DNA of 56,470 bases from the NCBI GenBank assembly GCA_021794595.1, contig JAJYQN010000006.1:1-56470 (forward strand). The letters are read 5' to 3'. The stretch comes from Pseudomonadota bacterium. GTDB lineage: Bacteria > Pseudomonadota > Gammaproteobacteria > Acidiferrobacterales > Acidiferrobacteraceae. Position numbers and translations under genes: made by a program. The notes below the pieces were generated by a model. It saw only the letters and a program-made list of their open reading frames with translations, searched no databases and was not told the origin of the DNA. Shown piece after piece: positions 1 through 56,470 of the stretch (within the stretch, counting starts at the first letter, position 1; each line of letters starts with the position of its first letter).

Positions 1-150
1 TTCGCCCGTGACGTGCTGTCGTTTCGGTGCGGGCTCGCCGTACCTCGTTACGACTCTTGTTCATCGCGATGGAGGCTCTGTGTTGCGAGAAGGGAATAGG
101 CTTGTCCAGCGTGATGGCAAGTCAGCTCTACCCCTGAGAGGAGGATATAT

Positions 151-179
151 TTGACCGCACCGCCCGAAATCACTAGAAT
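151..179 (+). promoter_or_regulatory. sigma70-type promoter of rplU operon
   Basis: TTGACC (151-156) and TAGAAT (174-179) are separated by exactly 17 bp, close to the -35/-10 consensus. Transcription would begin near 186, about 50 bases before the L21 start, and would feed rplU-rpmA and probably obgE-proB. Bases 1-150 upstream hold no gene that I can recognise on either strand. Confidence 0.7.
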
Positions 180-239
180 CGCCCGATTTAACGGGGCCGA
201 CAACGGCCTTTCAACGTAAGCGGTTTCGGGGAGTTTTTT

Positions 240-572
240 ATGTACGCGGTGATCGAGACGGGTGGCAAGCAGTATCGTGTGGCGGTCGGGGAGACCGTGA
301 GGGTCGAAACGCTACCCGCTTTGGTGGGCGAAGACGTCACCTTGGATAAGGTGCTGCTGATCGCTGACGCGTCCGGCGTGCGGGTCGGGGCCCCGACTTT
401 GGCGGAGACCGTGACCGCGCGTGTCGAGAACCATGGTCGCGGGGACAAGATCCGTATCTTTAAGATGCGTCGGCGCAAGCACTACCGCAAACATGCGGGT
501 CACCGCCAGAACTATACCGAATTGAAGATCTTGGCCATTGCCGGCCAGAGCGAAGAAGCCGGGCAGGCGTAA
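240..572 (+). CDS. rplU: 50S ribosomal protein L21
   Basis: L21 binds 23S rRNA in the large ribosomal subunit. The 110-residue product opens with [14 protein letters not shown], the signature start of the family, and carries the basic stretch [16 protein letters not shown] near residues 75-90 that contacts rRNA. It is slightly longer than the usual ~103 residues because of a short acidic tail. A GGGGAG ribosome-binding site precedes the ATG. L27 follows after 9 bases, the standard rplU-rpmA arrangement, and a near-consensus promoter lies upstream. Identification is secure. Confidence 0.97.
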
Positions 573-581
573 GGAGCATCC

Positions 582-3073
<2,492 letters not shown>

Positions 3074-3079
3074 ACGAGC

Positions 3080-3346
3080 CTAAGCGCTCGCCCGATGCAA
3101 ACGGGTATTGAGGCGACTCTTGTAACGAGCGGCCGTGTTACGGTGCAAAAGACCCCGGGAGATGCCACGATCAATGACCGAGCTCGCTTCGCGATAGGCA
3201 ATTTGCCCACCGGCCGCGTCTTTCTCTAAGGCCGCTTTCAGGACCTTTTTGATCGCCGTACGCATTTGGGAACGGAACGCGACGTTACGCTGTCTATGAA
3301 CTTCGGCCTGCCGAGCCCGCTTCTTCGCCTGAACTGTATTCGCCAA
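3080..3346 (-). CDS. rpsT: 30S ribosomal protein S20 (TTG start)
   Basis: S20 binds 16S rRNA early in 30S assembly. The family start is (M)ANTVQAKKRARQAE, and in this gene the residue before ANTVQ is encoded by TTG at 3346-3344. An AAGGAG site lies 8 bases upstream of that TTG, while an in-frame ATG at 3382 would add 12 foreign residues; I therefore take TTG, giving 88 residues, the normal S20 size. Non-ATG starts are also known for rpsT in enterics, where they help autoregulation. A near-consensus promoter on the same strand lies just upstream. Confidence 0.93.
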   Translation of the reverse strand: MANTVQAKKRARQAEVHRQRNVAFRSQMRTAIKKVLKAALEKDAAGGQIAYREASSVIDRGISRGLLHRNTAARYKSRLNTRLHRASA

Positions 3347-3382
3347 ACGCCTGCTCCTTACGAGGAATTTACAAAGCGGCAC

Positions 3383-3411
3383 ACTATGCCGTGAGCCCCC
3401 GGTCTTGTCAA
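3383..3411 (-). promoter_or_regulatory. sigma70-type promoter of rpsT
   Basis: Read on the minus strand, TTGACA (3411-3406) is a perfect -35 box, followed by a 17-base spacer and CATAGT (3388-3383) as the -10 box. Transcription would start around 3376, about 30 bases before the TTG start of rpsT. Confidence 0.75.
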
Positions 3412-3536
3412 TGTCGGATGGAACCCTGTGAGCCCGAAGTCGTCATATCCCCTCCGTCCCATTCTCAAAATACCCCAATTAGCGGTTTTTCCGTTTGGGG
3501 CGGCCTGCGGCGGGGAGATCGGATGGGCTCGTCTTA

Positions 3537-3644
3537 AAGGATGGCGTCACCAGGAAGGATGGCGTCACCAGGAAGGATGGCGTCACCAGGAAGGATGGCG
3601 TCACCAGGAAGGATGGCGTCACCAGGAAGGATGGCGTCACCAGG
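3537..3644 (+). repeat. 18-bp tandem repeat, six perfect copies
   Basis: The unit AAGGATGGCGTCACCAGG occurs six times without a mismatch at 3537, 3555, 3573, 3591, 3609 and 3627. No copy occurs elsewhere that I could see in the window. Perfect identity suggests recent expansion, as in a variable-number tandem repeat. No spacer sequence separates the copies, so this is not a CRISPR array. Confidence 0.95.
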
Positions 3645-3660
3645 GCGGGCGCCGCCCTGG
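3640..3660 (+). other. GC-rich perfect hairpin after the tandem repeat
   Basis: CCAGGGCGG and CCGCCCTGG form a perfect 9-bp stem around a GCG loop; the left arm uses the CCAGG of the last repeat unit. It is followed by CTTAAAA and not a T-run, so it is only a weak candidate for a rho-independent terminator. Its position between divergent genes gives it no obvious transcript to end. Confidence 0.6.
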
Positions 3661-3890
3661 CTTAAAATGCCGCCAGTGGCGCTTGAACCACGGTTCTCAC
3701 GGAAGGCTTCGGGTATACTCCGAGATCTTTGCGCCCCGCCCCGTCCCGGAGCGCGGTGGGGCCGCGCGAGCCGCGGACCCTGAGGGCTCTCCATAAGGCG
3801 AGAGGCGGGCGCGGTCGACAAAAAGACTGTCTCAGGGGGCGGTCAGGTACGGGAGGAGTCAGGGTGTGGCGGGGGAACGAGGGGGATTGA

Positions 3891-5462
3891 GTGGCTAATA
3901 GGCTTGTGCGCTCGCTTTTTGCCACCGGGGGCATGACGCTCATTTCGCGGGTCACGGGTTTTGCTCGGGATATTCTGCTCGCGCGCCTTTTAGGGACGAC
4001 GGCGCTCGCCGATGCCTTCTTCGTGGCCTTCCGGATACCGAGTTTTTTGCGTCGCATTTTTGGCGAAGGGGCCTTTTCGCAAGCCTTTGTGCCGGTGTAC
4101 GCGGGCTATTGGCACAAGGAATCGGGGCCTGAAGATCGCGAGGGGGCCCAGGCCTTTGCCGACCACATGGCCGGCACCTTTGCCCTGGTCTTACTCGCGG
4201 TCACGATCGTGGGGGTGCTGGCGGCCCCGGCGGTGATTTTTGTGTTGGCCCCTGGTTTTTTGGCCGATCCCGCGAAGTTTCAGCTCGCCGTGACCTTGCT
4301 GCGCATCACCTTTCCCTATCTCCTTTTTATTTCGCTGGTCGCTATGGCGGCGGGCATGCTGAACACGCGGGGACGATTTGCGGCGGCGGCTTTTACTCCG
4401 GTGCTCTTGAATCTGAGTCTCATCGTCGCAGCGGGCGTTTTAGCGCCGCACACGGCCCAGCCCGTTGTCACGGTGGCGTGGGGCGTTTTCGTGGGCGGGG
4501 TGTTGCAGCTTCTGTTTCAGATCCCCTTTTTGCGCCGCCATAAGCTCTTGCCGCGTTTTAAGTTTTCCTTCCGGCATCCCGGTGTCCGGCGGGTCTTTCA
4601 TTTGATGGTGCCGGGGATTTTCGGGTCGTCCATTGCCCAAATCAATTTGGTCGTTGATACCGTCTTGGCCTCGTTTCTCGCGACCGGCAGCATCTCTTGG
4701 CTTTATTACGCCAATCGCCTTCTAGAGTTTCCCTTGGGGATATTCGGTGTCGCTTTAGGTACGGTCATTTTGCCGCATCTATCAGCCAGGCACGCCAGGG
4801 CCTCGATGGAGGAGTTTGGCGCAACCCTGGATTGGGCCTTGCGCTGGGTCGTTGTGATCGCGGTGCCGGCGGCGGCCGCGCTCGTGGTGTTGTCTGCACC
4901 CATCATTATTACGCTCTATCGTTACGGGGCCTTTACGGCCTTTGATGCCATGATGACGCGGCGCGCCCTCATCGCCTTTGCGCTCGGCCTGCCGGCCTTT
5001 GTGTTCATCAAGGTGCTGGCGCCCGGTTATTATGCCCGCCAGGACACCCGGACGCCGGTGAAGGTCGGCAGCATCGCCTTGGTCTCTAATATGGCCTTGA
5101 ACGGGATTTTAATATGGCCGCTTGCCCACGCTGGGCTTGCTCTGGCGACCTCGCTCTCGGGCGGTCTCAACGCCTGGCTTTTATACCGCGGGTTAAGAAA
5201 GGGCCGGGTGTACCAGCCGCATCCGGGCTGGCGACGCCTCTGGGCCCAGGTGGGTTCTGCAAGCGCCATTATGGTTCTGGCGTTGTGGCACGCCGGGACC
5301 GAGGTCAGCGCCTTCCTCACTCTCTCAGGAGGCCGCAGGGCCTTGATTTTAGGCGGGTGGATTGTCGTCGGCTTGACCGTATATGGTACAGTAATGTGGC
5401 TTATGGGGGTGCGTCCCCAAGCCTTACGGTTGAAGTCGATGGGTGGGAATATCGGGTCATGA
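3891..5462 (+). CDS. murJ: lipid II flippase MurJ (MviN)
   Basis: MurJ moves the peptidoglycan precursor lipid II across the inner membrane and is essential for wall growth. The 523-residue product is hydrophobic throughout, consistent with 14 membrane helices. It starts with the family signature (ATGGMTLISRVTGFARDILLA..., ADAFFVAFRIP, RIFGEGAFSQAFVPVY) whose arginines line the central cavity. The GTG start at 3891 has a GAGGGGG site upstream. The stop overlaps the ATG of the DUF2203 gene (ATGA at 5459-5462). Confidence 0.95.
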   Translation: MANRLVRSLFATGGMTLISRVTGFARDILLARLLGTTALADAFFVAFRIPSFLRRIFGEGAFSQAFVPVYAGYWHKESGPEDREGAQAFADHMAGTFALVLLAVTIVGVLAAPAVIFVLAPGFLADPAKFQLAVTLLRITFPYLLFISLVAMAAGMLNTRGRFAAAAFTPVLLNLSLIVAAGVLAPHTAQPVVTVAWGVFVGGVLQLLFQIPFLRRHKLLPRFKFSFRHPGVRRVFHLMVPGIFGSSIAQINLVVDTVLASFLATGSISWLYYANRLLEFPLGIFGVALGTVILPHLSARHARASMEEFGATLDWALRWVVVIAVPAAAALVVLSAPIIITLYRYGAFTAFDAMMTRRALIAFALGLPAFVFIKVLAPGYYARQDTRTPVKVGSIALVSNMALNGILIWPLAHAGLALATSLSGGLNAWLLYRGLRKGRVYQPHPGWRRLWAQVGSASAIMVLALWHAGTEVSAFLTLSGGRRALILGGWIVVGLTVYGTVMWLMGVRPQALRLKSMGGNIGS

Positions 5463-5866
5463 AAGCGGCGATTTGGCAGATCGGTTCACCAGAAGATGCG
5501 CGCGTTTTTACGCTCGCAGAGGCTGAGGAATTGTTTCCGCTGATACGCAGGATCACGTACGCCTCCTGTCGCGAGTTGGAGCCCTTGCGGCGTTTGTTGG
5601 GGACCCTCCCCTCGGGGAGTGCGAGCCTCTATGAGGCCGAAGAGCAGTACGAGCGTGTGGTGAAGCGCTGGGTGGCGAAGATGGAACGGCTTGGGGTCGT
5701 GGTGAAGGGGCTCTGGCTTGTGGACTTCGATACCGGCGATGGCTATCTCTGCTGGCGATTCCCGGAGTTGAAGCTCGGGTACTATCATGGGTATCGAGAA
5801 GATTACGCGACACGCCGGCCGCTGCGCGATGTCATCGAAGAACTCGACCCCGACTGGGCATGCTGA
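5459..5866 (+). CDS. DUF2203 family protein
   Basis: A 135-residue soluble protein recognised from the DUF2203 pattern: an N-terminal FTLAEAEELFPLIRRI segment, a central helical part, and a C-terminal LVDFDTGDGYLCWRFPE followed by LGYYHGY. The family's function is unknown; related proteins are small and often lie next to cell-wall or stress genes. A longer open frame runs upstream inside murJ, but the ATG at 5459 overlaps the murJ stop as ATGA and gives the family's normal length, so translation is probably coupled to MurJ. No membrane segment or signal peptide is visible. Confidence 0.75.
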   Translation: MKAAIWQIGSPEDARVFTLAEAEELFPLIRRITYASCRELEPLRRLLGTLPSGSASLYEAEEQYERVVKRWVAKMERLGVVVKGLWLVDFDTGDGYLCWRFPELKLGYYHGYREDYATRRPLRDVIEELDPDWAC

Positions 5867-5973
5867 CCTGATCCCTTCTTCAGGGTGTGGCGTGCGGCGG
5901 GCGTCGGCCGCGCAGCTCTCGCGTAAACGGAGCGCGTAGTCGCATTGGCGCAGGTCGTGCCCATTTCCTATGG

Positions 5974-5994
5974 CGCCTAGACCCTTTCTAGGCG
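5974..5994 (+). other. perfect inverted repeat upstream of ribF
   Basis: CGCCTAGA and TCTAGGCG form an 8-bp stem around a CCCTT loop, 38 bases before the ribF start and about 110 bases after the DUF2203 gene. There is no T-tract, so it may be an operator or mRNA hairpin and not a classical terminator. It does not resemble an FMN riboswitch. Confidence 0.4.
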
Positions 5995-6031
5995 ATACGT
6001 TAAGCTTTCACGTTTTCGGTTAGTGCCTATC

Positions 6032-6970
6032 ATGGAGTGTATTCGAGGGCTTTATAACGTCCGACCACGGCATTGGGGAGCTGTGGCCACGATTGGCAAT
6101 TTTGACGGTTTTCATCGTGGACATCGGCGTCTCATAGCCTCTTTGCGAGAGCGGGCTTCGGCCTTCCGCGCGCCTACGCTCGTCATGCTTTTTGAGCCGC
6201 AACCGCAAGAGTATTTTCGGGGGGACGAACCTCGACCGCGCCTTATGCGCTTATCCGAAAAGCTGCGCGCCCTTCGTTATGCCCAGGTGGATACGGTGTT
6301 GGTGTTGCGCTTTAATGCCCGGTTGGCGGGGCTTTCGGCATCGGCGTTCATCGAAGACATCCTGGTCAAGACCTTGCGCGTGCAAGCGCTTGTGATTGGG
6401 GACGATTTTCGCTTCGGGGCTGGCCGCGCCGGGGATTTTGCGATGCTCAAGGAGGCCGGTGGGCGTCTCGGTTTTTCCGTCGATCCAACCCCGACCTTTA
6501 CCGAGGCGGGCCATAGGGTGAGCAGTACACGTCTGCGTCTTGCACTCTCCGAGGGGGCGCTTGAAGAAGCGCAGCGGCTTACGGGTACGCCGTATCGCTA
6601 CCGGGGACGCGTGGTGCACGGCGATGCCCGCGGGCGGCTTTTGGGTTTCCCGACGGCGAATCTCCTTATGCGTGAACCCGCGCCCTTGATGGGCGTATTC
6701 GCGGTGCAGGTCGAGTGGCCCGATGGCCGTATCGGTCGCGGTATCGCCAACGTGGGGCGGCGTCCGACGGTGGGTGGCAAGCAAGTGCTGCTCGAGGTTC
6801 ATGTTCTCGATTTTACCGGCGATCTGTACGGACAGCTGCTGTCCGTCAGTTTTCTGACGCGTTTGCGGGCCGAACAAAAGTTTTCGTCCCTGGAGGCATT
6901 GCAGAGGCAGATTGCGGCCGATCGCGCGAGCGCGCTCGCCTTTTTCGCTCACTATGAGGTTGCGTCATGA
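6032..6970 (+). CDS. ribF: bifunctional riboflavin kinase / FAD synthetase
   Basis: RibF phosphorylates riboflavin to FMN and adenylylates FMN to FAD in the cytoplasm. The N-terminal nucleotidyl-transferase domain shows [13 protein letters not shown] (the HxGH-type motif) and, near residue 160, [12 protein letters not shown]. The C-terminal kinase domain shows [15 protein letters not shown] and a late NVGRRPTVG. Total length about 312 fits the family. A GTG three codons upstream (6023) is possible, but [11 protein letters not shown] matches the usual start (M-E-x-I-R-G), so I use 6032. The stop overlaps the ileS ATG as ATGA. Confidence 0.95.
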
Positions 6971-9789
6971 GTGCGGATTATAAAAGTACCTTGCAACTGC
7001 CCCACACCGAGTTTCCGATGCGCGGTGGTTTGCCGACCCGCGAGCCGGAACAAGTGCGGGCGTGGCAGGAGATGGCTCTCTATGAGCAGTTGCGCCGCTA
7101 TCATGCCGATCACCCACGCTATGTCTTGCACGACGGTCCTCCCTACGCCAACGGTGCCATTCATTTAGGCCATGCGGTCAATAAGACATTGAAGGATATC
7201 ATCGTCAAGGCCAAGGGTTTTGCGGGCTTTGACGCCCCGTACGTACCGGGCTGGGACTGTCATGGGCTGCCGATCGAATTGGCGGTCGAAAAGACCGTGG
7301 GACGGTGTGGGCGAGACGTGGATGCCCGCAGCTTTCGCCGGGCCTGCCGAGAGTATGCCGCAGCCCAGGTCGCGACCCAGAAGACGGATTTTGAGCGCTT
7401 AGGGATATTGGGCGATTTTGATCACCCTTATCTCACGATGGATTTCGCCTTCGAGGCCAATATCGTGCGCGAACTCGCGCGTCTGCTGGGGCGCGGACAC
7501 GTGTATCGAAGCGAGAAGCCGGTGCATTGGTGCCTCGATTGCCGCTCGGCCTTGGCGGAGGCCGAGGTCGATTATGAGGAGCATACGACTCAAGCCATCG
7601 ATGTGCGGTTCGCGGTTAAAGACCTTAAGGATTTCTGGAGGCGGCTCGCCCTAGCGCCGCGATCGGCGCCTGTGGGTCTTGTCATCTGGACTACGACCCC
7701 CTGGACTTTGCCCGCTAATCGCGCGGTCGCAGTCCACCCCGATATCGTCTACCGGCTCATGGATAGCGGTAAGGAGTATTGGCTGGTCGCAGACGAGTTG
7801 GCCGATACGGTAGCTGTGCGCTACGGACTTGTCGATCATCCAACGGGTCTTAGCGTGCCAGGCCGGGCCTTGGTGGGCCTGCGCCTGCAGCACCCGTTTC
7901 TAGAGCGCTCAGTGCCGGTTATCGAGGCGGGTCATGTGACCACGGAGGCCGGTACCGGCCTTGTTCATATCGCGCCCGCGCACGGCGAGGAGGATTATCA
8001 GGCAGCCCGGCTTTATAGCCGCGTAAGTGGTGATGTCCTGCCCATTGAGGGCCCGGTGGCGGGCGATGGGCGGTTTGTGGCGGGCACCCCGTACGTGGAG
8101 GGGCTCACGGTCGCGGAGGGCGCGAAGCGGCTGATCGCGGTTTTGAAGGAGCGGGGCGCGCTGTGGCATGTCGAGACCATAAGCCATAGCTACCCCCATT
8201 GCTGGCGACATAAGACGCCCATCATCTTTCGTGCGACCGCCCAATGGTTCGTGTCCATGGATGCGCAGGGCTTGCGTGATCAGGCCTTGGACGCCATAAA
8301 AGGGGTACGGTGGATGCCGGGCTGGGGCGAGCAGCGCATTGCGCAGATGGTGGACTCGCGTCCCGACTGGTGCATTTCTCGCCAGCGGGCTTGGGGCGTA
8401 CCGATTCCGTTTTTCTTGCATAAAACGACTGGAGAACTCCATCCCCGGACCGTGGAGCTTTTGGAGCAGATCGCAGCCGTCATCGAAGTCGAAGGGATTG
8501 ATGGATGGTTTGAGCGCCCGATATCGGCTTGGCTGGGAGATGAGGCCGACGAGTACGAGGCGGTACGGGATGTCTTGGACGTCTGGTTTGACTCTGGATC
8601 GACGCATGCCTGCGTCTTGGCCACGCGGTCGGATCTCGCACGGCCCGCCGACCTTTATCTGGAGGGATCGGATCAGCACCGGGGATGGTTCCAGTCGTCG
8701 CTACTCACCTCGGTCGGCGACTCGGGACGGGCCCCTTACAGGGGCGTTTTGACGCACGGCTTTACAGTCGATGCCGCCGGACAAAAGATGGCGAAGTCCA
8801 AAGGGAACGGGATCGAGCCGCAGGAGATCACAAAGAGTCTCGGTGCCGATGTCCTGCGTTTATGGGTTGCGGCCACCGATTATCGCGCCGAAATGTCGCT
8901 CTCCCAGGAGATCCTGAAGCGGGTGACCGAGGGCTACCGGCGGCTGCGTAATACCGCGCGCTATCTTTTGGCGAATCTCGCGGGTTTTAACCCCGATACC
9001 GATCTTGTGTCGGCGGCGGATCTGCTCATGTTGGATCAGTGGGCGCTGGCGCGCACGCAGGAACTCGATCACTCCTTGCAGGAGGCCTATGAGCAATTCC
9101 AGTTCCATCTCGTTTATCAGCGGTTGCATCAGTTCTGCGTGGTCGATTTGGGCGGCTTTTACCTCGATGTTTTAAAGGACCGACTGTACACCTCGGAGGC
9201 AACGAGCCGTGAGCGGCGCTCGGCGCAGACCGTCTTGTCCCATATGCTGGAAGTGGTGGTGCGTCACATGGCGCCGATCTTAAGCTTTACGGCCGAAGAG
9301 GTATGGAAGCATATGGCGGGCCGGCGCGCAAAGAGCGTGTTTCTCAATATCTGGCATCGCTTCGAGGGGCTGGCGAGCGCTCCAGAGGATCTGGCCTCTT
9401 GGTACCTCATGTTGGAGCTGCGTCAAGCGGTCGGCCCGGAGTTGGAGCGCTTACGGGTCAGCGGGGCCGTCGGGTCTTCCTTGGACGCGGAGCTCGACCT
9501 TTATGTAAGCCCCGAGCTCGCGCTCACTTTGGAGCGGTTGGCCGATGAACTGCGCTACGTCTTTATTACCTCCGAGCTGCGCATCCACGCGCTGGCCGAT
9601 CGCCCCGATACGGCGGTCGCGACCGAGCGCCCGGATCTCTTTGTTATGGTGAAGGCCTCCGCTCATAAGAAATGTGCGCGCTGTTGGCATCATAGGGCCG
9701 AGGTCGGCGCCTTGGCCTCCCACCCGGATCTGTGCGGACGCTGCATGGCCACTATTACCGGAGCGCCCAAAGTTAGGAGATATGCGTGA
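6967..9789 (+). CDS. ileS: isoleucyl-tRNA synthetase
   Basis: Charges tRNA-Ile with isoleucine and edits misactivated valine. The 940-residue product has the class I signatures: the HIGH-type motif [13 protein letters not shown] near residue 56 and KMAKS at 607-611 (KMSKS type). The editing domain lies between them ([12 protein letters not shown]). A C-terminal zinc-binding site is formed by C903, C906, C923 and C926. This zinc-containing form is the bacterial type found in E. coli. It overlaps ribF by 4 bases and lspA follows by overlap, the conserved ribF-ileS-lspA order. Confidence 0.97.
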
Positions 9790-10265
9790 TGTGGCCTTAT
9801 CTGGCGATTGCCTTGGCGGTTTTTGGGCTCGATCAATGGAGTAAATGGGAGGCTGTGCGCCATCTGAGTTCCGGGCCTATTCGTATCGATAGCTACCTCA
9901 ATTTGGCCCTGGTTTATAATCGCGGCGCGGCCTTCGGTTTTTTAAGTAATGCAAGCGGCTGGCAAAACCTCTTTTTTGTGGTCGTCGCGGTCTTGATGGT
10001 GGTCGGCATCGTCTGGTTTTTGGCGCGCGCAGAGCGGGAAAGCCGGCTTATGGTGGTGGCGCTCATGTTCATACTGGGAGGGGCGCTGGGTAATCTCGTC
10101 GATCGCCTAAGGATCGGACGGGTCGTCGATTTCATCGACTTCCATATTGGCTCGTGGCACTGGTATACCTTCAATTTGGCCGATAGCGCAATTACTCTGG
10201 GGGCCATCCTTTTGGCGGTGGATACCTTAGTGTCGCGGAACGCCGCCGTAGGCGAGGAAAAATAG
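9786..10265 (+). CDS. lspA: lipoprotein signal peptidase (signal peptidase II)
   Basis: LspA cleaves the signal peptide of diacylglyceryl-modified prolipoproteins in the inner membrane. The 159-residue product has four predicted membrane helices and both catalytic aspartates in their usual settings: [17 protein letters not shown] and [16 protein letters not shown] is the conserved periplasmic motif. Start may be GTG 9786 or the next codon, ATG 9789; both overlap the ileS stop. The MlaA lipoprotein in the hopanoid locus would be one of its substrates. Confidence 0.95.
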
Positions 10266-10272
10266 GCCTTTT

Positions 10273-10722
10273 ATGGAACGGATCGAACACGGCTGCACGG
10301 TCTCGTTCCATTTCACCTTGTCTTTGACCGATGGGACCCGCATCGATGGGACTGAACTCGAGCAGCCGTGGCAGGTCGTAATCGGTCGGGGGGATCTGGT
10401 TCCCGGTCTGGAGCGTTGTCTGATCGGGCTTGCGGTGGGCGAGCGCGGACAATTTGTGGTACCGGCTGCGGACGGGTTTGGTGAGGCCGACGAAAACGCC
10501 CGCGAAATTCTCGATCGCGCTCAGTTCCCCACCGACGTTGATCTCATCCCTGGCATGGCGTTTGGTTTTACAATGCCCGATGGCAGTGAGGTGATGGGCC
10601 GGATTGTGGCGGTGACGGAAGGGGGGGCCGAGGTCGATTTTACCCACCCGCTGGCGGGGCACGATCTGGTGTTTGATGTCGAAATCGTCGCAATCGGGCG
10701 TGCGCTGACGCCCGAGGGGTAG
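10273..10722 (+). CDS. fkpB: FKBP-type peptidyl-prolyl isomerase, SlpA type
   Basis: A 149-residue cytoplasmic FKBP-type prolyl isomerase of the SlpA/FkpB group. It starts with a beta-strand core ([18 protein letters not shown]), then [19 protein letters not shown], the conserved FKBP active-site strand-turn, followed by the inserted-in-flap (IF) chaperone domain and the return strand. The gene lies between lspA and ispH, its standard place in gammaproteobacteria, 7 bases behind lspA and 2 bases ahead of ispH. Confidence 0.92.
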
Positions 10723-10724
10723 GT

Positions 10725-11669
10725 ATGAAGGTGTATGTAGCGAACCCGCGCGGGTTTTGTGCGGGAGTTGAGCGGGCCATCGCGATTGTCGAGCGCGCGC
10801 TAGAGGAGTTCGGGGCCCCTATCTACGTGCGTCACGAGGTCGTGCATAATCGCCAGGTCGTCGAGGCCCTACGGGCGCGCGGGGCGATCTTCGTAGAAGA
10901 CCTGAATGAGGTGCCGGAGGGGGCTCGGGTCGTTTTCAGTGCGCACGGCGTCGCCCGCACGGTGGGCGACGAGGCGCGCGCTCGTGGCCTCGAGGTCTTT
11001 GATGCGACATGCCCCTTGGTTTCTAAGGTCCACAAGGAAGTGGTGCGGTGGCGGCGGGCAGGATATGAATGCTTATTGATCGGCCATGCCGGACATCCCG
11101 AGGTCGAAGGAACGCTCGGCCAGGTGGAAGACGGGGTCTATCTCGTCGAAAACGAGCAAGATTTGGCGTGTGTGCCGGTCAAGGATCCCTTGCATGTGGC
11201 GTTTGTGACCCAGACCACTCTATCGGTAGACGATACATCGCGTCTCGTGAGCGCCCTGCGGGCACGGTTTCCCGGGGCCTGCGGGCCGCGTACCGATGAC
11301 ATCTGTTACGCGACCCAAAACCGCCAGGATGCGGTGCGGGGGCTCGCGGAGCGCTGCGATGTCATGGTGGTGGTGGGTTCGTCCCATAGCTCAAACGCCA
11401 ATCGTTTGCGGGAGTTGGCTGCGAGCATGGGTCTTCGGGCCTACTTGGTTGACGGATGCGATGATTTGGATCGCGACTGGTTTGCGGATAACGCCGCCGT
11501 GGGCGTGACGGCCGGGGCCTCGACCCCCGAGCCTTCGGTGCAGGCCGTGATCGCGCGTCTTCTGGAGTGGGGCGCGCAACTGGTCGAGGAACAAGTGGGT
11601 CCGGTGGAGAGTGTGGTATTCCCGCTGCCAAAGGCCTTGCATCGGCAACCTCGTGTTGGGCGTTCCTAG
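10725..11669 (+). CDS. ispH: 4-hydroxy-3-methylbut-2-enyl diphosphate reductase (copy 1)
   Basis: IspH is the last enzyme of the MEP pathway and makes IPP and DMAPP with a [4Fe-4S] cluster. The three cluster cysteines are C12 (PRGFCAG), C96 (DATCPLV) and C194 (CYATQNRQ), with the catalytic TQTTLS stretch and SSNSNRL-type motif (here [10 protein letters not shown]). The 314-residue length is normal. It sits at the end of the ribF-ileS-lspA-fkpB operon, so it is the housekeeping copy; a second IspH gene opens the hopanoid locus at 39801. Confidence 0.96.
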
Positions 11670-11671
11670 CC

Positions 11672-11707
11672 GAGGCTTGGGTCTTTTCAGGCTCGACCCA
11701 AGGCCTC
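11672..11707 (+). terminator. candidate terminator after ispH
   Basis: GAGGCTTGGGTC (11672-11683) pairs with GACCCAAGGCCTC (11695-11707), a 12-bp stem with one bulged base and an 11-base loop. It lies 2 bases after the ispH stop and is followed by a pyrimidine-rich CGCCTTTCTTCC. The T-run is imperfect, so termination efficiency is uncertain. Confidence 0.6.
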
Positions 11708-11750
11708 CGGGCGCCTTTCTTCCTGTTCGTTTGAATGTCAGAATGCGCGC

Positions 11751-12863
11751 GTGCATACATACCCTATTGCCGTAATCGGGGCCGGGATTATTGGCCTTCT
11801 CACCGCTCGTGAGCTGGCTTTAGCTGGCCGCGAGGTCGTGGTTTTTGAGCAGGGCGCCGTAGGGCGTGAGGCCTCGTGGGCGGCGGGCGGCATTTTGTCG
11901 CCTCTGCACCCATGGCGTTACCCGGATCCTGTGACTTGGCTTGCCCGCTACAGCCAGGACCGTTACCCCGGTCTCTGCCAGAGTTTGGCGGAGACGACGG
12001 GCGTCGATCCCGAATGGACCGAATCCGGGCTTTTGCGCCTAGGCGTTGACGAGGGCGAAGCCGCCCAAGACTGGGCCGCCCGGTTTGGAGTGGCCTTGGA
12101 GAGACGGGAGGGCGGTGTCCCGCTTGCCGGATACGAGGGTAAGGAGGCGGGTCTGTGGATGCCCACGATGGCTCAGGTGCGGAGCCCACGTCTTCTGCGC
12201 GCCCTGGCTCAGGATTTAAAGCGTCTTAAGGTCTCTGTGCACGAAGGCGCCCGGGTCGAGGCCATTCGTTGGCAACGGAGCGTCTTTAAGGGCCTTGTGG
12301 TGAATGGCGAGGAGGTTCGTGCCAGTCAGGCGCTTGTCGCGGGCGGACCCTGGAGCAGCGGCTTACTCGGACGCTACGGCCTGAACCTGCCCGTGGGTCC
12401 GGTGCGCGGACAGATGATCGTCATACAGGCGAGGCCTGATACGCTGACTGCCATGGTTTTGAAGAACGCGCGCTACCTCGTTCCTCGGCGCGATGGCGCG
12501 ATTTTGGTTGGCAGCACGATCGAGGAGGTCGGGTTTGATAAGGCCACCACGATTGAGGCCAGGGAAGAGCTTGTGGCGGCCGCCACCGATCTTTTACCCG
12601 CACTGCGATCCCTTCCCGTCACCCATCAATGGGCCGGGCTTAGGCCCTCGTCCCCTACCGGGGTCCCCTTTATCGGCGAGCATCCCGAGATTCGGGGCCT
12701 CTTTGTGAATACCGGGCAGTTTCGTAATGGCATTGTGCTGGGGCCCGCTTCGGCCTTGCTCGCGGCCGATCTCATGCTCGGGCGTGATCCGCGATGGGAC
12801 CCGGGGCTTTACGCCCCCGACCGGGTGTCCGGAGGCGCTACGAGGGAGCCTGTGCTAGGATGA
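11751..12863 (+). CDS. thiO: FAD-dependent glycine oxidase, ThiO type
   Basis: A 370-residue member of the D-amino-acid-oxidase-like family. The N-terminal Rossmann motif GAGIIG (residues 10-15) binds FAD; REASWAAGGILSP is the ThiO signature near residue 40. Late motifs GLRPSSPTGVPFIG and NTGQFRNGIVLGPASA close the FAD site. ThiO makes iminoglycine for the thiazole ring of thiamine, but no thiS, thiG or thiE is nearby, so the pathway role is inferred from homology. The only plausible start is GTG at 11751. The Fur-family gene begins 4 bases after its stop. Confidence 0.88.
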   Translation: MHTYPIAVIGAGIIGLLTARELALAGREVVVFEQGAVGREASWAAGGILSPLHPWRYPDPVTWLARYSQDRYPGLCQSLAETTGVDPEWTESGLLRLGVDEGEAAQDWAARFGVALERREGGVPLAGYEGKEAGLWMPTMAQVRSPRLLRALAQDLKRLKVSVHEGARVEAIRWQRSVFKGLVVNGEEVRASQALVAGGPWSSGLLGRYGLNLPVGPVRGQMIVIQARPDTLTAMVLKNARYLVPRRDGAILVGSTIEEVGFDKATTIEAREELVAAATDLLPALRSLPVTHQWAGLRPSSPTGVPFIGEHPEIRGLFVNTGQFRNGIVLGPASALLAADLMLGRDPRWDPGLYAPDRVSGGATREPVLG

Positions 12864-12867
12864 AGGC

Positions 12868-13317
12868 ATGGAGAAGCACGAAGACCAAGCGGTGCACCCC
12901 GATTTCGGCATGGATTTGGCGGCGCTTTTGCGTAGCCGCGGAATTAATCCGACCAGCCAGCGGGTTGAGATCGCTCGACTGATGTTGTCTCGGAGGACCC
13001 ATCTCGCGGCCGAGGAGGTTTTTCGCCTCGTGAACCGGGACGAGACCCATGTGTCTAAGGCTACCGTCTACAACACCTTGGGGGTCTTTGCTGAAAAAGG
13101 GCTGATCCGTGAGGTGGTGATAGATCCGAGCAGGCTCGTGTATGACTCCAATACCGCCCCGCATCACCACTTCTATAACGTCGAAACCGGCGAGCTTGTG
13201 GATATTGAGTCGCGTACCATGGCTGTCGAGGGTATACCGCCCTTGCCCCAGGGTACGGAAATGGATGGGGTCGAGGTGATTGTGAGACTTCGTTCTACGG
13301 CCAATTCTGGCCACTAA
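12868..13317 (+). CDS. Fur-family transcriptional regulator without cysteines
   Basis: A 149-residue DNA-binding regulator with the Fur fold: a winged helix at about 15-90 (RGINPTSQRVEIARLML, SKATVYNTLGVFAEKGL) and a metal-binding dimerisation half with HHHFYNVETGEL, the conserved histidine-rich site. It contains no cysteine at all, so the CxxC structural zinc sites of Fur, Zur and PerR are absent. That combination resembles Irr-type regulators, which answer to haem/iron state, but the assignment is by pattern only. It follows thiO after 4 bases and is probably cotranscribed with it. Confidence 0.85.
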   Translation: MEKHEDQAVHPDFGMDLAALLRSRGINPTSQRVEIARLMLSRRTHLAAEEVFRLVNRDETHVSKATVYNTLGVFAEKGLIREVVIDPSRLVYDSNTAPHHHFYNVETGELVDIESRTMAVEGIPPLPQGTEMDGVEVIVRLRSTANSGH

Positions 13318-13361
13318 GCTTCCTTTCAGGCGCGGGCAAAGGTTATAGTAGCGCCACCAAA

Positions 13362-13460
<99 letters not shown>

Positions 13461-13571
13461 TTTCACGTATCCAAGATTTTCCGGTGCCGCCACGGTGCCG
13501 CTCTCGGTAACGAGGGCGTCAGTCACCATATTACCGACCGTCATTAATACATCCGAGGCATACGTTGCGCT

Positions 13572-14401
13572 ATGAGCCTTACCAGCTTCATTAAGCAGCC
13601 GGAGGCCGCAGCCAAGTTACAGGCTTCATTCTGGATTAGCGCGCGGACGCAACCCTGGGGAGCGTGCGCGCGAAGATGCGGACCAGGCTCCGATCGTATT
13701 GTGTGGTAAGCCGTACCGCATTATCAGGCGTTGGGACACTGGCGAGGGACAGTCTCGTTATAAGGCCGCGAAAATTATAACAACCGATGGCCAGAGCATC
13801 GCTATTAAGGTTAAGCCGCGCAGCAAGAGATATAGTCTCGTTGGCACCGCTTTTGACTACCTTCTTCGGTTCGAGCTTCAGCGCCGCGCTCCGCACGCGA
13901 TATCGCGGCCGTGGATAGCTAAGGCGGCAGCAAACCGCTTACCTGTGAGCTATACAGAGAAATGGCGGAATTCTCCATTTTATATAACTCTCGCCCCAAA
14001 TGAGTACCCGCCGGAAGGAGCCATCCCGGGGGATGACTGTGGGAATGCCTGGATCGACGGGGACAAGGTGACCCGCCACATTGTCGCCGTGCTGGAAAAA
14101 GCCAAATCGGCAATGGCGGCTTATTCGCAGCAAAAAGACCCAACAGCTACTGAATAGACGGCGCTAGCCGCTCATGCCATCCGACTGGCGAAGCTCGATA
14201 CTGTCTATCGAACAAACCAACTGGAACCAGGTTTCGAAGAGATGGACCCTGAGGATATTCAAGACTTAGTCAATCTCTTAGCAGTCACCCCATTTAACGA
14301 CCTATTACACGACGAAGTCCTGTTATTAAACCCTGATTTCGGAGAGACAGGACGCATGATCGGCGGTGCCGATGCGGATTTAATCGTTGGTGACATCCTT
14401 T
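13572..14401 (+). pseudogene. broken PD-(D/E)XK-like protein gene
   Basis: The remains of one gene in three pieces. ATG 13572 starts MSLTSFIKQPEAAAKLQ, which I recall as the opening of a family of uncharacterised proteins; the frame is then lost near 13650-13700. The next frame carries RYSLVGTAFDYLLRFELQ and ends at an in-frame amber TAG (14155-14157). The same frame reopens directly after it with LAKLDTVYR and DLVNLLAVTPFNDLLHDEVLLLNPDFGE-type sequence up to GGADADLIVGD. In intact relatives the acidic residues here are followed by an IDIKT-type motif, a PD-(D/E)XK nuclease pattern; here the gene is cut exactly before it by the 26-bp repeat at 14402. Function is therefore lost. Family recall is from memory. 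Confidence 0.65.
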
Positions 14402-14427
14402 CGATTTACGGGCACGACCTCGGTACC
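14402..14427 (+). repeat. 26-bp direct repeat, left copy
   Basis: Identical to 14993-15018. The sequence is the coding DNA for the last residues of the integrase (GTEVVPVNRK, minus strand), so the left copy is a detached duplicate of the integrase 3' end. The two copies bracket the DUF4160/DUF2442 pair. Confidence 0.93.
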
Positions 14428-14499
14428 AGTTTTCCCTGCATAAATTTTCCTTTCAATACCCGGATGTCTGCGCGTCGGTTGCATGCGTGGCCCTCTTGT

Positions 14500-14763
14500 T
14501 CATGGCTTTCTCCTCGGCGCCGGTGCCCCCCTCAGCAAGCCCTCCGTACTCAAATCCTCGTCGAGTCCCGGCCAGTGGATGCCATAGCCGCCACCGGCGA
14601 TTTCCCACTTCGCGCGATCCGCGGTGCTGGCATGGGCCAGACGAGGGTACCATTCGAGCGGAACCGATATGTTGCGGCCGTCCATAAGGCGCACGGACAG
14701 CATGTCCTCGGTGATCTGTACATCTGCTACGCGCTCATCCGCGCTTGGTGCCAAAATGCCCAT
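14500..14763 (-). CDS. DUF2442 family protein
   Basis: An 87-residue protein with the DUF2442 pattern: VQITEDMLSVRLMDGRNISVPLEWYPRL, then WEIAGGGYGIHWPGLDEDLS and an EGLLRG tail. The family has no settled function. It commonly sits immediately behind a DUF4160 gene, as here, where the two overlap by 29 bases, and such pairs have been suggested to be toxin-antitoxin-like. The gene is on the minus strand behind the integrase and inside a 26-bp direct repeat. Confidence 0.78.
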   Translation of the reverse strand: MGILAPSADERVADVQITEDMLSVRLMDGRNISVPLEWYPRLAHASTADRAKWEIAGGGYGIHWPGLDEDLSTEGLLRGAPAPRRKP

Positions 14764-14980
14764 ACCATGCCTCCAGTAGTTCTCTATAATGCAACTCGAT
14801 CAATCCCCGTAACTCTCGCAACTGGTGTGCGGCATATCCCGCGTTCCGCGCCAAGGCAACAGGCTCAAGCCAGAACTTGGCTGACAAACCCCCGCAATCG
14901 ACGTGTACATGCGGCGGCTCGTTCGGCTCATGACTGTAGAAATAAAAACGGTAGGGGCCATGTCGTAGGACCGTGGGCAT
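14735..14980 (-). CDS. DUF4160 family protein
   Basis: An 81-residue protein with the DUF4160 signature: GPYRFYFYSHEPNEPPHVHV near the N-terminus and a helical C-terminal half with the LRGLIELHYRELLEAWY motif. It is the usual partner of DUF2442. Its ATG overlaps the integrase stop (TAATG at 14982-14978), and there is no clear separate ribosome-binding site, so translation probably depends on the integrase. A toxin-antitoxin-like role is a guess from family company. Confidence 0.8.
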   Translation of the reverse strand: MPTVLRHGPYRFYFYSHEPNEPPHVHVDCGGLSAKFWLEPVALARNAGYAAHQLRELRGLIELHYRELLEAWYGHFGTKRG

Positions 14981-16275
14981 TAGCCGCGCTTCCGATTTAC
15001 GGGCACGACCTCGGTACCGGCCTTTACCCCAGCAGCCACAAACGACAACACCATCCCGCCCGGTGACGCTCCCCCCCGCGTTAAGAACGCATCTGTGATG
15101 CGCTGTATAGGGACGCGCAGGCTTTCTAGGCCGGGGACGATATAACCGGCGGTTACATCATCGCCCATTTTGTGGTTTAACAGACGCTTAACGGTGGAGT
15201 GCAAAAGGCTGAGTCCATCCGCGAGGGTGGCGAAGGTGCGGCGCAGGTCGTGCAACGTAAACGAGACACCCGAATGCGCGATAACCTTGCCGACGCCTCG
15301 GCGCGGTTCGATCAGGTACCCGCCTTTTCCCGGTCCCGGAAAGACGTAAACGCCAATGCCATCCCGCGCGCGGCGGCGTGTCAAGAGGTCATACAAGAAG
15401 TCCGACAATGGTAGGGTGTGATCCTCGCCGTTCTTGGTGTCGCGCACGGTGAGCGTTTTGGCCGACAAATCCACATCCCGCCAGGCGAGCGCCGCCGCCT
15501 CAGAGCGCCGTAGGCCCGTCAGGAGCAGGACGTGCAGATAATCAGCAACCACGGCGCCGGGGCCATCCGGGTCTTCGTCTGCAAGCGCACGCACGGCCGC
15601 GAACCAAGCGGGCAAGTCCGAGTCTCTCAAGACGGCATCGTGCCGCTTGGCGCGGTACCAAGCGCGCGTCTGCGAGAGTCGGCGCACCGGGTTGTCCAGA
15701 ATAATCGAATGGCCGTTCGGGCCTTCATAATTGGCGATGGCGAAATTAAAGAGCGCCCGCAACGTCCGCATAGCGAAGTTAGCGTAGGTCTCGCCGTGAT
15801 CCGTACCCAGTTGCGTATGGCGGCGGGCAATCATATCTTTTGTGATCGCAAGCAGCGGGCGGGGGTGCCAGTCAGCGAAGGCGACTGTCAGCGCGCGGTC
15901 GTAGTCGTACATCGTTTTAGGCTTCAGGTTTTTCCGGGCCGCACAGTAGTCCGTGAAGACTTCGGCCAGCGTAACGGCGCGCGCCTGATCGGCCCGCTTC
16001 TCCGTGATCGGATTAACCCCATTCGTGATCTGATTCAGGAGAGAGCGCGCTTTTTTACGGGCTTGTTCAATGGTCATAGCGGGGTAGTCGCCGAGGCGAA
16101 TGCGCCGCGATTGACCCTCAATCTTATGGCGCACAACGAACGTCCGCGTTCCACGCGGGGTCACCGCCACCTGTAAACCCGGCATCCCGGTGTCACCGTA
16201 ATAAGCCCGCTTACCGGCCAGCGCTGGCGGCAGGGCATCCAGCAACTTGACAGTAAACGGTTGGCGCTTAACCAT
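14980..16275 (-). CDS. tyrosine recombinase / P4-type integrase
   Basis: Site-specific recombinase that would insert and excise the element at tRNA-Thr. The 431-residue product has the P4-integrase N-terminal domain (DUF4102 type: YYGDTGMPGLQVAVTPRGTR, IRLGDYPAMTIEQAR), a central core-binding SAM-like domain, and the catalytic domain with TGLRRSEAAALAW (Arg I), HDLRRTFAT (His-x-x-Arg) and LLNHKMGDDVTAGYI (Tyr). All four RHRY residues are present. A longer open frame exists, but ATG 16275 has a strong GGAGGTGAG site, so I start there. The 3' end is duplicated at 14402. Confidence 0.92.
   Translation of the reverse strand: MVKRQPFTVKLLDALPPALAGKRAYYGDTGMPGLQVAVTPRGTRTFVVRHKIEGQSRRIRLGDYPAMTIEQARKKARSLLNQITNGVNPITEKRADQARAVTLAEVFTDYCAARKNLKPKTMYDYDRALTVAFADWHPRPLLAITKDMIARRHTQLGTDHGETYANFAMRTLRALFNFAIANYEGPNGHSIILDNPVRRLSQTRAWYRAKRHDAVLRDSDLPAWFAAVRALADEDPDGPGAVVADYLHVLLLTGLRRSEAAALAWRDVDLSAKTLTVRDTKNGEDHTLPLSDFLYDLLTRRRARDGIGVYVFPGPGKGGYLIEPRRGVGKVIAHSGVSFTLHDLRRTFATLADGLSLLHSTVKRLLNHKMGDDVTAGYIVPGLESLRVPIQRITDAFLTRGGASPGGMVLSFVAAGVKAGTEVVPVNRKRG
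14993..15018 (+). repeat. 26-bp direct repeat, right copy (integrase 3' end)
   Basis: Second copy of the 26-bp repeat, here in place as the last codons of the integrase gene. Together with 14402-14427 it frames a 565-bp segment containing the DUF4160/DUF2442 pair. Confidence 0.93.
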
Positions 16276-16284
16276 GCTCACCTC

Positions 16285-16315
16285 CGTAATCAGTAGGTCG
16301 AAACGGTGCCGCTCT
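16285..16315 (+). repeat. partial att core copy upstream of the integrase
   Basis: CGTAATCAGTAGGTCG (16285-16300) repeats tRNA-Thr bases 13395-13410, and ACGGTGCCGCTCT (16303-16315) repeats 13492-13504. Relative to attL the intervening ~81 bases are missing, as if by deletion. It abuts the integrase ribosome-binding site. A shorter AATCAGTAGGT lies at 16417-16427. Confidence 0.7.
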
Positions 16316-16444
16316 GGTGTCGCTTTGAGCGGGAATCGGGGGGCATATCCAGGGTGCACCATAGACATGGCAACAGTCTTAACTGTTTGTTTTAGGGAAG
16401 CAAGTGAAGGTTGGTGAATCAGTAGGTATACCGGCTGGCTCTAT

Positions 16445-16512
16445 TTCGTAATCAGTAGGTCGGGCGTTCGATTCGTCTCACCGGCACCATAAAATCAAGC
16501 ACTTAGCACAAT
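16445..16512 (+). repeat. attR: 68-bp direct repeat
   Basis: Right-hand copy of the tRNA-Thr 3' half and adjoining sequence, identical to 13393-13460. The next ~47 bases (16513-16559) also align with 13461-13507 without gaps at roughly two-thirds identity, mostly C/T and G/A differences. Confidence 0.95.
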
Positions 16513-16978
16513 CCTACTGTATCTGGTCTTTTCTGGTACTACCACGGTGCTACTTTTGGTCGCCGATCCGTACCAACGAGAAGATGGATGTGGAGGGTTG
16601 AATCCCGGTACCTGACCGATGCTGCGCGCCATGGAAAGCGAAGCGAGGACGCGGTGTCCGCGGGAGGCGTCGCGTTGCGTCCAGGGGAAAGTCCGGGCGG
16701 GTGGCCGCAGGCCACCTAGCTTAAGGACATCGATACGTAGTCCCGTTATTGTGGGCGAGCCTCTTCTGCGAAAGACAAGCGCACGGCTCGCCCGCAGGAC
16801 GGCAGCAAGCCTCTCGTAGCTTCGCTGTGAGATCATGTATTGCGCCGAGATCGAGGGCGCGAGGGCGACTTGTACGTCCCGTCGCGCATCCTAATGGTAT
16901 GTCGCCCCCTCCCCAAATGGCATCAATAGCGCCAAAGTGGAGAGTGTGATGTCCCACTCCCATGGAGAGGAGATGATC
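16513..16978. other. noncoding region with several strong hairpins
   Basis: No supportable gene between attR and the IS1111-type transposase. Hairpins are dense: GGTGGCC/GGCCACC with a GCA loop (16700-16716); a 12-bp stem between 16750-16761 and 16785-16796, core GGGCGAGCC/GGCTCGCCC, with a nested TCTT/AAGA stem inside; and CGCGG/CCGCG near 16650. GGGGAAAGTCCGGGC at about 16684-16698 resembles a piece of RNase P RNA but nothing else of that RNA is present. It could be a structured RNA or element end. Confidence 0.4.
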
Positions 16979-18013
16979 ATGAAGATCACAGCGATGGGGA
17001 TTGATTTGGCAAAGCGGGTGTGTCAGATCCATGGGGTAGATACCCACGGACAGGCAGCCCTGAAGAAGCCACTCAAACGTCATCAAATGCTGACGTTCTC
17101 CGCCAACCGGAAGCCCTGCTTGATCGGCATGGAGGCCTGCGGCAGTGCCCATCACTGGGCCCGGCAATTGACCGCTCTCGGATACACGGTGAAGCTGATG
17201 GCCCCGCAATTTGTGCGGCCTTATGTGCGGACTAACAAAAATGATGCCGCCGACGCCGAAGCGCTCTGTGAGGCGGTGGCGCGTCCCAGCATGCGTTTCG
17301 TACCCGGAAAGACGGCGGAGCAACAAGCCATCCTCGCTGTGCACCGCGCCCGCCAGGGGTTCGTCAAGGCGCGCACCGCTTAAGGCCCATCAGATCCGCG
17401 GATTGCTCTCGGAGTTCGGGCTCGTGATCCCGCAAGGCATCAGCCATATTGCGAAACAGATCCCAAGAATACTAGATGCCGAGAACGGGTTGCCCGACAC
17501 CATGCGCCCGTTGATCGCGCGGCTCGCGGCCCACCTGGGTGAGCTGGACCGCCAGGTGGACGAACTCGAGGCCCAGATTCAGACGTGGCACCGGCAGAAC
17601 GCCGAGAGTCGGAGGCTAGCAGAGATACCGGGTATCGGCCCGCTTACGGCCAGTGCGCTTGTGGCTTCGATCGGGGATGCGAAGACCTTCGCCCATGGGG
17701 CAATGCGCGGCCTTCCTCGGGCTCGCGCCCAGGCCGCATGCGAGCGGGGCTAAGCCGACGCTTCTGGGCGTAAGCCCAGCGCGGCGACAGGTATCTTCGT
17801 ACGCTGCTTGTCCATGGGGCGCGGGCCGTGGTACGGGTGGCCGAGCGCCGGACCGACCCTAGGGATATTTGGGTGAAGCGGCTGCTCGATCGGCGCCACA
17901 AAAACGTCGCTGCCGTGGCGCTCGCCAATAAGAACGCACGCACCGCCTGGGCGCTGCTCGCTCACGGACAGAACTACCGGGTGGATTACGCGCCTTCGGG
18001 CCGGAGTGCGTAG
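16979..18013 (+). pseudogene. IS1111-type (IS110 family) transposase, frameshifted
   Basis: A DEDD transposase of the IS110 family, IS1111 group. ATG 16979 starts MKITAMGIDLAKRVCQIHGVD (first Asp), followed by IGMEACGSAHHWAR (Glu) and TNKNDAADAEALCEA (Asp pair). The frame breaks near 17383, where one extra T creates a TAA, continues in another frame through the C-terminal EIPGIGPLTASALVASIGDA helix-hairpin, and breaks again near 17700 and 17800. The last piece, VHGARAVVRVAE...NKNARTAWALLAHG, ends at 18013. At least three frame changes make the protein inactive. The noncoding 3' end typical of the group follows. Confidence 0.88.
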
Positions 18014-18240
18014 CCGGGTCGAAGGTATGGACCCAAGACCGGTTCATTGACAAAGGAGGAAGCTCACCACCGATTGCACAGGCAATCATGACGTGATGGC
18101 AATGAGGTTAGACCGTGACCGGGAAACTCTGCGCGCGCCTTCGTGCATCAAGCACGTTTCCCTGATTGAAACCCCGGTCAGCGGATTCCATCAGGGACAG
18201 AGACGCTAAGTCTCACACAAAGTCCGGCTGTATGGCTGCA
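18014..18240 (+). ncRNA. IS1111 3' noncoding end, possible seekRNA/bridge RNA locus
   Basis: IS1111-group elements carry a long noncoding segment after the transposase that is known to encode the guide (seekRNA, related to the IS110 bridge RNA) that specifies target and donor sites. The sequence after 18013 has the look of such an end (GGAGGAAGCTCACC..., GTTAGACCGTGACCGGG...) and several short inverted repeats, such as GTGCATCAAGCAC near 18140. I cannot fold it or define ends. The transposase is dead, so any RNA would be a relic or act only in trans. Confidence 0.35.
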
Positions 18241-18244
18241 ATCT

Positions 18245-18860
18245 TCACCTTCTTACCGTCATAACGTGAGGGCTTGGCAAACAGGGGGCGACCATGTATG
18301 GCGCGCAGCGCTGGAAGACGATCTTCTGGACTGGGGCCGCGAACGTGAGGGTCGTCAGCCACTCGCCATGGGCCTTGGTCCATTTGGCCTTACCCGAGGC
18401 ATAGAGGCGGCCGTGGCGCAGGAGGAAGGCACTGAGACGCTGCTTGGCGCTCAAGCGCCTTGGTATCTTCCCGGGCGCGGGTGAGGTCCCGCACCGCCTC
18501 TTGCTCGGGTCCCGGGACCCAGACCGCGGTGAGCTCACCGGCCCGATGCAAGCGGGCAAGGGATTCACTATCCCGGCGGTCGGTCTTCACCCGATCCCCG
18601 GGCTTTGTGGGGATGAGCGAGGGGGCGGCCACCATACAGTCATGGCCGATATGGGTCAGCTGTCGATAGATCCCGTAGCCACAGGGACCGGCCTCGTAGT
18701 AGAAGGATAAGACTTCCCCCTGGGGGCTCAGTTTCTTTACGAGTGTCACGATCGCCTCGGGCGTATTCGCGATCTCCCCGTAATAACGAGGCTTATTTTG
18801 GCCGGCGTCGGCAATGGCCACCGCGATGGTGTCTTTGTGTGTATCTAATCCTATGTACTT
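18245..18860 (-). pseudogene. IS110-family transposase fragment
   Basis: A second, different IS110-type transposase, read on the minus strand. It opens with KYIGLDTHKDTIAVAIADAG (first Asp) at about 18860 but without an in-frame start codon, then shows SFYYEAGPCGYGIYRQL (Glu) and VKTDRRDSESLARL (Asp pair). Near 18430 the frame shifts inside ALER/AKQRLSAFLLRHGR. The remainder fades after APVQKIVFQ near 18300, so the C-terminal half with the serine motif is missing. A 5' and 3' damaged remnant. Confidence 0.82.
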
Positions 18861-19127
18861 GGCTTCACTTCGTCATGACCTGCCCCCTCAATGGTGGCTC
18901 TGAGTTGATGGTGGTTTACCCGACCGTAAGCTTAATCCACGTCGCTTGAGGCCGGGCAGGTCAATACATGATGCCTAACTTCTCATTTCTACAGGCGCGG
19001 GACGTTGGGACAAGATCCCGCTGGGTCGGGAAGGCCAAACGCACCGTTTCGCGCCCCAGCGGGGCTTTGTTTGGTCGTCCGGGAGGTTTTTGTAGCCCCG
19101 AACTCGATTTCGGGACGGACTACACCC

Positions 19128-20006
19128 TTAATGGTCGTAGCAGGATGGTCGCAGCAGGAGTTTGCGCACGAGGTAAAGATTGGCGAGCACGCAGGTCACG
19201 AAGAGCCTGCGGGCGTTCTTCTCAAGACCCCGATAACGGACCTTGGTGAAATGGAAGACGCCCTTAATGACGCCGAAAGCATGTTCGACGCGGCTGAGGA
19301 TTTGGGACTTCACGCGATTCTTGGCGCGCTCGACCTCGTTTACGACGCCCTTATATCGATAGCGGCGATTCGTGAGGTCGCGGGCCTTGGGGGCGTGTTG
19401 GCAGAGGACGTCGGTTTGGCCTTGGTAGGCCGAGTTGCCCCACACCCGGGTCTCGTCGCCATGGAGAAGATCGGCTAAGACCGCAGCATCATGGACATGG
19501 GCGGCGGTGGCCACGATCGCATGGATCACCTTGGTTTTGCTGTCGACGCCTATGTGGGCCTTCATGCCGAAGTACCACTGGTTCCCCTTACGCGTCTGAT
19601 GCATGTCCGGATCGCGCTGCTTGTCCTTGTTCTTGGTGGACGAAGGGGCATTGATGATGGTGGCATCGACGATCGTGACCTTACTGACCTTGACGCCCAG
19701 GGACTCGAGGTGACGGTGGACTTCCTGGAAGAGCTTCTCCCCCAGGTGGTGTTTCTCGAGGAGATGGCGGAACTTCAAGATGGTGGTCTCATCCGGCACC
19801 GGCTCCCGGCCCAGATCGATGCCAACGAAGGCACACATGGCTTGGGAATCATACAGCGTTTCTTCCGCTCCTGGATCCGAGAGATTGAACCACTGTTGGA
19901 GGAAATAAATGCACAGCATGCGCTCCAAGCCCACCGGGGGCCTGCCGTTCTCGCCCTTGGGGTAATAGGGTGCGATCACCGCGCAGAGGTCCTGCCAGGG
20001 CACCAC
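19128..20006 (-). CDS. IS5-family transposase
   Basis: DDE transposase of the IS5 family. Visible are APYYPKGENGRPP, the QQWFNLSDPGAEETLYDS segment, the first Asp in TIVDATII, the second in VHDAAVLADLL...GNSAYQG and the Glu region RVEHAFGVIKG. The open frame is intact for 292 residues, but the family N-terminus (THRKPTRREKFLSDREKV) is still readable upstream of the first possible start, GTG 20006, with no ATG, GTG or TTG in that stretch. So the native start codon is probably lost and activity is doubtful. I could not define terminal inverted repeats. Confidence 0.85.
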   Translation of the reverse strand: MVPWQDLCAVIAPYYPKGENGRPPVGLERMLCIYFLQQWFNLSDPGAEETLYDSQAMCAFVGIDLGREPVPDETTILKFRHLLEKHHLGEKLFQEVHRHLESLGVKVSKVTIVDATIINAPSSTKNKDKQRDPDMHQTRKGNQWYFGMKAHIGVDSKTKVIHAIVATAAHVHDAAVLADLLHGDETRVWGNSAYQGQTDVLCQHAPKARDLTNRRYRYKGVVNEVERAKNRVKSQILSRVEHAFGVIKGVFHFTKVRYRGLEKNARRLFVTCVLANLYLVRKLLLRPSCYDH

Positions 20007-20348
20007 TTTCTCCCTATCCGAAAGAAACTTCTCGCGACGGGTTGGCTTCCTATGGGTCTCGTCTGAACTTGAGCGTATTATACCATTACGGCTTGTATGT
20101 AGGGACTAAATCAGAGGTGCCTTAGCATATTGAGACAGGATGGGGGCGTGTCATGACAAGAAACATCCGCGCCACAGGAATAGATCAGAAGGGTCGCTAT
20201 ATGCCCGAATTGAGGTGCGAGGCTGTCGCTCTGGCACCGGCACAGATAGTCGAGAGAGCGAAACCCGCGACAAAGACCCTGACACAACGAGACCTGCGCC
20301 TAAGGGTATGCGCCAATCAGGCTTTGATACCCATCCTAAAGATTGGTC
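20007..20348. other. IS5 flank, no gene seen
   Basis: Roughly 60 bases next to the transposase continue its old N-terminal reading frame. The remainder, up to the alpha-E stop at 20349, shows only short open frames with no family resemblance. The right end of the IS5 copy probably lies here, but its inverted repeat was not identified. Confidence 0.4.
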
Positions 20349-21341
20349 CTACTGGCCTCCACCTAGGGCTACACTCTTGACAGGTTCGGTAAGTGGCAAA
20401 GTCGCTGAAAAGAAGGTCTCGGCTATCGCTTCGTGGACAGAGCTCAAGTAACCCTGGAGGTCTTCTAGGAACTCATGTAGTCCGCGACTAATCACTTCCT
20501 CAATACGCGCGTAGTGGAGTTCAGAGACCAACCGGCCCAACCGTCTCTCCGCTTGATTGGGCGCACTTTGGCGCATGCCTGTACTCAGGCATTGCAATGA
20601 CTCGGCAGCCTGATCAAGGCACCATCTTATCGCCCGCGGAAACTCTCGATTGAGAATCAGGAAATCCGCCACTTTAGCGGGCGAGATGCTTTTATATTTT
20701 TTCCGATACATCTCAAAAGCGCTTGCTGACTTTAAAAGCGCCGCCCATTGGATACTGTCCACAGTACTCCCGATACCTTGCCAGCGCGGCAGCAATATGA
20801 AGTATTTCACATCGAGGATTCGCGACGTTTTATCCGCGCGCTCAACCATTTCGCCAAGCCGCAGGAAGTGCCACGCATCCCCGTGCGACATAGTCGCATC
20901 GGCGATTCCGTCAAATAGGTGGGTGGCCATCTTGACCTCGGTATAGAAATCATGCGGATTCATAAGTGCGTAATCGCTTTCCGCATAGCCCTTCAAGAAG
21001 GCATAAAACCGATTCGCCTGCTCCCACATTTCTGAGGAAATTGTATCGCGGACCGATCGCGCATTCTCCCGCGCCTTCCAGGCGCATGACAGTATCGAGT
21101 TGGGGTTCTCTCGATCAAACGTCAAAAAACGCATCACACTATCGCGCTCGGCCACTCCGTATCGACCCGCAAATAAAGGCTGGCCGCCAACGGTATCGAT
21201 AAGGGGCTCCCACTGGTCGCCATAATCTGCTGCCGCATCTAAAGTCAGGTGAAGATTGACATCCACAAGTCGCGCTACACTTTCTGCCCGCTCAAGATAT
21301 CGACTCATCCAATAAATCGACTCAGCCACTCGACTTAACAT
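20349..21341 (-). CDS. alpha-E domain protein (DUF403)
   Basis: A 330-residue all-helical protein of the alpha-E family, recognised by MLSRVAESIYWMSRYLERAE at the N-terminus and the repeated, acid-rich helices after it. Alpha-E proteins are consistently encoded next to a circularly permuted ATP-grasp protein, a transglutaminase-like protein and often the Anbu peptidase; all four are present here. The set has been proposed to form a peptide-ligating and peptide-processing system, but the substrate is unknown. It lies 27 bases downstream of the ATP-grasp gene on the same strand and is surely cotranscribed. Confidence 0.9.
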   Translation of the reverse strand: MLSRVAESIYWMSRYLERAESVARLVDVNLHLTLDAAADYGDQWEPLIDTVGGQPLFAGRYGVAERDSVMRFLTFDRENPNSILSCAWKARENARSVRDTISSEMWEQANRFYAFLKGYAESDYALMNPHDFYTEVKMATHLFDGIADATMSHGDAWHFLRLGEMVERADKTSRILDVKYFILLPRWQGIGSTVDSIQWAALLKSASAFEMYRKKYKSISPAKVADFLILNREFPRAIRWCLDQAAESLQCLSTGMRQSAPNQAERRLGRLVSELHYARIEEVISRGLHEFLEDLQGYLSSVHEAIAETFFSATLPLTEPVKSVALGGGQ

Positions 21342-21368
21342 AGCGCCCCCGATTCTGAATCGTTTCTG

Positions 21369-22814
21369 TTAGCTCTGTAGCACCCAGGTATCCTTACTGC
21401 CGCCGCCTTGTGAGGAATTCACCACAAGCGAGTCGCGCTTTAAAGCCACACGAGTCAATCCACCCGGTAGCACATAAATCTCTTGACCGTAAAGAACGTA
21501 GGGGCGCAGATCCACATGTCGCCCCTCAAAATGTCCCTCTACGAGGACCGGGGCGCGAGACAGACTCATGGCGGGTTGCGCGATATACTGTCTCGGATGC
21601 GCTGTGATTTTCTCCCGGAATAACGCACGATCAGATGCTGTTGACGTAGGACCTACCAACATGCCGTAGCCTCCCGATCCATCGGTCGCTTTAATCACCA
21701 TGTTTTCCATATTCGCAATCACGTAATCCCTGTCGCGTTTTTCTCCACATAAATAGGTCGGCACATTCGGGATCAATGGCTCTTCTCCCAAGTAGTATTT
21801 AATGATCTTCGGCATGTAAGCGTAGACCGCCTTGTCATCGGCCACGCCAGTCCCAGGCGCGTTCGCTAAGGCGACATTACCGGCTTGATATGCGCGCATA
21901 AGCCCTGGAACGCCTAAGAGTGAATCTGAACGGAACGCTAACGGATCTAAAAAGTCATCGTCTATCCGCCGATAAATCACATCGACCCGCTCTAGGCCGC
22001 GGGTATTTCGCATATACACCGCGTCGTCAATAACCAAAAGATCGCGCCCTTCGACAAGCTCAATACCCATCTGCTGCGCAAGAAAGGCATGTTCAAAATA
22101 GGCAGAATTGTACATTCCCGGTGTTAGAACGACAGTAACGGCTGAGTCCATTGGCGTAGGAGCCAGAAACTCCAAGACGTTTAGCAAACGGCTTGGGTAG
22201 TCATCGACAGCCCTGACGCGCGAGGCGTCAAAAACTTGTGGCAAGGCGCGCTTTAGAATGCGACGATTTTCCAAAACATAGGAAACGCCAGAGGGGCAGC
22301 GCACATTGTCCTCCAGAACATAGAATTGTCCTGTTTCATCACGAATCAAGTCGGTCCCCGATATATGATTCCAAATTCCGCGCGGGACAGTGAGCCCAAC
22401 ACACTGCGGTCGATAAGTGGGTGCCGACAAAACAAGCTCTCGTGGCACAATCTTTTCGCTAAGAATTCTCTGTTTACCGTAGATATCGGCGAGGAACAGA
22501 TTGATCGCATGCCCCCGCTGCTTTAAGCCCTGCTCTATTTTGTTCCATTCGCTCGCATCAATAATGCGTGGAATGATATCAAACGGAAGAATCTTTTCGG
22601 CCCCCTCTGCTCCGCCGTAGACTGCAAACGTGATGCCCATTCGATACATAGCCGCCTCTGCTGCGCGCTGATGTTTCAGTATCTCTACGGCAGATAAGCT
22701 ATCCAAACAATCCAACAGAAAACGGGAACCAGGGCGCGGAGTACCGGTTGCATCGAACGATTCATCGTAGAAAGATCCTACGCAGTACGTTTGAAAGTTC
22801 ATAACGTTGGCCAT
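21369..22814 (-). CDS. circularly permuted ATP-grasp protein (DUF404/DUF407)
   Basis: A 481-residue ATP-grasp-fold ligase of the circularly permuted type 2 class. Diagnostic segments are YRMGITFAVYGG, FDIIPRIIDASEW, RECVL-type LEDNVRCPSGVSYVLENR, VVLTPGMYNSAYFEHAFLAQQMGIELVEGRDL, and VIKATDGSGGYGMLVGP, the ATP-binding glycine loop. Enzymes of this fold join a carboxylate to an amine through an acyl-phosphate, so it is the probable peptide-bond-making member of the alpha-E/ATP-grasp/transglutaminase/Anbu set. The ATG at 22814 follows GAAGGG; it is the first gene of the minus-strand pair. Confidence 0.92.
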   Translation of the reverse strand: MANVMNFQTYCVGSFYDESFDATGTPRPGSRFLLDCLDSLSAVEILKHQRAAEAAMYRMGITFAVYGGAEGAEKILPFDIIPRIIDASEWNKIEQGLKQRGHAINLFLADIYGKQRILSEKIVPRELVLSAPTYRPQCVGLTVPRGIWNHISGTDLIRDETGQFYVLEDNVRCPSGVSYVLENRRILKRALPQVFDASRVRAVDDYPSRLLNVLEFLAPTPMDSAVTVVLTPGMYNSAYFEHAFLAQQMGIELVEGRDLLVIDDAVYMRNTRGLERVDVIYRRIDDDFLDPLAFRSDSLLGVPGLMRAYQAGNVALANAPGTGVADDKAVYAYMPKIIKYYLGEEPLIPNVPTYLCGEKRDRDYVIANMENMVIKATDGSGGYGMLVGPTSTASDRALFREKITAHPRQYIAQPAMSLSRAPVLVEGHFEGRHVDLRPYVLYGQEIYVLPGGLTRVALKRDSLVVNSSQGGGSKDTWVLQS

Positions 22815-23293
22815 CCCTTCGTCTATGGCGGCCGGGCTAGGCCCGGTCCGCTGATCGGGAACCTTGGGCTGCGCGTCATCGTGCTAAAGCGTCTTCCAAA
22901 TGACTGAGAGCAATATCCATGCCGATGTATACCTTATGGGTAAGGAAGGCCATTAAATGCTCCATGCGCCCGTTTCCTGAGCGGAACGCCTTATTCCATA
23001 CTCTTGAATACGCCCCAGTTTGGGCATGTCTGCTTCAAAAACGGGCACGATGGGCCGCCTAACTTCTCAAAATAAACGGGTCACGTGCAGAGGAGAGGCG
23101 CTTGCGCCAAACAATTGTGGCCATAATGAAGCGGTGCCAGAAAAAACGTGGTCGGTAAGCTCTATGGCACACACTTCAGGCGCTTTCGGCATCAGTCTTG
23201 CACTAACGCTCAGAAGAGTAGGAAGACCCACACCTAGGCCGCCAACGATCAGCGCCTCAGGCGATGAGGCAAGCCTTTCAAGGAGGGGCGTGC
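22815..23293. other. divergent control region of the ATP-grasp/Anbu set
   Basis: About 480 bases between the minus-strand ATP-grasp/alpha-E pair and the plus-strand Anbu/transglutaminase pair; it must hold promoters for both. I see no near-consensus sigma70 boxes. A 50-codon minus-strand frame (22876-23031) reads KVYIGMDIALSHLEDAL, faintly like an IS110 N-terminus, but has no supporting context. Confidence 0.4.
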
Positions 23294-24076
23294 ATGACAT
23301 ACTGTTTGGCCATTCGGGTAAATGCAGGGCTTGTCTTGTGTTCAGATTCCCGAACGAACGCCGGCGTTGATAATATGAATGCCTACTCAAAGATGCACCG
23401 CTTTGCTTGGATGGGCCAACGCTACTTCACATTACTTTCGTCTGGCAATCTCGCAACTACCCAAGCTGTTATAAAAAAACTCCACGGTGACGTCAAACAA
23501 GGGGCGGTCCCGAACCTCCAGAGCGTGACTTGCATGCAAGAAGCAGTGGACTATGTCGGCATGACCAACACGCTTGTCCAGCGGCAGCAGAGTGAGCGGG
23601 ACACGGCTCACACGAACTTTGAAGCGAGCTTTATCCTCGGCGGCCAGATCTTTGGGCAGAAACCGGAAATCTTCATGATCTACCCGCAGGGCAACTATAT
23701 ACATGAGTCGCACGAGCACCCTTTTTTGCAAATCGGCGAATCTAAGTACGGTAAACCGATTCTGGACCGCGTCATTACCCCGACTATCGACCTTGAACGG
23801 GCTGCCCGGTGCGCTCTTGTCTCTATGAATTCCACGATGCGAAGCAACGCGACAGTCGGGCCACCGGTGGAGTTACTCATACATAGACGTAACACGTTCG
23901 ACGAGGGCATATTTCTTCATCTCGGAGATGATGACTCATTTTTTCAGGCCCTCAGTCAACGATGGAATGAGGGGCTCGTACTCGCCCTAGAAAACCTTCC
24001 AAGATTCTCTTGGGAGGATGCCGGTGAGAATACGCATACGGGGGGGCAGATCTACCCCTTTCCCCCCAACCCATGA
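23294..24076 (+). CDS. Anbu-type proteasome-like peptidase
   Basis: A 260-residue N-terminal-nucleophile hydrolase related to HslV and the proteasome beta subunit, matching the bacterial Anbu group. ATG 23294 has a perfect AGGAGG site 7 bases upstream, and the product begins M-T-Y-C-L-A-I. After Met removal, Thr1 would be the nucleophile, with the Asp of CSDSRTNAG at position 17 and the Lys of YSKMHRF at about 32, matching the proteasome catalytic set. Anbu forms open helical ring-like assemblies. The stop overlaps the transglutaminase start by 4 bases. It is the proteolytic partner in the alpha-E/ATP-grasp set. Confidence 0.9.
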   Translation: MTYCLAIRVNAGLVLCSDSRTNAGVDNMNAYSKMHRFAWMGQRYFTLLSSGNLATTQAVIKKLHGDVKQGAVPNLQSVTCMQEAVDYVGMTNTLVQRQQSERDTAHTNFEASFILGGQIFGQKPEIFMIYPQGNYIHESHEHPFLQIGESKYGKPILDRVITPTIDLERAARCALVSMNSTMRSNATVGPPVELLIHRRNTFDEGIFLHLGDDDSFFQALSQRWNEGLVLALENLPRFSWEDAGENTHTGGQIYPFPPNP

Positions 24077-24975
24077 ACTCCTCCCTTGCCCTCCGTCATC
24101 GCATCCACTACCACTATGATCGCGCGATTCTCTTAGGTCCTCACCTGATCAGGCTATGCCCGACAGCCCATAGTCGCCTGCCGACCCGCGACTACGAACT
24201 TACCATCACACCCACACCTCAGACCATCCATTGGCAAGAGGATTCTTTTGGTAATTCTGTCGCTCGTGTCGTGTTTTCTGAAAAAGCCCGCGACCTAACG
24301 GTTGTTATGAAGGCGGTGATCGACTGGGTCGATATCAACCCGCTGGACTTCCTGCTAGATCGCTCCGTTGAACACTGGCCGTTTTCCTACGATTCACACC
24401 TACTAAAGTCTCTTACCCCCTATCTTGAGGTCTCAGCAAACGGGGCTCGTTTCGAGACCTTTATGTCCGACCTCCCATGCAAGAGTTCGCCGACTGTGGC
24501 GTTCCTTGCGCACCTCAATCACTACATCGCACATCTCATTACCTACACAACTCGCCTGGAAACCGGTATCCAGACCTGCGACGCGACTCTTGCGCAAAGA
24601 ACGGGGGCGTGTCGCGATAGCGCCTGGCTACTTATACAAGTAGCCCGCCAACTGGGGCTTGCGGCCCGCTTTGTCTCGGGTTACCTCATTGAGCGGTCTC
24701 AGTCGGTCGATCCCACGACCACGGGAATAGCGCCCCGTTCTGACTCCATGGCCTTGCACGCGTGGGTTGACATTTACCTGCCGGGTGCTGGCTGGATCGG
24801 CTTGGATCCAACATCTGGCCTTTTTGCAGGCCCCGGGTATTTGCCACTAGTGTGTGTACCGGATCCCATTTTCGCGACACCCATTGAAGGGACATGCGAA
24901 CCGAGTTCGATCGAGTGGGACTATACCCAAACCGTAGAACGTATCCCTCGCCATACACCGGGCAATGGCTGCTAA
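24073..24975 (+). CDS. transglutaminase-like cysteine peptidase family protein
   Basis: A 300-residue protein with a bacterial transglutaminase N-terminal beta domain (LRHRIHYHYDRAILLGPHLIRL) and a papain-like transglutaminase domain. The catalytic triad is C180 (RTGACRDSAWLL), H229 (MALHAWVDIYLPG) and D245 (GLDPTSGLF). Such proteins in the alpha-E/ATP-grasp cluster are thought to cleave or transfer peptides, not to crosslink proteins. No signal peptide is visible, so it acts in the cytoplasm. It is translationally coupled to the Anbu gene through an ATGA overlap. Confidence 0.92.
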   Translation: MNSSLALRHRIHYHYDRAILLGPHLIRLCPTAHSRLPTRDYELTITPTPQTIHWQEDSFGNSVARVVFSEKARDLTVVMKAVIDWVDINPLDFLLDRSVEHWPFSYDSHLLKSLTPYLEVSANGARFETFMSDLPCKSSPTVAFLAHLNHYIAHLITYTTRLETGIQTCDATLAQRTGACRDSAWLLIQVARQLGLAARFVSGYLIERSQSVDPTTTGIAPRSDSMALHAWVDIYLPGAGWIGLDPTSGLFAGPGYLPLVCVPDPIFATPIEGTCEPSSIEWDYTQTVERIPRHTPGNGC

Positions 24976-25046
24976 TCTCAGACTGAGCTAGGCTCAATAA
25001 ATACGGACGCCTTCAATCGCGGCATATTGACGATCAGAGGTGTGTG

Positions 25047-25298
25047 ATGCAGGGACTACCAGAACAGGTGTATACGCCGCAATATCGGGCCCAGGCGGGG
25101 CGTTGGGTGACCGAGAAGAAGAAGTCTGTCCCCCAAGCGGCTCGTGAGTTCGGGATGTCGGCTAGGACCTTGGCGAATTGGGCGTACAAGACGCGGCACG
25201 ACGAGGGAGTAAGGCCTACGGAATCGCGCCGGCCGCCGGCCGAGGTGTGGCTCAGCCTTAAGCGTGCCAATCCGGAGTCCTTATCGGAGGAGGCCTAA
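25047..25298 (+). pseudogene. IS3-family orfA (transposase_8) remnant
   Basis: An 83-residue frame with the IS3 OrfA helix-turn-helix: VYTPQYRAQAGRWVTEKKKSVPQAAREFGMSARTLANWAYK. Past residue 50 it loses the leucine-zipper and LERENEILKK-like part that OrfA normally has, and no orfB follows. It is a stranded piece of an IS3 element; an orfB 3' end occurs at 28690-28919 on the other strand. It is too short to act alone. 25299-25430 holds nothing recognisable. Confidence 0.75.
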
Positions 25299-25430
25299 TC
25301 CACTCCATGCGACATCTTTGTTGACAAACACCGTCACCGTTTTTAGGACTTATGTCCTGGCATTTTCGTTGCGGGTGCTGGCGAACCGGTCGTCTATGGT
25401 GTTTCGCATTCCACGGTCGTAGCGCCGGGA

Positions 25431-27107
25431 TTAGGGGGTCTGGGTATCGTTTGGCAAGGGATCATGGGACGCCTCCGAGGCTGGTAGGAGGACGTGGAAT
25501 ATGGTGCCTCTAGGAAGGTGTGGTTCGGCATAGATGTAGCCATCGTGCCGTTTTACGATGGAATAGGTGGTCGCGAGCCCAAGCCCGGTACCGCCACCCT
25601 TGGTGGTAAAGAATGGCTCGAATATATGGGGCATGGCCTCTTCCTGAATGCCGATGCCATCGTCTTTGACTTCTATATGGACGTAAGGGCCCGAGCGCCC
25701 TCTGAACGTGGCGGTTTTGCGGGGATTCATGTCGTTATAAGCACGGACCTGAATGCGCGCCGGTTTGGAGGGGTCTGGTGGAGGATTCGTAGCCTCCTGG
25801 GCATTGAGGATGAGGTTCGTAAATACCTGAGACAATTGGCCGTTATCGAATTCGCAAGGCCATAGGTCGGCGGCAATATCAAGCGCCACGGTGTGGCCGC
25901 TCATGGCCAACAGCGTAAGAGATTCCGTGAGCGGCTCTGACAGTACGCCTTTTTGGCGGATCGGAGCGCCGCCTTTGGCGAAGGTGAGTAATTTACGCGT
26001 GAGTTCGCGGGCGCGGAGGATCGCGTTTTCCGACTCGAGCAGCATCTGGCCGACCTTAGGTAATGCGCTCCCGTAGAGCTTGGCGAGCCCTACGTAGCCG
26101 AGAACAGCTGTGAGAATATTGTTGAAATCATGGGCAATCCCGCCAGCGAGGATCCCGATCGATTCGAGTCTCTGCGTCTTGATCAGTTCGTCCTCCAGGC
26201 GGCGTTTTTCGCTGATATCGCGAAAGACCAGGACAACGCCGATCATCTCACCCTGCCGCGTACGGATGGGAGCCGCGCTGTCATTGATGCTGACGAGAGA
26301 CCCGTCCCGTCTGACAAGGAAGGTGTGGTTGGAAAGCTCGGCGGTCATCTGGGTTCGGAGAACAACGGTCACGGGGTTTTCCTGAGGCAGGCGCGTATGT
26401 TCGTCGATGAGTGGGGCGACTTGGGTAAGGGGGCGCCCCAGAGCATCTTCGCGGCTCCAACCCGTACAGCTTTCCGCGGCCTCATTCATGAGCGTAATTC
26501 GGCCATCGGTGTCAGTGCTGATCACGGCGTCCCCAATGCTGTGTAGGGTCACAGATAGCCGTTCCCGTTCGTCTACGAGGGTTCTCTCGGTCGCATGGAG
26601 GGTGTGGTAGGCGACTTGCAGTTCAAGGCGTGCCTCATCAAGATTGCGAGCGAGTGCCCGGGCGCGCTCTGCGCTTTCGGTTGCTGCCTGCATCCGTTGC
26701 TGAAGGCCCAGGGTCAGTAACTCTTGGCGCGGTGCTGCGGCAAGTAAGGGTAGGAAGCGTAAAAGCCGTTTTAAGGCGGCTTCATCGAGCCTGTTCGGGG
26801 CGATGAGTACCAGGATGCTGCCGTCGTCGGCGCGGATCCCAAAAACCTCTTTTTTGGTATCGCGCTCAGGATAGGGTAGGGCACGGACGATGCGGCTCGC
26901 GGCGTGCGCGGTATCGCAAAGAAATGAACGCCATTCTCCAGAGGGTAGGGTTTGTAGGAGGCCTGGTGCTGGTAGAAGGGCGTCTAGGAGAGGGTCCTGG
27001 ACGAATAGGATCGCATCTTCGGCCCCTACTCTCTGTGCCAAGCCCTTGAGGGCGGACGGACGCTCCTCGGGAAGGGCAAAGGCCGTCAATAAGGCGATTT
27101 CATCCAC
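25431..27107 (-). CDS. cytoplasmic PAS histidine kinase
   Basis: A 558-residue sensor kinase without membrane helices. An N-terminal region of unknown type (1-145) is followed by a coiled coil (146-190), a PAS domain (about 190-310: SIGDAVISTDTDGRITLMNEAAE and PIRTRQGEMIGVVLVFRDI), the HisKA dimerisation domain with His326 in GGIAHDFNNIL, and an ATPase domain with N-box LILNAQEAT, G1 DDGIGI, F EPFFTTK and G2 GTGLGL. No response regulator is adjacent. The FIST-domain gene upstream ends 2 bases before its start, so the pair probably forms a sensor unit in which FIST binds the ligand. Confidence 0.9.
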   Translation of the reverse strand: MDEIALLTAFALPEERPSALKGLAQRVGAEDAILFVQDPLLDALLPAPGLLQTLPSGEWRSFLCDTAHAASRIVRALPYPERDTKKEVFGIRADDGSILVLIAPNRLDEAALKRLLRFLPLLAAAPRQELLTLGLQQRMQAATESAERARALARNLDEARLELQVAYHTLHATERTLVDERERLSVTLHSIGDAVISTDTDGRITLMNEAAESCTGWSREDALGRPLTQVAPLIDEHTRLPQENPVTVVLRTQMTAELSNHTFLVRRDGSLVSINDSAAPIRTRQGEMIGVVLVFRDISEKRRLEDELIKTQRLESIGILAGGIAHDFNNILTAVLGYVGLAKLYGSALPKVGQMLLESENAILRARELTRKLLTFAKGGAPIRQKGVLSEPLTESLTLLAMSGHTVALDIAADLWPCEFDNGQLSQVFTNLILNAQEATNPPPDPSKPARIQVRAYNDMNPRKTATFRGRSGPYVHIEVKDDGIGIQEEAMPHIFEPFFTTKGGGTGLGLATTYSIVKRHDGYIYAEPHLPRGTIFHVLLPASEASHDPLPNDTQTP

Positions 27108-27109
27108 GA

Positions 27110-28276
27110 CTAGTCCGGTAATACGCAGACAACGGCGGTGCAGTTATGAAATCCCTGGAATTGTCCTGTAGCGCGCACCACTTGGCCGTAGGTATTGCAA
27201 CCGGCCAACGGGGTGTCTGGTAGCAAGTCACTGACCGCTTGTAGTTCTTGCTCAAAGTGGCTGCCCAGTCGTAGGCGGGTCGCAACGCAATCAAAAAACA
27301 GAGCGGCCGCAGGCGGCCCGGCCATATGACTGAGCGCAGTACGAGTGGCTGCCGCGGCCGCGGCGCGGGCCGAATGAGTCGTCGCTTTCATGACTCGAAT
27401 GAGCGAATGGACAGGCACGTCGGCCGCGCACTGGATCGCGCCATCAGCCGTGCCCGAAAGCGGTACCCGCAAGCGGTACTGTCCCGCTGTTTCGACTCCT
27501 ATTATGTGCTCTAGAAAAAACGGCAACGGTTTGTTGCGGTCGAAAGGGATCCCGATATTCCGGGCGTACTCTTCATACACATCGAGCGCGGGAAGTGAGT
27601 TGATGCTTTCGATCAGCGACCCATGCGCCGCGGTGACCCTCATGAGCGCCGAGTCCGGTTCCCAGCCGTTAGCAGAGCCTATTCCTATTGGCTTGTCCGC
27701 TAAAATTTCGAGCACCAAAACGGCGTCTTCATAGGCTTTTGTGCCCATAAAAACATGGGTGTTTTGGAATTGGCCATTGTCGCCCGCGCCGCCGCCAAAA
27801 AACTGGTGGCCCCCGCGGGTCAGTGTCGTCAATTCAGCCACAATATCCTCGCTCTGGCCGGCCAATGTATCGATCAAGACCAGAGCGGCCTTACCGGGAA
27901 GCAGGCTATCGATTCCCTTAAACCCGTGCGCCGCTTCCCGTGCCGCCTGGTGAAAATTGCCTTTAACGCCGCAGCCTAGACCCGCCGAAAACCGCAGGGT
28001 ATCGGACTGGATCGCGTAGGCAACAGCGGAGCCTTGCTTGTGCATTTTCTGGGTGAACTCCCCGGCGGACGAGCAGCCGACGAGACAGTTCGGTTTACAG
28101 CTTGTGTGGAGAGCGGTGAGAAGGGTCTCGTACTGAAAGTGTGGGGAGGCAAAGACGATTATGCAGTCGATCTTCCCATCGCCTAGGGTCTTTAAAAGAC
28201 CGGATGCGAGCTCGCGTCCGGCGTCAGCGCCGTCCGCGGTATTTGTGTACGCTACTGCAACCCGAGTTGTGCTCAT
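27110..28276 (-). CDS. FIST domain sensor protein
   Basis: A 388-residue soluble protein with a FIST N domain (about 1-190: CIIVFASPHFQYETLLTAL, CLVGCSSAGEF, GGGAGDNGQF) and a FIST C domain (about 200-388: EYARNIGIPFDRNKPLPFFLEH, CDCVATR-like FFDCVATRLRLG, PLAGCNTYGQV). FIST domains are predicted to bind small ligands such as amino acids and pass the signal to kinases or cyclic-di-GMP enzymes. I choose ATG 28276 (MSTTRVAVAYT); ATG 28297 is also possible. The next gene on the strand is a histidine kinase 2 bases away. Confidence 0.88.
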   Translation of the reverse strand: MSTTRVAVAYTNTADGADAGRELASGLLKTLGDGKIDCIIVFASPHFQYETLLTALHTSCKPNCLVGCSSAGEFTQKMHKQGSAVAYAIQSDTLRFSAGLGCGVKGNFHQAAREAAHGFKGIDSLLPGKAALVLIDTLAGQSEDIVAELTTLTRGGHQFFGGGAGDNGQFQNTHVFMGTKAYEDAVLVLEILADKPIGIGSANGWEPDSALMRVTAAHGSLIESINSLPALDVYEEYARNIGIPFDRNKPLPFFLEHIIGVETAGQYRLRVPLSGTADGAIQCAADVPVHSLIRVMKATTHSARAAAAAATRTALSHMAGPPAAALFFDCVATRLRLGSHFEQELQAVSDLLPDTPLAGCNTYGQVVRATGQFQGFHNCTAVVCVLPD

Positions 28277-28612
28277 TCGTAAACCCAAGCGGCGCATTGT
28301 GCCCCTGCGGCAGGCCAAGAAACCCCCGTTGGCTGAACCGAGCGGTGCCGCCAAAGTGCCGCTGGACATCAAACAGGGGCTTGATGCTGTCACAGGACAG
28401 CCCCTGCCTTCAATCCCCCCGCTCCTATATTTCTACCTCTACAATAGAGGTTCGGCCAGTCGGCTCCGGTATGGGGGCTGCCCCTAGCCTACAAAGGGAG
28501 GCTGCCTGGCTCTGCCGGGGGATATTTGCCTCGACCCTGATCCCAGGGGTGTTGTCGGAGGACTCGGGCAGGCAGTGAGGCACGCTCAAAAGGCTCGGCC
28601 GATGATATCTTG

Positions 28613-28644
28613 AAGAGGCCGGCTGGAAAAGAGGCCGGCTGGAA
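28613..28644 (+). repeat. 16-bp tandem repeat, two copies
   Basis: AAGAGGCCGGCTGGAA occurs twice in perfect tandem at 28613 and 28629. It lies next to the IS3 remnant and has no evident role. Confidence 0.85.
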
Positions 28645-28689
28645 CATGAGTGCCGAGACTGATCTTTCCCCAGAATCACGGACACTCAG

Positions 28690-28919
28690 TTAAGCCACCT
28701 GCCGCTGCTCGAGGGCCTCTTGAGATAGATACCTGAGACCGGGGTGTAGGCGCCTTCGCTTGCTGTAAATCTCTATGTATTCGAATAGCCGTTTCCTGGC
28801 GCCCGGGCGCATCGTAAAGCGTTCTCCCGGGACGGCCTCGACTTTGACACTGGGGTTCCCGCTACCCCGGCGATGTTGTCGTAACAGTTGCCCTTCTTGC
28901 CTATGTTCGCAATCAGACT
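28690..28919 (-). pseudogene. IS3-family orfB 3' remnant
   Basis: On the minus strand GKKGNCYDN (the CYDN motif before the catalytic Glu of IS3 integrase cores) is followed, after one frame change, by NPSVKVEAVPGERFTMR, then RKRLFEYIEIYSKRRRLHPGL and RYLSQEALEQ up to a TAA at 28690. This is the end of an IS3 OrfB transposase. The frameshift and the missing first 200 residues make it a pseudogene. It may share origin with the orfA piece at 25047, though they lie in opposite orientation around the FIST/kinase pair. Confidence 0.8.
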
Positions 28920-29014
28920 ATGTAACCACCATGGCTTGATCGACTGGGAGAATGGCTTCCGATGGTCGCGACCATCCGTCCTCTTAACCGTCTCTCATGA
29001 GAATGTTCCATTTC

Positions 29015-30112
29015 TCAGTCGCCCGCTTCAGGGGGATTACCGGGCGAGGGTTTGACGACCACGAAGCGCGCCAGTGGGGGGATGATCAGTAACATCATAA
29101 GTAGGCGAATGAGGTGAACGCCAAGTACGAATAGCACATTACCGTGGGCGGCTATGCTAATGGCCAGCGCGGCATAAAGCGCGCCGGGGGCCGTAGCGAG
29201 GTAACCGTCGAGATTGCTGACGCCCACCAGGTGGGCAAGCACATATCCCAAAATGGCGCAGAGCAGGTTGATAACCATTATAAGGCCAAGCGCGATCGGG
29301 ATGAGTCTTATCTGTGAGCGTATACGCCGAATGGACAACTGTAGCCCTGCTTGCCAGCCGATCAATAGATAAGCCAGGTCGATAATGGGAGGAGGAAGGG
29401 CGCGGAGCGTGGATGCGTTACTGACGGTAAGGAGGAGGGAGATGATCAGGGGCCCAAGCAAGTAGGGCGCGGCCATACGAAGGATACGCGCAAACCACGC
29501 ACCACTCAGTCCACAAAAGCTCAGAAATAGAAGCGCATAGCCCCATGCGGCCCAATCCAAAGATGGGGTTTGCGCCACTCTTGGTGTCTTTACCGAACCG
29601 TGGAACACGAACATGACGATCGCGGGAAGCGTAGCCATGACGAGCACCACGCGCAGGTATTGCACTATGGCGACCAAGGGGAGGTCTGCGTGGAGCTCGT
29701 GGGCAATGGCGGTTATTCCGCTGGCGCCACCCGATGTCATGGACAAAAGCCCCGTGGTGCGGCTGACCTTTGTAAGGCGACTGAAAATGAGTCCAGACAG
29801 GAGGCTTAGGACGAAAGTCGCAAAAGTTACGAGCAGAACCACCAAGAAGTGTCCGTCAATCGCCGAGAACGCTTTGTAGCTAAAAAGTATGCCGATGGCT
29901 ACGCCAAGAATGATCTGCGCGATTCGCGATAAGTGAGGCGAATAGATGAGGCGCCCATCCATGTTAACAAGAATCCCGGTGACCATCCCGGCAAAGAGCG
30001 GTGCTGCGGGAATATGAAGCACCGCGAAAAGCCAACTCATGAGGACGCTACCAAGAACGAGCGCGGCCCACAGGCGCACATTGCTGGAGATCATTGCCGC
30101 AGGCCCGCGCAT
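29015..30112 (-). CDS. AbrB-type integral membrane protein
   Basis: A 365-residue protein with about nine to ten membrane helices and two AbrB-duplication modules, each with a GxxxG-rich start: PAAPLFAGMVTGILVN in the first half and AAPYLLGPLIISLLL in the second. SMTSGGASGITAIAHELHADLPLVAIVQYLRVVLV is the family signature. Relatives are labelled putative ammonia monooxygenase or AbrB family regulator, but the fold is that of a transporter; substrate unknown. ATG 30112 follows GGAG; ATG 30154 would add 14 residues. It is alone on its strand, divergent from the reductase gene. Confidence 0.85.
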   Translation of the reverse strand: MRGPAAMISSNVRLWAALVLGSVLMSWLFAVLHIPAAPLFAGMVTGILVNMDGRLIYSPHLSRIAQIILGVAIGILFSYKAFSAIDGHFLVVLLVTFATFVLSLLSGLIFSRLTKVSRTTGLLSMTSGGASGITAIAHELHADLPLVAIVQYLRVVLVMATLPAIVMFVFHGSVKTPRVAQTPSLDWAAWGYALLFLSFCGLSGAWFARILRMAAPYLLGPLIISLLLTVSNASTLRALPPPIIDLAYLLIGWQAGLQLSIRRIRSQIRLIPIALGLIMVINLLCAILGYVLAHLVGVSNLDGYLATAPGALYAALAISIAAHGNVLFVLGVHLIRLLMMLLIIPPLARFVVVKPSPGNPPEAGD

Positions 30113-30641
30113 TTTGTCAAAGCTCCTGAAGCCGCTATCTTGGATAAAGGTCAACGGCGGTCGTATTTTATGCCATCAAAGGCTGTTGTGGGTAGATGCT
30201 AGGGCGTTTATGTCGGGGCAACCGCAGCCCGAGTTTATGATCCCTTGCCTGTCTAAGTCTCGTTCTCTTGTGCCAAGGATGATGGTAATAGCAACCCTCC
30301 GGGACCTGCGCTATCCCGTTTGTAAAATAGACGCGCTCCGGGATATCCCAATGGCCGTCGGGACGGGCGGGGGCCAATAAGCGTTAGCTCATGACTGAGC
30401 GGACTGCGCCAAACCGAACAGGGATGCTAACATCTTTTTGTCTCCTGTATGAGTGGGTCTCCATGATAAATGGACGCGCCCGAGATGAACGATATGTTTT
30501 AGGCGCAAACGGCTGATTTGATAAACTCGGGACACATTTCTTGTCAATGCCCTCAGGGGTTGTGTGGGTGGGCCTTTGATTCGGACTAGAGTTTCCGGGT
30601 TGCTAGCGCACATAATGAACGGTCGACCAGGAGGTGGTTAA
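30113..30641. other. divergent intergenic region
   Basis: Roughly 530 bases between the AbrB-type gene (minus) and the reductase gene (plus). Short open frames on both strands have no recognisable family features. An AGGAGGTGG site for the reductase lies at the right edge; no convincing promoter pair was found. Confidence 0.4.
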
Positions 30642-31529
30642 ATGAAGATCGGTTTCATAGGTTTAGGACAGATGGGCTCGGGTATGGCCATGCGCTTACT
30701 GACAGCGGGGCATACCCTAACTGTCTTTAACCGGTCTCCAGAAAAAATGCAGCCGCTTGTCTCTCGCGGTGCGCGTGCCGCCCAGTCGCCGAGGGATCTT
30801 TGTGACGCCGAACTCGTGTTCACCATGCTGGCGGATGATGCCGCGGTTCAAGATGCGGTATTTGCCGATGACGGTCTCTTGAAGCATTTACCGGCCGGGG
30901 CCATTCACGTGTCCTGTAGCACTATAAGTGTCGCGCTCTCTGCGCGGCTTGCGGCAGCACACGCGGACACGGGACAACACTATGTCTCGTGTCCGGTGTT
31001 TGGGCGTCCTGATGCCGCGGCCGCTGGCAAGTTGTTTCTTGTGGCAGCCGGTCTACCCCCGGCCATTGATCGGCTGCGGCCGGTTTTCGAAGCTATCGGT
31101 CAGCGCACTTTTGTTGTCGCGGAGCAAGCAGAAAAGGCCAATATCATAAAACTGAGCGGCAACTTTTTGATTGCCACGGTCATTGAGTCTCTCGGTGAGG
31201 CCATGGCCCTTGTGGAAAAAGGAGGCATCGATCGCCACGCCTATCTAGAGATCCTCACATCAAGCCTCTTTAATGTGCCGCTCTATAAGAACTACGGGGC
31301 TCTTATAGCGGACCGCCATTTCACGCCTCCTGGCTTTGCGTCCTCATTAGGACAGAAGGATATCCGTCTCATTTTGACAGCGGCGGAGGCCCTTGCTGTG
31401 CCCCTTCCTTTTGCGAGTATTTTGCGGGATCGCTTTATCGCCTTGGCAGCGCAAGGCGGCGAAACGCAAGATTGGTCGGCAGTCGCGACCCTCGCCGCTC
31501 AAGACGCGGGCTTGATGTCCAAGACATAA
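30642..31529 (+). CDS. NAD(P)-dependent beta-hydroxyacid dehydrogenase-like reductase
   Basis: A 295-residue member of the 3-hydroxyisobutyrate dehydrogenase superfamily. The N-terminal Rossmann domain starts KIGFIGLGQMGSGMA; HTLTVFNRSPEKM suggests NADP(H) preference because R follows the second strand. The catalytic Lys lies in NIIKLSGNFLIA, with the C-terminal helical domain after it. Where typical family members have a GG(xx)GA loop, this one has CPVFGRPDAAAAGKLF, a subgroup with unknown substrate. AGGAGGTGG precedes the ATG. It stands alone. Confidence 0.88.
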   Translation: MKIGFIGLGQMGSGMAMRLLTAGHTLTVFNRSPEKMQPLVSRGARAAQSPRDLCDAELVFTMLADDAAVQDAVFADDGLLKHLPAGAIHVSCSTISVALSARLAAAHADTGQHYVSCPVFGRPDAAAAGKLFLVAAGLPPAIDRLRPVFEAIGQRTFVVAEQAEKANIIKLSGNFLIATVIESLGEAMALVEKGGIDRHAYLEILTSSLFNVPLYKNYGALIADRHFTPPGFASSLGQKDIRLILTAAEALAVPLPFASILRDRFIALAAQGGETQDWSAVATLAAQDAGLMSKT

Positions 31530-31835
31530 TCGTATCCGTAAGAAGCTCAGTACGTGTCCAGAAATACTTAACCGTGGCCGGTCGTGAGTTTGGTGGATCC
31601 TTTTAGTAAAGGATATGAGCGGGTCGCCGAAGGTGGCCATGCGCACGCGTCTATCCTGGTCTTATGTCACAGACGGATCGATGCGCAGGGTGTCTTCTGG
31701 AGATCGCTCTTCCTGACGCGTGGCTGTGGGGCAGGGCAGGGTCATGTCTTGAACGGTGTCGATTCGAGCCCTATGCTCTTTGTATGGCGTCGCGATGCGG
31801 GATGCAAACGCCTTGGCTGACGCCATAGGTGCGGG
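31530..31835. other. intergenic, no gene seen
   Basis: About 306 bases between the reductase and DUF2235 genes. No family-like open frame, hairpin terminator or clear promoter was seen. Confidence 0.4.
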
Positions 31836-33110
31836 ATGAAGCGAATTGCCCTCTTTATGGACGGGACATGGGATAGCAAGGGCAGTAAATACCCGTCGAA
31901 TATCGAAAAGTTGTACGACGCCGTGGCACCCGTCGCGCGCGATGGCGTCCGGCAGTTGGCGCAGTACCAGAAAGGCATCGGTGCGAGTTCGTGTGGTGCT
32001 TGGCGGATATTCGCGGGAGCCACAGCCGCGGGCCTTGATACCCATGTCCAGGAGCTTTATTCCTATCTCGTCCAAAACTACGTCCCAGGCGATGAGATTT
32101 ATCTGTTTGGTTTCAGTCGGGGGGCTTATACGGCGCGTTGTCTCGCGGGCCTGATCCGCAATTGCGGGATTTTGACCCCGGAATTTGGCTCTGCTCTCTT
32201 CAGGGACGAGGCCTATGCCTTGTATCTTCACGCGAGTTTTGCGCCCGAGTCTCCCACAGCGATCGCGTTTCGTAAGGCCTACTGTTATCCGGAATTTCAT
32301 GAGTCCACGAGCTTTATCATTCATTTTATCGGTGTCTTCGATACCGTGGGGGCGCTTGGCGTGCCAGGCGCTATCGACCGTGTGTTGATGCGCTTTCATG
32401 ACACGGCGCTGAGTCGCCACACCCGCTATGCCTACCAGGCGCTCGCCATCGATGAGCACCGGGCTGTGTTTAACGCGTGTCCGTGGCGGATTCCGGCGCA
32501 ACCCTTACCTGGTCAGAACAGCCTCCAGGTCTGGTTCCCGGGCGCCCATTGCGATGTGGGCGGCGGCTATGCGGAGCATGGCTTGGCGGATTGCACGCTG
32601 GCGTGGATGACAGCGCAGGCCATGGCTGCGGGTTTGGATCTTGATCCCGCCCGATACCGGGAACAGTACGACTATAACCCGCGTCCCGGGGGGACATTAC
32701 ACAATTCGAACACGCTGATATTCAAATTGCTCAGGCCACAGAGCTTCATAAAGACCTTCTACCGGCGTATCGACGATCCTCCGGCGGCCGAAGAGGTGAG
32801 CGAGTTTGTGCTCGCGCGCGAACGGTATGTCACATACGACCCCCCAAATCTCGTGGCCTATAGAAATCGCCCGTCTGCGGCGCCCCGCTATGCTCCGTCA
32901 CCGGGGTCCCTGGGAATTGTAAGCCCCGGTCCTATACGCGAGCGCCTGCCGCGCGCAAGGAATCTTGTCAGGCGACTCTTGCGACCGAGGACGCATGGCT
33001 CGCAGGACGATACCCATGACAGAAAGCGGCGGGCACGGTCAGCGACCATCTGGAATGGGACCGAGTTTGTCCCGATAGTGGCGCCCCCGGAAGACCCGGA
33101 CCGCGCTTAA
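31836..33110 (+). CDS. DUF2235 alpha/beta hydrolase (Tle1-like)
   Basis: A 424-residue protein of the DUF2235 family, whose members include type VI secretion phospholipases (Tle1). It starts KRIALFMDGTWDSKG; the nucleophile elbow is FGFSRGAYTARCLAGLI (GxSxG, Ser). A later VWFPGAHCDVGGGY carries an Asp and His pair typical of the family. The C-terminal 60 residues are basic and low-complexity. No signal peptide is present and no VgrG, PAAR, DUF4123 chaperone or immunity gene is nearby, so a secreted toxin role is unsupported here; a cytoplasmic lipase or esterase role is equally possible. Confidence 0.87.
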   Translation: MKRIALFMDGTWDSKGSKYPSNIEKLYDAVAPVARDGVRQLAQYQKGIGASSCGAWRIFAGATAAGLDTHVQELYSYLVQNYVPGDEIYLFGFSRGAYTARCLAGLIRNCGILTPEFGSALFRDEAYALYLHASFAPESPTAIAFRKAYCYPEFHESTSFIIHFIGVFDTVGALGVPGAIDRVLMRFHDTALSRHTRYAYQALAIDEHRAVFNACPWRIPAQPLPGQNSLQVWFPGAHCDVGGGYAEHGLADCTLAWMTAQAMAAGLDLDPARYREQYDYNPRPGGTLHNSNTLIFKLLRPQSFIKTFYRRIDDPPAAEEVSEFVLARERYVTYDPPNLVAYRNRPSAAPRYAPSPGSLGIVSPGPIRERLPRARNLVRRLLRPRTHGSQDDTHDRKRRARSATIWNGTEFVPIVAPPEDPDRA

Positions 33111-33372
33111 AGGAAATTCCTTCAGGCTCTCGATCTGGGGATTCGGCAGTCGACATCGATCGTTTGCAGGCTATCCCGGGACCTGGGCGTCCGCCACCTG
33201 CTTCCCTCTCGATATCGTCTTCCTCCGGTTCCTGTTTTGGGTGTTGGCAGACCGGGAGGGGGCCCTGCGTTCGCAGACGGTTTACAATAGGATCCCAGGC
33301 CATGATGCGGCCAAAAGGGCATCCCCTTTTGGGTTCCTGCGTACGGGAGTGGCCGCTTGCGGTTGGGATACC

Positions 33373-33795
33373 ATGAGTCTTATTCAGATAACAGCCGATA
33401 TTGCGATCGACGACAGCGAATTCGAGTTCACATTCGTGCGCGCCTCCGGACCCGGTGGGCAGAACGTGAATAAGGTCGCCACAGCGGCCCAGTTGCGTTT
33501 TGATGTCGTCCATTCGCCATCCTTGCCGAAGGACCTACAAGCACGATTGCTGACGTTGGCCGGACGACGTCTGAACGGATCGGGAGAGATAATTATCCAG
33601 GCCCGACGTTTTCGGACCCAAGAGGGAAATCGGCGCGATGCCCTGGCGCGCGCTGTGGATTTGATCCGCGCCGCGGCCGTTCCCCCTAAGCGCCGCCGCC
33701 CGACCCGCCCGACCGCAGGCTCAAAACGGCGGCGCCTGGAGACCAAACGTCGTCGCGGAGAGATTAAGCGTCTTCGCACCGACGAAGAGTCGTGA
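33373..33795 (+). CDS. arfB: alternative ribosome-rescue factor ArfB
   Basis: ArfB (YaeJ) hydrolyses peptidyl-tRNA on ribosomes stalled without a stop codon. The 140-residue product has the class I release-factor domain with GGQ in ASGPGGQNVNKVATAA near residue 30, and a basic C-terminal tail (KRRRLETKRRRGEIKRLR) that enters the mRNA channel. A longer frame runs upstream to 33241, but ATG 33373 gives the family's start and length. It is preceded by 262 bases without a gene and converges on the GGDEF-EAL gene. Confidence 0.92.
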   Translation: MSLIQITADIAIDDSEFEFTFVRASGPGGQNVNKVATAAQLRFDVVHSPSLPKDLQARLLTLAGRRLNGSGEIIIQARRFRTQEGNRRDALARAVDLIRAAAVPPKRRRPTRPTAGSKRRRLETKRRRGEIKRLRTDEES

Positions 33796-33829
33796 CGACG
33801 CCTAGCGTCTTGTCCGGGGCTCGGGGCCT

Positions 33830-35623
33830 TTACTCGAGTTTTGTCCAGAACGTGTCGTCCGGCCCCGGGCAAGAAAACAGATAGCCCTGCCCGTATACGC
33901 AGCCCATGGCGACAAGCAGCGTCTTCTGTTCTTCCGATTCGATGCCTTCTGCGACGGCTTCGATCCCGAAGGCCTCGGCCGCGCTCAACATGCTTTGGAT
34001 CAAGATGCGATCGGCCCGCTCTGTGGTGATTCCGGCCACGAAACTTTGATCGATCTTGATGCTGTTTATGGGCAGTAGGCGGAGATGTTGGAGTGAGGCG
34101 TAGCCGGTGCCAAAGTCGTCGAGTGCCACCGATACCCCGAGCGTCTGGCAGTCGCTTATCAAGTGGCGCGCCGCCTCGATGTCTTGCATGGTATTCCACT
34201 CGACGAGTTCAATGCCAAGGTAATGGGTGTCGACAGGCTGAGGCGACTCCCTCAGGGCCCGCTGCAGCGTTTCACAAAACAGATGATTTTCCAGGGACGA
34301 GGCCGAAAGATTGATGTGCAGCCTTTTAAAAATCCCGCGCGCCTGCCAACGAGCCAGGACCTTCACGGCCTCCGACACGACCCAGCGGTCCAGTTTCACG
34401 CTGTTATAAGGGTGTTCCATTGCCGCCATAAAGTCTAAGGGCGTAAGGACGCCGCGGGTCGGGTGGTTCCAGCGCAAAAGCGCCTCGGCGGAGACCGCTT
34501 TCCCGGTCGCTATCTCGACTATGGTCTGAAAGTACAGCTGCATCTCGCCCCGATCGAGCGCGGCCCGGAACTCGAGCGTGAGGTCGTTTTGGCGGGCATG
34601 GGCCTTTGCCATGGTGTCGGTAAAAAAGAGCACCTTATTGCCGCCGGCGCGTTTGGCTTCATACATCGCCGCATCGGCGTTGTGGATCAAGGACTCGCCA
34701 TCACTTTCATCGATCGGAAACACCGTGACCCCGAGGCTTGCGCTCACCGCCACTTGGCTTATGAGGGAGCCCCAACGGATATGCAAGGATTGGCGTATGC
34801 GCTCGATGACGATCTCGATTTCGCGGTAGCAACGGACGTCTTCAAGGAGTAAGGCGAACTCGTCTCCGCCGATACGAGCGATGGTGTCACCCTTGCGAAC
34901 GAGGTCTTGCAGCCGTTCCCTGACCTCCATAAGAAGGGTATCGCCGAGCGGATGTCCGAAACGGTCGTTGATCATCTTAAAGTTATCGATGTCGAAGACG
35001 ATGACCGCGAGGAGGCGCTCGCGCCTCAAGGCCATAGCCATGGCGTGCTCTAGCCGGTTGAAGAACAGATTGCGGTTGGCGCTTCCGGTAAGCGGGTCGT
35101 GCATGGCGAGATCCCGAAGGCGATTTTCGGTATGGAAGCGGTGGAGGGCGGCCCCCATGAGATCCGATACGATCTCAACGACTCTGTAATCGTTTGCGTC
35201 GGGTAGGCGCTTAGGTGGCGAAAACCAAGCGATGGCGAGTACCGCGATCACGGCGTCGCCGGCGCGGGCCGGGCTACAAAGGCTCGTGTGAAGCCCGGTT
35301 TTTACGTAGTCAGGGATGGCGTAAGGGCTTTGAGGGTAGTTTGTGACCAGGGTGATTTCGCGGGTCCGCAGGGCCTCGCCGGCCACGCCCAATTGGTCGT
35401 TGAAGGCGTAGATAGAGAGGTGTTTGTAGGCGGGTGGCAGACCATGGAAAAACCAGTAGCGCAGCAGGTCCGGTTCTTCTTTGACGATCAATGCCGCACC
35501 ATCGGCGCCCAGAATCTTGGCCACACCTTCGGCGGCGATATGAAAAAATTTGGCCATATCCGTTTCGCGGATAAGCCTTTGCAAGAAATCGACTTCAAGG
35601 CCACCTATGGTGTCTTTATTCAT
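33830..35623 (-). CDS. GAF-GGDEF-EAL cyclic-di-GMP enzyme
   Basis: A 597-residue cytoplasmic protein with a GAF sensor domain (about 15-170), a diguanylate cyclase domain (about 175-335) and a phosphodiesterase EAL domain (about 350-597). The cyclase site GGDEF is intact and an inhibitory RxxD (RKGD) sits exactly five residues before it. The EAL domain keeps EALLRW, the DDFGTGYAS loop and AVAEGIES, so both activities are possible. The GAF ligand is unknown. It is a single gene between arfB (convergent) and gpx. Confidence 0.92.
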   Translation of the reverse strand: MNKDTIGGLEVDFLQRLIRETDMAKFFHIAAEGVAKILGADGAALIVKEEPDLLRYWFFHGLPPAYKHLSIYAFNDQLGVAGEALRTREITLVTNYPQSPYAIPDYVKTGLHTSLCSPARAGDAVIAVLAIAWFSPPKRLPDANDYRVVEIVSDLMGAALHRFHTENRLRDLAMHDPLTGSANRNLFFNRLEHAMAMALRRERLLAVIVFDIDNFKMINDRFGHPLGDTLLMEVRERLQDLVRKGDTIARIGGDEFALLLEDVRCYREIEIVIERIRQSLHIRWGSLISQVAVSASLGVTVFPIDESDGESLIHNADAAMYEAKRAGGNKVLFFTDTMAKAHARQNDLTLEFRAALDRGEMQLYFQTIVEIATGKAVSAEALLRWNHPTRGVLTPLDFMAAMEHPYNSVKLDRWVVSEAVKVLARWQARGIFKRLHINLSASSLENHLFCETLQRALRESPQPVDTHYLGIELVEWNTMQDIEAARHLISDCQTLGVSVALDDFGTGYASLQHLRLLPINSIKIDQSFVAGITTERADRILIQSMLSAAEAFGIEAVAEGIESEEQKTLLVAMGCVYGQGYLFSCPGPDDTFWTKLE

Positions 35624-35950
35624 TCTGCTCCCCGTTGCGATGGGTGGACTCTTGATAAGCGCCCACTGAGGTCCGACTGACGATTTTTGCCCCCTTCAAG
35701 GGTGAGCGAGATCCAGGGGTGCCGGGATCGGGTCGCGGATGGTTATGGCTCGGTGGCCGATGGCATTGTTTTGGCGAGAGCAGGCCGGTCCTTTATCCCG
35801 GGAGCCGCTTTCGGGTTTGCGTGCCAAGGGCATCGGAGCGGCGCGCCCAAGTGACATGCATAGTTCATACCAGTTACGCGACCGGTGCCACCACAGGGTG
35901 GGGGAGGGGTTTTAGACCAAGGGCAGTCTGCGGTGTCTCGTCATGGGGCC
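35624..35950. other. intergenic, no gene seen
   Basis: About 327 bases upstream of the GGDEF-EAL gene and downstream of the glutathione peroxidase gene. Overlapping open frames show no family features. It must hold the GGDEF-EAL promoter, but I found no good consensus boxes. Confidence 0.4.
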
Positions 35951-36475
35951 TTAGTCCCCGGCGGACGCGAGAAGCCGGGAAATCGGTTTGGCGAGCGTCT
36001 TCGGCCGGACGCCCGGGGCGTAGCGTTTTACGATACACCCCTCGCGATCGACAAGAAACTTGGTGAAGTTCCATTTGATGTCGCCGCGGCCGAACCATCC
36101 CGGGGCGGTCTCTGTGAGCCAGCGAAACAGCGGATCGGCGGCCGCTCCCTTGACATCGATTTTCGCGAGCACGGGGAACGTGACCCCGTAACTTTGGGCG
36201 CAGAAGGCCTGAATATCCGCGTTGGTCCCCGGTTCCTGCCCCCCGAACTGATTACAAGGAAAGGCGAGTACCGTAAACCCCTGGTCCTTATAGAGGCGAT
36301 ACAGGGCCTCGAGGCCCGCATACTGCCCGGTAAAGCCGCAGCGGCTCGCGACATTGACGATCAGGATCGCTTGTCTGCGGTAGCGGGCAAGCGGTAGGCG
36401 ATCGCCATCGGCCGTCTCAACCTCGAAGGAATAGGCGTTCGTCGGCGTGGCGATCGAAAGAGCGGCCGATGTCAT
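35951..36475 (-). CDS. glutathione peroxidase-type thiol peroxidase
   Basis: A 174-residue cysteine-type member of the glutathione peroxidase family that reduces hydroperoxides with thioredoxin or glutathione. The peroxidatic Cys is in NVASRCGFTGQY, the Gln in FPCNQFGGQEPG and the Trp/Asn in WNFTKFLVD, completing the catalytic tetrad. FCAQSYGV holds a possible resolving Cys. There is no signal peptide. Its ATG overlaps the glyoxalase stop by 4 bases; the pair looks like a small detoxification operon. The symbol is left blank because BtuE/Gpx naming varies. Confidence 0.93.
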   Translation of the reverse strand: MTSAALSIATPTNAYSFEVETADGDRLPLARYRRQAILIVNVASRCGFTGQYAGLEALYRLYKDQGFTVLAFPCNQFGGQEPGTNADIQAFCAQSYGVTFPVLAKIDVKGAAADPLFRWLTETAPGWFGRGDIKWNFTKFLVDREGCIVKRYAPGVRPKTLAKPISRLLASAGD

Positions 36476-36882
36476 GAGCGTCCCTCGTCCGATGTGGCTA
36501 CTCTTTGTACAAACTCGATCTGGTAACCGTCCGGATCCTCGACAAAGGCAATGATCGTCTTTCCGTGCTTCATGGGCCCCGCCGGACGACTTACCTTACC
36601 GCCGTTTTGGGCGACCGCGGCGCAGGCCGTTTGGGCATCTTCGACCTCGATTGCGACGTGCCCAAATCCTGTTCCCCGTTCGTAGTCCGCGACATCCCAG
36701 TTGTGGGTGAGTTCCAAGACCGCCTGTTCGCGCTCGGGCCCATAGCCGACAAAGGCTAAGGTAAAGCGACCTTCGGGGTAGTCTTTGCGCCGCAAAAGTC
36801 GCATGCCAAGCGCGTGTTCATAGAACTGGAGCGACCTATCCAGATTGGCCACTCGCAGCATGGTGTGGGCTATGCGCATCAT
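36472..36882 (-). CDS. gloA: lactoylglutathione lyase (glyoxalase I)
   Basis: GloA converts the glutathione hemithioacetal of methylglyoxal to lactoylglutathione. The 136-residue product has the two-module vicinal-oxygen-chelate fold with metal ligands His in IAHTMLRVANLD, Glu in AVLELTHNWD, His in TGFGHVAIEVED and Glu in YQIEFVQR. Absence of the eukaryotic insertions fits the nickel-dependent bacterial form. It is followed by the peroxidase gene with an ATGA overlap, linking carbonyl and peroxide detoxification. Confidence 0.94.
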   Translation of the reverse strand: MMRIAHTMLRVANLDRSLQFYEHALGMRLLRRKDYPEGRFTLAFVGYGPEREQAVLELTHNWDVADYERGTGFGHVAIEVEDAQTACAAVAQNGGKVSRPAGPMKHGKTIIAFVEDPDGYQIEFVQRVATSDEGRS

Positions 36883-36991
36883 CCCTGCCCCCGTTTGGTG
36901 AAAAGCGCTTCAGTGTACCTGAATGTCCTCTCGGAGGCAGCGACCAAAAGAGCGGAGCTTATGACAGAAGGCCCCGGGACGGGCCTTCTCA

Positions 36992-37900
36992 TCAAAACCG
37001 TGCGCCGGACCCGACTGTGATCACAACCTGAGTCGTTTGGCTGTTAGGTTCGTAAAAACCGGGCTCCCCGCTGCCGGTGGTCGTGAAGAGTGGAATCGGG
37101 GTAGAGGCCCCGTAGCGGAAATGGACGGCATCAACGCGGATGAAGGCGCGCCAGACTCGATTGATGAGGTAGGTGGCCTTGAGGCCGCCACTCTCATAGG
37201 CGCTGTCCCCCAGGGTCTGGCTGGAGGTTGCGTAGAATGTTTGGTGGGTACTAGTGTTTACGAGTACCGGATCGGTGGCCGTGATTTGGGCGCCGAAGGT
37301 GTAGCCCGCCATGCCGTGGAGCGCTAGCACCCAGCGGCGGTTCAGTGCGATCTCCCAGAGGAGACCGCCTCCTAGGTAGCCGTTGGTGTAGTGCTCGATT
37401 CCCCCGGCGCCTTGACCGGAACCGATATTCCGGCGCCAATGGTGTTCCCCCATTTCGAAATAGGGCATGAGCGCCATATGGCGGCCGATGCCAGTGGCAA
37501 AGCCCAGGCGCCCGTTGATATCGAAGATGGTGTTCGCGGTCGTCGTCTGGACCGGAGTCCCGCCCAGCGTTTGCCCATTGTAGGTCGTGTTCCCGCGCGC
37601 GGACCGGCCCTGGATACGCCAGTATAGGCCTCCTTGGGGGTTGCCACTCACCGAGGACGCGCCGAAGCTAATCAGAGGGATAGAGCCGGTCTCTTTGTCG
37701 AGCACCGAGCCGTTACTGGTTTCTTGATAATTCTGATCGAGGCTGCCTATCGCGACGGACACGCCGCTCCCGGCCCGGATGATTGCGTAGGGAACGGCTC
37801 GCGCTAGGGCGATGGGGCTCAGCCCAGAGGTAATGAGCGCCACCAGGGCGATGATTTTGGGACGGTGACGGATAATGTGAGCTTGTGTTCTCGTAATCAT
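36992..37900 (-). CDS. outer-membrane beta-barrel protein of unknown family
   Basis: A 302-residue exported protein. ATG 37900 gives a signal peptide with a basic start, a hydrophobic IIALVALITSGLSPIA core and an ALA cleavage site before RAVPY. The rest alternates aromatic and glycine-rich strands (GGLYWRIQGRSARG, YTNGYLGGGLLWEIALN) and ends in a C-terminal Phe, the BAM recognition feature of outer-membrane barrels. I do not recognise the family; size and pattern suggest an 8-12 strand barrel. It is a single gene upstream of the Nramp gene and divergent from it. Confidence 0.75.
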   Translation of the reverse strand: MITRTQAHIIRHRPKIIALVALITSGLSPIALARAVPYAIIRAGSGVSVAIGSLDQNYQETSNGSVLDKETGSIPLISFGASSVSGNPQGGLYWRIQGRSARGNTTYNGQTLGGTPVQTTTANTIFDINGRLGFATGIGRHMALMPYFEMGEHHWRRNIGSGQGAGGIEHYTNGYLGGGLLWEIALNRRWVLALHGMAGYTFGAQITATDPVLVNTSTHQTFYATSSQTLGDSAYESGGLKATYLINRVWRAFIRVDAVHFRYGASTPIPLFTTTGSGEPGFYEPNSQTTQVVITVGSGARF

Positions 37901-38396
37901 ATGGGGAATCCGTGGGTCGAGTGGGCCGCTATTCCTTTGTTGTCCGATGCGTGGGCAGGTCAACCGCATGCCGCTTCTCGCATAAGGCCAGCACGCTTCT
38001 CGGCTAATGCCTTATCCGCTGCCCCACGCGCACTATAGCTTAAGGGACCGTGGAATGCACAATACATCCAGCCGGAATTCTTGGCTCTTTGGTGGAATGG
38101 GGGGTATCTGTCGCTATTGATGCCGCGTCTTTTGCAAACCGGGGAGCGAACGGAATCGACACGGCGCTTGGCGTGGGGATGATCGCCCATATCCGCGCCG
38201 AGCGCGCGCCCTCGGCGGCTATGGTTACTTCCCCTTGCACCCAGCGTCGGCAGAAGTTCGCGTAGGCCCGTCTCGCGGGACGGTAAGGCCCTCGGCCTCC
38301 TTAAAAGTCGCGCATGAGGTGAGCTGGGGCGCTATGGCTAAGGCAAGTCTCTTAGGTCCCTGGCGCGTTTCTTGCCCCACTTTTACGCTTGAGCTT
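37901..38396. other. divergent intergenic region
   Basis: About 500 bases between the outer-membrane protein gene (minus) and the Nramp gene (plus). A 71-codon plus-strand frame (38050-38265) has no family features. No manganese (yybP-ykoY) or magnesium (M-box) riboswitch signature was seen. Confidence 0.4.
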
Positions 38397-39689
38397 ATGT
38401 CGAAAGAAGCCAAGGCGCGCGGTGCGGAATCTTCCCGACCTATTAGACTCCGGGACCTTGGTCCCGGGTTTCTGACCGGTGTCGCCGACGATGACCCGAG
38501 CAATATCGCCACCTATTCGCAGGTGGGGGCGCGGTTTGGTTATCAGATGATTTGGACCCTCTGGGCCTTCTATCCCTTGGTTGCGGTGATTCAGGAGATT
38601 AGTGCGCAGGTGGCGCGCGTCACGGGCCGTGGTTTGGCTGAGAATCTGCGCGCCTACTATCCGCGCTGGCTGTGCCATTCCCTGGTCGGGGCCCTTCTGG
38701 TCGCTAATATCTTGAATATCGGTGCCGATCTTGTGGCCATGGGCGGGGCGATGCGGCTGCTTTTTGGCGGTGATCGCCTCGCTTATGCCACGGGGTTTTT
38801 TGTGTTGATTGTGGTGCTCGAGGTATTCGTTCGCTACCAGCGTTATGCGCGCGTGCTCGAGGTCTTGTCGCTCGCGCTATTGGCCTACGTCGCGACGGCG
38901 TTTTCGGTGCATGTCGATTGGCATCAAGCCTTACTGGGTCTTAAACCGACCCTCTTGCCCGGCCATCACTTCGCCATGGCCTTGGTCGCAATCGCGGGAA
39001 CGACGATCAGCCCCTATCTGTTTTTTTGGCAAGCGGGGCAGGAAGCGGAAATCGAGCAGCGGGATCCGAAGCAGAGTCCGCTTTTATATGCACCTAACCA
39101 GGCACCGCGGGAGTTTCGACGAATCCGCGTAGATACCTATATTGGTATGGGTTTGTCCCAGGTAATCGCTTTTTTTATCACGGTGACGGCAGCAGCGACC
39201 CTTAGAGTCCATGGCGTTCGCCACGTGGCTACCGCGAGCGAGGCGGCGAGCGCGCTCGCACCCTTGGCCGGCCATTGGACATTTGAGGTGTTTACCGCCG
39301 GTCTCGTGGCCACGGGCTTACTCGCCATTCCGGCCATGGCCGGGGCCTGCGCCTACGCCTTGGCCGGCGCCTTCAGCTGGCCCCAGGGATTGAGCGCCAA
39401 GGCTCGGGACACCCCGCAGTTCTACCTCGTTATCGCCCTGGTCGGGCTGGCGGGTCTCGGACTTGCGCTCTTTGGGATCAACTCGATGCGTGCGCTGTAC
39501 TTGAGCGCGGTCTTGAACGGGCTGGTGGCGGTCCCGATTCTGGTCTTTATGATGGTCTTGGCGCGTCGCCGCAGTCTCATGGGGGGTTTTACAGTGTCGG
39601 GCCGATCGCTTGTTATCGGGTGGTTGGCTACGCTCGTCATGATGGCCGCAGCCCTGATGTTGATTGGGGGTTGGCTTATAGCTGTTTGA
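38397..39689 (+). CDS. Nramp-related divalent metal transporter, atypical site
   Basis: A 430-residue protein with about 11-12 membrane helices of the Nramp fold. It begins RDLGPGFLTGVADDDPSNIATYSQ; where classical MntH has DPGN this has DPSN, and where MntH has the helix-6 MPH motif this has TTISPYLFFWQAGQE, so the metal-binding Met is missing. Relatives with such sites form a separate branch, some of which are described as magnesium transporters, so manganese specificity should not be assumed. ATG 38397 has a weak site; ATG 38334 (MAKASLLG) has GAGGTGAG upstream and is a real alternative. Confidence 0.87.
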   Translation: MSKEAKARGAESSRPIRLRDLGPGFLTGVADDDPSNIATYSQVGARFGYQMIWTLWAFYPLVAVIQEISAQVARVTGRGLAENLRAYYPRWLCHSLVGALLVANILNIGADLVAMGGAMRLLFGGDRLAYATGFFVLIVVLEVFVRYQRYARVLEVLSLALLAYVATAFSVHVDWHQALLGLKPTLLPGHHFAMALVAIAGTTISPYLFFWQAGQEAEIEQRDPKQSPLLYAPNQAPREFRRIRVDTYIGMGLSQVIAFFITVTAAATLRVHGVRHVATASEAASALAPLAGHWTFEVFTAGLVATGLLAIPAMAGACAYALAGAFSWPQGLSAKARDTPQFYLVIALVGLAGLGLALFGINSMRALYLSAVLNGLVAVPILVFMMVLARRRSLMGGFTVSGRSLVIGWLATLVMMAAALMLIGGWLIAV

Positions 39690-39800
39690 GGCCCTGATGG
39701 GCAGCTTTACCTTGGAGCGCCTATTCAGTAGCATGCTAAGATATAGCGTGCGGACCCGAACGTGAGCGTGATAGGCAGCCTTAAGGAAAGAGCTACTTAG

Positions 39801-40766
39801 ATGACATCGAAGCCCAAAATGGATGTGTTATTGGCCCAACCGCGGGGTTTTTGTGCCGGAGTCGTGCGCGCGATCGAGATCGTGGAGCGTGCGCTCGAGG
39901 TATATGGGCCGCCCGTCTATGTGCTTCACGAGATCGTCCACAATCAGCACGTGGTCGAGGACCTGAAGTCGCGCGGCGCGGTGTTCGTCGAGCGTCTCTC
40001 CGAGGTGCCGGCCGGGGCGCCGACGATTTTCAGTGCCCATGGGGTCGCTACGGCCATGGTGGATGAAGCGGCGGCTCGGCAACTCGATATTCTTGATGCG
40101 ACCTGCCCGCTTGTGACCAAGGTCCACTATCAGGCCCAACGCTACAGTATGGAGCAGTATGCGGTGATCATTATAGGTCACCCTGGGCATCCGGAGGTGG
40201 AGGGCACGCGTGGCCGTATTCCGGGTCCTGTCTACGTTGTGTCTGACGTCAACGATGTGGCCGCTTTGGATGTGGGTCAAGACCAACGACTCGCCTATGT
40301 GACCCAAACGACTTTGAGCGTGGACGACACCAAGGATGTGATCGTGGCCCTCCGGCAGCGCTTCCCGCATATACAGGGGCCGGATTTGAGTGGGATATGT
40401 TATGCCACCCAAAACCGCCAGAATGCGGTACGGAAACTGGCCGGTCAGGTGGATATTTTGCTGGTGGTCGGCGCACGCAATAGTTCGAATTCGAATCGTT
40501 TACGGGAGGTCGGCGAACAACCCGGGACGCGGGCCTATTTGGTCCAAGACGCGACTGAATTGGATGAGGCTTGGTTTAGCGGTAGCCAGCTGCGGGTCGG
40601 GGTGACCGCCGGGGCGTCGACCCCCGAGATTCTTGTGCGTGGGGTCTTGAAGAAACTTGAGGCCTTCGGCGTAGTCCAGGTGACAGAGATGCCAGCGGAG
40701 CCCGAGACCACCACGTTCAGGCTGCCAGCGGCGTTGTTAAAGAAGGCTCGGAGTTCCCCCCAGTAG
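39801..40766 (+). CDS. ispH: 4-hydroxy-3-methylbut-2-enyl diphosphate reductase (copy 2)
   Basis: A second IspH of 321 residues that opens the hopanoid locus. The cluster cysteines are C18 (PRGFCAG), C102 (DATCPLV) and C200 (CYATQNRQ), and SSNSNRL and AGASTPEIL are present, so it should be active. It differs from copy 1 throughout, including a longer N-terminus. AGGAAAGAG lies 8 bases before the ATG. hpnH starts 31 bases after its stop, so isoprenoid supply and hopanoid assembly are probably under one promoter. Confidence 0.93.
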
Positions 40767-40797
40767 TGTCTCGGGACCCATGGAGTAGGAGAGAATT

Positions 40798-41907
40798 ATG
40801 CAGGTGCCCTTAAGGCAACAGTGGCAGGTAGGCCGTTATATTCTGGGTCAGAAGTTGAGGGGGATTAAACATTACCCCTTGGTTCTGATGCTAGAGCCCC
40901 TTTTCCGATGCAATCTGGAGTGTTCCGGTTGCGGTAAGATCGAGTACCCAGAGGAAATCCTCGACAAGCGCTTGAGTGTCGACGAGTGTCTGCGGGCGGT
41001 TGATGAATGCGGGGCGCCCATCGTCTCAATTCCCGGTGGCGAACCCTTGATTCACAAGGACATGCCGGCGATTGTCGCTGGCATCGTGGCGCGCAAGAAA
41101 TTCGTCTATCTCTGCACCAACGCGATCTTGTTGCCGCGCAAAATCGATGACTATACTCCGTCACCCTATCTCACGTTTTCGGTACATTTGGACGGGAATC
41201 GCGAGCGCCACGACCAGTCGGTGTGCCGCGAGGGCGTTTTTGATAAGGCCGTGGAGGCGATCAAGCTCGCCCGTGACCGCGGGTTTCGAGTGACCGTGAA
41301 CTGTACGCTTTTCCAGGAAGAGGACCCGGATGAAGTGGCCTCGTTCTTTGACTTCGTGAGCGAGCTCGGCGTAGAGGGCGTCACCGTATCCCCGGGCTAC
41401 AGCTACGAGCGCGCCCCGCGTCAGGATGTCTTTTTGCGGCGCGGACAGAGTAAGGCGCTGTTTCGCCGGATTTTTGCTCTCGGTCGTGAGCGGAAGGCGA
41501 AGTGGCGGTTCAATCAGTCGAGCCTGTTCCTCGATTTTCTGGCCGGGAATCAGGCCTATCAGTGCACTCCTTGGAGCAATCCGACGCGTAACGTCTTTGG
41601 GTGGCAGAAGCCCTGCTATCTTTTGAGCGATGAGGGGTATGCGACGTCGTTTGCCGAGCTGATCGAGACCACTCCCTGGGAGCGTTACGGGACCGGTCGT
41701 CATCCGAAATGCGATAATTGCATGGTCCACTGCGGCTACGAGGGTACCGCGGTCAATGACACCTTCGCTCATCCCCTTAAGGCCTTGCGGGTCTTCTTGG
41801 GGGGTCCGCGGGTAGATGGGCCTATGGCCCCGGAGCCCGAACCCGTTTACCGCGATTCCGGGGTCAGCGTGGCGGTGCCCACGGTGTCGACCAAGAGCGC
41901 GGGCTAA
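40798..41907 (+). CDS. hpnH: adenosyl-hopene transferase, radical SAM
   Basis: HpnH joins an adenosyl radical to the hopene double bond, giving adenosylhopane, the first extended (C35) hopanoid. The 369-residue product has the radical SAM cluster motif CNLECSGC (C38, C42, C45), followed by SIPGGEPLIH (SAM-binding GGE) and the C-terminal Cys-rich part CDNCMVHCGYEGTAV. The match to HpnH is strong from residue 1 (VPLRQQWQVGRYILGQKL). A GGAGAG site precedes the ATG. It lies between ispH copy 2 and hpnB. Confidence 0.95.
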   Translation: MQVPLRQQWQVGRYILGQKLRGIKHYPLVLMLEPLFRCNLECSGCGKIEYPEEILDKRLSVDECLRAVDECGAPIVSIPGGEPLIHKDMPAIVAGIVARKKFVYLCTNAILLPRKIDDYTPSPYLTFSVHLDGNRERHDQSVCREGVFDKAVEAIKLARDRGFRVTVNCTLFQEEDPDEVASFFDFVSELGVEGVTVSPGYSYERAPRQDVFLRRGQSKALFRRIFALGRERKAKWRFNQSSLFLDFLAGNQAYQCTPWSNPTRNVFGWQKPCYLLSDEGYATSFAELIETTPWERYGTGRHPKCDNCMVHCGYEGTAVNDTFAHPLKALRVFLGGPRVDGPMAPEPEPVYRDSGVSVAVPTVSTKSAG

Positions 41908-41929
41908 TTACGATTCGGTAGGCCGAAAG

Positions 41930-43054
41930 ATGGCATGGGCAAGCGCCTTAGCCGCGATGTTGTGGTTCGCGCTACTCATCGTTCCCTGGCAGCCGTGGCG
42001 GCTGACCGAATGCCTGGAGGCGGGGTCTCAGCCCGTGAACCCGGAACAAGGGGCTGAGCTTGTCACGGTCTTGATGCCCGCGCGCAACGAAGAGAAGGTC
42101 ATCGCTCGTTCGCTCATGGCTCTGGGCCAGCAAGGGTTTTCGTTTCCGGTCATTGTCATAGACGACGGTTCGACGGATGCCACGGCGGAAAGGGCCCGAG
42201 GCGCGGGTCTTTCCGAACTCACGATCTTGTCGGCCCCCGCTTTGCCTGCCGGTTGGACCGGTAAGTTGTGGGCCTTGGAGCAGGGACGGGCCTTGGCCAC
42301 GACCCCTTATGTTTTGTTGGTGGATGCCGATATTCTCTTGGCCCCCGGCATCGTTGCGGCTTTGCTTGCGAAGGCGCGGCGCGAGCAGTTGGCGTTGGTG
42401 TCGCTCATGGCGGCGCCGGCGATGAGGGGCTTCTGGGACCGTTGGCTCATGCCGGTCTTTATCTATTTCTTTAAACTCCTCTACCCGTTTCGCCTTGCTA
42501 ACGCCCCGGCATCGCGCCACGCGGCAGCCGCCGGCGGCTGCCTTTTGGTGGCTCGCGATGCCCTTGCCGATATCGGTGGGTTTGGTGCCTTACGAGGCGC
42601 CGTCATCGACGACTGCACCTTGGCGGCACTCATAAAGCGCAAGGCGGGAAGGCCCACCTGGGTGGGGGTCACGCACGGGGCGACCATGATGCGCGACACC
42701 ACTCTCGGGAGTTTTTGGCGGATGGTGGCGCGAACCGCTTTTACTCAGCTGCGGTACTCTTTTTTACTGCTCATCGTCTGCAGCATTATTATGGTATTGA
42801 TGTTCGTCGTTCCGGTTGCCGGGGTTGTCGTCGGGGGTTCAACGATTCGCACGACGGCTTGGCTCGCTTGGCTTTTTATGGCCGGCAGTTACCTTCCCAC
42901 GGCGCGTTTTTATCACCAATCCTTGTGGGCCCCCTTGGCGCTTCCCTGTGCTGGGGTCGCGTTTTTGCTTATGACCTATACTTCGGCCCTATGGTATGCT
43001 CGCGGGATACGTTCTCAATGGAAAGGTCGGGCGTATGATCGACGGCAGGTCTAA
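41930..43054 (+). CDS. hpnB: hopene-associated glycosyltransferase
   Basis: A 374-residue membrane-bound GT2-type glycosyltransferase of the HpnB group. After an N-terminal helix (ALAAMLWFALLIVPW) come VTVLMPARNEEKVIARSL, VIVIDDGSTDATAE and the DxD motif VLLVDADILLAPG, then IDDCTLAALIK and three C-terminal helices. Its acceptor is not established; mutants in other species have unclear hopanoid phenotypes. A longer frame reaches into hpnH, but ATG 41930 has a GGCCGAAAG context and gives the right length. It starts 22 bases after hpnH. Confidence 0.9.
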   Translation: MAWASALAAMLWFALLIVPWQPWRLTECLEAGSQPVNPEQGAELVTVLMPARNEEKVIARSLMALGQQGFSFPVIVIDDGSTDATAERARGAGLSELTILSAPALPAGWTGKLWALEQGRALATTPYVLLVDADILLAPGIVAALLAKARREQLALVSLMAAPAMRGFWDRWLMPVFIYFFKLLYPFRLANAPASRHAAAAGGCLLVARDALADIGGFGALRGAVIDDCTLAALIKRKAGRPTWVGVTHGATMMRDTTLGSFWRMVARTAFTQLRYSFLLLIVCSIIMVLMFVVPVAGVVVGGSTIRTTAWLAWLFMAGSYLPTARFYHQSLWAPLALPCAGVAFLLMTYTSALWYARGIRSQWKGRAYDRRQV

Positions 43055-43091
43055 GGATTCGGTACCCATCACAAAAGCAAAAGGAGAGGCT

Positions 43092-43727
43092 ATGGAATGG
43101 CATAAGAGGAGAGGGCGGCTCGCGGCCTGGGCGTGGACTGTAAGCCTGTGTCTCGTGGCTGTCGTGGCCGAGGCGACCAATGTTGCACCCGCTGTCGCGG
43201 TGATTGCACGTTTCCAGAACACTTTGCTCACCGCGATGAAGAAAGGCCCCCAGATCGGGTTTCATGGTCGTTATCGGATCCTCGCGCCGGCGGTTCGCGA
43301 AAGCCATAACCTCGCCTATATCGCGCAGATCACGGTCGGGCCTTACTGGCCACGCCTTTCGCCGACGCAGCACGCCGCTTTCATAAAGGTCTTTACGCGC
43401 CTTACGGTGGCCACTTATGCGGCCCAATTCAAGAGCTATTCAGGGGAACAGTTCAAGGAAACGGCGGCCCACGCGGTCGGTCGCGGGGATGTCTTGGTGG
43501 AGACGAAGCTTGTGGCTCACGGACACAAGGAGGCAACGCTCGATTATCTTTTGGCGCCGAGCGGGGCGGACTGGAAGATCGTCAATATCGTCGCCAACGG
43601 CGTGAGCGATCTTGCGCTCAAGCGCGCCCAATATACGGCGATCATTCACAGGAAAGGATTTCCTGCGCTCTTGGATCTATTGCGCAGCAAGGTAGCTCAA
43701 CTGAGCCACGCTCGAAAGGCGGCTTAA
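43092..43727 (+). CDS. hpnM: HpnM / MlaC-like periplasmic lipid carrier
   Basis: A 211-residue exported protein with a signal peptide (basic KRRGRLAAWAW, core TVSLCLVAVVA, cleavage near AEA) and the Ttg2D/MlaC fold: FQNTLLTAMKKG, RYRILAPAVRES, and LSPTQHAAFIKVFTRLTVATYA. MlaC-type proteins shuttle a lipid across the periplasm; in hopanoid loci this member is named HpnM. ATG 43092 follows AAGGAGAGG, so the longer upstream frame is rejected. It is immediately followed by mlaA, suggesting the two work with HpnN in hopanoid or phospholipid traffic. Confidence 0.9.
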   Translation: MEWHKRRGRLAAWAWTVSLCLVAVVAEATNVAPAVAVIARFQNTLLTAMKKGPQIGFHGRYRILAPAVRESHNLAYIAQITVGPYWPRLSPTQHAAFIKVFTRLTVATYAAQFKSYSGEQFKETAAHAVGRGDVLVETKLVAHGHKEATLDYLLAPSGADWKIVNIVANGVSDLALKRAQYTAIIHRKGFPALLDLLRSKVAQLSHARKAA

Positions 43728-43742
43728 AGGTGGACGGAGTCG

Positions 43743-44648
43743 ATGTCTCGGGGCGCCATGGCTGATGGCGTGCCGCGCCTTAGGAGGCAGGGGTGGCGGA
43801 GGCTTGCGCTTTGCGGATGTCTTACCCTCCTTGTGGTCGGATGCGCCACGACCGGCGGGGGTGCTGGACACCGAGTCGACCCTCTCGAGCCCATGAACCG
43901 GCGCTTCTATGCCTTCAACAGCGCCACCGACCGCCTCATCATGACCCCTGTGACTCATATGTACACCGCCGTCACCCCGCGGCCGCTGCGGGCGTCTTTG
44001 ACGCATTTTTTCCGCAACGTTGCATACCCGGACGTCATCGTGAATGACTTTCTACAGGGTCGTTTGCGGCAGGGGGTGAGCGATATAGGCCGGTTTTTGA
44101 TGAATAGCACCGTGGGCGTGTTCGGACTTTTCGATGTGGCAAGCCATGTCGGCTTAAAGGCCCACACCGAGGACGCGGGGCTGACATTGGCCCATTGGGG
44201 CGTTGGCCGGGGACCGTATCTGGTGCTGCCGTTCATCGGGCCTGACACCCTGCGCAATACCCCAAGCCTGATTATGGGCGTCGTGACCAATGTCCTTTTT
44301 TATGTCGGGAACAGCGCTCTTACGCTCCCGCTCACCGTGTTTGATGTCATCAATAGCCGCGCCAACGCCAGTTCGTCTTTGCGCTATGTGCGCGAAAACG
44401 CCGTCGACCAGTATATCTTTACGCGCGATGCCTATCTGCAGCATCGGGATTACTTGCTCCATGGCGGCCATCTGCCGTTGAAGGCGGTGGAGCAGATGAT
44501 GCTGCCTCCGCAAGCGACGCCGAGTGCGCATGCGCCCGATCCCCCGCCGTTTGCAGCTCGGCGCTTGCCACAGAAACATCGGCGATCGGTTCGGGGTCCA
44601 TGGTTGGCGAAGGGGGTCGTGGTCAGGCCCCCCGCTCCCGGTGGTTGA
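43743..44648 (+). CDS. mlaA: MlaA/VacJ-family outer-membrane lipoprotein
   Basis: A 301-residue lipoprotein with a type II signal peptide: lipobox LVVG-C34. The MlaA core follows with DPLEPMNRRFYAFNSATDRLI, FRNVAYPDVIVNDFLQGRLRQG, FLMNSTVGVFGLFDVAS and FIGPDTLRNTPSL. MlaA forms a ring in the inner leaflet of the outer membrane and removes misplaced lipids; here it stands between hpnM and hpnA, so it may serve hopanoid balance. The C-terminal 60 residues are Pro/Arg-rich and unlike the family core. It begins 15 bases after hpnM. Confidence 0.92.
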   Translation: MSRGAMADGVPRLRRQGWRRLALCGCLTLLVVGCATTGGGAGHRVDPLEPMNRRFYAFNSATDRLIMTPVTHMYTAVTPRPLRASLTHFFRNVAYPDVIVNDFLQGRLRQGVSDIGRFLMNSTVGVFGLFDVASHVGLKAHTEDAGLTLAHWGVGRGPYLVLPFIGPDTLRNTPSLIMGVVTNVLFYVGNSALTLPLTVFDVINSRANASSSLRYVRENAVDQYIFTRDAYLQHRDYLLHGGHLPLKAVEQMMLPPQATPSAHAPDPPPFAARRLPQKHRRSVRGPWLAKGVVVRPPAPGG

Positions 44649-44666
44649 GATTTTAAGCGAGGTGTC

Positions 44667-45680
44667 ATGAAGGTTCTGTTGACGGGCGGATCGGGGTTCG
44701 TAGGTTCAGCGGTAGCGCGGGCCTTGCTCGCTCGTGGCCATGAGGTGCGCTCGCTCGTGCGGGCGCAGAGCGACGTTCGCAACCTTGCCGCGCTGGCCGT
44801 CGAGCAGGTGGTGGGGGATTTGACCCAGCCGGCCTCTTTACGTCCCGCCTTGGCGGGCTGTGATGCGCTCTTCCATGTCGCCGCCGATTATCGTCTATGG
44901 GTCCCGGACAAGGAGGCCATGTTTCGGGCCAATGTCGAGGGCACGCGAGTCCTTATGGAAGAGGCCTTGACTGCGGGGATAAGACGCGTGGTGTACACGA
45001 GCAGTGTCGCGACACTGGGTCTGGTCGCCGATGGCGTGGCGGATGAAGAGACGCCGGTGAGTTTCGCTGATATGGTCGGACCCTACAAGCAATCCAAATT
45101 CCTTGCCGAAGCGGAGGTGCGGCGCTTGGCGCGGCTTGGGCTCCCGGTGGTTATAGTCAACCCTTCGACGCCCGTAGGGCCGCGCGACATCAAGCCTACG
45201 CCCACGGGACGCATTGTGCGCGATGCCGCGCGCGGGCGCATGCCGGCTTATGTCGATACGGGCCTCAATATCGTCCATGTCGATGACGTGGCCGAGGGCC
45301 ATTGCTTGGCCTACGAGAAAGGTCGTCTGGGCGAGCGCTATATCTTGGGCGGCGAGAATCTCAGTTTGCAGCGCATTCTAGCCCTGATTGCCGTTCTTGT
45401 TCATCGTAAGCCGCCGCGCATCCGCTTGTCCCGGCATCTTTTGTGGCCCATCGCCGCGGCCTCCGAGTTGTACGCCCGGGCTCGCCCGGCGGCCGTACCC
45501 TTGGTGACCTTCGACGAGCTCAGAATGGCGAAAAAACGCATGTTCTATAGCTCGGCGAAGGCCGAACGCGAATTGGGCTTTCGGGCGCGGCCGGCTGCGG
45601 AGGCCTTGGCCGATGCGGTCGCTTGGTTCGCAGCCGAAGGCTCTGTCCGGAACACAGGGTCGGGGCGAGGCGGGGCGTGA
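44667..45680 (+). CDS. hpnA: hopanoid-associated NAD-dependent sugar epimerase
   Basis: A 337-residue extended short-chain dehydrogenase. The Rossmann motif is GGSGFVGSAVA near residue 7, with VVYTSSVATLG and the catalytic YKQSK pair (Tyr-x-x-x-Lys). NPSTPVGPRDIKPTPTGRI is typical of HpnA. The exact reaction is unknown, though a role in modifying the hopanoid head-group sugar is expected. GAGGTGTC precedes the ATG. The stop overlaps the hpnI GTG (GTGA at 45677-45680). Confidence 0.9.
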   Translation: MKVLLTGGSGFVGSAVARALLARGHEVRSLVRAQSDVRNLAALAVEQVVGDLTQPASLRPALAGCDALFHVAADYRLWVPDKEAMFRANVEGTRVLMEEALTAGIRRVVYTSSVATLGLVADGVADEETPVSFADMVGPYKQSKFLAEAEVRRLARLGLPVVIVNPSTPVGPRDIKPTPTGRIVRDAARGRMPAYVDTGLNIVHVDDVAEGHCLAYEKGRLGERYILGGENLSLQRILALIAVLVHRKPPRIRLSRHLLWPIAAASELYARARPAAVPLVTFDELRMAKKRMFYSSAKAERELGFRARPAAEALADAVAWFAAEGSVRNTGSGRGGA

Positions 45681-46807
45681 TCGGGATTCTAGTCCAGTGG
45701 GCCCCGTTCGGGCTTGCGAGCCTGGGGGTGGGGGTCTTGCTCGCTCAACTCGTAGCCCTCGAGTCGTGGCCGCAGGCGCGCGCGTCGGCCTGTGCGCTGC
45801 CGCCGATGTCGGTTTTAAAGCCGCTCTGCGGTCAGGAACCGTGGCTGTACGAGGGCCTGCGGTCGTTTTTTTGTCAGGATTACCCCGCGTATCAACTGGT
45901 GTTTGGCGTACGGGAGGCGACAGACCCAGCCGTTGCCCTGGTGCGGCGCCTACAAGCCGAGTTTCCGGAGCGTGAGGTCGAATTGGTGGTCGATCCGCGG
46001 CTCATCGGCGCTAATGCCAAGGTCAGCAATTTGGCGAATATGATGCCGCATGTGCGGTACAATATCCTGGTCTTGGCGGATGCCGATATCCATGTCGGGG
46101 GCGACTACCTCAAGGCCTTGGCGGGCCCGGTTCAGGACCCGGGGGTGGGGATCGTGACCTGTCTGTACCGCGGCCGGCCGGTCGATACGCTGTGGGCGCG
46201 TCTGGGGGCCTTGTTTATACACGATTGGTTCGTACCCCAGGTGCTATTGGCCCATGCGCTCGGTTCCTCGGATTTCGCCTTTGGAGCGACGATCGCCCTG
46301 CGCCGGGAGGTCTTGGAGGCCATAGGCGGCTTTGAGGCCATCGCCTCACACCTGGCCGACGACTACGAACTCGGGGCCCGCAGTCGCGCGCTCGGCCTTC
46401 GGACTGTGCTGTCGGCTTATCTCGTGGAGACCACCGTAAACGAGGCCCGATTGCGCGATCTTATCGGGCATCAGTTGCGCTGGCTGCGCACGATCCGGGT
46501 GATCAATCCTTGGGGATATGCCTTTTCGGTCGTGACGTTCGGATTACCCTTAGCGGCCGGGGCGGCGTTGTGGGCCCGGCAAGACGCGGTGTCGGTCCTC
46601 GCGTTCCTGGCCTTGCTGCTGCGGCTCATGCTACATTTCCGGGCCTGTAATCGCCTTCGGACCCGGTTCCGGGCGGGGCTCGTTCCCCTGGGAGATGCTT
46701 TACTCTGCGGGCTCTGGGGGCTAGGGTTTTTAGGTCAGGGCGTAAGGTGGCGTGGCCAGGCGCTCGTGGTGCGTGCGGATGGAAGTATAAAAGCCAATCG
46801 GGAGTAA
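45677..46807 (+). CDS. hpnI: hopanoid glycosyltransferase HpnI
   Basis: HpnI transfers N-acetylglucosamine to bacteriohopanetetrol, the first step toward the cyclitol ether. The 376-residue product has a membrane anchor (QWAPFGLASLGVGVLLAQLVA), a ceramide-glucosyltransferase-like GT21 domain with MSVLKPLCGQEPWLYEGLRSF, DADIHVGGDYL (D1-D2) and DDYELGARSR (D3), QLRWLRTIR as the (Q/R)xxRW motif, and C-terminal helices. The start is GTG 45677 overlapping the hpnA stop; an upstream ATG would add residues foreign to the family. Confidence 0.9.
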   Translation: MIGILVQWAPFGLASLGVGVLLAQLVALESWPQARASACALPPMSVLKPLCGQEPWLYEGLRSFFCQDYPAYQLVFGVREATDPAVALVRRLQAEFPEREVELVVDPRLIGANAKVSNLANMMPHVRYNILVLADADIHVGGDYLKALAGPVQDPGVGIVTCLYRGRPVDTLWARLGALFIHDWFVPQVLLAHALGSSDFAFGATIALRREVLEAIGGFEAIASHLADDYELGARSRALGLRTVLSAYLVETTVNEARLRDLIGHQLRWLRTIRVINPWGYAFSVVTFGLPLAAGAALWARQDAVSVLAFLALLLRLMLHFRACNRLRTRFRAGLVPLGDALLCGLWGLGFLGQGVRWRGQALVVRADGSIKANRE

Positions 46808-46812
46808 GGACT

Positions 46813-48231
46813 ATGATGAAAACCCTCTTTCTTCACCCTCCTTCCTATGAAGGATTCGACGGTGGCGCCGGATCGCGGTATCAGGCCAAGCGTGAAGTCC
46901 GTTCCTTTTGGTATCCGACCTGGCTCGCGCAGCCGGCCGCCTTGGTCCCCGGAAGCAAATTGATAGACGCCCCGGCGGCGGGTCTCAGTCTCGAGCAGGT
47001 CTTGCCGATGGCGGATGGGTATGAGCTGGCCGTGCTCCATACGAGCTCGCCCTCGTTCCCCTATGACGTAAAGGTCGCTGAAGCGCTGAAGAAGACCTAC
47101 CCCAACATGAAGATCGGGCTCGTTGGTGCTAAGGTCGCGGTCGCCCCCGAAGAATCGTTGACGGCCTCCCCGGCGATCGATTTCGTGGCCCGCGAGGATT
47201 TCGATTTTACGATCAAGGAGGTTGCCGAAGGGCGGCCTTATGCCGAGATCGATGGGCTTACGTTCCGCGGGGAGCGGGGGGAGGTGGTGAATACTCCCCA
47301 CAGGGCCCCGATTGAGGATATGGACCAGCTGCCGTTCGTGACCGAGGTCTATAAGCGTGACCTGCGCGTTGAAGACTACTTCATCGGCTATCTGAAACAC
47401 CCTTATGTGTCGTTTTATACCGGTCGCGGCTGTAAGTCGCGCTGCACCTTTTGTCTGTGGCCGCAGACGGTGGGCGGCCACCGCTATCTCGTGCGCAGCG
47501 CCGAGCATGTCGTAGAGGAAGTGAAGCTGATTCAGCGCTCATTTCCGCAGGTCGCGGAGGTGTTTTTTGATGACGACACCTTCACCGATAATGCCCCGCG
47601 CGCTGAGGAGATCGCGCGTCAGTTGGGGAAGCTTGGCGTCACGTGGTCTTGTAACGCTAAGGCCAACGTTCCTTACGAGACCTTGAAGATTATGCGCGAG
47701 AACGGTTTGCGCCTGCTCTTGGTCGGTTATGAATCAGGCAATCAAAAGATCTTGAATAACGTTAAAAAGGGCGTGCGTCTCGACATCGCTCGGCGTTTTG
47801 CCAAGGATTGTCACAGCCTCGGTATCACCGTACATGGGACCTTCATCCTCGGATTGCCGGGCGAGACCCGCGAGACGATCGAAGAGACCATCCGGTTCGC
47901 GAAGGAGATCAACCCGCATACCGTGCAAGTGTCGCTTGCGGCCCCCTACCCAGGGACCTTTCTCTATAAGCAGGCCATAGAGAACGGGTGGCTGCAGGCC
48001 GAGGATAGCGACCATTTGGTGAATGACCGAGGGGTTCAGATGAGCGCCCTTAGCTATCCGCACCTCAACCACACCGAAATCTACGATTCCGTGGAGACGT
48101 TTTATAAGCAATTCTACTTCCGCTCGGGCAAGGTGGCCGAGATGGTGGGGGAGATGATCAAGAGCCCGCAGATGATGGGCCGCCGTTTACGAGAAGGTGT
48201 CGAGTTCTTGCGGTTTTTTAGGCAGCGTTAG
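46813..48231 (+). CDS. hpnJ: hopanoid radical SAM enzyme HpnJ
   Basis: HpnJ contracts the glucosamine ring of the hopanoid head group to give bacteriohopanetetrol cyclitol ether. The 472-residue product has an N-terminal B12-binding-like domain (about 1-170) and a radical SAM domain with GRGCKSRCTFCLWPQ (CxxxCxxC), FFDDDTFTDN and LVGYESGNQKILNN. MMKTLFLHPPSYEGFDGGAGSRYQ is the usual opening. ATG 46813 has a TAAGGA site. It lies 5 bases behind hpnI and 8 bases ahead of hpnK, the partners that make its substrate. Confidence 0.94.
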   Translation: MMKTLFLHPPSYEGFDGGAGSRYQAKREVRSFWYPTWLAQPAALVPGSKLIDAPAAGLSLEQVLPMADGYELAVLHTSSPSFPYDVKVAEALKKTYPNMKIGLVGAKVAVAPEESLTASPAIDFVAREDFDFTIKEVAEGRPYAEIDGLTFRGERGEVVNTPHRAPIEDMDQLPFVTEVYKRDLRVEDYFIGYLKHPYVSFYTGRGCKSRCTFCLWPQTVGGHRYLVRSAEHVVEEVKLIQRSFPQVAEVFFDDDTFTDNAPRAEEIARQLGKLGVTWSCNAKANVPYETLKIMRENGLRLLLVGYESGNQKILNNVKKGVRLDIARRFAKDCHSLGITVHGTFILGLPGETRETIEETIRFAKEINPHTVQVSLAAPYPGTFLYKQAIENGWLQAEDSDHLVNDRGVQMSALSYPHLNHTEIYDSVETFYKQFYFRSGKVAEMVGEMIKSPQMMGRRLREGVEFLRFFRQR

Positions 48232-48239
48232 GTCGTCAT

Positions 48240-49082
48240 GTGCCGCGCCGGGTCATAGTTACCGCCGATGATTTCGGTCTGTCTTGGGCGGTTAACGAGG
48301 CGATAGAGAAGGCGTCGCGTTTTGGGATATTGACGTGCGCTAGCTTGATGATGGGCGAGGATGCCGCCGCCGATGCCGTGCGGCGCGCGCGCGATCTCCC
48401 GTCGCTGCATGTCGGCTTGCATGTGGTGGTGGCTGCCGGGCGCCCGGTGCTCCCGCCGGATCAGATCCCCGGCCTTGTGGACGATCGTGGCCGGCTAGAC
48501 GACCGTCTGGTGCGCGCCGGGTTCCGGTTTTTCTTTAGCCGGTCGGTTGCCCGGCAGCTGGAGGCGGAGATTCATGCCCAATTCGCAGCCTTTGCGAAGA
48601 CCGGGCTGGCCCTTGACCACGTCAATGCCCACAAGCATATGCATCTCCACCCTACGGTACTCAGTATGATCTTAAAGATAGGGAGCGAGTATGGGATGCG
48701 CGCGGTGCGCTTGCCTTACGAGCCCCCGGTAGGCCGGTCCATTGCGGGGCTTGGGGCGCGGCTTTCAGGCGTTGCCGTGACTGGCCCGTGGGCGGCGCTT
48801 ATGCGCTGGCGGCTCAAACGCGCCCATGTCCGGCACAACGACAGCGTCTTGGGGCTCGGAGCCTCGGGGGCTATGGACGAGGATACGGTGCTGGGTCTTT
48901 TGCGAAACCTGCCAGAGGGAACGACCGAGATGTATTTTCACCCTGCGATTGAGGATGACGCCGGGGCGCGCACGCTCGGTTATCGGCAAGAGGCCGAGTT
49001 CATGGCCTTGATGAGCCCCCGTGTGCGCCAAGCTGTAGAGGCGCTTGGGGTTCCGTGTCTCGGCTTTTGTGATCTAGTCTAG
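48240..49082 (+). CDS. hpnK: hopanoid deacetylase HpnK (YdjC-like)
   Basis: HpnK removes the acetyl group from N-acetylglucosaminyl-hopanoid between HpnI and HpnJ. The 280-residue protein has the YdjC-like carbohydrate-deacetylase fold: RRVIVTADDFGLSWAVNEAI (metal-binding Asp), HVGLHVVVAAGRPV (His) and DHVNAHKHMHLHPTV (His pair). A late TEMYFHPA holds a further His. The start is GTG 48240 just after the hpnJ stop. Short spacing to hpnN (10 bases) indicates one transcript. Confidence 0.92.
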   Translation: MPRRVIVTADDFGLSWAVNEAIEKASRFGILTCASLMMGEDAAADAVRRARDLPSLHVGLHVVVAAGRPVLPPDQIPGLVDDRGRLDDRLVRAGFRFFFSRSVARQLEAEIHAQFAAFAKTGLALDHVNAHKHMHLHPTVLSMILKIGSEYGMRAVRLPYEPPVGRSIAGLGARLSGVAVTGPWAALMRWRLKRAHVRHNDSVLGLGASGAMDEDTVLGLLRNLPEGTTEMYFHPAIEDDAGARTLGYRQEAEFMALMSPRVRQAVEALGVPCLGFCDLV

Positions 49083-49092
49083 GAAGCGAACG

Positions 49093-51765
49093 ATGCCTAG
49101 GGGCGAGAAACGCCAGTCAGGCAGTGTTTATCGGCTTGACCGACTCTATTTCGGGGCCCTCATAGGCCTTGCCGATTTCTCTCGACGTCGGGCGTGGTGG
49201 GTGATCGCGGTTTCCCTTCTGCTGAGCGCGAGCGCCCTTTATTACACCGTCACCCATTTCGCCATCAGTACCAATATGGGGAGGATGCTCTCCCAAGATT
49301 TGCCCTTCGAGCGTGCCCAGCACCGATTCAATAAGGCATTCCCCGGCCTCAACAAGACCTTGCTGGTGGTCGTGCAGAGCGGGTCTCAGGCCCTAGCGCG
49401 CGAGGACGCGGGACGTCTAGCGACGTGGTTACGTCGCCATGGGCGCGGCATCACGCAAGTCAACGTTCCGGGAGGAGGACGGTTTTTTGCCCGCGAGGGC
49501 CTTATGTACCTCTCCCAACAGCGCTTGTGGAAATTATCCGATCAGTTATCCCAAGCACAGCCTTTCGTGGCAACCCTCGCTGCGCATCCGACGCTTCCCC
49601 GCTTCGTAGGGCTTTTGTCGGCCGCCCTTCAGCAAGCGAAGAAGCCGGGCCAGAAGCTACCCGGACTTTCCACGGTGCTCTTGGGGGTTCGCCGGACCCT
49701 GAAGGGGCAGGAGCAGGATCGCTATGTCGCGATGCCGTGGGGCCGGCTGATGATGGGATCGAGTTCCACGGGCTCGGTCGCCGGTGACAGTTTTGTGGTC
49801 GTGAAGCCGCGTTACGACTACCAAGGCGGGGCGCCCGTGCGCGTGGCCATGAACAGTGTGCGGCAAGGCGCGCGGGCCTTGGATTTGACGAGCCAAAACG
49901 GTGTCACGGTGCGCATCACCGGCTCGGCGGCGCTCGATAACGAACAGGTAGAGACCGTGTCCCAAAGCGCGGGCCTTGCGACTGGGCTTTCTTTGACGCT
50001 GGTCCTCGTCATGCTGGCCTTGGGGCTGCGGAGGGTGCGCTACGTCCTGATTATCCTGGGCACGCTCTTTATGGGTTTGACATGGACGGCCGCGTTCGCG
50101 CTTTTGGCCACAGGACCCCTGAACCTCATCTCGGTCGCGTTTGCGGTCTTGTTCGTAGGCCTTGGGGTCGATTTCGGTATCCAGTTTTGTATTCGCTATC
50201 AAGAGGAAGGGGCTTTCGGCGACAACGGCCAAGCACTTTCTGCCACGGCGCGCGGGGTCGGTAGTGCTTTGAGTCTCGCGGCGGTGGCCGCGGCCATTAG
50301 CTTTTATTCGTTCGTACCCACAAGTTACGCTGGCATTGTGGATCTTGGCATTATCTCGGGGACCGGGATGTTTTTCGCGTTGTTGGCAAACCTCACCGTG
50401 ACCCCGGCGCTTTTGACGGTGTTCGTGGATGGCCACGCGGGCGGGCGGCCGCGGGGACAACTGCGAGCGCTCTTGGCGCATCTCCCGGTGCATCGTCACC
50501 CCCGCGCCATCGTCTTGGGGGCGGTGCTGGTGGCCGCAGCCTTGATTCCGGCCATTCTTTCGATCCGTTTCGATTTTGATCCGATGCACCTTCAGAATCC
50601 GCACAGCGAGGCGGTATCGACATTCGAGGCCTTACTGAAAAATAGCCGGATCTCGCCTTATCCCATCGATATTCTGGAGCCCAGTCTGGGGCAGGCCCAG
50701 CGAGTGGCGGTGCGCTTACATAAGCTTAAAACGGTGGGCCGGGTCCTTACGGCGGCGAGTTTCGTTCCATTGCACCAAAACGCCAAGCTCGCGGTGATAG
50801 CTCAGATGGCGCTTCTTGTGCCACCGTTTTCCATCCGACCGACCCAGACAAAGCCGGTTTCGTCTGCGCATATCGCCCAGAGTTTGCGACGTCTTCAGCA
50901 GGCCCTGCGTGGCTTTCTGGTCGTGCGGCCCCAGGGCACCTTGGCGGCGGCCGTACGTAAGCTCGACGGGACGCTTTCCTCTTATCGGGCGCGATTCGCG
51001 AAGCGTCCGCCTGTGCTTCGGGCTCTGCAGGACAGGATTATCGGGACCCTGCCTTGGCAACTGCGCCAATTGGGTTCTGCCCTGAATGCCCGGCCCGTGA
51101 CGCTTACAACGCTCCCGCCGACGCTACGGCGGCAATTCCTGGGCCCTCACGGACTGGCGCGCATCGAGGTCTTTTCTTCGCTGAACTTGAATCACAACCG
51201 AAACATTGCCCGTTTCGCGCATGACGTCGAGGGCGTGGCCCCCGATGCTGTCGGTCCCCCGATTCTGCTGGTGCAGGGGGGTCGCGCGGTGGTCGATGCG
51301 TTCCAGGAGGCGACGGCGATCTCGTTCGTGCTTATCACTCTCGTGCTTTTGCTGACACTAAGGAGCTTCGCCGACGCTTTGACGATATTGATTCCCTTGA
51401 TCCTCGCGGCCATGGTCGCGGTTTCGGTCATGTGGGGGCTTGGGATCGCCTTTAACCTCGCCAATATCATCGTTTTGCCGCTCCTGATAGGCCTGAGCGT
51501 GGCCTTCAGTATTTACTTGGTGGTGCGCTGGCGGCGGGGCGTCGGGACGGCCGTTCTTTTGGATACGACGACCTCGGAGGCCGTGGTGTTCAGTGCGCTG
51601 ACGACCATGAGTTCTTTCGGTAGCCTCGCGATCTCGTCAAACCCGGGGATGGCGGTGTTAGGCGAGACCTTATTTATCGCTATGGGGGCGGCTTTGGCGA
51701 CGATCTTACTTGTGCTTCCGGCGCTTTTGACGCTGCGCGGGCCCGGGGGCACTGGGCGTGCCTAA
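49093..51765 (+). CDS. hpnN: hopanoid transporter HpnN (RND family)
   Basis: HpnN moves hopanoids from the inner to the outer membrane. The 890-residue product has the MMPL/RND plan: helix 1 (WWVIAVSLLLSASALYYTV), a periplasmic domain (about 60-280), helices 2-6 (GLATGLSLTLVLVMLALGL..., VGLGVDFGIQFCIRYQEEG), helix 7, a second periplasmic loop (about 500-730) and helices 8-12 ending in LPALLTLRG. Its two-fold symmetric layout and operon position fix the name. It overlaps hpnL by 8 bases. Confidence 0.93.
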   Translation: MPRGEKRQSGSVYRLDRLYFGALIGLADFSRRRAWWVIAVSLLLSASALYYTVTHFAISTNMGRMLSQDLPFERAQHRFNKAFPGLNKTLLVVVQSGSQALAREDAGRLATWLRRHGRGITQVNVPGGGRFFAREGLMYLSQQRLWKLSDQLSQAQPFVATLAAHPTLPRFVGLLSAALQQAKKPGQKLPGLSTVLLGVRRTLKGQEQDRYVAMPWGRLMMGSSSTGSVAGDSFVVVKPRYDYQGGAPVRVAMNSVRQGARALDLTSQNGVTVRITGSAALDNEQVETVSQSAGLATGLSLTLVLVMLALGLRRVRYVLIILGTLFMGLTWTAAFALLATGPLNLISVAFAVLFVGLGVDFGIQFCIRYQEEGAFGDNGQALSATARGVGSALSLAAVAAAISFYSFVPTSYAGIVDLGIISGTGMFFALLANLTVTPALLTVFVDGHAGGRPRGQLRALLAHLPVHRHPRAIVLGAVLVAAALIPAILSIRFDFDPMHLQNPHSEAVSTFEALLKNSRISPYPIDILEPSLGQAQRVAVRLHKLKTVGRVLTAASFVPLHQNAKLAVIAQMALLVPPFSIRPTQTKPVSSAHIAQSLRRLQQALRGFLVVRPQGTLAAAVRKLDGTLSSYRARFAKRPPVLRALQDRIIGTLPWQLRQLGSALNARPVTLTTLPPTLRRQFLGPHGLARIEVFSSLNLNHNRNIARFAHDVEGVAPDAVGPPILLVQGGRAVVDAFQEATAISFVLITLVLLLTLRSFADALTILIPLILAAMVAVSVMWGLGIAFNLANIIVLPLLIGLSVAFSIYLVVRWRRGVGTAVLLDTTTSEAVVFSALTTMSSFGSLAISSNPGMAVLGETLFIAMGAALATILLVLPALLTLRGPGGTGRA

Positions 51766-52843
51766 GACCAAACAGAGGGAGGAGCGCGGGCCCGATCCGG
51801 GGTGTACGAAGCGCGATTCTCTTCCGATTCGCGGCCCATCGCGCTGGATGCCGTGGCTTATGATGGCGGCCGCGGGTATGGGCGTATTCGCGGTGATCGA
51901 TCTTGTCATCCATGTGGGTTGGCAGCGCATTGGGCAGACCATGGCCGTGGCCGGATTCGGGCTTTTGTGGTTGATCCCTTTGCGATTGCTCACCGTGGGG
52001 CTCGATACCCGTGGCTGGCGGGCCTTATTGAAGATGCGCCGCCAGGCCTCTTGGGCACTGCTCTTTTGGTTGGGTATGGTGCGCGACGCCGTGAACACGC
52101 TGCTTCCGGTGGCGCGGGTAGGGGGCGAAGTGATCGCGATTCGCCTGCTGCGGTTGAAGGGGGTCAAAACCTGTACGGCCTCGGCGAGCGTGATCGTCGA
52201 GACAAGCGTGACGCTTGTGTGGCAGGTCGTTTTGACGGTGGCCGGTATAGCCGCGCTGCTTCCTTATGTTGGAGCGAGCTTTCTCGTGCCGAAACTGCTC
52301 GGGGCGCTTGCGATCGGCGTCTTTGTGGTGGCGGTGTTTCTGGTCATTCAGTGGCGCATGGGATTGGTGGGGTTCTTTGAGCGGCTGGGCGGGCGGTTTT
52401 TTCGCAGTCGGCGCGGGGCGGCCCCGGTTTTACGGACCCTTGATCAAAAGGTCCGTATTTTGTACAGGCAGCGCAGGGTTTTACTGCGCTGCGCGATGTG
52501 GCAGCTTTTCGGGTTCGTCGGAAGCGCTGCGGAGATAGGTTTATTGGGCCACCTCATGCATGCGCCTTTGAGTGTTACCCAACTGTTTATTTTCGAGGCC
52601 CTAATCCAGGCACTCCACAGTGTGTCGTTCGCCGTGCCCGGTGCCCTCGGGATCCAGGAGGGCGGCTTTGTTTTGCTGGGCTCAGTCTTAGGGGTTGCGC
52701 CCGATATCGCGCTTAGTATGGCCTTGTGCCGCAGGGGTCGGCAGATCGTATTAGGCGTGCCGGTACTTATGTCGTGGCAGTGGTTCGAGAGGCGCCACAA
52801 GCAAAGGGGGTCGCGCGAGGGGCTGGCGACGCTTCCGGCCTGA
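51758..52843 (+). CDS. hpnL: HpnL-family membrane protein (LPG-synthase TM type)
   Basis: A 361-residue protein with about 8-9 membrane helices and the UPF0104 / lysylphosphatidylglycerol-synthase transmembrane domain: RVGGEVIAIRLLRLKG, SASVIVETSVTLVWQ and SFAVPGALGIQEGGFVLLG are the conserved points. In hopanoid loci this family is named HpnL; its role is unproven, possibly lipid flipping or ordering. The N-terminal 30 residues are charged and cytoplasmic. The start is GTG 51758, overlapping the hpnN stop. A 138-base gap with an inverted repeat follows. Confidence 0.85.
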   Translation: MPKTKQREERGPDPGCTKRDSLPIRGPSRWMPWLMMAAAGMGVFAVIDLVIHVGWQRIGQTMAVAGFGLLWLIPLRLLTVGLDTRGWRALLKMRRQASWALLFWLGMVRDAVNTLLPVARVGGEVIAIRLLRLKGVKTCTASASVIVETSVTLVWQVVLTVAGIAALLPYVGASFLVPKLLGALAIGVFVVAVFLVIQWRMGLVGFFERLGGRFFRSRRGAAPVLRTLDQKVRILYRQRRVLLRCAMWQLFGFVGSAAEIGLLGHLMHAPLSVTQLFIFEALIQALHSVSFAVPGALGIQEGGFVLLGSVLGVAPDIALSMALCRRGRQIVLGVPVLMSWQWFERRHKQRGSREGLATLPA

Positions 52844-52910
52844 GTCGCTAGGGGCTGGACCGAGTTCAAGAAGAAGGCCCTTTATGCTACAGTTCCCACA
52901 GCCCTTGGGC

Positions 52911-52946
52911 GGCACCTATCCCCGCGGCAGCGTGGAGATAGGTGCC
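52911..52946 (+). promoter_or_regulatory. 10-bp perfect inverted repeat before squalene synthase
   Basis: GGCACCTATC (52911-52920) and GATAGGTGCC (52937-52946) are perfect inverse complements around a 16-base, GC-rich loop. It lies in the only gap of more than 50 bases between adjacent genes inside the hpn run, 36 bases before the squalene synthase start. It could be an operator, an mRNA processing hairpin or an attenuator; there is no T-run. Confidence 0.5.
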
Positions 52947-52981
52947 AGGATCAATCGGTGCACTGACTAGGAACGAACGGG

Positions 52982-54055
52982 ATGTCCTTAAACCAGGCGG
53001 TAGTGGAGGACGGAGTGTCGTACCACAATGATCGGCACTTTCAAGACGCCATGCTGCAAGACGTCTCGCGGACTTTTGCGCTCACCATCCCGCAGCTGCC
53101 CGCGGCGCTTCGCGATGTTGTCGGCAACGGCTATCTTCTCTGCCGTATCGTCGATACGATCGAGGACGACCCCCAATTGCCGACGGCAAAGAAGCGCGAG
53201 TTCTGTACCGCTTTCGCGGATGTCGTCAAGCGTCGGGCCGATGCCTCGCTGTTTGCGCGCGACCTTGATTCGACGCTTGCGCAGACAACGCCCTTAGCCG
53301 AGCGCCTCCTGGTCCGAGAGACCCCGCGGGTGATCAGAATCGGGGACGGTTTTACAGCGACTCAACGCCAGGCTTTAGAAACCTGCGTTGCGATCATGGC
53401 CGACGGCATGGCCGAGTTTCAGGAACGCAAAGACGTGGCTGGCCTGCCGACACTCTTGGACATGAATCGCTATTGTTATTACGTGGCCGGGGTCGTAGGG
53501 GAGATGCTGACTCGGCTCTTTTGTGAGTATTCTCCTGAGATGGCGCGCCACAAGGAGCGGCTTATGGTGCTGGCTGTAGCTTTTGGGCAGACTCTCCAGA
53601 TGACGAACATCCTGAAGGATATATGGGAGGACCGGGAGCGGGGGGCGTGTTGGTTGCCGCAAGACGTCTTTGCTCGTTATGGCTTTGATCTCGCCGATCT
53701 AAAGCCCGGCCGGTTTGACCCCGGTTTCGCGAAGGGTTTAGGTGACCTTATAGCCGTGGCGCATGAGCAGGCGCGCCAAGCGCTTCAGTACGTATTTTTG
53801 ATACCTCGGGAGGAATCGGGCCTGCGGAAGTTCTGCTTATGGGCTTTAGGAATGGCGGTATTGACGCTCCGGAAGATCGATAGGCGACGTGATTTCCAAA
53901 GTGGACAAGACGTGAAGATCACGCGACGCAGCGTCAAAGCGACCATAGCCGTTAGTCAGCTCGCCGTACGTAAGGACTGGCTTTTAAAGGCTTTATTCTA
54001 TACGGTGTCAGCAAGAGCCCCCGCGAGCGTGCCCATCGTTTCGAAAAGCATGTGA
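52982..54055 (+). CDS. squalene synthase (single-enzyme type)
   Basis: Makes squalene from two farnesyl diphosphates for the cyclase next door. The 357-residue product has both Asp-rich motifs, CRIVDTIEDD near residue 55 and NILKDIWEDRERG near 215, plus MNRYCYYVAGVVGEMLTRLF, which is the YCxYVAGxVG pattern of true (eukaryotic-type) squalene synthases. HpnC and HpnD are nearer 280 residues and need HpnE. No HpnC or HpnE gene is seen, so I read this as the reductive one-enzyme route. Automatic labels of hpnD would be misleading. It lies 36 bases before shc. Confidence 0.88.
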   Translation: MSLNQAVVEDGVSYHNDRHFQDAMLQDVSRTFALTIPQLPAALRDVVGNGYLLCRIVDTIEDDPQLPTAKKREFCTAFADVVKRRADASLFARDLDSTLAQTTPLAERLLVRETPRVIRIGDGFTATQRQALETCVAIMADGMAEFQERKDVAGLPTLLDMNRYCYYVAGVVGEMLTRLFCEYSPEMARHKERLMVLAVAFGQTLQMTNILKDIWEDRERGACWLPQDVFARYGFDLADLKPGRFDPGFAKGLGDLIAVAHEQARQALQYVFLIPREESGLRKFCLWALGMAVLTLRKIDRRRDFQSGQDVKITRRSVKATIAVSQLAVRKDWLLKALFYTVSARAPASVPIVSKSM

Positions 54056-54091
54056 CGAGGCGCACGGCCCTCTCAGAGGAATTCACGAGAC

Positions 54092-56035
54092 ATGAAAAGC
54101 CAGGGAGTTCCGGCGAAAAGCCGGGGGAGCGTCGAAGCCGTTGCAGGCGAGCTCAGTGGGTCGCTTCTCGAGACCGCCATAGCCAGTGCCCGCGATGCCT
54201 TGCTTTCGCAACAGGCCGAGGAGGGCTTTTGGTGTTGGCCGCTCGAAGCGGACTGCACTATCCCATCAGAATATATTCTGATGATGCATTTCATGGACGA
54301 GGTGGACCGGTCCCTGGAACTCAAGCTGGCCGCCTATATCCGTAGGCGCCAGATGGAAGAGGGGGGGTGGTCGCTTTATAACGGCGGCCATTTTGATATC
54401 AGTGGATCGGTTAAGGCCTACTATGCGCTAAAGCTCGCGGGCGACGATGTGAACGCCGAGCATATGAGTCGCGCCCGTGCGCTCATTCTGAGCCATGGGG
54501 GTGCAGCACGCGCCAACGTGTTTACGCGTATCGCCTTGGCGCAGTTCGGGCAGGTTCCCTGGTACGCGATTCCCTTCATGCCGGTCGAGCTTATGCTGGC
54601 GCCGCGCTGGTTTCCCATTACCCTGAACAAGGTGTCGTACTGGTCGCGGACGGTCATGGTTCCGCTTCTGGCGCTTTGTAGCCTAAAGGTCAAGGCCCGT
54701 AACCCGAGTGGGATTGGTATAAGCGAGTTATTTGTGGTGCCGCCTTACGAGGAGAAGCGTTATTTTCCCATCCGGTCGTTCACGAACTGGGTGTTATTTC
54801 GGCTTGAGCGCCTAGGCTTTAAGCTCGAACGTTTTATTCCGGCAAGGATACGCGCGCGGGCGCTCAAGAAGGCTGAGGCCTGGGTTGTCGAGCGCCTCAA
54901 CGGGACCGGTGGCCTAGGCGCGATTTTCCCTGCCATGGTTAATGCCTACGAGCTGCTCGCGGCCTTAGGTTACGGCCCCGAGCACAGTGATCGCCACACC
55001 GCTTTATTGGCTATCCAACGGTTGTTGCTGATAGGCGAGGACGAGGCCTATTGTCAGCCTTGCGTCTCTCCGATATGGGATACGGGGCTTGCGTGCCTAG
55101 CCTTGCAGGCCGCCGATCGGGAGGCCACGAGACCTGCGGTTTTCCGGGCCTTGTCTTGGATGCGGGAACGTCAGCTTTTGGACCAGCCTGGCGACTGGCG
55201 CGAAAGTAAGCCCGATCTCGCCGGCGGCGGTTGGCCCTTTCAGTTCGAGAACAGCCATTATCCCGATCTCGACGATACGAGCGTGGTAGCCTGGGCCATG
55301 GAAGATTTCGGCCATGAGGCGTTTACCTATGCCATAGAGCGGGCCGCCGAGTGGGTCGCCGGCATGCAGTCGGCGAACGGCGGATTCGGATCTTTCGATG
55401 CCGATAATACCTACTATTACCTGAATGAAATTCCGTTTGCCGATCATGGGGCGTTACTCGATCCACCGTCGAGCGATGTGACGGCCCGATGTGTGACCCT
55501 GCTGGCGCGCGCCCGAAACAATGAGCGATATCGCGCGGTCATGGCTCGTGCCATCGACTATCTGCGTACCGAGCAAGAGGATCATGGGGCGTGGTTCGGC
55601 CGTTGGGGAACGAACTACATCTATGGAACGTGGTCGGTTTTGGTCGGCCTGAAGGCAGCGGGTCTCGCGCCTGACGACCCGTGTATCCGCGGGGCGGTGG
55701 CCTGGCTTGCCCGCATTCAGCGGCCCGATGGTGGCTGGGGCGAGACGAATGACAGTTATCACGATCCGGAGCTGGCGGGTCACGCGGTTCGCAGTACGGC
55801 CTTTCAGACCGCGTGGGCGATCCTGGCTTTGCTGGCCGCGGGCGAGTGCGATAGCGCGGTCGTGGCGCGCGGCATTGAGTTCCTCTTGCGTTGTCAGGAT
55901 CGTGACGGGCTGTGGACCGATGACGAATTTACGGCCCCCGGATTTCCGCGAGTGTTTTACTTGAAGTATCACGGCTACGCGAAATATTTCCCGTTGTGGG
56001 CGTTGGCGAGCTACCGCAATTGCCGGGCCCGTTAG
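54092..56035 (+). CDS. shc: squalene-hopene cyclase
   Basis: Cyclises squalene to hopene and diplopterol at the inner membrane. The 647-residue product is full length, with the catalytic DxDD motif at D392-L-D394-D395 (YPDLDDTSVVAW) and many QW repeats (for example QQAEEGFWCW, QRPDGGWGETNDSY and QDRDGLW). It starts at ATG 54092 with a GAGGAATT site. It is preceded by squalene synthase and followed by hpnG, whose frame overlaps its last codons. This is the core enzyme of the locus. Confidence 0.97.
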   Translation: MKSQGVPAKSRGSVEAVAGELSGSLLETAIASARDALLSQQAEEGFWCWPLEADCTIPSEYILMMHFMDEVDRSLELKLAAYIRRRQMEEGGWSLYNGGHFDISGSVKAYYALKLAGDDVNAEHMSRARALILSHGGAARANVFTRIALAQFGQVPWYAIPFMPVELMLAPRWFPITLNKVSYWSRTVMVPLLALCSLKVKARNPSGIGISELFVVPPYEEKRYFPIRSFTNWVLFRLERLGFKLERFIPARIRARALKKAEAWVVERLNGTGGLGAIFPAMVNAYELLAALGYGPEHSDRHTALLAIQRLLLIGEDEAYCQPCVSPIWDTGLACLALQAADREATRPAVFRALSWMRERQLLDQPGDWRESKPDLAGGGWPFQFENSHYPDLDDTSVVAWAMEDFGHEAFTYAIERAAEWVAGMQSANGGFGSFDADNTYYYLNEIPFADHGALLDPPSSDVTARCVTLLARARNNERYRAVMARAIDYLRTEQEDHGAWFGRWGTNYIYGTWSVLVGLKAAGLAPDDPCIRGAVAWLARIQRPDGGWGETNDSYHDPELAGHAVRSTAFQTAWAILALLAAGECDSAVVARGIEFLLRCQDRDGLWTDDEFTAPGFPRVFYLKYHGYAKYFPLWALASYRNCRAR

Positions 56036-56470
56036 ACGGATACGGATTTGTCGCCGCACTTCCGGACGAGGCGCGTACACTGTCTCGTCGTCCTCCGCCC
56101 CCGGGCGCCTTATCGGCACTTGGTGCCGGACGCTGGTTGGGCGTGTCGGGCATGGGTGCGGCGCGGGCCCGAGACATGGCCTGGCGCCTGCTGTCCGAGG
56201 GGGTGTGCGGTTTGGTGAGTTGGGGGACCTGTGCAGGCCTTGCCCCCGGGCTTTCTCCCGGTACCCTGATCGTGGCCAACCGGATCCTCACCTTGGACGG
56301 TGCGTCTTACGTTACGTGTGACTGGCCCACTACACACGTGGCGAATGGGCTCGTAGCCGGGGCGCGCCGTGGCGCCATGCTTTCAGTGACGCATCTTGTG
56401 ACGACAGTCGAGGAAAAGACCCGTCTTTATGAGCAATGCGGCGCGCTTGGCCTTGATATGGAAAGCGCGG
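56020..56470 (+). CDS. hpnG: hopanoid phosphorylase/nucleosidase HpnG, 5' part
   Basis: HpnG removes adenine from adenosylhopane to give (phospho)ribosylhopane, the step after HpnH. The frame reads GYGFVAALPDEARTLS, WLGVSGMGAARARDMAW, LVSWGTCAGLAPGLSPGTLI and ends in LGLDMESA, the purine-nucleoside-phosphorylase/5'-methylthioadenosine nucleosidase pattern (final Glu of DMES binds ribose). It runs off the window end. No ATG is available; TTG at 56020, inside the end of shc, gives MPGPLDGYGFVAALP and is my choice. Confidence 0.85.
   Translation, partial: MPGPLDGYGFVAALPDEARTLSRRPPPPGALSALGAGRWLGVSGMGAARARDMAWRLLSEGVCGLVSWGTCAGLAPGLSPGTLIVANRILTLDGASYVTCDWPTTHVANGLVAGARRGAMLSVTHLVTTVEEKTRLYEQCGALGLDMESA

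Follow-up and report, generated by a model that had tools for sequence, protein, structure and literature searches.

An Anbu operon split into two divergent pairs with sigma-54-type promoter elements, probably acquired horizontally and rearranged, in a gammaproteobacterial genome

The stretch of DNA analyzed here (56,470 nucleotides, referred to as the window) carries genes for an alpha-E protein, an ATP-grasp protein, the proteasome-like protein Anbu and a transglutaminase-like protein, and raised the question of whether these genes serve one regulated process and what that process might be. The first-pass annotation regarded them as an undescribed biochemical system that could make and process peptides. 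The claim of novelty was not upheld, as the four-gene Anbu operon has already been described (PMC5666114, PMC6376114), and the peptide-synthesis idea belongs to Iyer et al. 2009, as cited in both of these papers. The window probably holds a horizontally acquired, rearranged form of this known operon. We tentatively propose, with slightly less than even confidence, that it constitutes a system for making and breaking amide bonds that is induced by nitrogen limitation.

Genes and catalytic residues

Pfam matches and family alignments confirmed that the four families are all present and intact: each gene is a full-length reading frame with catalytic residues kept, and all four are linked at a single locus (Table 1). 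In the window's own genome, which is ca. 92% complete, whole-genome searches found alpha-E, ATP-grasp, Anbu and PF08379 once each. The genes form two back-to-back pairs, with ATP-grasp and alpha-E on the minus strand and Anbu and the transglutaminase on the plus strand. Overlaps within the pairs, as claimed earlier, were found on the plus strand only, where Anbu and the transglutaminase gene share 4 bp (24073-24076); alpha-E and ATP-grasp are separated by a gap of 27 bp. The shared control region, put at about 480 bp, measured 479 bp and looks real, with sigma-54-type elements for both arms.

Table 1. Coordinates of the cluster, its control elements and the mobile surroundings (positions in the window)
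Feature	Position	Strand	Details
tRNA-Thr(cgt)	13362-13437	+	probable integration site left of cluster
Left attachment-site-like repeat	13393-13508		84% identical to 16445-16560, including 68 exact bases
Phage-type integrase	14980-16368	-	PF00589, PF13356
Right attachment-site-like repeat	16445-16560		pairs with 13393-13508
IS110-type transposase pieces	17211-18821		PF02371 (part) 17211-17753 (+); PF01548 18390-18821 (-)
DDE transposase adjoining alpha-E	19128-20006	-	PF01609, PF05598
Alpha-E protein gene	20349-21341	-	330 aa; PF04168 2.5e-104; second gene of left arm
Circularly permuted type-2 ATP-grasp gene	21369-22814	-	481 aa; PF14403 (CP_ATPgrasp_2) 7.4e-169
Control region common to the divergent pairs	22815-23293		479 bp; from sequence
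Sigma-54-type -24/-12 element, ATP-grasp/alpha-E arm	22909-22923	-	GGCATGGATATTGCT; 1 mismatch to GGCAC-N5-TTGCW; 94 bp from ATP-grasp start codon
Sigma-54-type -24/-12 element, Anbu/transglutaminase arm	23188-23202	+	GGCATCAGTCTTGCA; 1 mismatch to GGCAC-N5-TTGCW; 91 bp from Anbu start codon
Anbu (proteasome-like Ntn hydrolase) gene	23294-24076	+	260 aa; Proteasome PF00227 5.2e-08; Thr1/Asp17/Lys32
Transglutaminase-like protein gene	24073-24975	+	300 aa; Bact_transglu_N PF08379 2e-23, Transglut_core PF01841 9.3e-16; C180/H229/D245
Short transposase-type HTH ORF adjoining transglutaminase gene	25044-25298	+	PF01527 2e-05

The ATP-grasp protein exceeded the PF14403 cut-off and kept every one of the 103 columns with a conservation of at least 97.5% among 124 sequences, placing it in the circularly permuted type-2 group. 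Its solved relative, chain 3n6x_A (4.5e-160), was deposited as a putative glutathionylspermidine synthase, and the Yersinia homologue was reported to release phosphate from ATP (PMC6376114); the enzyme probably joins molecules by amide bonds. Alpha-E matched PF04168 at 349.5 bits against a cut-off of 20.8. Its AlphaFold2 model had a mean pLDDT of 91.4, and a fold search of the PDB with this model returned no match at E <= 0.001.

The start of Anbu was best placed at 23294, and not at the in-frame upstream ATG at 23264, because AAGGAGG ends 7 bases ahead of it and Met-Thr opens 15 of 15 aligned Anbu proteins. From this start, the 15-protein alignment bore out the suggested Thr1-Asp17-Lys arrangement: the window protein has Thr1, Asp17 and Lys32. 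Thr1 and Asp17 do not vary among the aligned proteins, and conservation of the Lys is at least 90%. The abstract of PMC6376114 names the corresponding Anbu residues (the N-terminal Thr after Met, Asp17 and Lys32/33). A profile of the alignment matched five solved chains (1.6e-107 to 5.8e-86). Three of these carry the name Anbu and two the name Peptidase; one of the latter, 5lox, is Anbu according to PMC8665760. Neither HslV nor proteasome chains were matched at E <= 0.001. The S1 pocket positions of the window protein (T20/Y30/S48/L52/T55) are of the Anbu-1 kind. The transglutaminase triad that had been read from the window alone also held, as all 25 aligned proteins share C180, H229 and D245.

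The control region and nitrogen limitation

The control region contained two sigma-54-type sites with 1 mismatch, where the density in the window would predict 0.06. An element like the one on the ATP-grasp side was found 76-95 bp upstream of the start of the HMM hit in all four genus loci, and a comparable Anbu-side element in three of the four, that of L043 being weaker. When the region was compared by blastn with loci L030, L031, L043, L046 and L032, the only matches were 14-18 bp long and lay at the promoter-like element. Across the phylum, elements of this type were enriched ahead of ATP-grasp (18/60 loci, compared with 6/453 other ORFs and 0/60 antisense; Fisher 1e-13), and GTDB and order loci gave 10/55, compared with 2/299 other ORFs and 2/55 antisense, at a score cut of 8.2 that was chosen after the window had been seen. 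Anbu-side elements were scarce outside the genus (0/9, 1/79 and 0/33), and L032, the locus of genome G051 from the same order, had no sigma-54-type element ahead of ATP-grasp. The suspicion that the region is transposon debris, with a short reading frame as an IS110 start, was rejected, as that stretch contains a sigma-54-type element that also occurs in genus relatives.

Five NtrC-like repeats with 2 mismatches were present in the 479 bp, against ca. 2.7 expected at the window's density, a count that points neither way. The window's own genome encodes RpoN and NtrBC (NtrC, TIGR01818, 699.6 bits against a cut-off of 558.6). Judged from sequence, both divergent pairs may share a nitrogen-starvation switch. 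Published homologues disagree on the need for rpoN. The P. putida genes PP_2686-2688 were reported to rise 11-15 fold under nitrogen limitation in the wild type, with control by NtrB/NtrC thought likely, and 14-20 fold in an rpoN mutant, as strongly as in the wild type, which speaks against sigma-54 dependence in that organism; urtA-D, for which the same putative regulator is given, were likewise still induced in the mutant, and the Anbu gene PP_2685 rose just 1.12 fold in the wild type (PMC7801951). In B. cenocepacia, by contrast, I35_5080-83 (ATP-grasp, alpha-E and transglutaminase-like domains, with no Anbu named) were reported among the common targets of NtrC and sigma-54 (PMC5491218). COG3484 was also reported to fall in predicted sigma-54 regulons (PMC12316311).

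In the reading that we favor, nitrogen scarcity would cause phosphorylated NtrC, or another enhancer-binding protein, to activate sigma-54 RNA polymerase at the two back-to-back promoters. ATP-grasp, with helical alpha-E as its partner, would activate a carboxylate as an acyl phosphate and couple an amine to it. The Anbu/transglutaminase arm would cleave these bonds or the tagged peptides, with Anbu working as a threonine peptidase and the protein of transglutaminase fold as a cysteine amidase/peptidase.

Linkage, exchange of components and ancestry

Random distribution of the four genes in relatives had been set beforehand as the test that could refute a common process, and the families were found to be linked. 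Among 60 genomes, the window's own included, 15 had both ATP-grasp and Anbu, 1 had ATP-grasp alone, none had Anbu alone and 44 had neither (15/16 against 0/44; Fisher 3e-13). The exception, G027 (locus L040), has ATP-grasp, alpha-E and the metallopeptidase described below, without detected Anbu. The locus was patchy within the genus (4 of 14 genomes), and the ATP-grasp of the Anbu system occurred in 92 of 160 sampled phylum genomes, 90 of them over the cut-off.

The view of the four genes as an indivisible set was not supported, as the pairs differ in ancestry and many relatives have a metallopeptidase in place of the transglutaminase. This protein, here called Peptidase_Mx, is a zinc(-ribbon) metallopeptidase (PF15887 with PF10005); 10 of the 16 ATP-grasp genomes have it at the position that the transglutaminase holds in the window. 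Full-length copies were found in these 10 of 16 against 0 of the 44 genomes without ATP-grasp, and in the phylum sample in 25 of 92 ATP-grasp genomes against 1 of 68 others. Strict mutual exclusion held in the 16 genomes at the curated cut-off but not generally: 3 of 80 Anbu loci contain both proteins, as do several phylum genomes, so the replacement is non-strict. Kinship-corrected tests comprised only 1-2 pairs in one case and 1-6 in another, and had no power. A fold search of the PDB with Peptidase_Mx gave no match at E <= 0.001; zinc metalloprotease chains are among the highest-ranking hits, none of them significant (E 0.14 and worse), in agreement with the prediction of a zincin-like fold for DUF2248/PF10005 (PMC3650047). 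No published link between Anbu and a metallopeptidase was found in the literature searched, mostly by titles; Iyer et al. 2009 may describe one, and the available parts of PMC3650047 and PMC2701414 do not mention Anbu.

Because Peptidase_Mx stands in its place in many related loci, there are hints that the transglutaminase-like protein hydrolyzes bonds rather than cross-linking them. A further-reaching proposal, which we consider somewhat doubtful, is that Peptidase_Mx is an overlooked fifth component able to replace the transglutaminase, and that the system is a reversible amide (tagging) cycle induced by nitrogen starvation, in which a ligase pair and a hydrolase pair form two exchangeable modules. 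The window would then be a natural chimera, with modules of different descent under one bidirectional sigma-54 control region.

The ATP-grasp and alpha-E proteins group with those of G051, and Anbu with betaproteobacteria and Acidithiobacillus, indicating that the two pairs are of different ancestry. The cluster has a G+C content of 0.53 against 0.60 and lies at a different place in G004, G008 and G013. All 8 genus genomes retrieved for comparison share the gene order up to tRNA-Thr (presumably lspA-ispH-thiO). A histidine kinase on the right flank was unusable as a synteny marker, having many paralogues.

Competing explanations and known systems

Anbu and the transglutaminase could instead serve general nitrogen salvage, degrading or deamidating ordinary proteins to free nitrogen, with ATP-grasp and alpha-E tagging the targets as in a simple ubiquitin-proteasome pathway. 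We regard this as rather unlikely. It shares the promoter and nitrogen evidence (PMC7801951, PMC5491218) and gains from the Anbu-1 kind of pocket and from the reported binding of proteasome inhibitors by Anbu, which Fuchs et al. take to favor protein degradation, with a role in peptide synthesis less likely (PMC5666114). However, the four genes include no unfoldase, and peptidase activity was reported as absent from every Anbu protein assayed (PMC6376114). Moreover, the ATP-grasp/alpha-E lineage found in the window with an Anbu-1-like protein has an Anbu-2-like one as its neighbor in G051, which indicates that tag and protease are not tightly matched. The reported absence of peptidase activity also counts against the reading that we favor, as do the finding that the Yersinia operon proteins showed no specific interaction (PMC6376114) and the view of Fuchs et al. 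on peptide synthesis (PMC5666114).

The membership of ATP-grasp in an amide-ligase family, the name under which its solved relative was deposited and the Anbu-free locus of G027 would suit a dedicated small peptide or amide metabolite (a storage compound, osmolyte or signal) matured or recycled by the two hydrolases, as proposed in 2009 (cited in PMC5666114). This is unlikely, as a comparison of 17 neighbourhoods found no cluster of ORFs of at least 90 aa, outside the five families, that was shared by more than 3 of them, and the available text of the Anbu literature cited here by PMC number reports no metabolite. That the genes are a little-expressed passenger, acquired beside mobile elements and of no current importance to the host, is very improbable: the four frames are full length, neither the catalytic residues nor the promoter-like elements have been lost, and identity among the genus copies is 69-74% for alpha-E, ATP-grasp and Anbu (48-50% for the transglutaminase). 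The patchy occurrence, deviating G+C, changing location, transposase genes on either side and nearby tRNA-Thr integration site would all fit such a passenger. Natural module exchange, promoter elements on both sides and the loci with a metallopeptidase instead of the transglutaminase offer handles for further work, namely nitrogen limitation as a condition, a transglutaminase that may hydrolyze, and parts that need not match.

Among known systems, RimK/RimB and RloABC of Pseudomonas resemble the window in combining an ATP-grasp protein with a peptidase, which either counteracts it or has a part in the same process, but they use other ATP-grasp proteins and aspartic peptidases, and alpha-E and Anbu go unmentioned in the available text (PMC12239564). 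The Anbu operon of Yersinia bercovieri and Pseudomonas (P. putida PP_2685-2688, with induction under nitrogen limitation reported in PMC7801951) has the same four families, yet it is described as a single operon of conserved order (PMC6376114), whereas the window has two divergent pairs of different ancestry, each with a sigma-54-type element. The G051 locus provided the nearest ATP-grasp (72%) and alpha-E (68%) found outside the genus; its genes are co-directional, and its Anbu shows only 30% identity and has a pocket more like that of Anbu-2. Some gammaproteobacterial loci, for instance L041 of G055, L101 of Alteromonas alba and L111 of Sedimenticola, have Anbu, ATP-grasp and alpha-E, in these instances divergent as in the window, with Peptidase_Mx where the window has the transglutaminase. 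The layout of the window, with alpha-E and ATP-grasp on the strand opposite to Anbu and the transglutaminase, recurs in Rhodocyclaceae bacterium C17_concoct.bin.29 (L046), whose Anbu was the best match in the GTDB scan (69% identity), but whose ATP-grasp and alpha-E come from another clade and whose control region spans just 135 bp.

Gene content, linkage and genomic setting

All four reading frames of the cluster were present, and in a family profile search each scored over its family cut-off, with the alpha-E and ATP-grasp models covered end to end. For Anbu, the start codon at 23294, 7 bases downstream of AAGGAGG, is the best candidate; it would give a Met-Thr N-terminus, as in 15 of 15 aligned Anbu proteins (the window's included), with Thr1, Asp17 and Lys32 in place. 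The C180/H229/D245 triad of the transglutaminase was invariant in 25 of 25 aligned proteins, and the ATP-grasp protein, closely related to the solved chain 3n6x_A, retained 103 of 103 highly conserved columns. Sequence search found no solved relative of alpha-E (sole match at E 0.58). Its AlphaFold2 model was confident (mean pLDDT 91.4) with zero strands assigned, and a fold search against the PDB returned nothing at E ≤ 0.001; therefore, no solved structure of the alpha-E fold was found by that search. The first-pass annotation had described the set as complete, and with families over cut-off and catalytic residues kept, the four genes were indeed present and intact.

Among 60 genomes, the window's own counted in, ATP-grasp was found in 16, Anbu in 15, alpha-E in 14, and the PF08379 transglutaminase over cut-off in six. 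A seventh transglutaminase, in the relative G025, was below cut-off, belonged to another subtype in alignment A3 and lay approximately 2–3 kb from Anbu. Two genomes carried Anbu without alpha-E (G013 and G041, both truncated by contig ends), and G027 was the sole ATP-grasp genome of the 16 without detected Anbu. The co-occurrence of ATP-grasp and Anbu (Fisher 3e-13, no strict probability, as the genomes are related) indicated that random distribution, named beforehand as refuting a common system, is not what the relatives show; the set is non-randomly linked.

The cluster occurred in 4 of 14 genomes of the genus, the remaining ten being 77–99% complete. Its G+C was 0.53 versus 0.60 in the rest of the window, a dip that was smaller or absent in the genus copies (0.60/0.64, 0.59/0.64 and 0.64/0.63). 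Transposase genes flanked it on both sides. It was preceded by a small integrated unit comprising tRNA-Thr(cgt), an integrase and a duplicated tRNA end, and lay outside the tRNA-end repeat pair. Left of the tRNA, the order lspA-ispH-thiO-tRNA-Thr (gene names that we presume) was conserved in all eight genus genomes fetched, out of 13 others with a thiO-like gene, while to the right, content varied among genus genomes whose contig continues. The thiO-like gene and the cluster were ca. 500 kb apart in G004 and on separate contigs in G008 and G013. Other genes were seen at the same tRNA-Thr site in genus relatives, including a locus of G011 (L201) with a related integrase. Two ispH-like reading frames were present in the window; the long gene run just after the second, by names we take its genes to have, resembles a hopanoid cluster.

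Features of the window outside the four-gene cluster
Feature	Position	Remark
Tandem-repeat reading frame	3428-3796	short WRHQEG-like units
ispH-like frame	10725-11669	
Integrated unit	13362-16560	
tRNA-Thr(cgt)	13362-13437	
Integrase	14980-16368	
Repeat of tRNA end	16445-16560	68 exact bases
PAS histidine kinase adjoining FIST-domain protein	25431-28393	kinase: best genus match elsewhere 50%
ispH-like frame	39801-40766	52–55% to relatives' ispH-like genes

Ancestry of the two pairs

In phylogenies, the genus ATP-grasp formed one clade with that of the relative G051 (FastTree, support 100), as did alpha-E (support 96; G013 absent, with no alpha-E on its contig). Clades with the betaproteobacterial/Acidithiobacillus loci were rejected for ATP-grasp (AU p 3e-6) and alpha-E (AU p 5e-67). 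The genus Anbu was nested inside the betaproteobacterial/Acidithiobacillus group (11 rows, support 99); a clade with these loci, locus L049 left out, was not rejected (p 0.064), and one with G051 Anbu was weakly rejected (p 0.021, very long branch). The S1 pocket of the window Anbu (T20/Y30/S48/L52/T55) used the same positions, with conservative differences, as the Anbu-1 pocket (T20, F30, T48, L52, S55), whereas that of G051 (L20, A29, T46, R50, R53) was nearer Anbu-2 (I20, A29, R46, R50, T53), both as given in the available part of PMC5666114. The pockets agree with the trees, and either of the two loci may have changed its partner. L049, which carries two Anbu genes, had Anbu in the betaproteobacterial set and alpha-E in another clade, and is perhaps another mixed locus.

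Control region and possible nitrogen regulation

When the window was scanned for the core pattern of sigma-54 promoters, allowing at most 2 mismatches, 73 sites emerged, fewer than in shuffles (mean 94), and therefore weak sites carry no meaning. Sites with 1 mismatch numbered seven, two of them inside the 479-bp region between the ATP-grasp and Anbu start codons (0.06 expected), both pointing outward and each on the correct strand. On our own simple scale (maximum 9.2), the ATP-grasp-side element scored 8.2–8.7 in 4 of 4 genus loci, 76–95 bp upstream of the HMM-hit start, and the Anbu-side element scored 8.2 in three and 6.7 in the other (L043). Scores of at least 8.2 were found upstream of ATP-grasp in 18 of 60 phylum neighbourhoods (one per genome, from 89 other genomes with an over-cut-off match among 160 searched), compared with 6/453 other ORFs and 0/60 antisense. 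In GTDB and order loci the counts were 10/55, 2/299 and 2/55, and at 7.7 they were 11/55, 8/299 and 6/55. On this scale, the majority of ATP-grasp genes had no sigma-54-type element (42/60 and 45/55), and outside the genus such elements were rare upstream of Anbu (0/9, 1/79 and 0/33).

The window's genome encodes both RpoN and NtrBC. In the available portions of published work, I35_5080-83 of B. cenocepacia are shared NtrC and sigma-54 targets (PMC5491218), predicted sigma-54 regulons include COG3484 (PMC12316311), and a correlation with genes of urea metabolism is reported from metagenome data (PMC3597751). In P. putida under nitrogen limitation, the excerpted data of PMC7801951 give upregulation of PP_2686-2688 of 12.6-, 11.0- and 14.7-fold in the wild type and 14.2-, 16.0- and 19.6-fold in a strain mutated in rpoN; the corresponding values for PP_2685 (Anbu) are 1.12- and 1.45-fold. 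The genes urtA-D, for which that study lists the same putative regulator, behave like PP_2686-2688. Induction in the rpoN mutant speaks against sigma-54 dependence in that species.

Peptidase_Mx and the described Anbu operon

In order loci without the window-type transglutaminase, a zinc-ribbon metallopeptidase, Peptidase_Mx (PF15887 + PF10005, from two examples scanned and nine in one cluster), adjoined Anbu and may be a fifth component of the system; its HExxH motif was invariant in 45/45 aligned members. PF15887 matched at the family cut-off in 30/60 relatives, and 30 of the 40 listed matches were left uncounted, being short fragments from a different type of protein (for the most part profile 90–165, 23–35 bits). 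Full-length Peptidase_Mx (at least 337 bits) was found in 10/60, exactly the ATP-grasp genomes without an over-cut-off transglutaminase, and in 0/44 genomes without ATP-grasp. Among the best 80 of 592 GTDB relatives for Anbu, 37 loci had Peptidase_Mx, 18 a transglutaminase of at least 240 bits, and 3 both. The 39 of these loci whose flanks were complete and which had the ATP-grasp/alpha-E pair comprised 22 with Peptidase_Mx only, 9 transglutaminase only, 2 both and 6 neither (Fisher 0.0009), and a further 51 loci, after 43 were dropped for short flanks or missing ATP-grasp, comprised 27, 13, 3 and 8 (Fisher 1.4e-4); kinship-corrected tests were without power.

In the phylum sample, 26/160 genomes held Peptidase_Mx, 25 of them with ATP-grasp (25/92 versus 1/68 others, Fisher 5e-6). 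Speaking against a simple swap for the transglutaminase, Peptidase_Mx lay near ATP-grasp in only 2 of the 60 phylum neighbourhoods versus 54 with a transglutaminase match, and many Peptidase_Mx-bearing phylum genomes hold a transglutaminase too. On the ATP-grasp tree, the Peptidase_Mx label required at least 7 changes. By coordinates, Peptidase_Mx lay within ca. 10 kb of an ATP-grasp gene in 8 of 25, six of these beside a longer second type (G087, G154, G196, G202, G210 and G214, at ca. 4–6 kb), and from these positions it may also serve a related system of that type. At locus L083, a short Anbu-like piece (3203-3328, 33 bits) adjoined Peptidase_Mx, with a full-length Anbu (5992-6729) less than 3 kb further.

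If Peptidase_Mx and the transglutaminase serve the same step, that step would be hydrolysis, because a metallopeptidase hydrolyses and does not cross-link; from the exchange, we infer a hydrolysis step. Ligase chemistry would be expected of the ATP-grasp protein from its family and by analogy with the phosphate release of the Yersinia enzyme (PMC6376114). The negatives of that study, no Anbu activity and no interactions, still stand.

Anbu was divergent from ATP-grasp also in the genus copies (G004, G008 and G013) and in nine more order loci (G020, G024, G025, G037, G038, G039, G041, G043 and G055), and co-directional with it in G045 and G051; a betaproteobacterial locus (L046) had exactly the window's layout. 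The suggestion that the system might be undescribed did not hold, as the available part of PMC6376114 already describes a four-gene Anbu operon. The cluster is a real, intact member of that known, still unexplained system, and its variant makes the question of the system's function more testable. Whereas the described operon has a single conserved order, the window carries the same four genes as two pairs that point away from each other and differ in inheritance, each preceded by a sigma-54-type element, and this is what is new.
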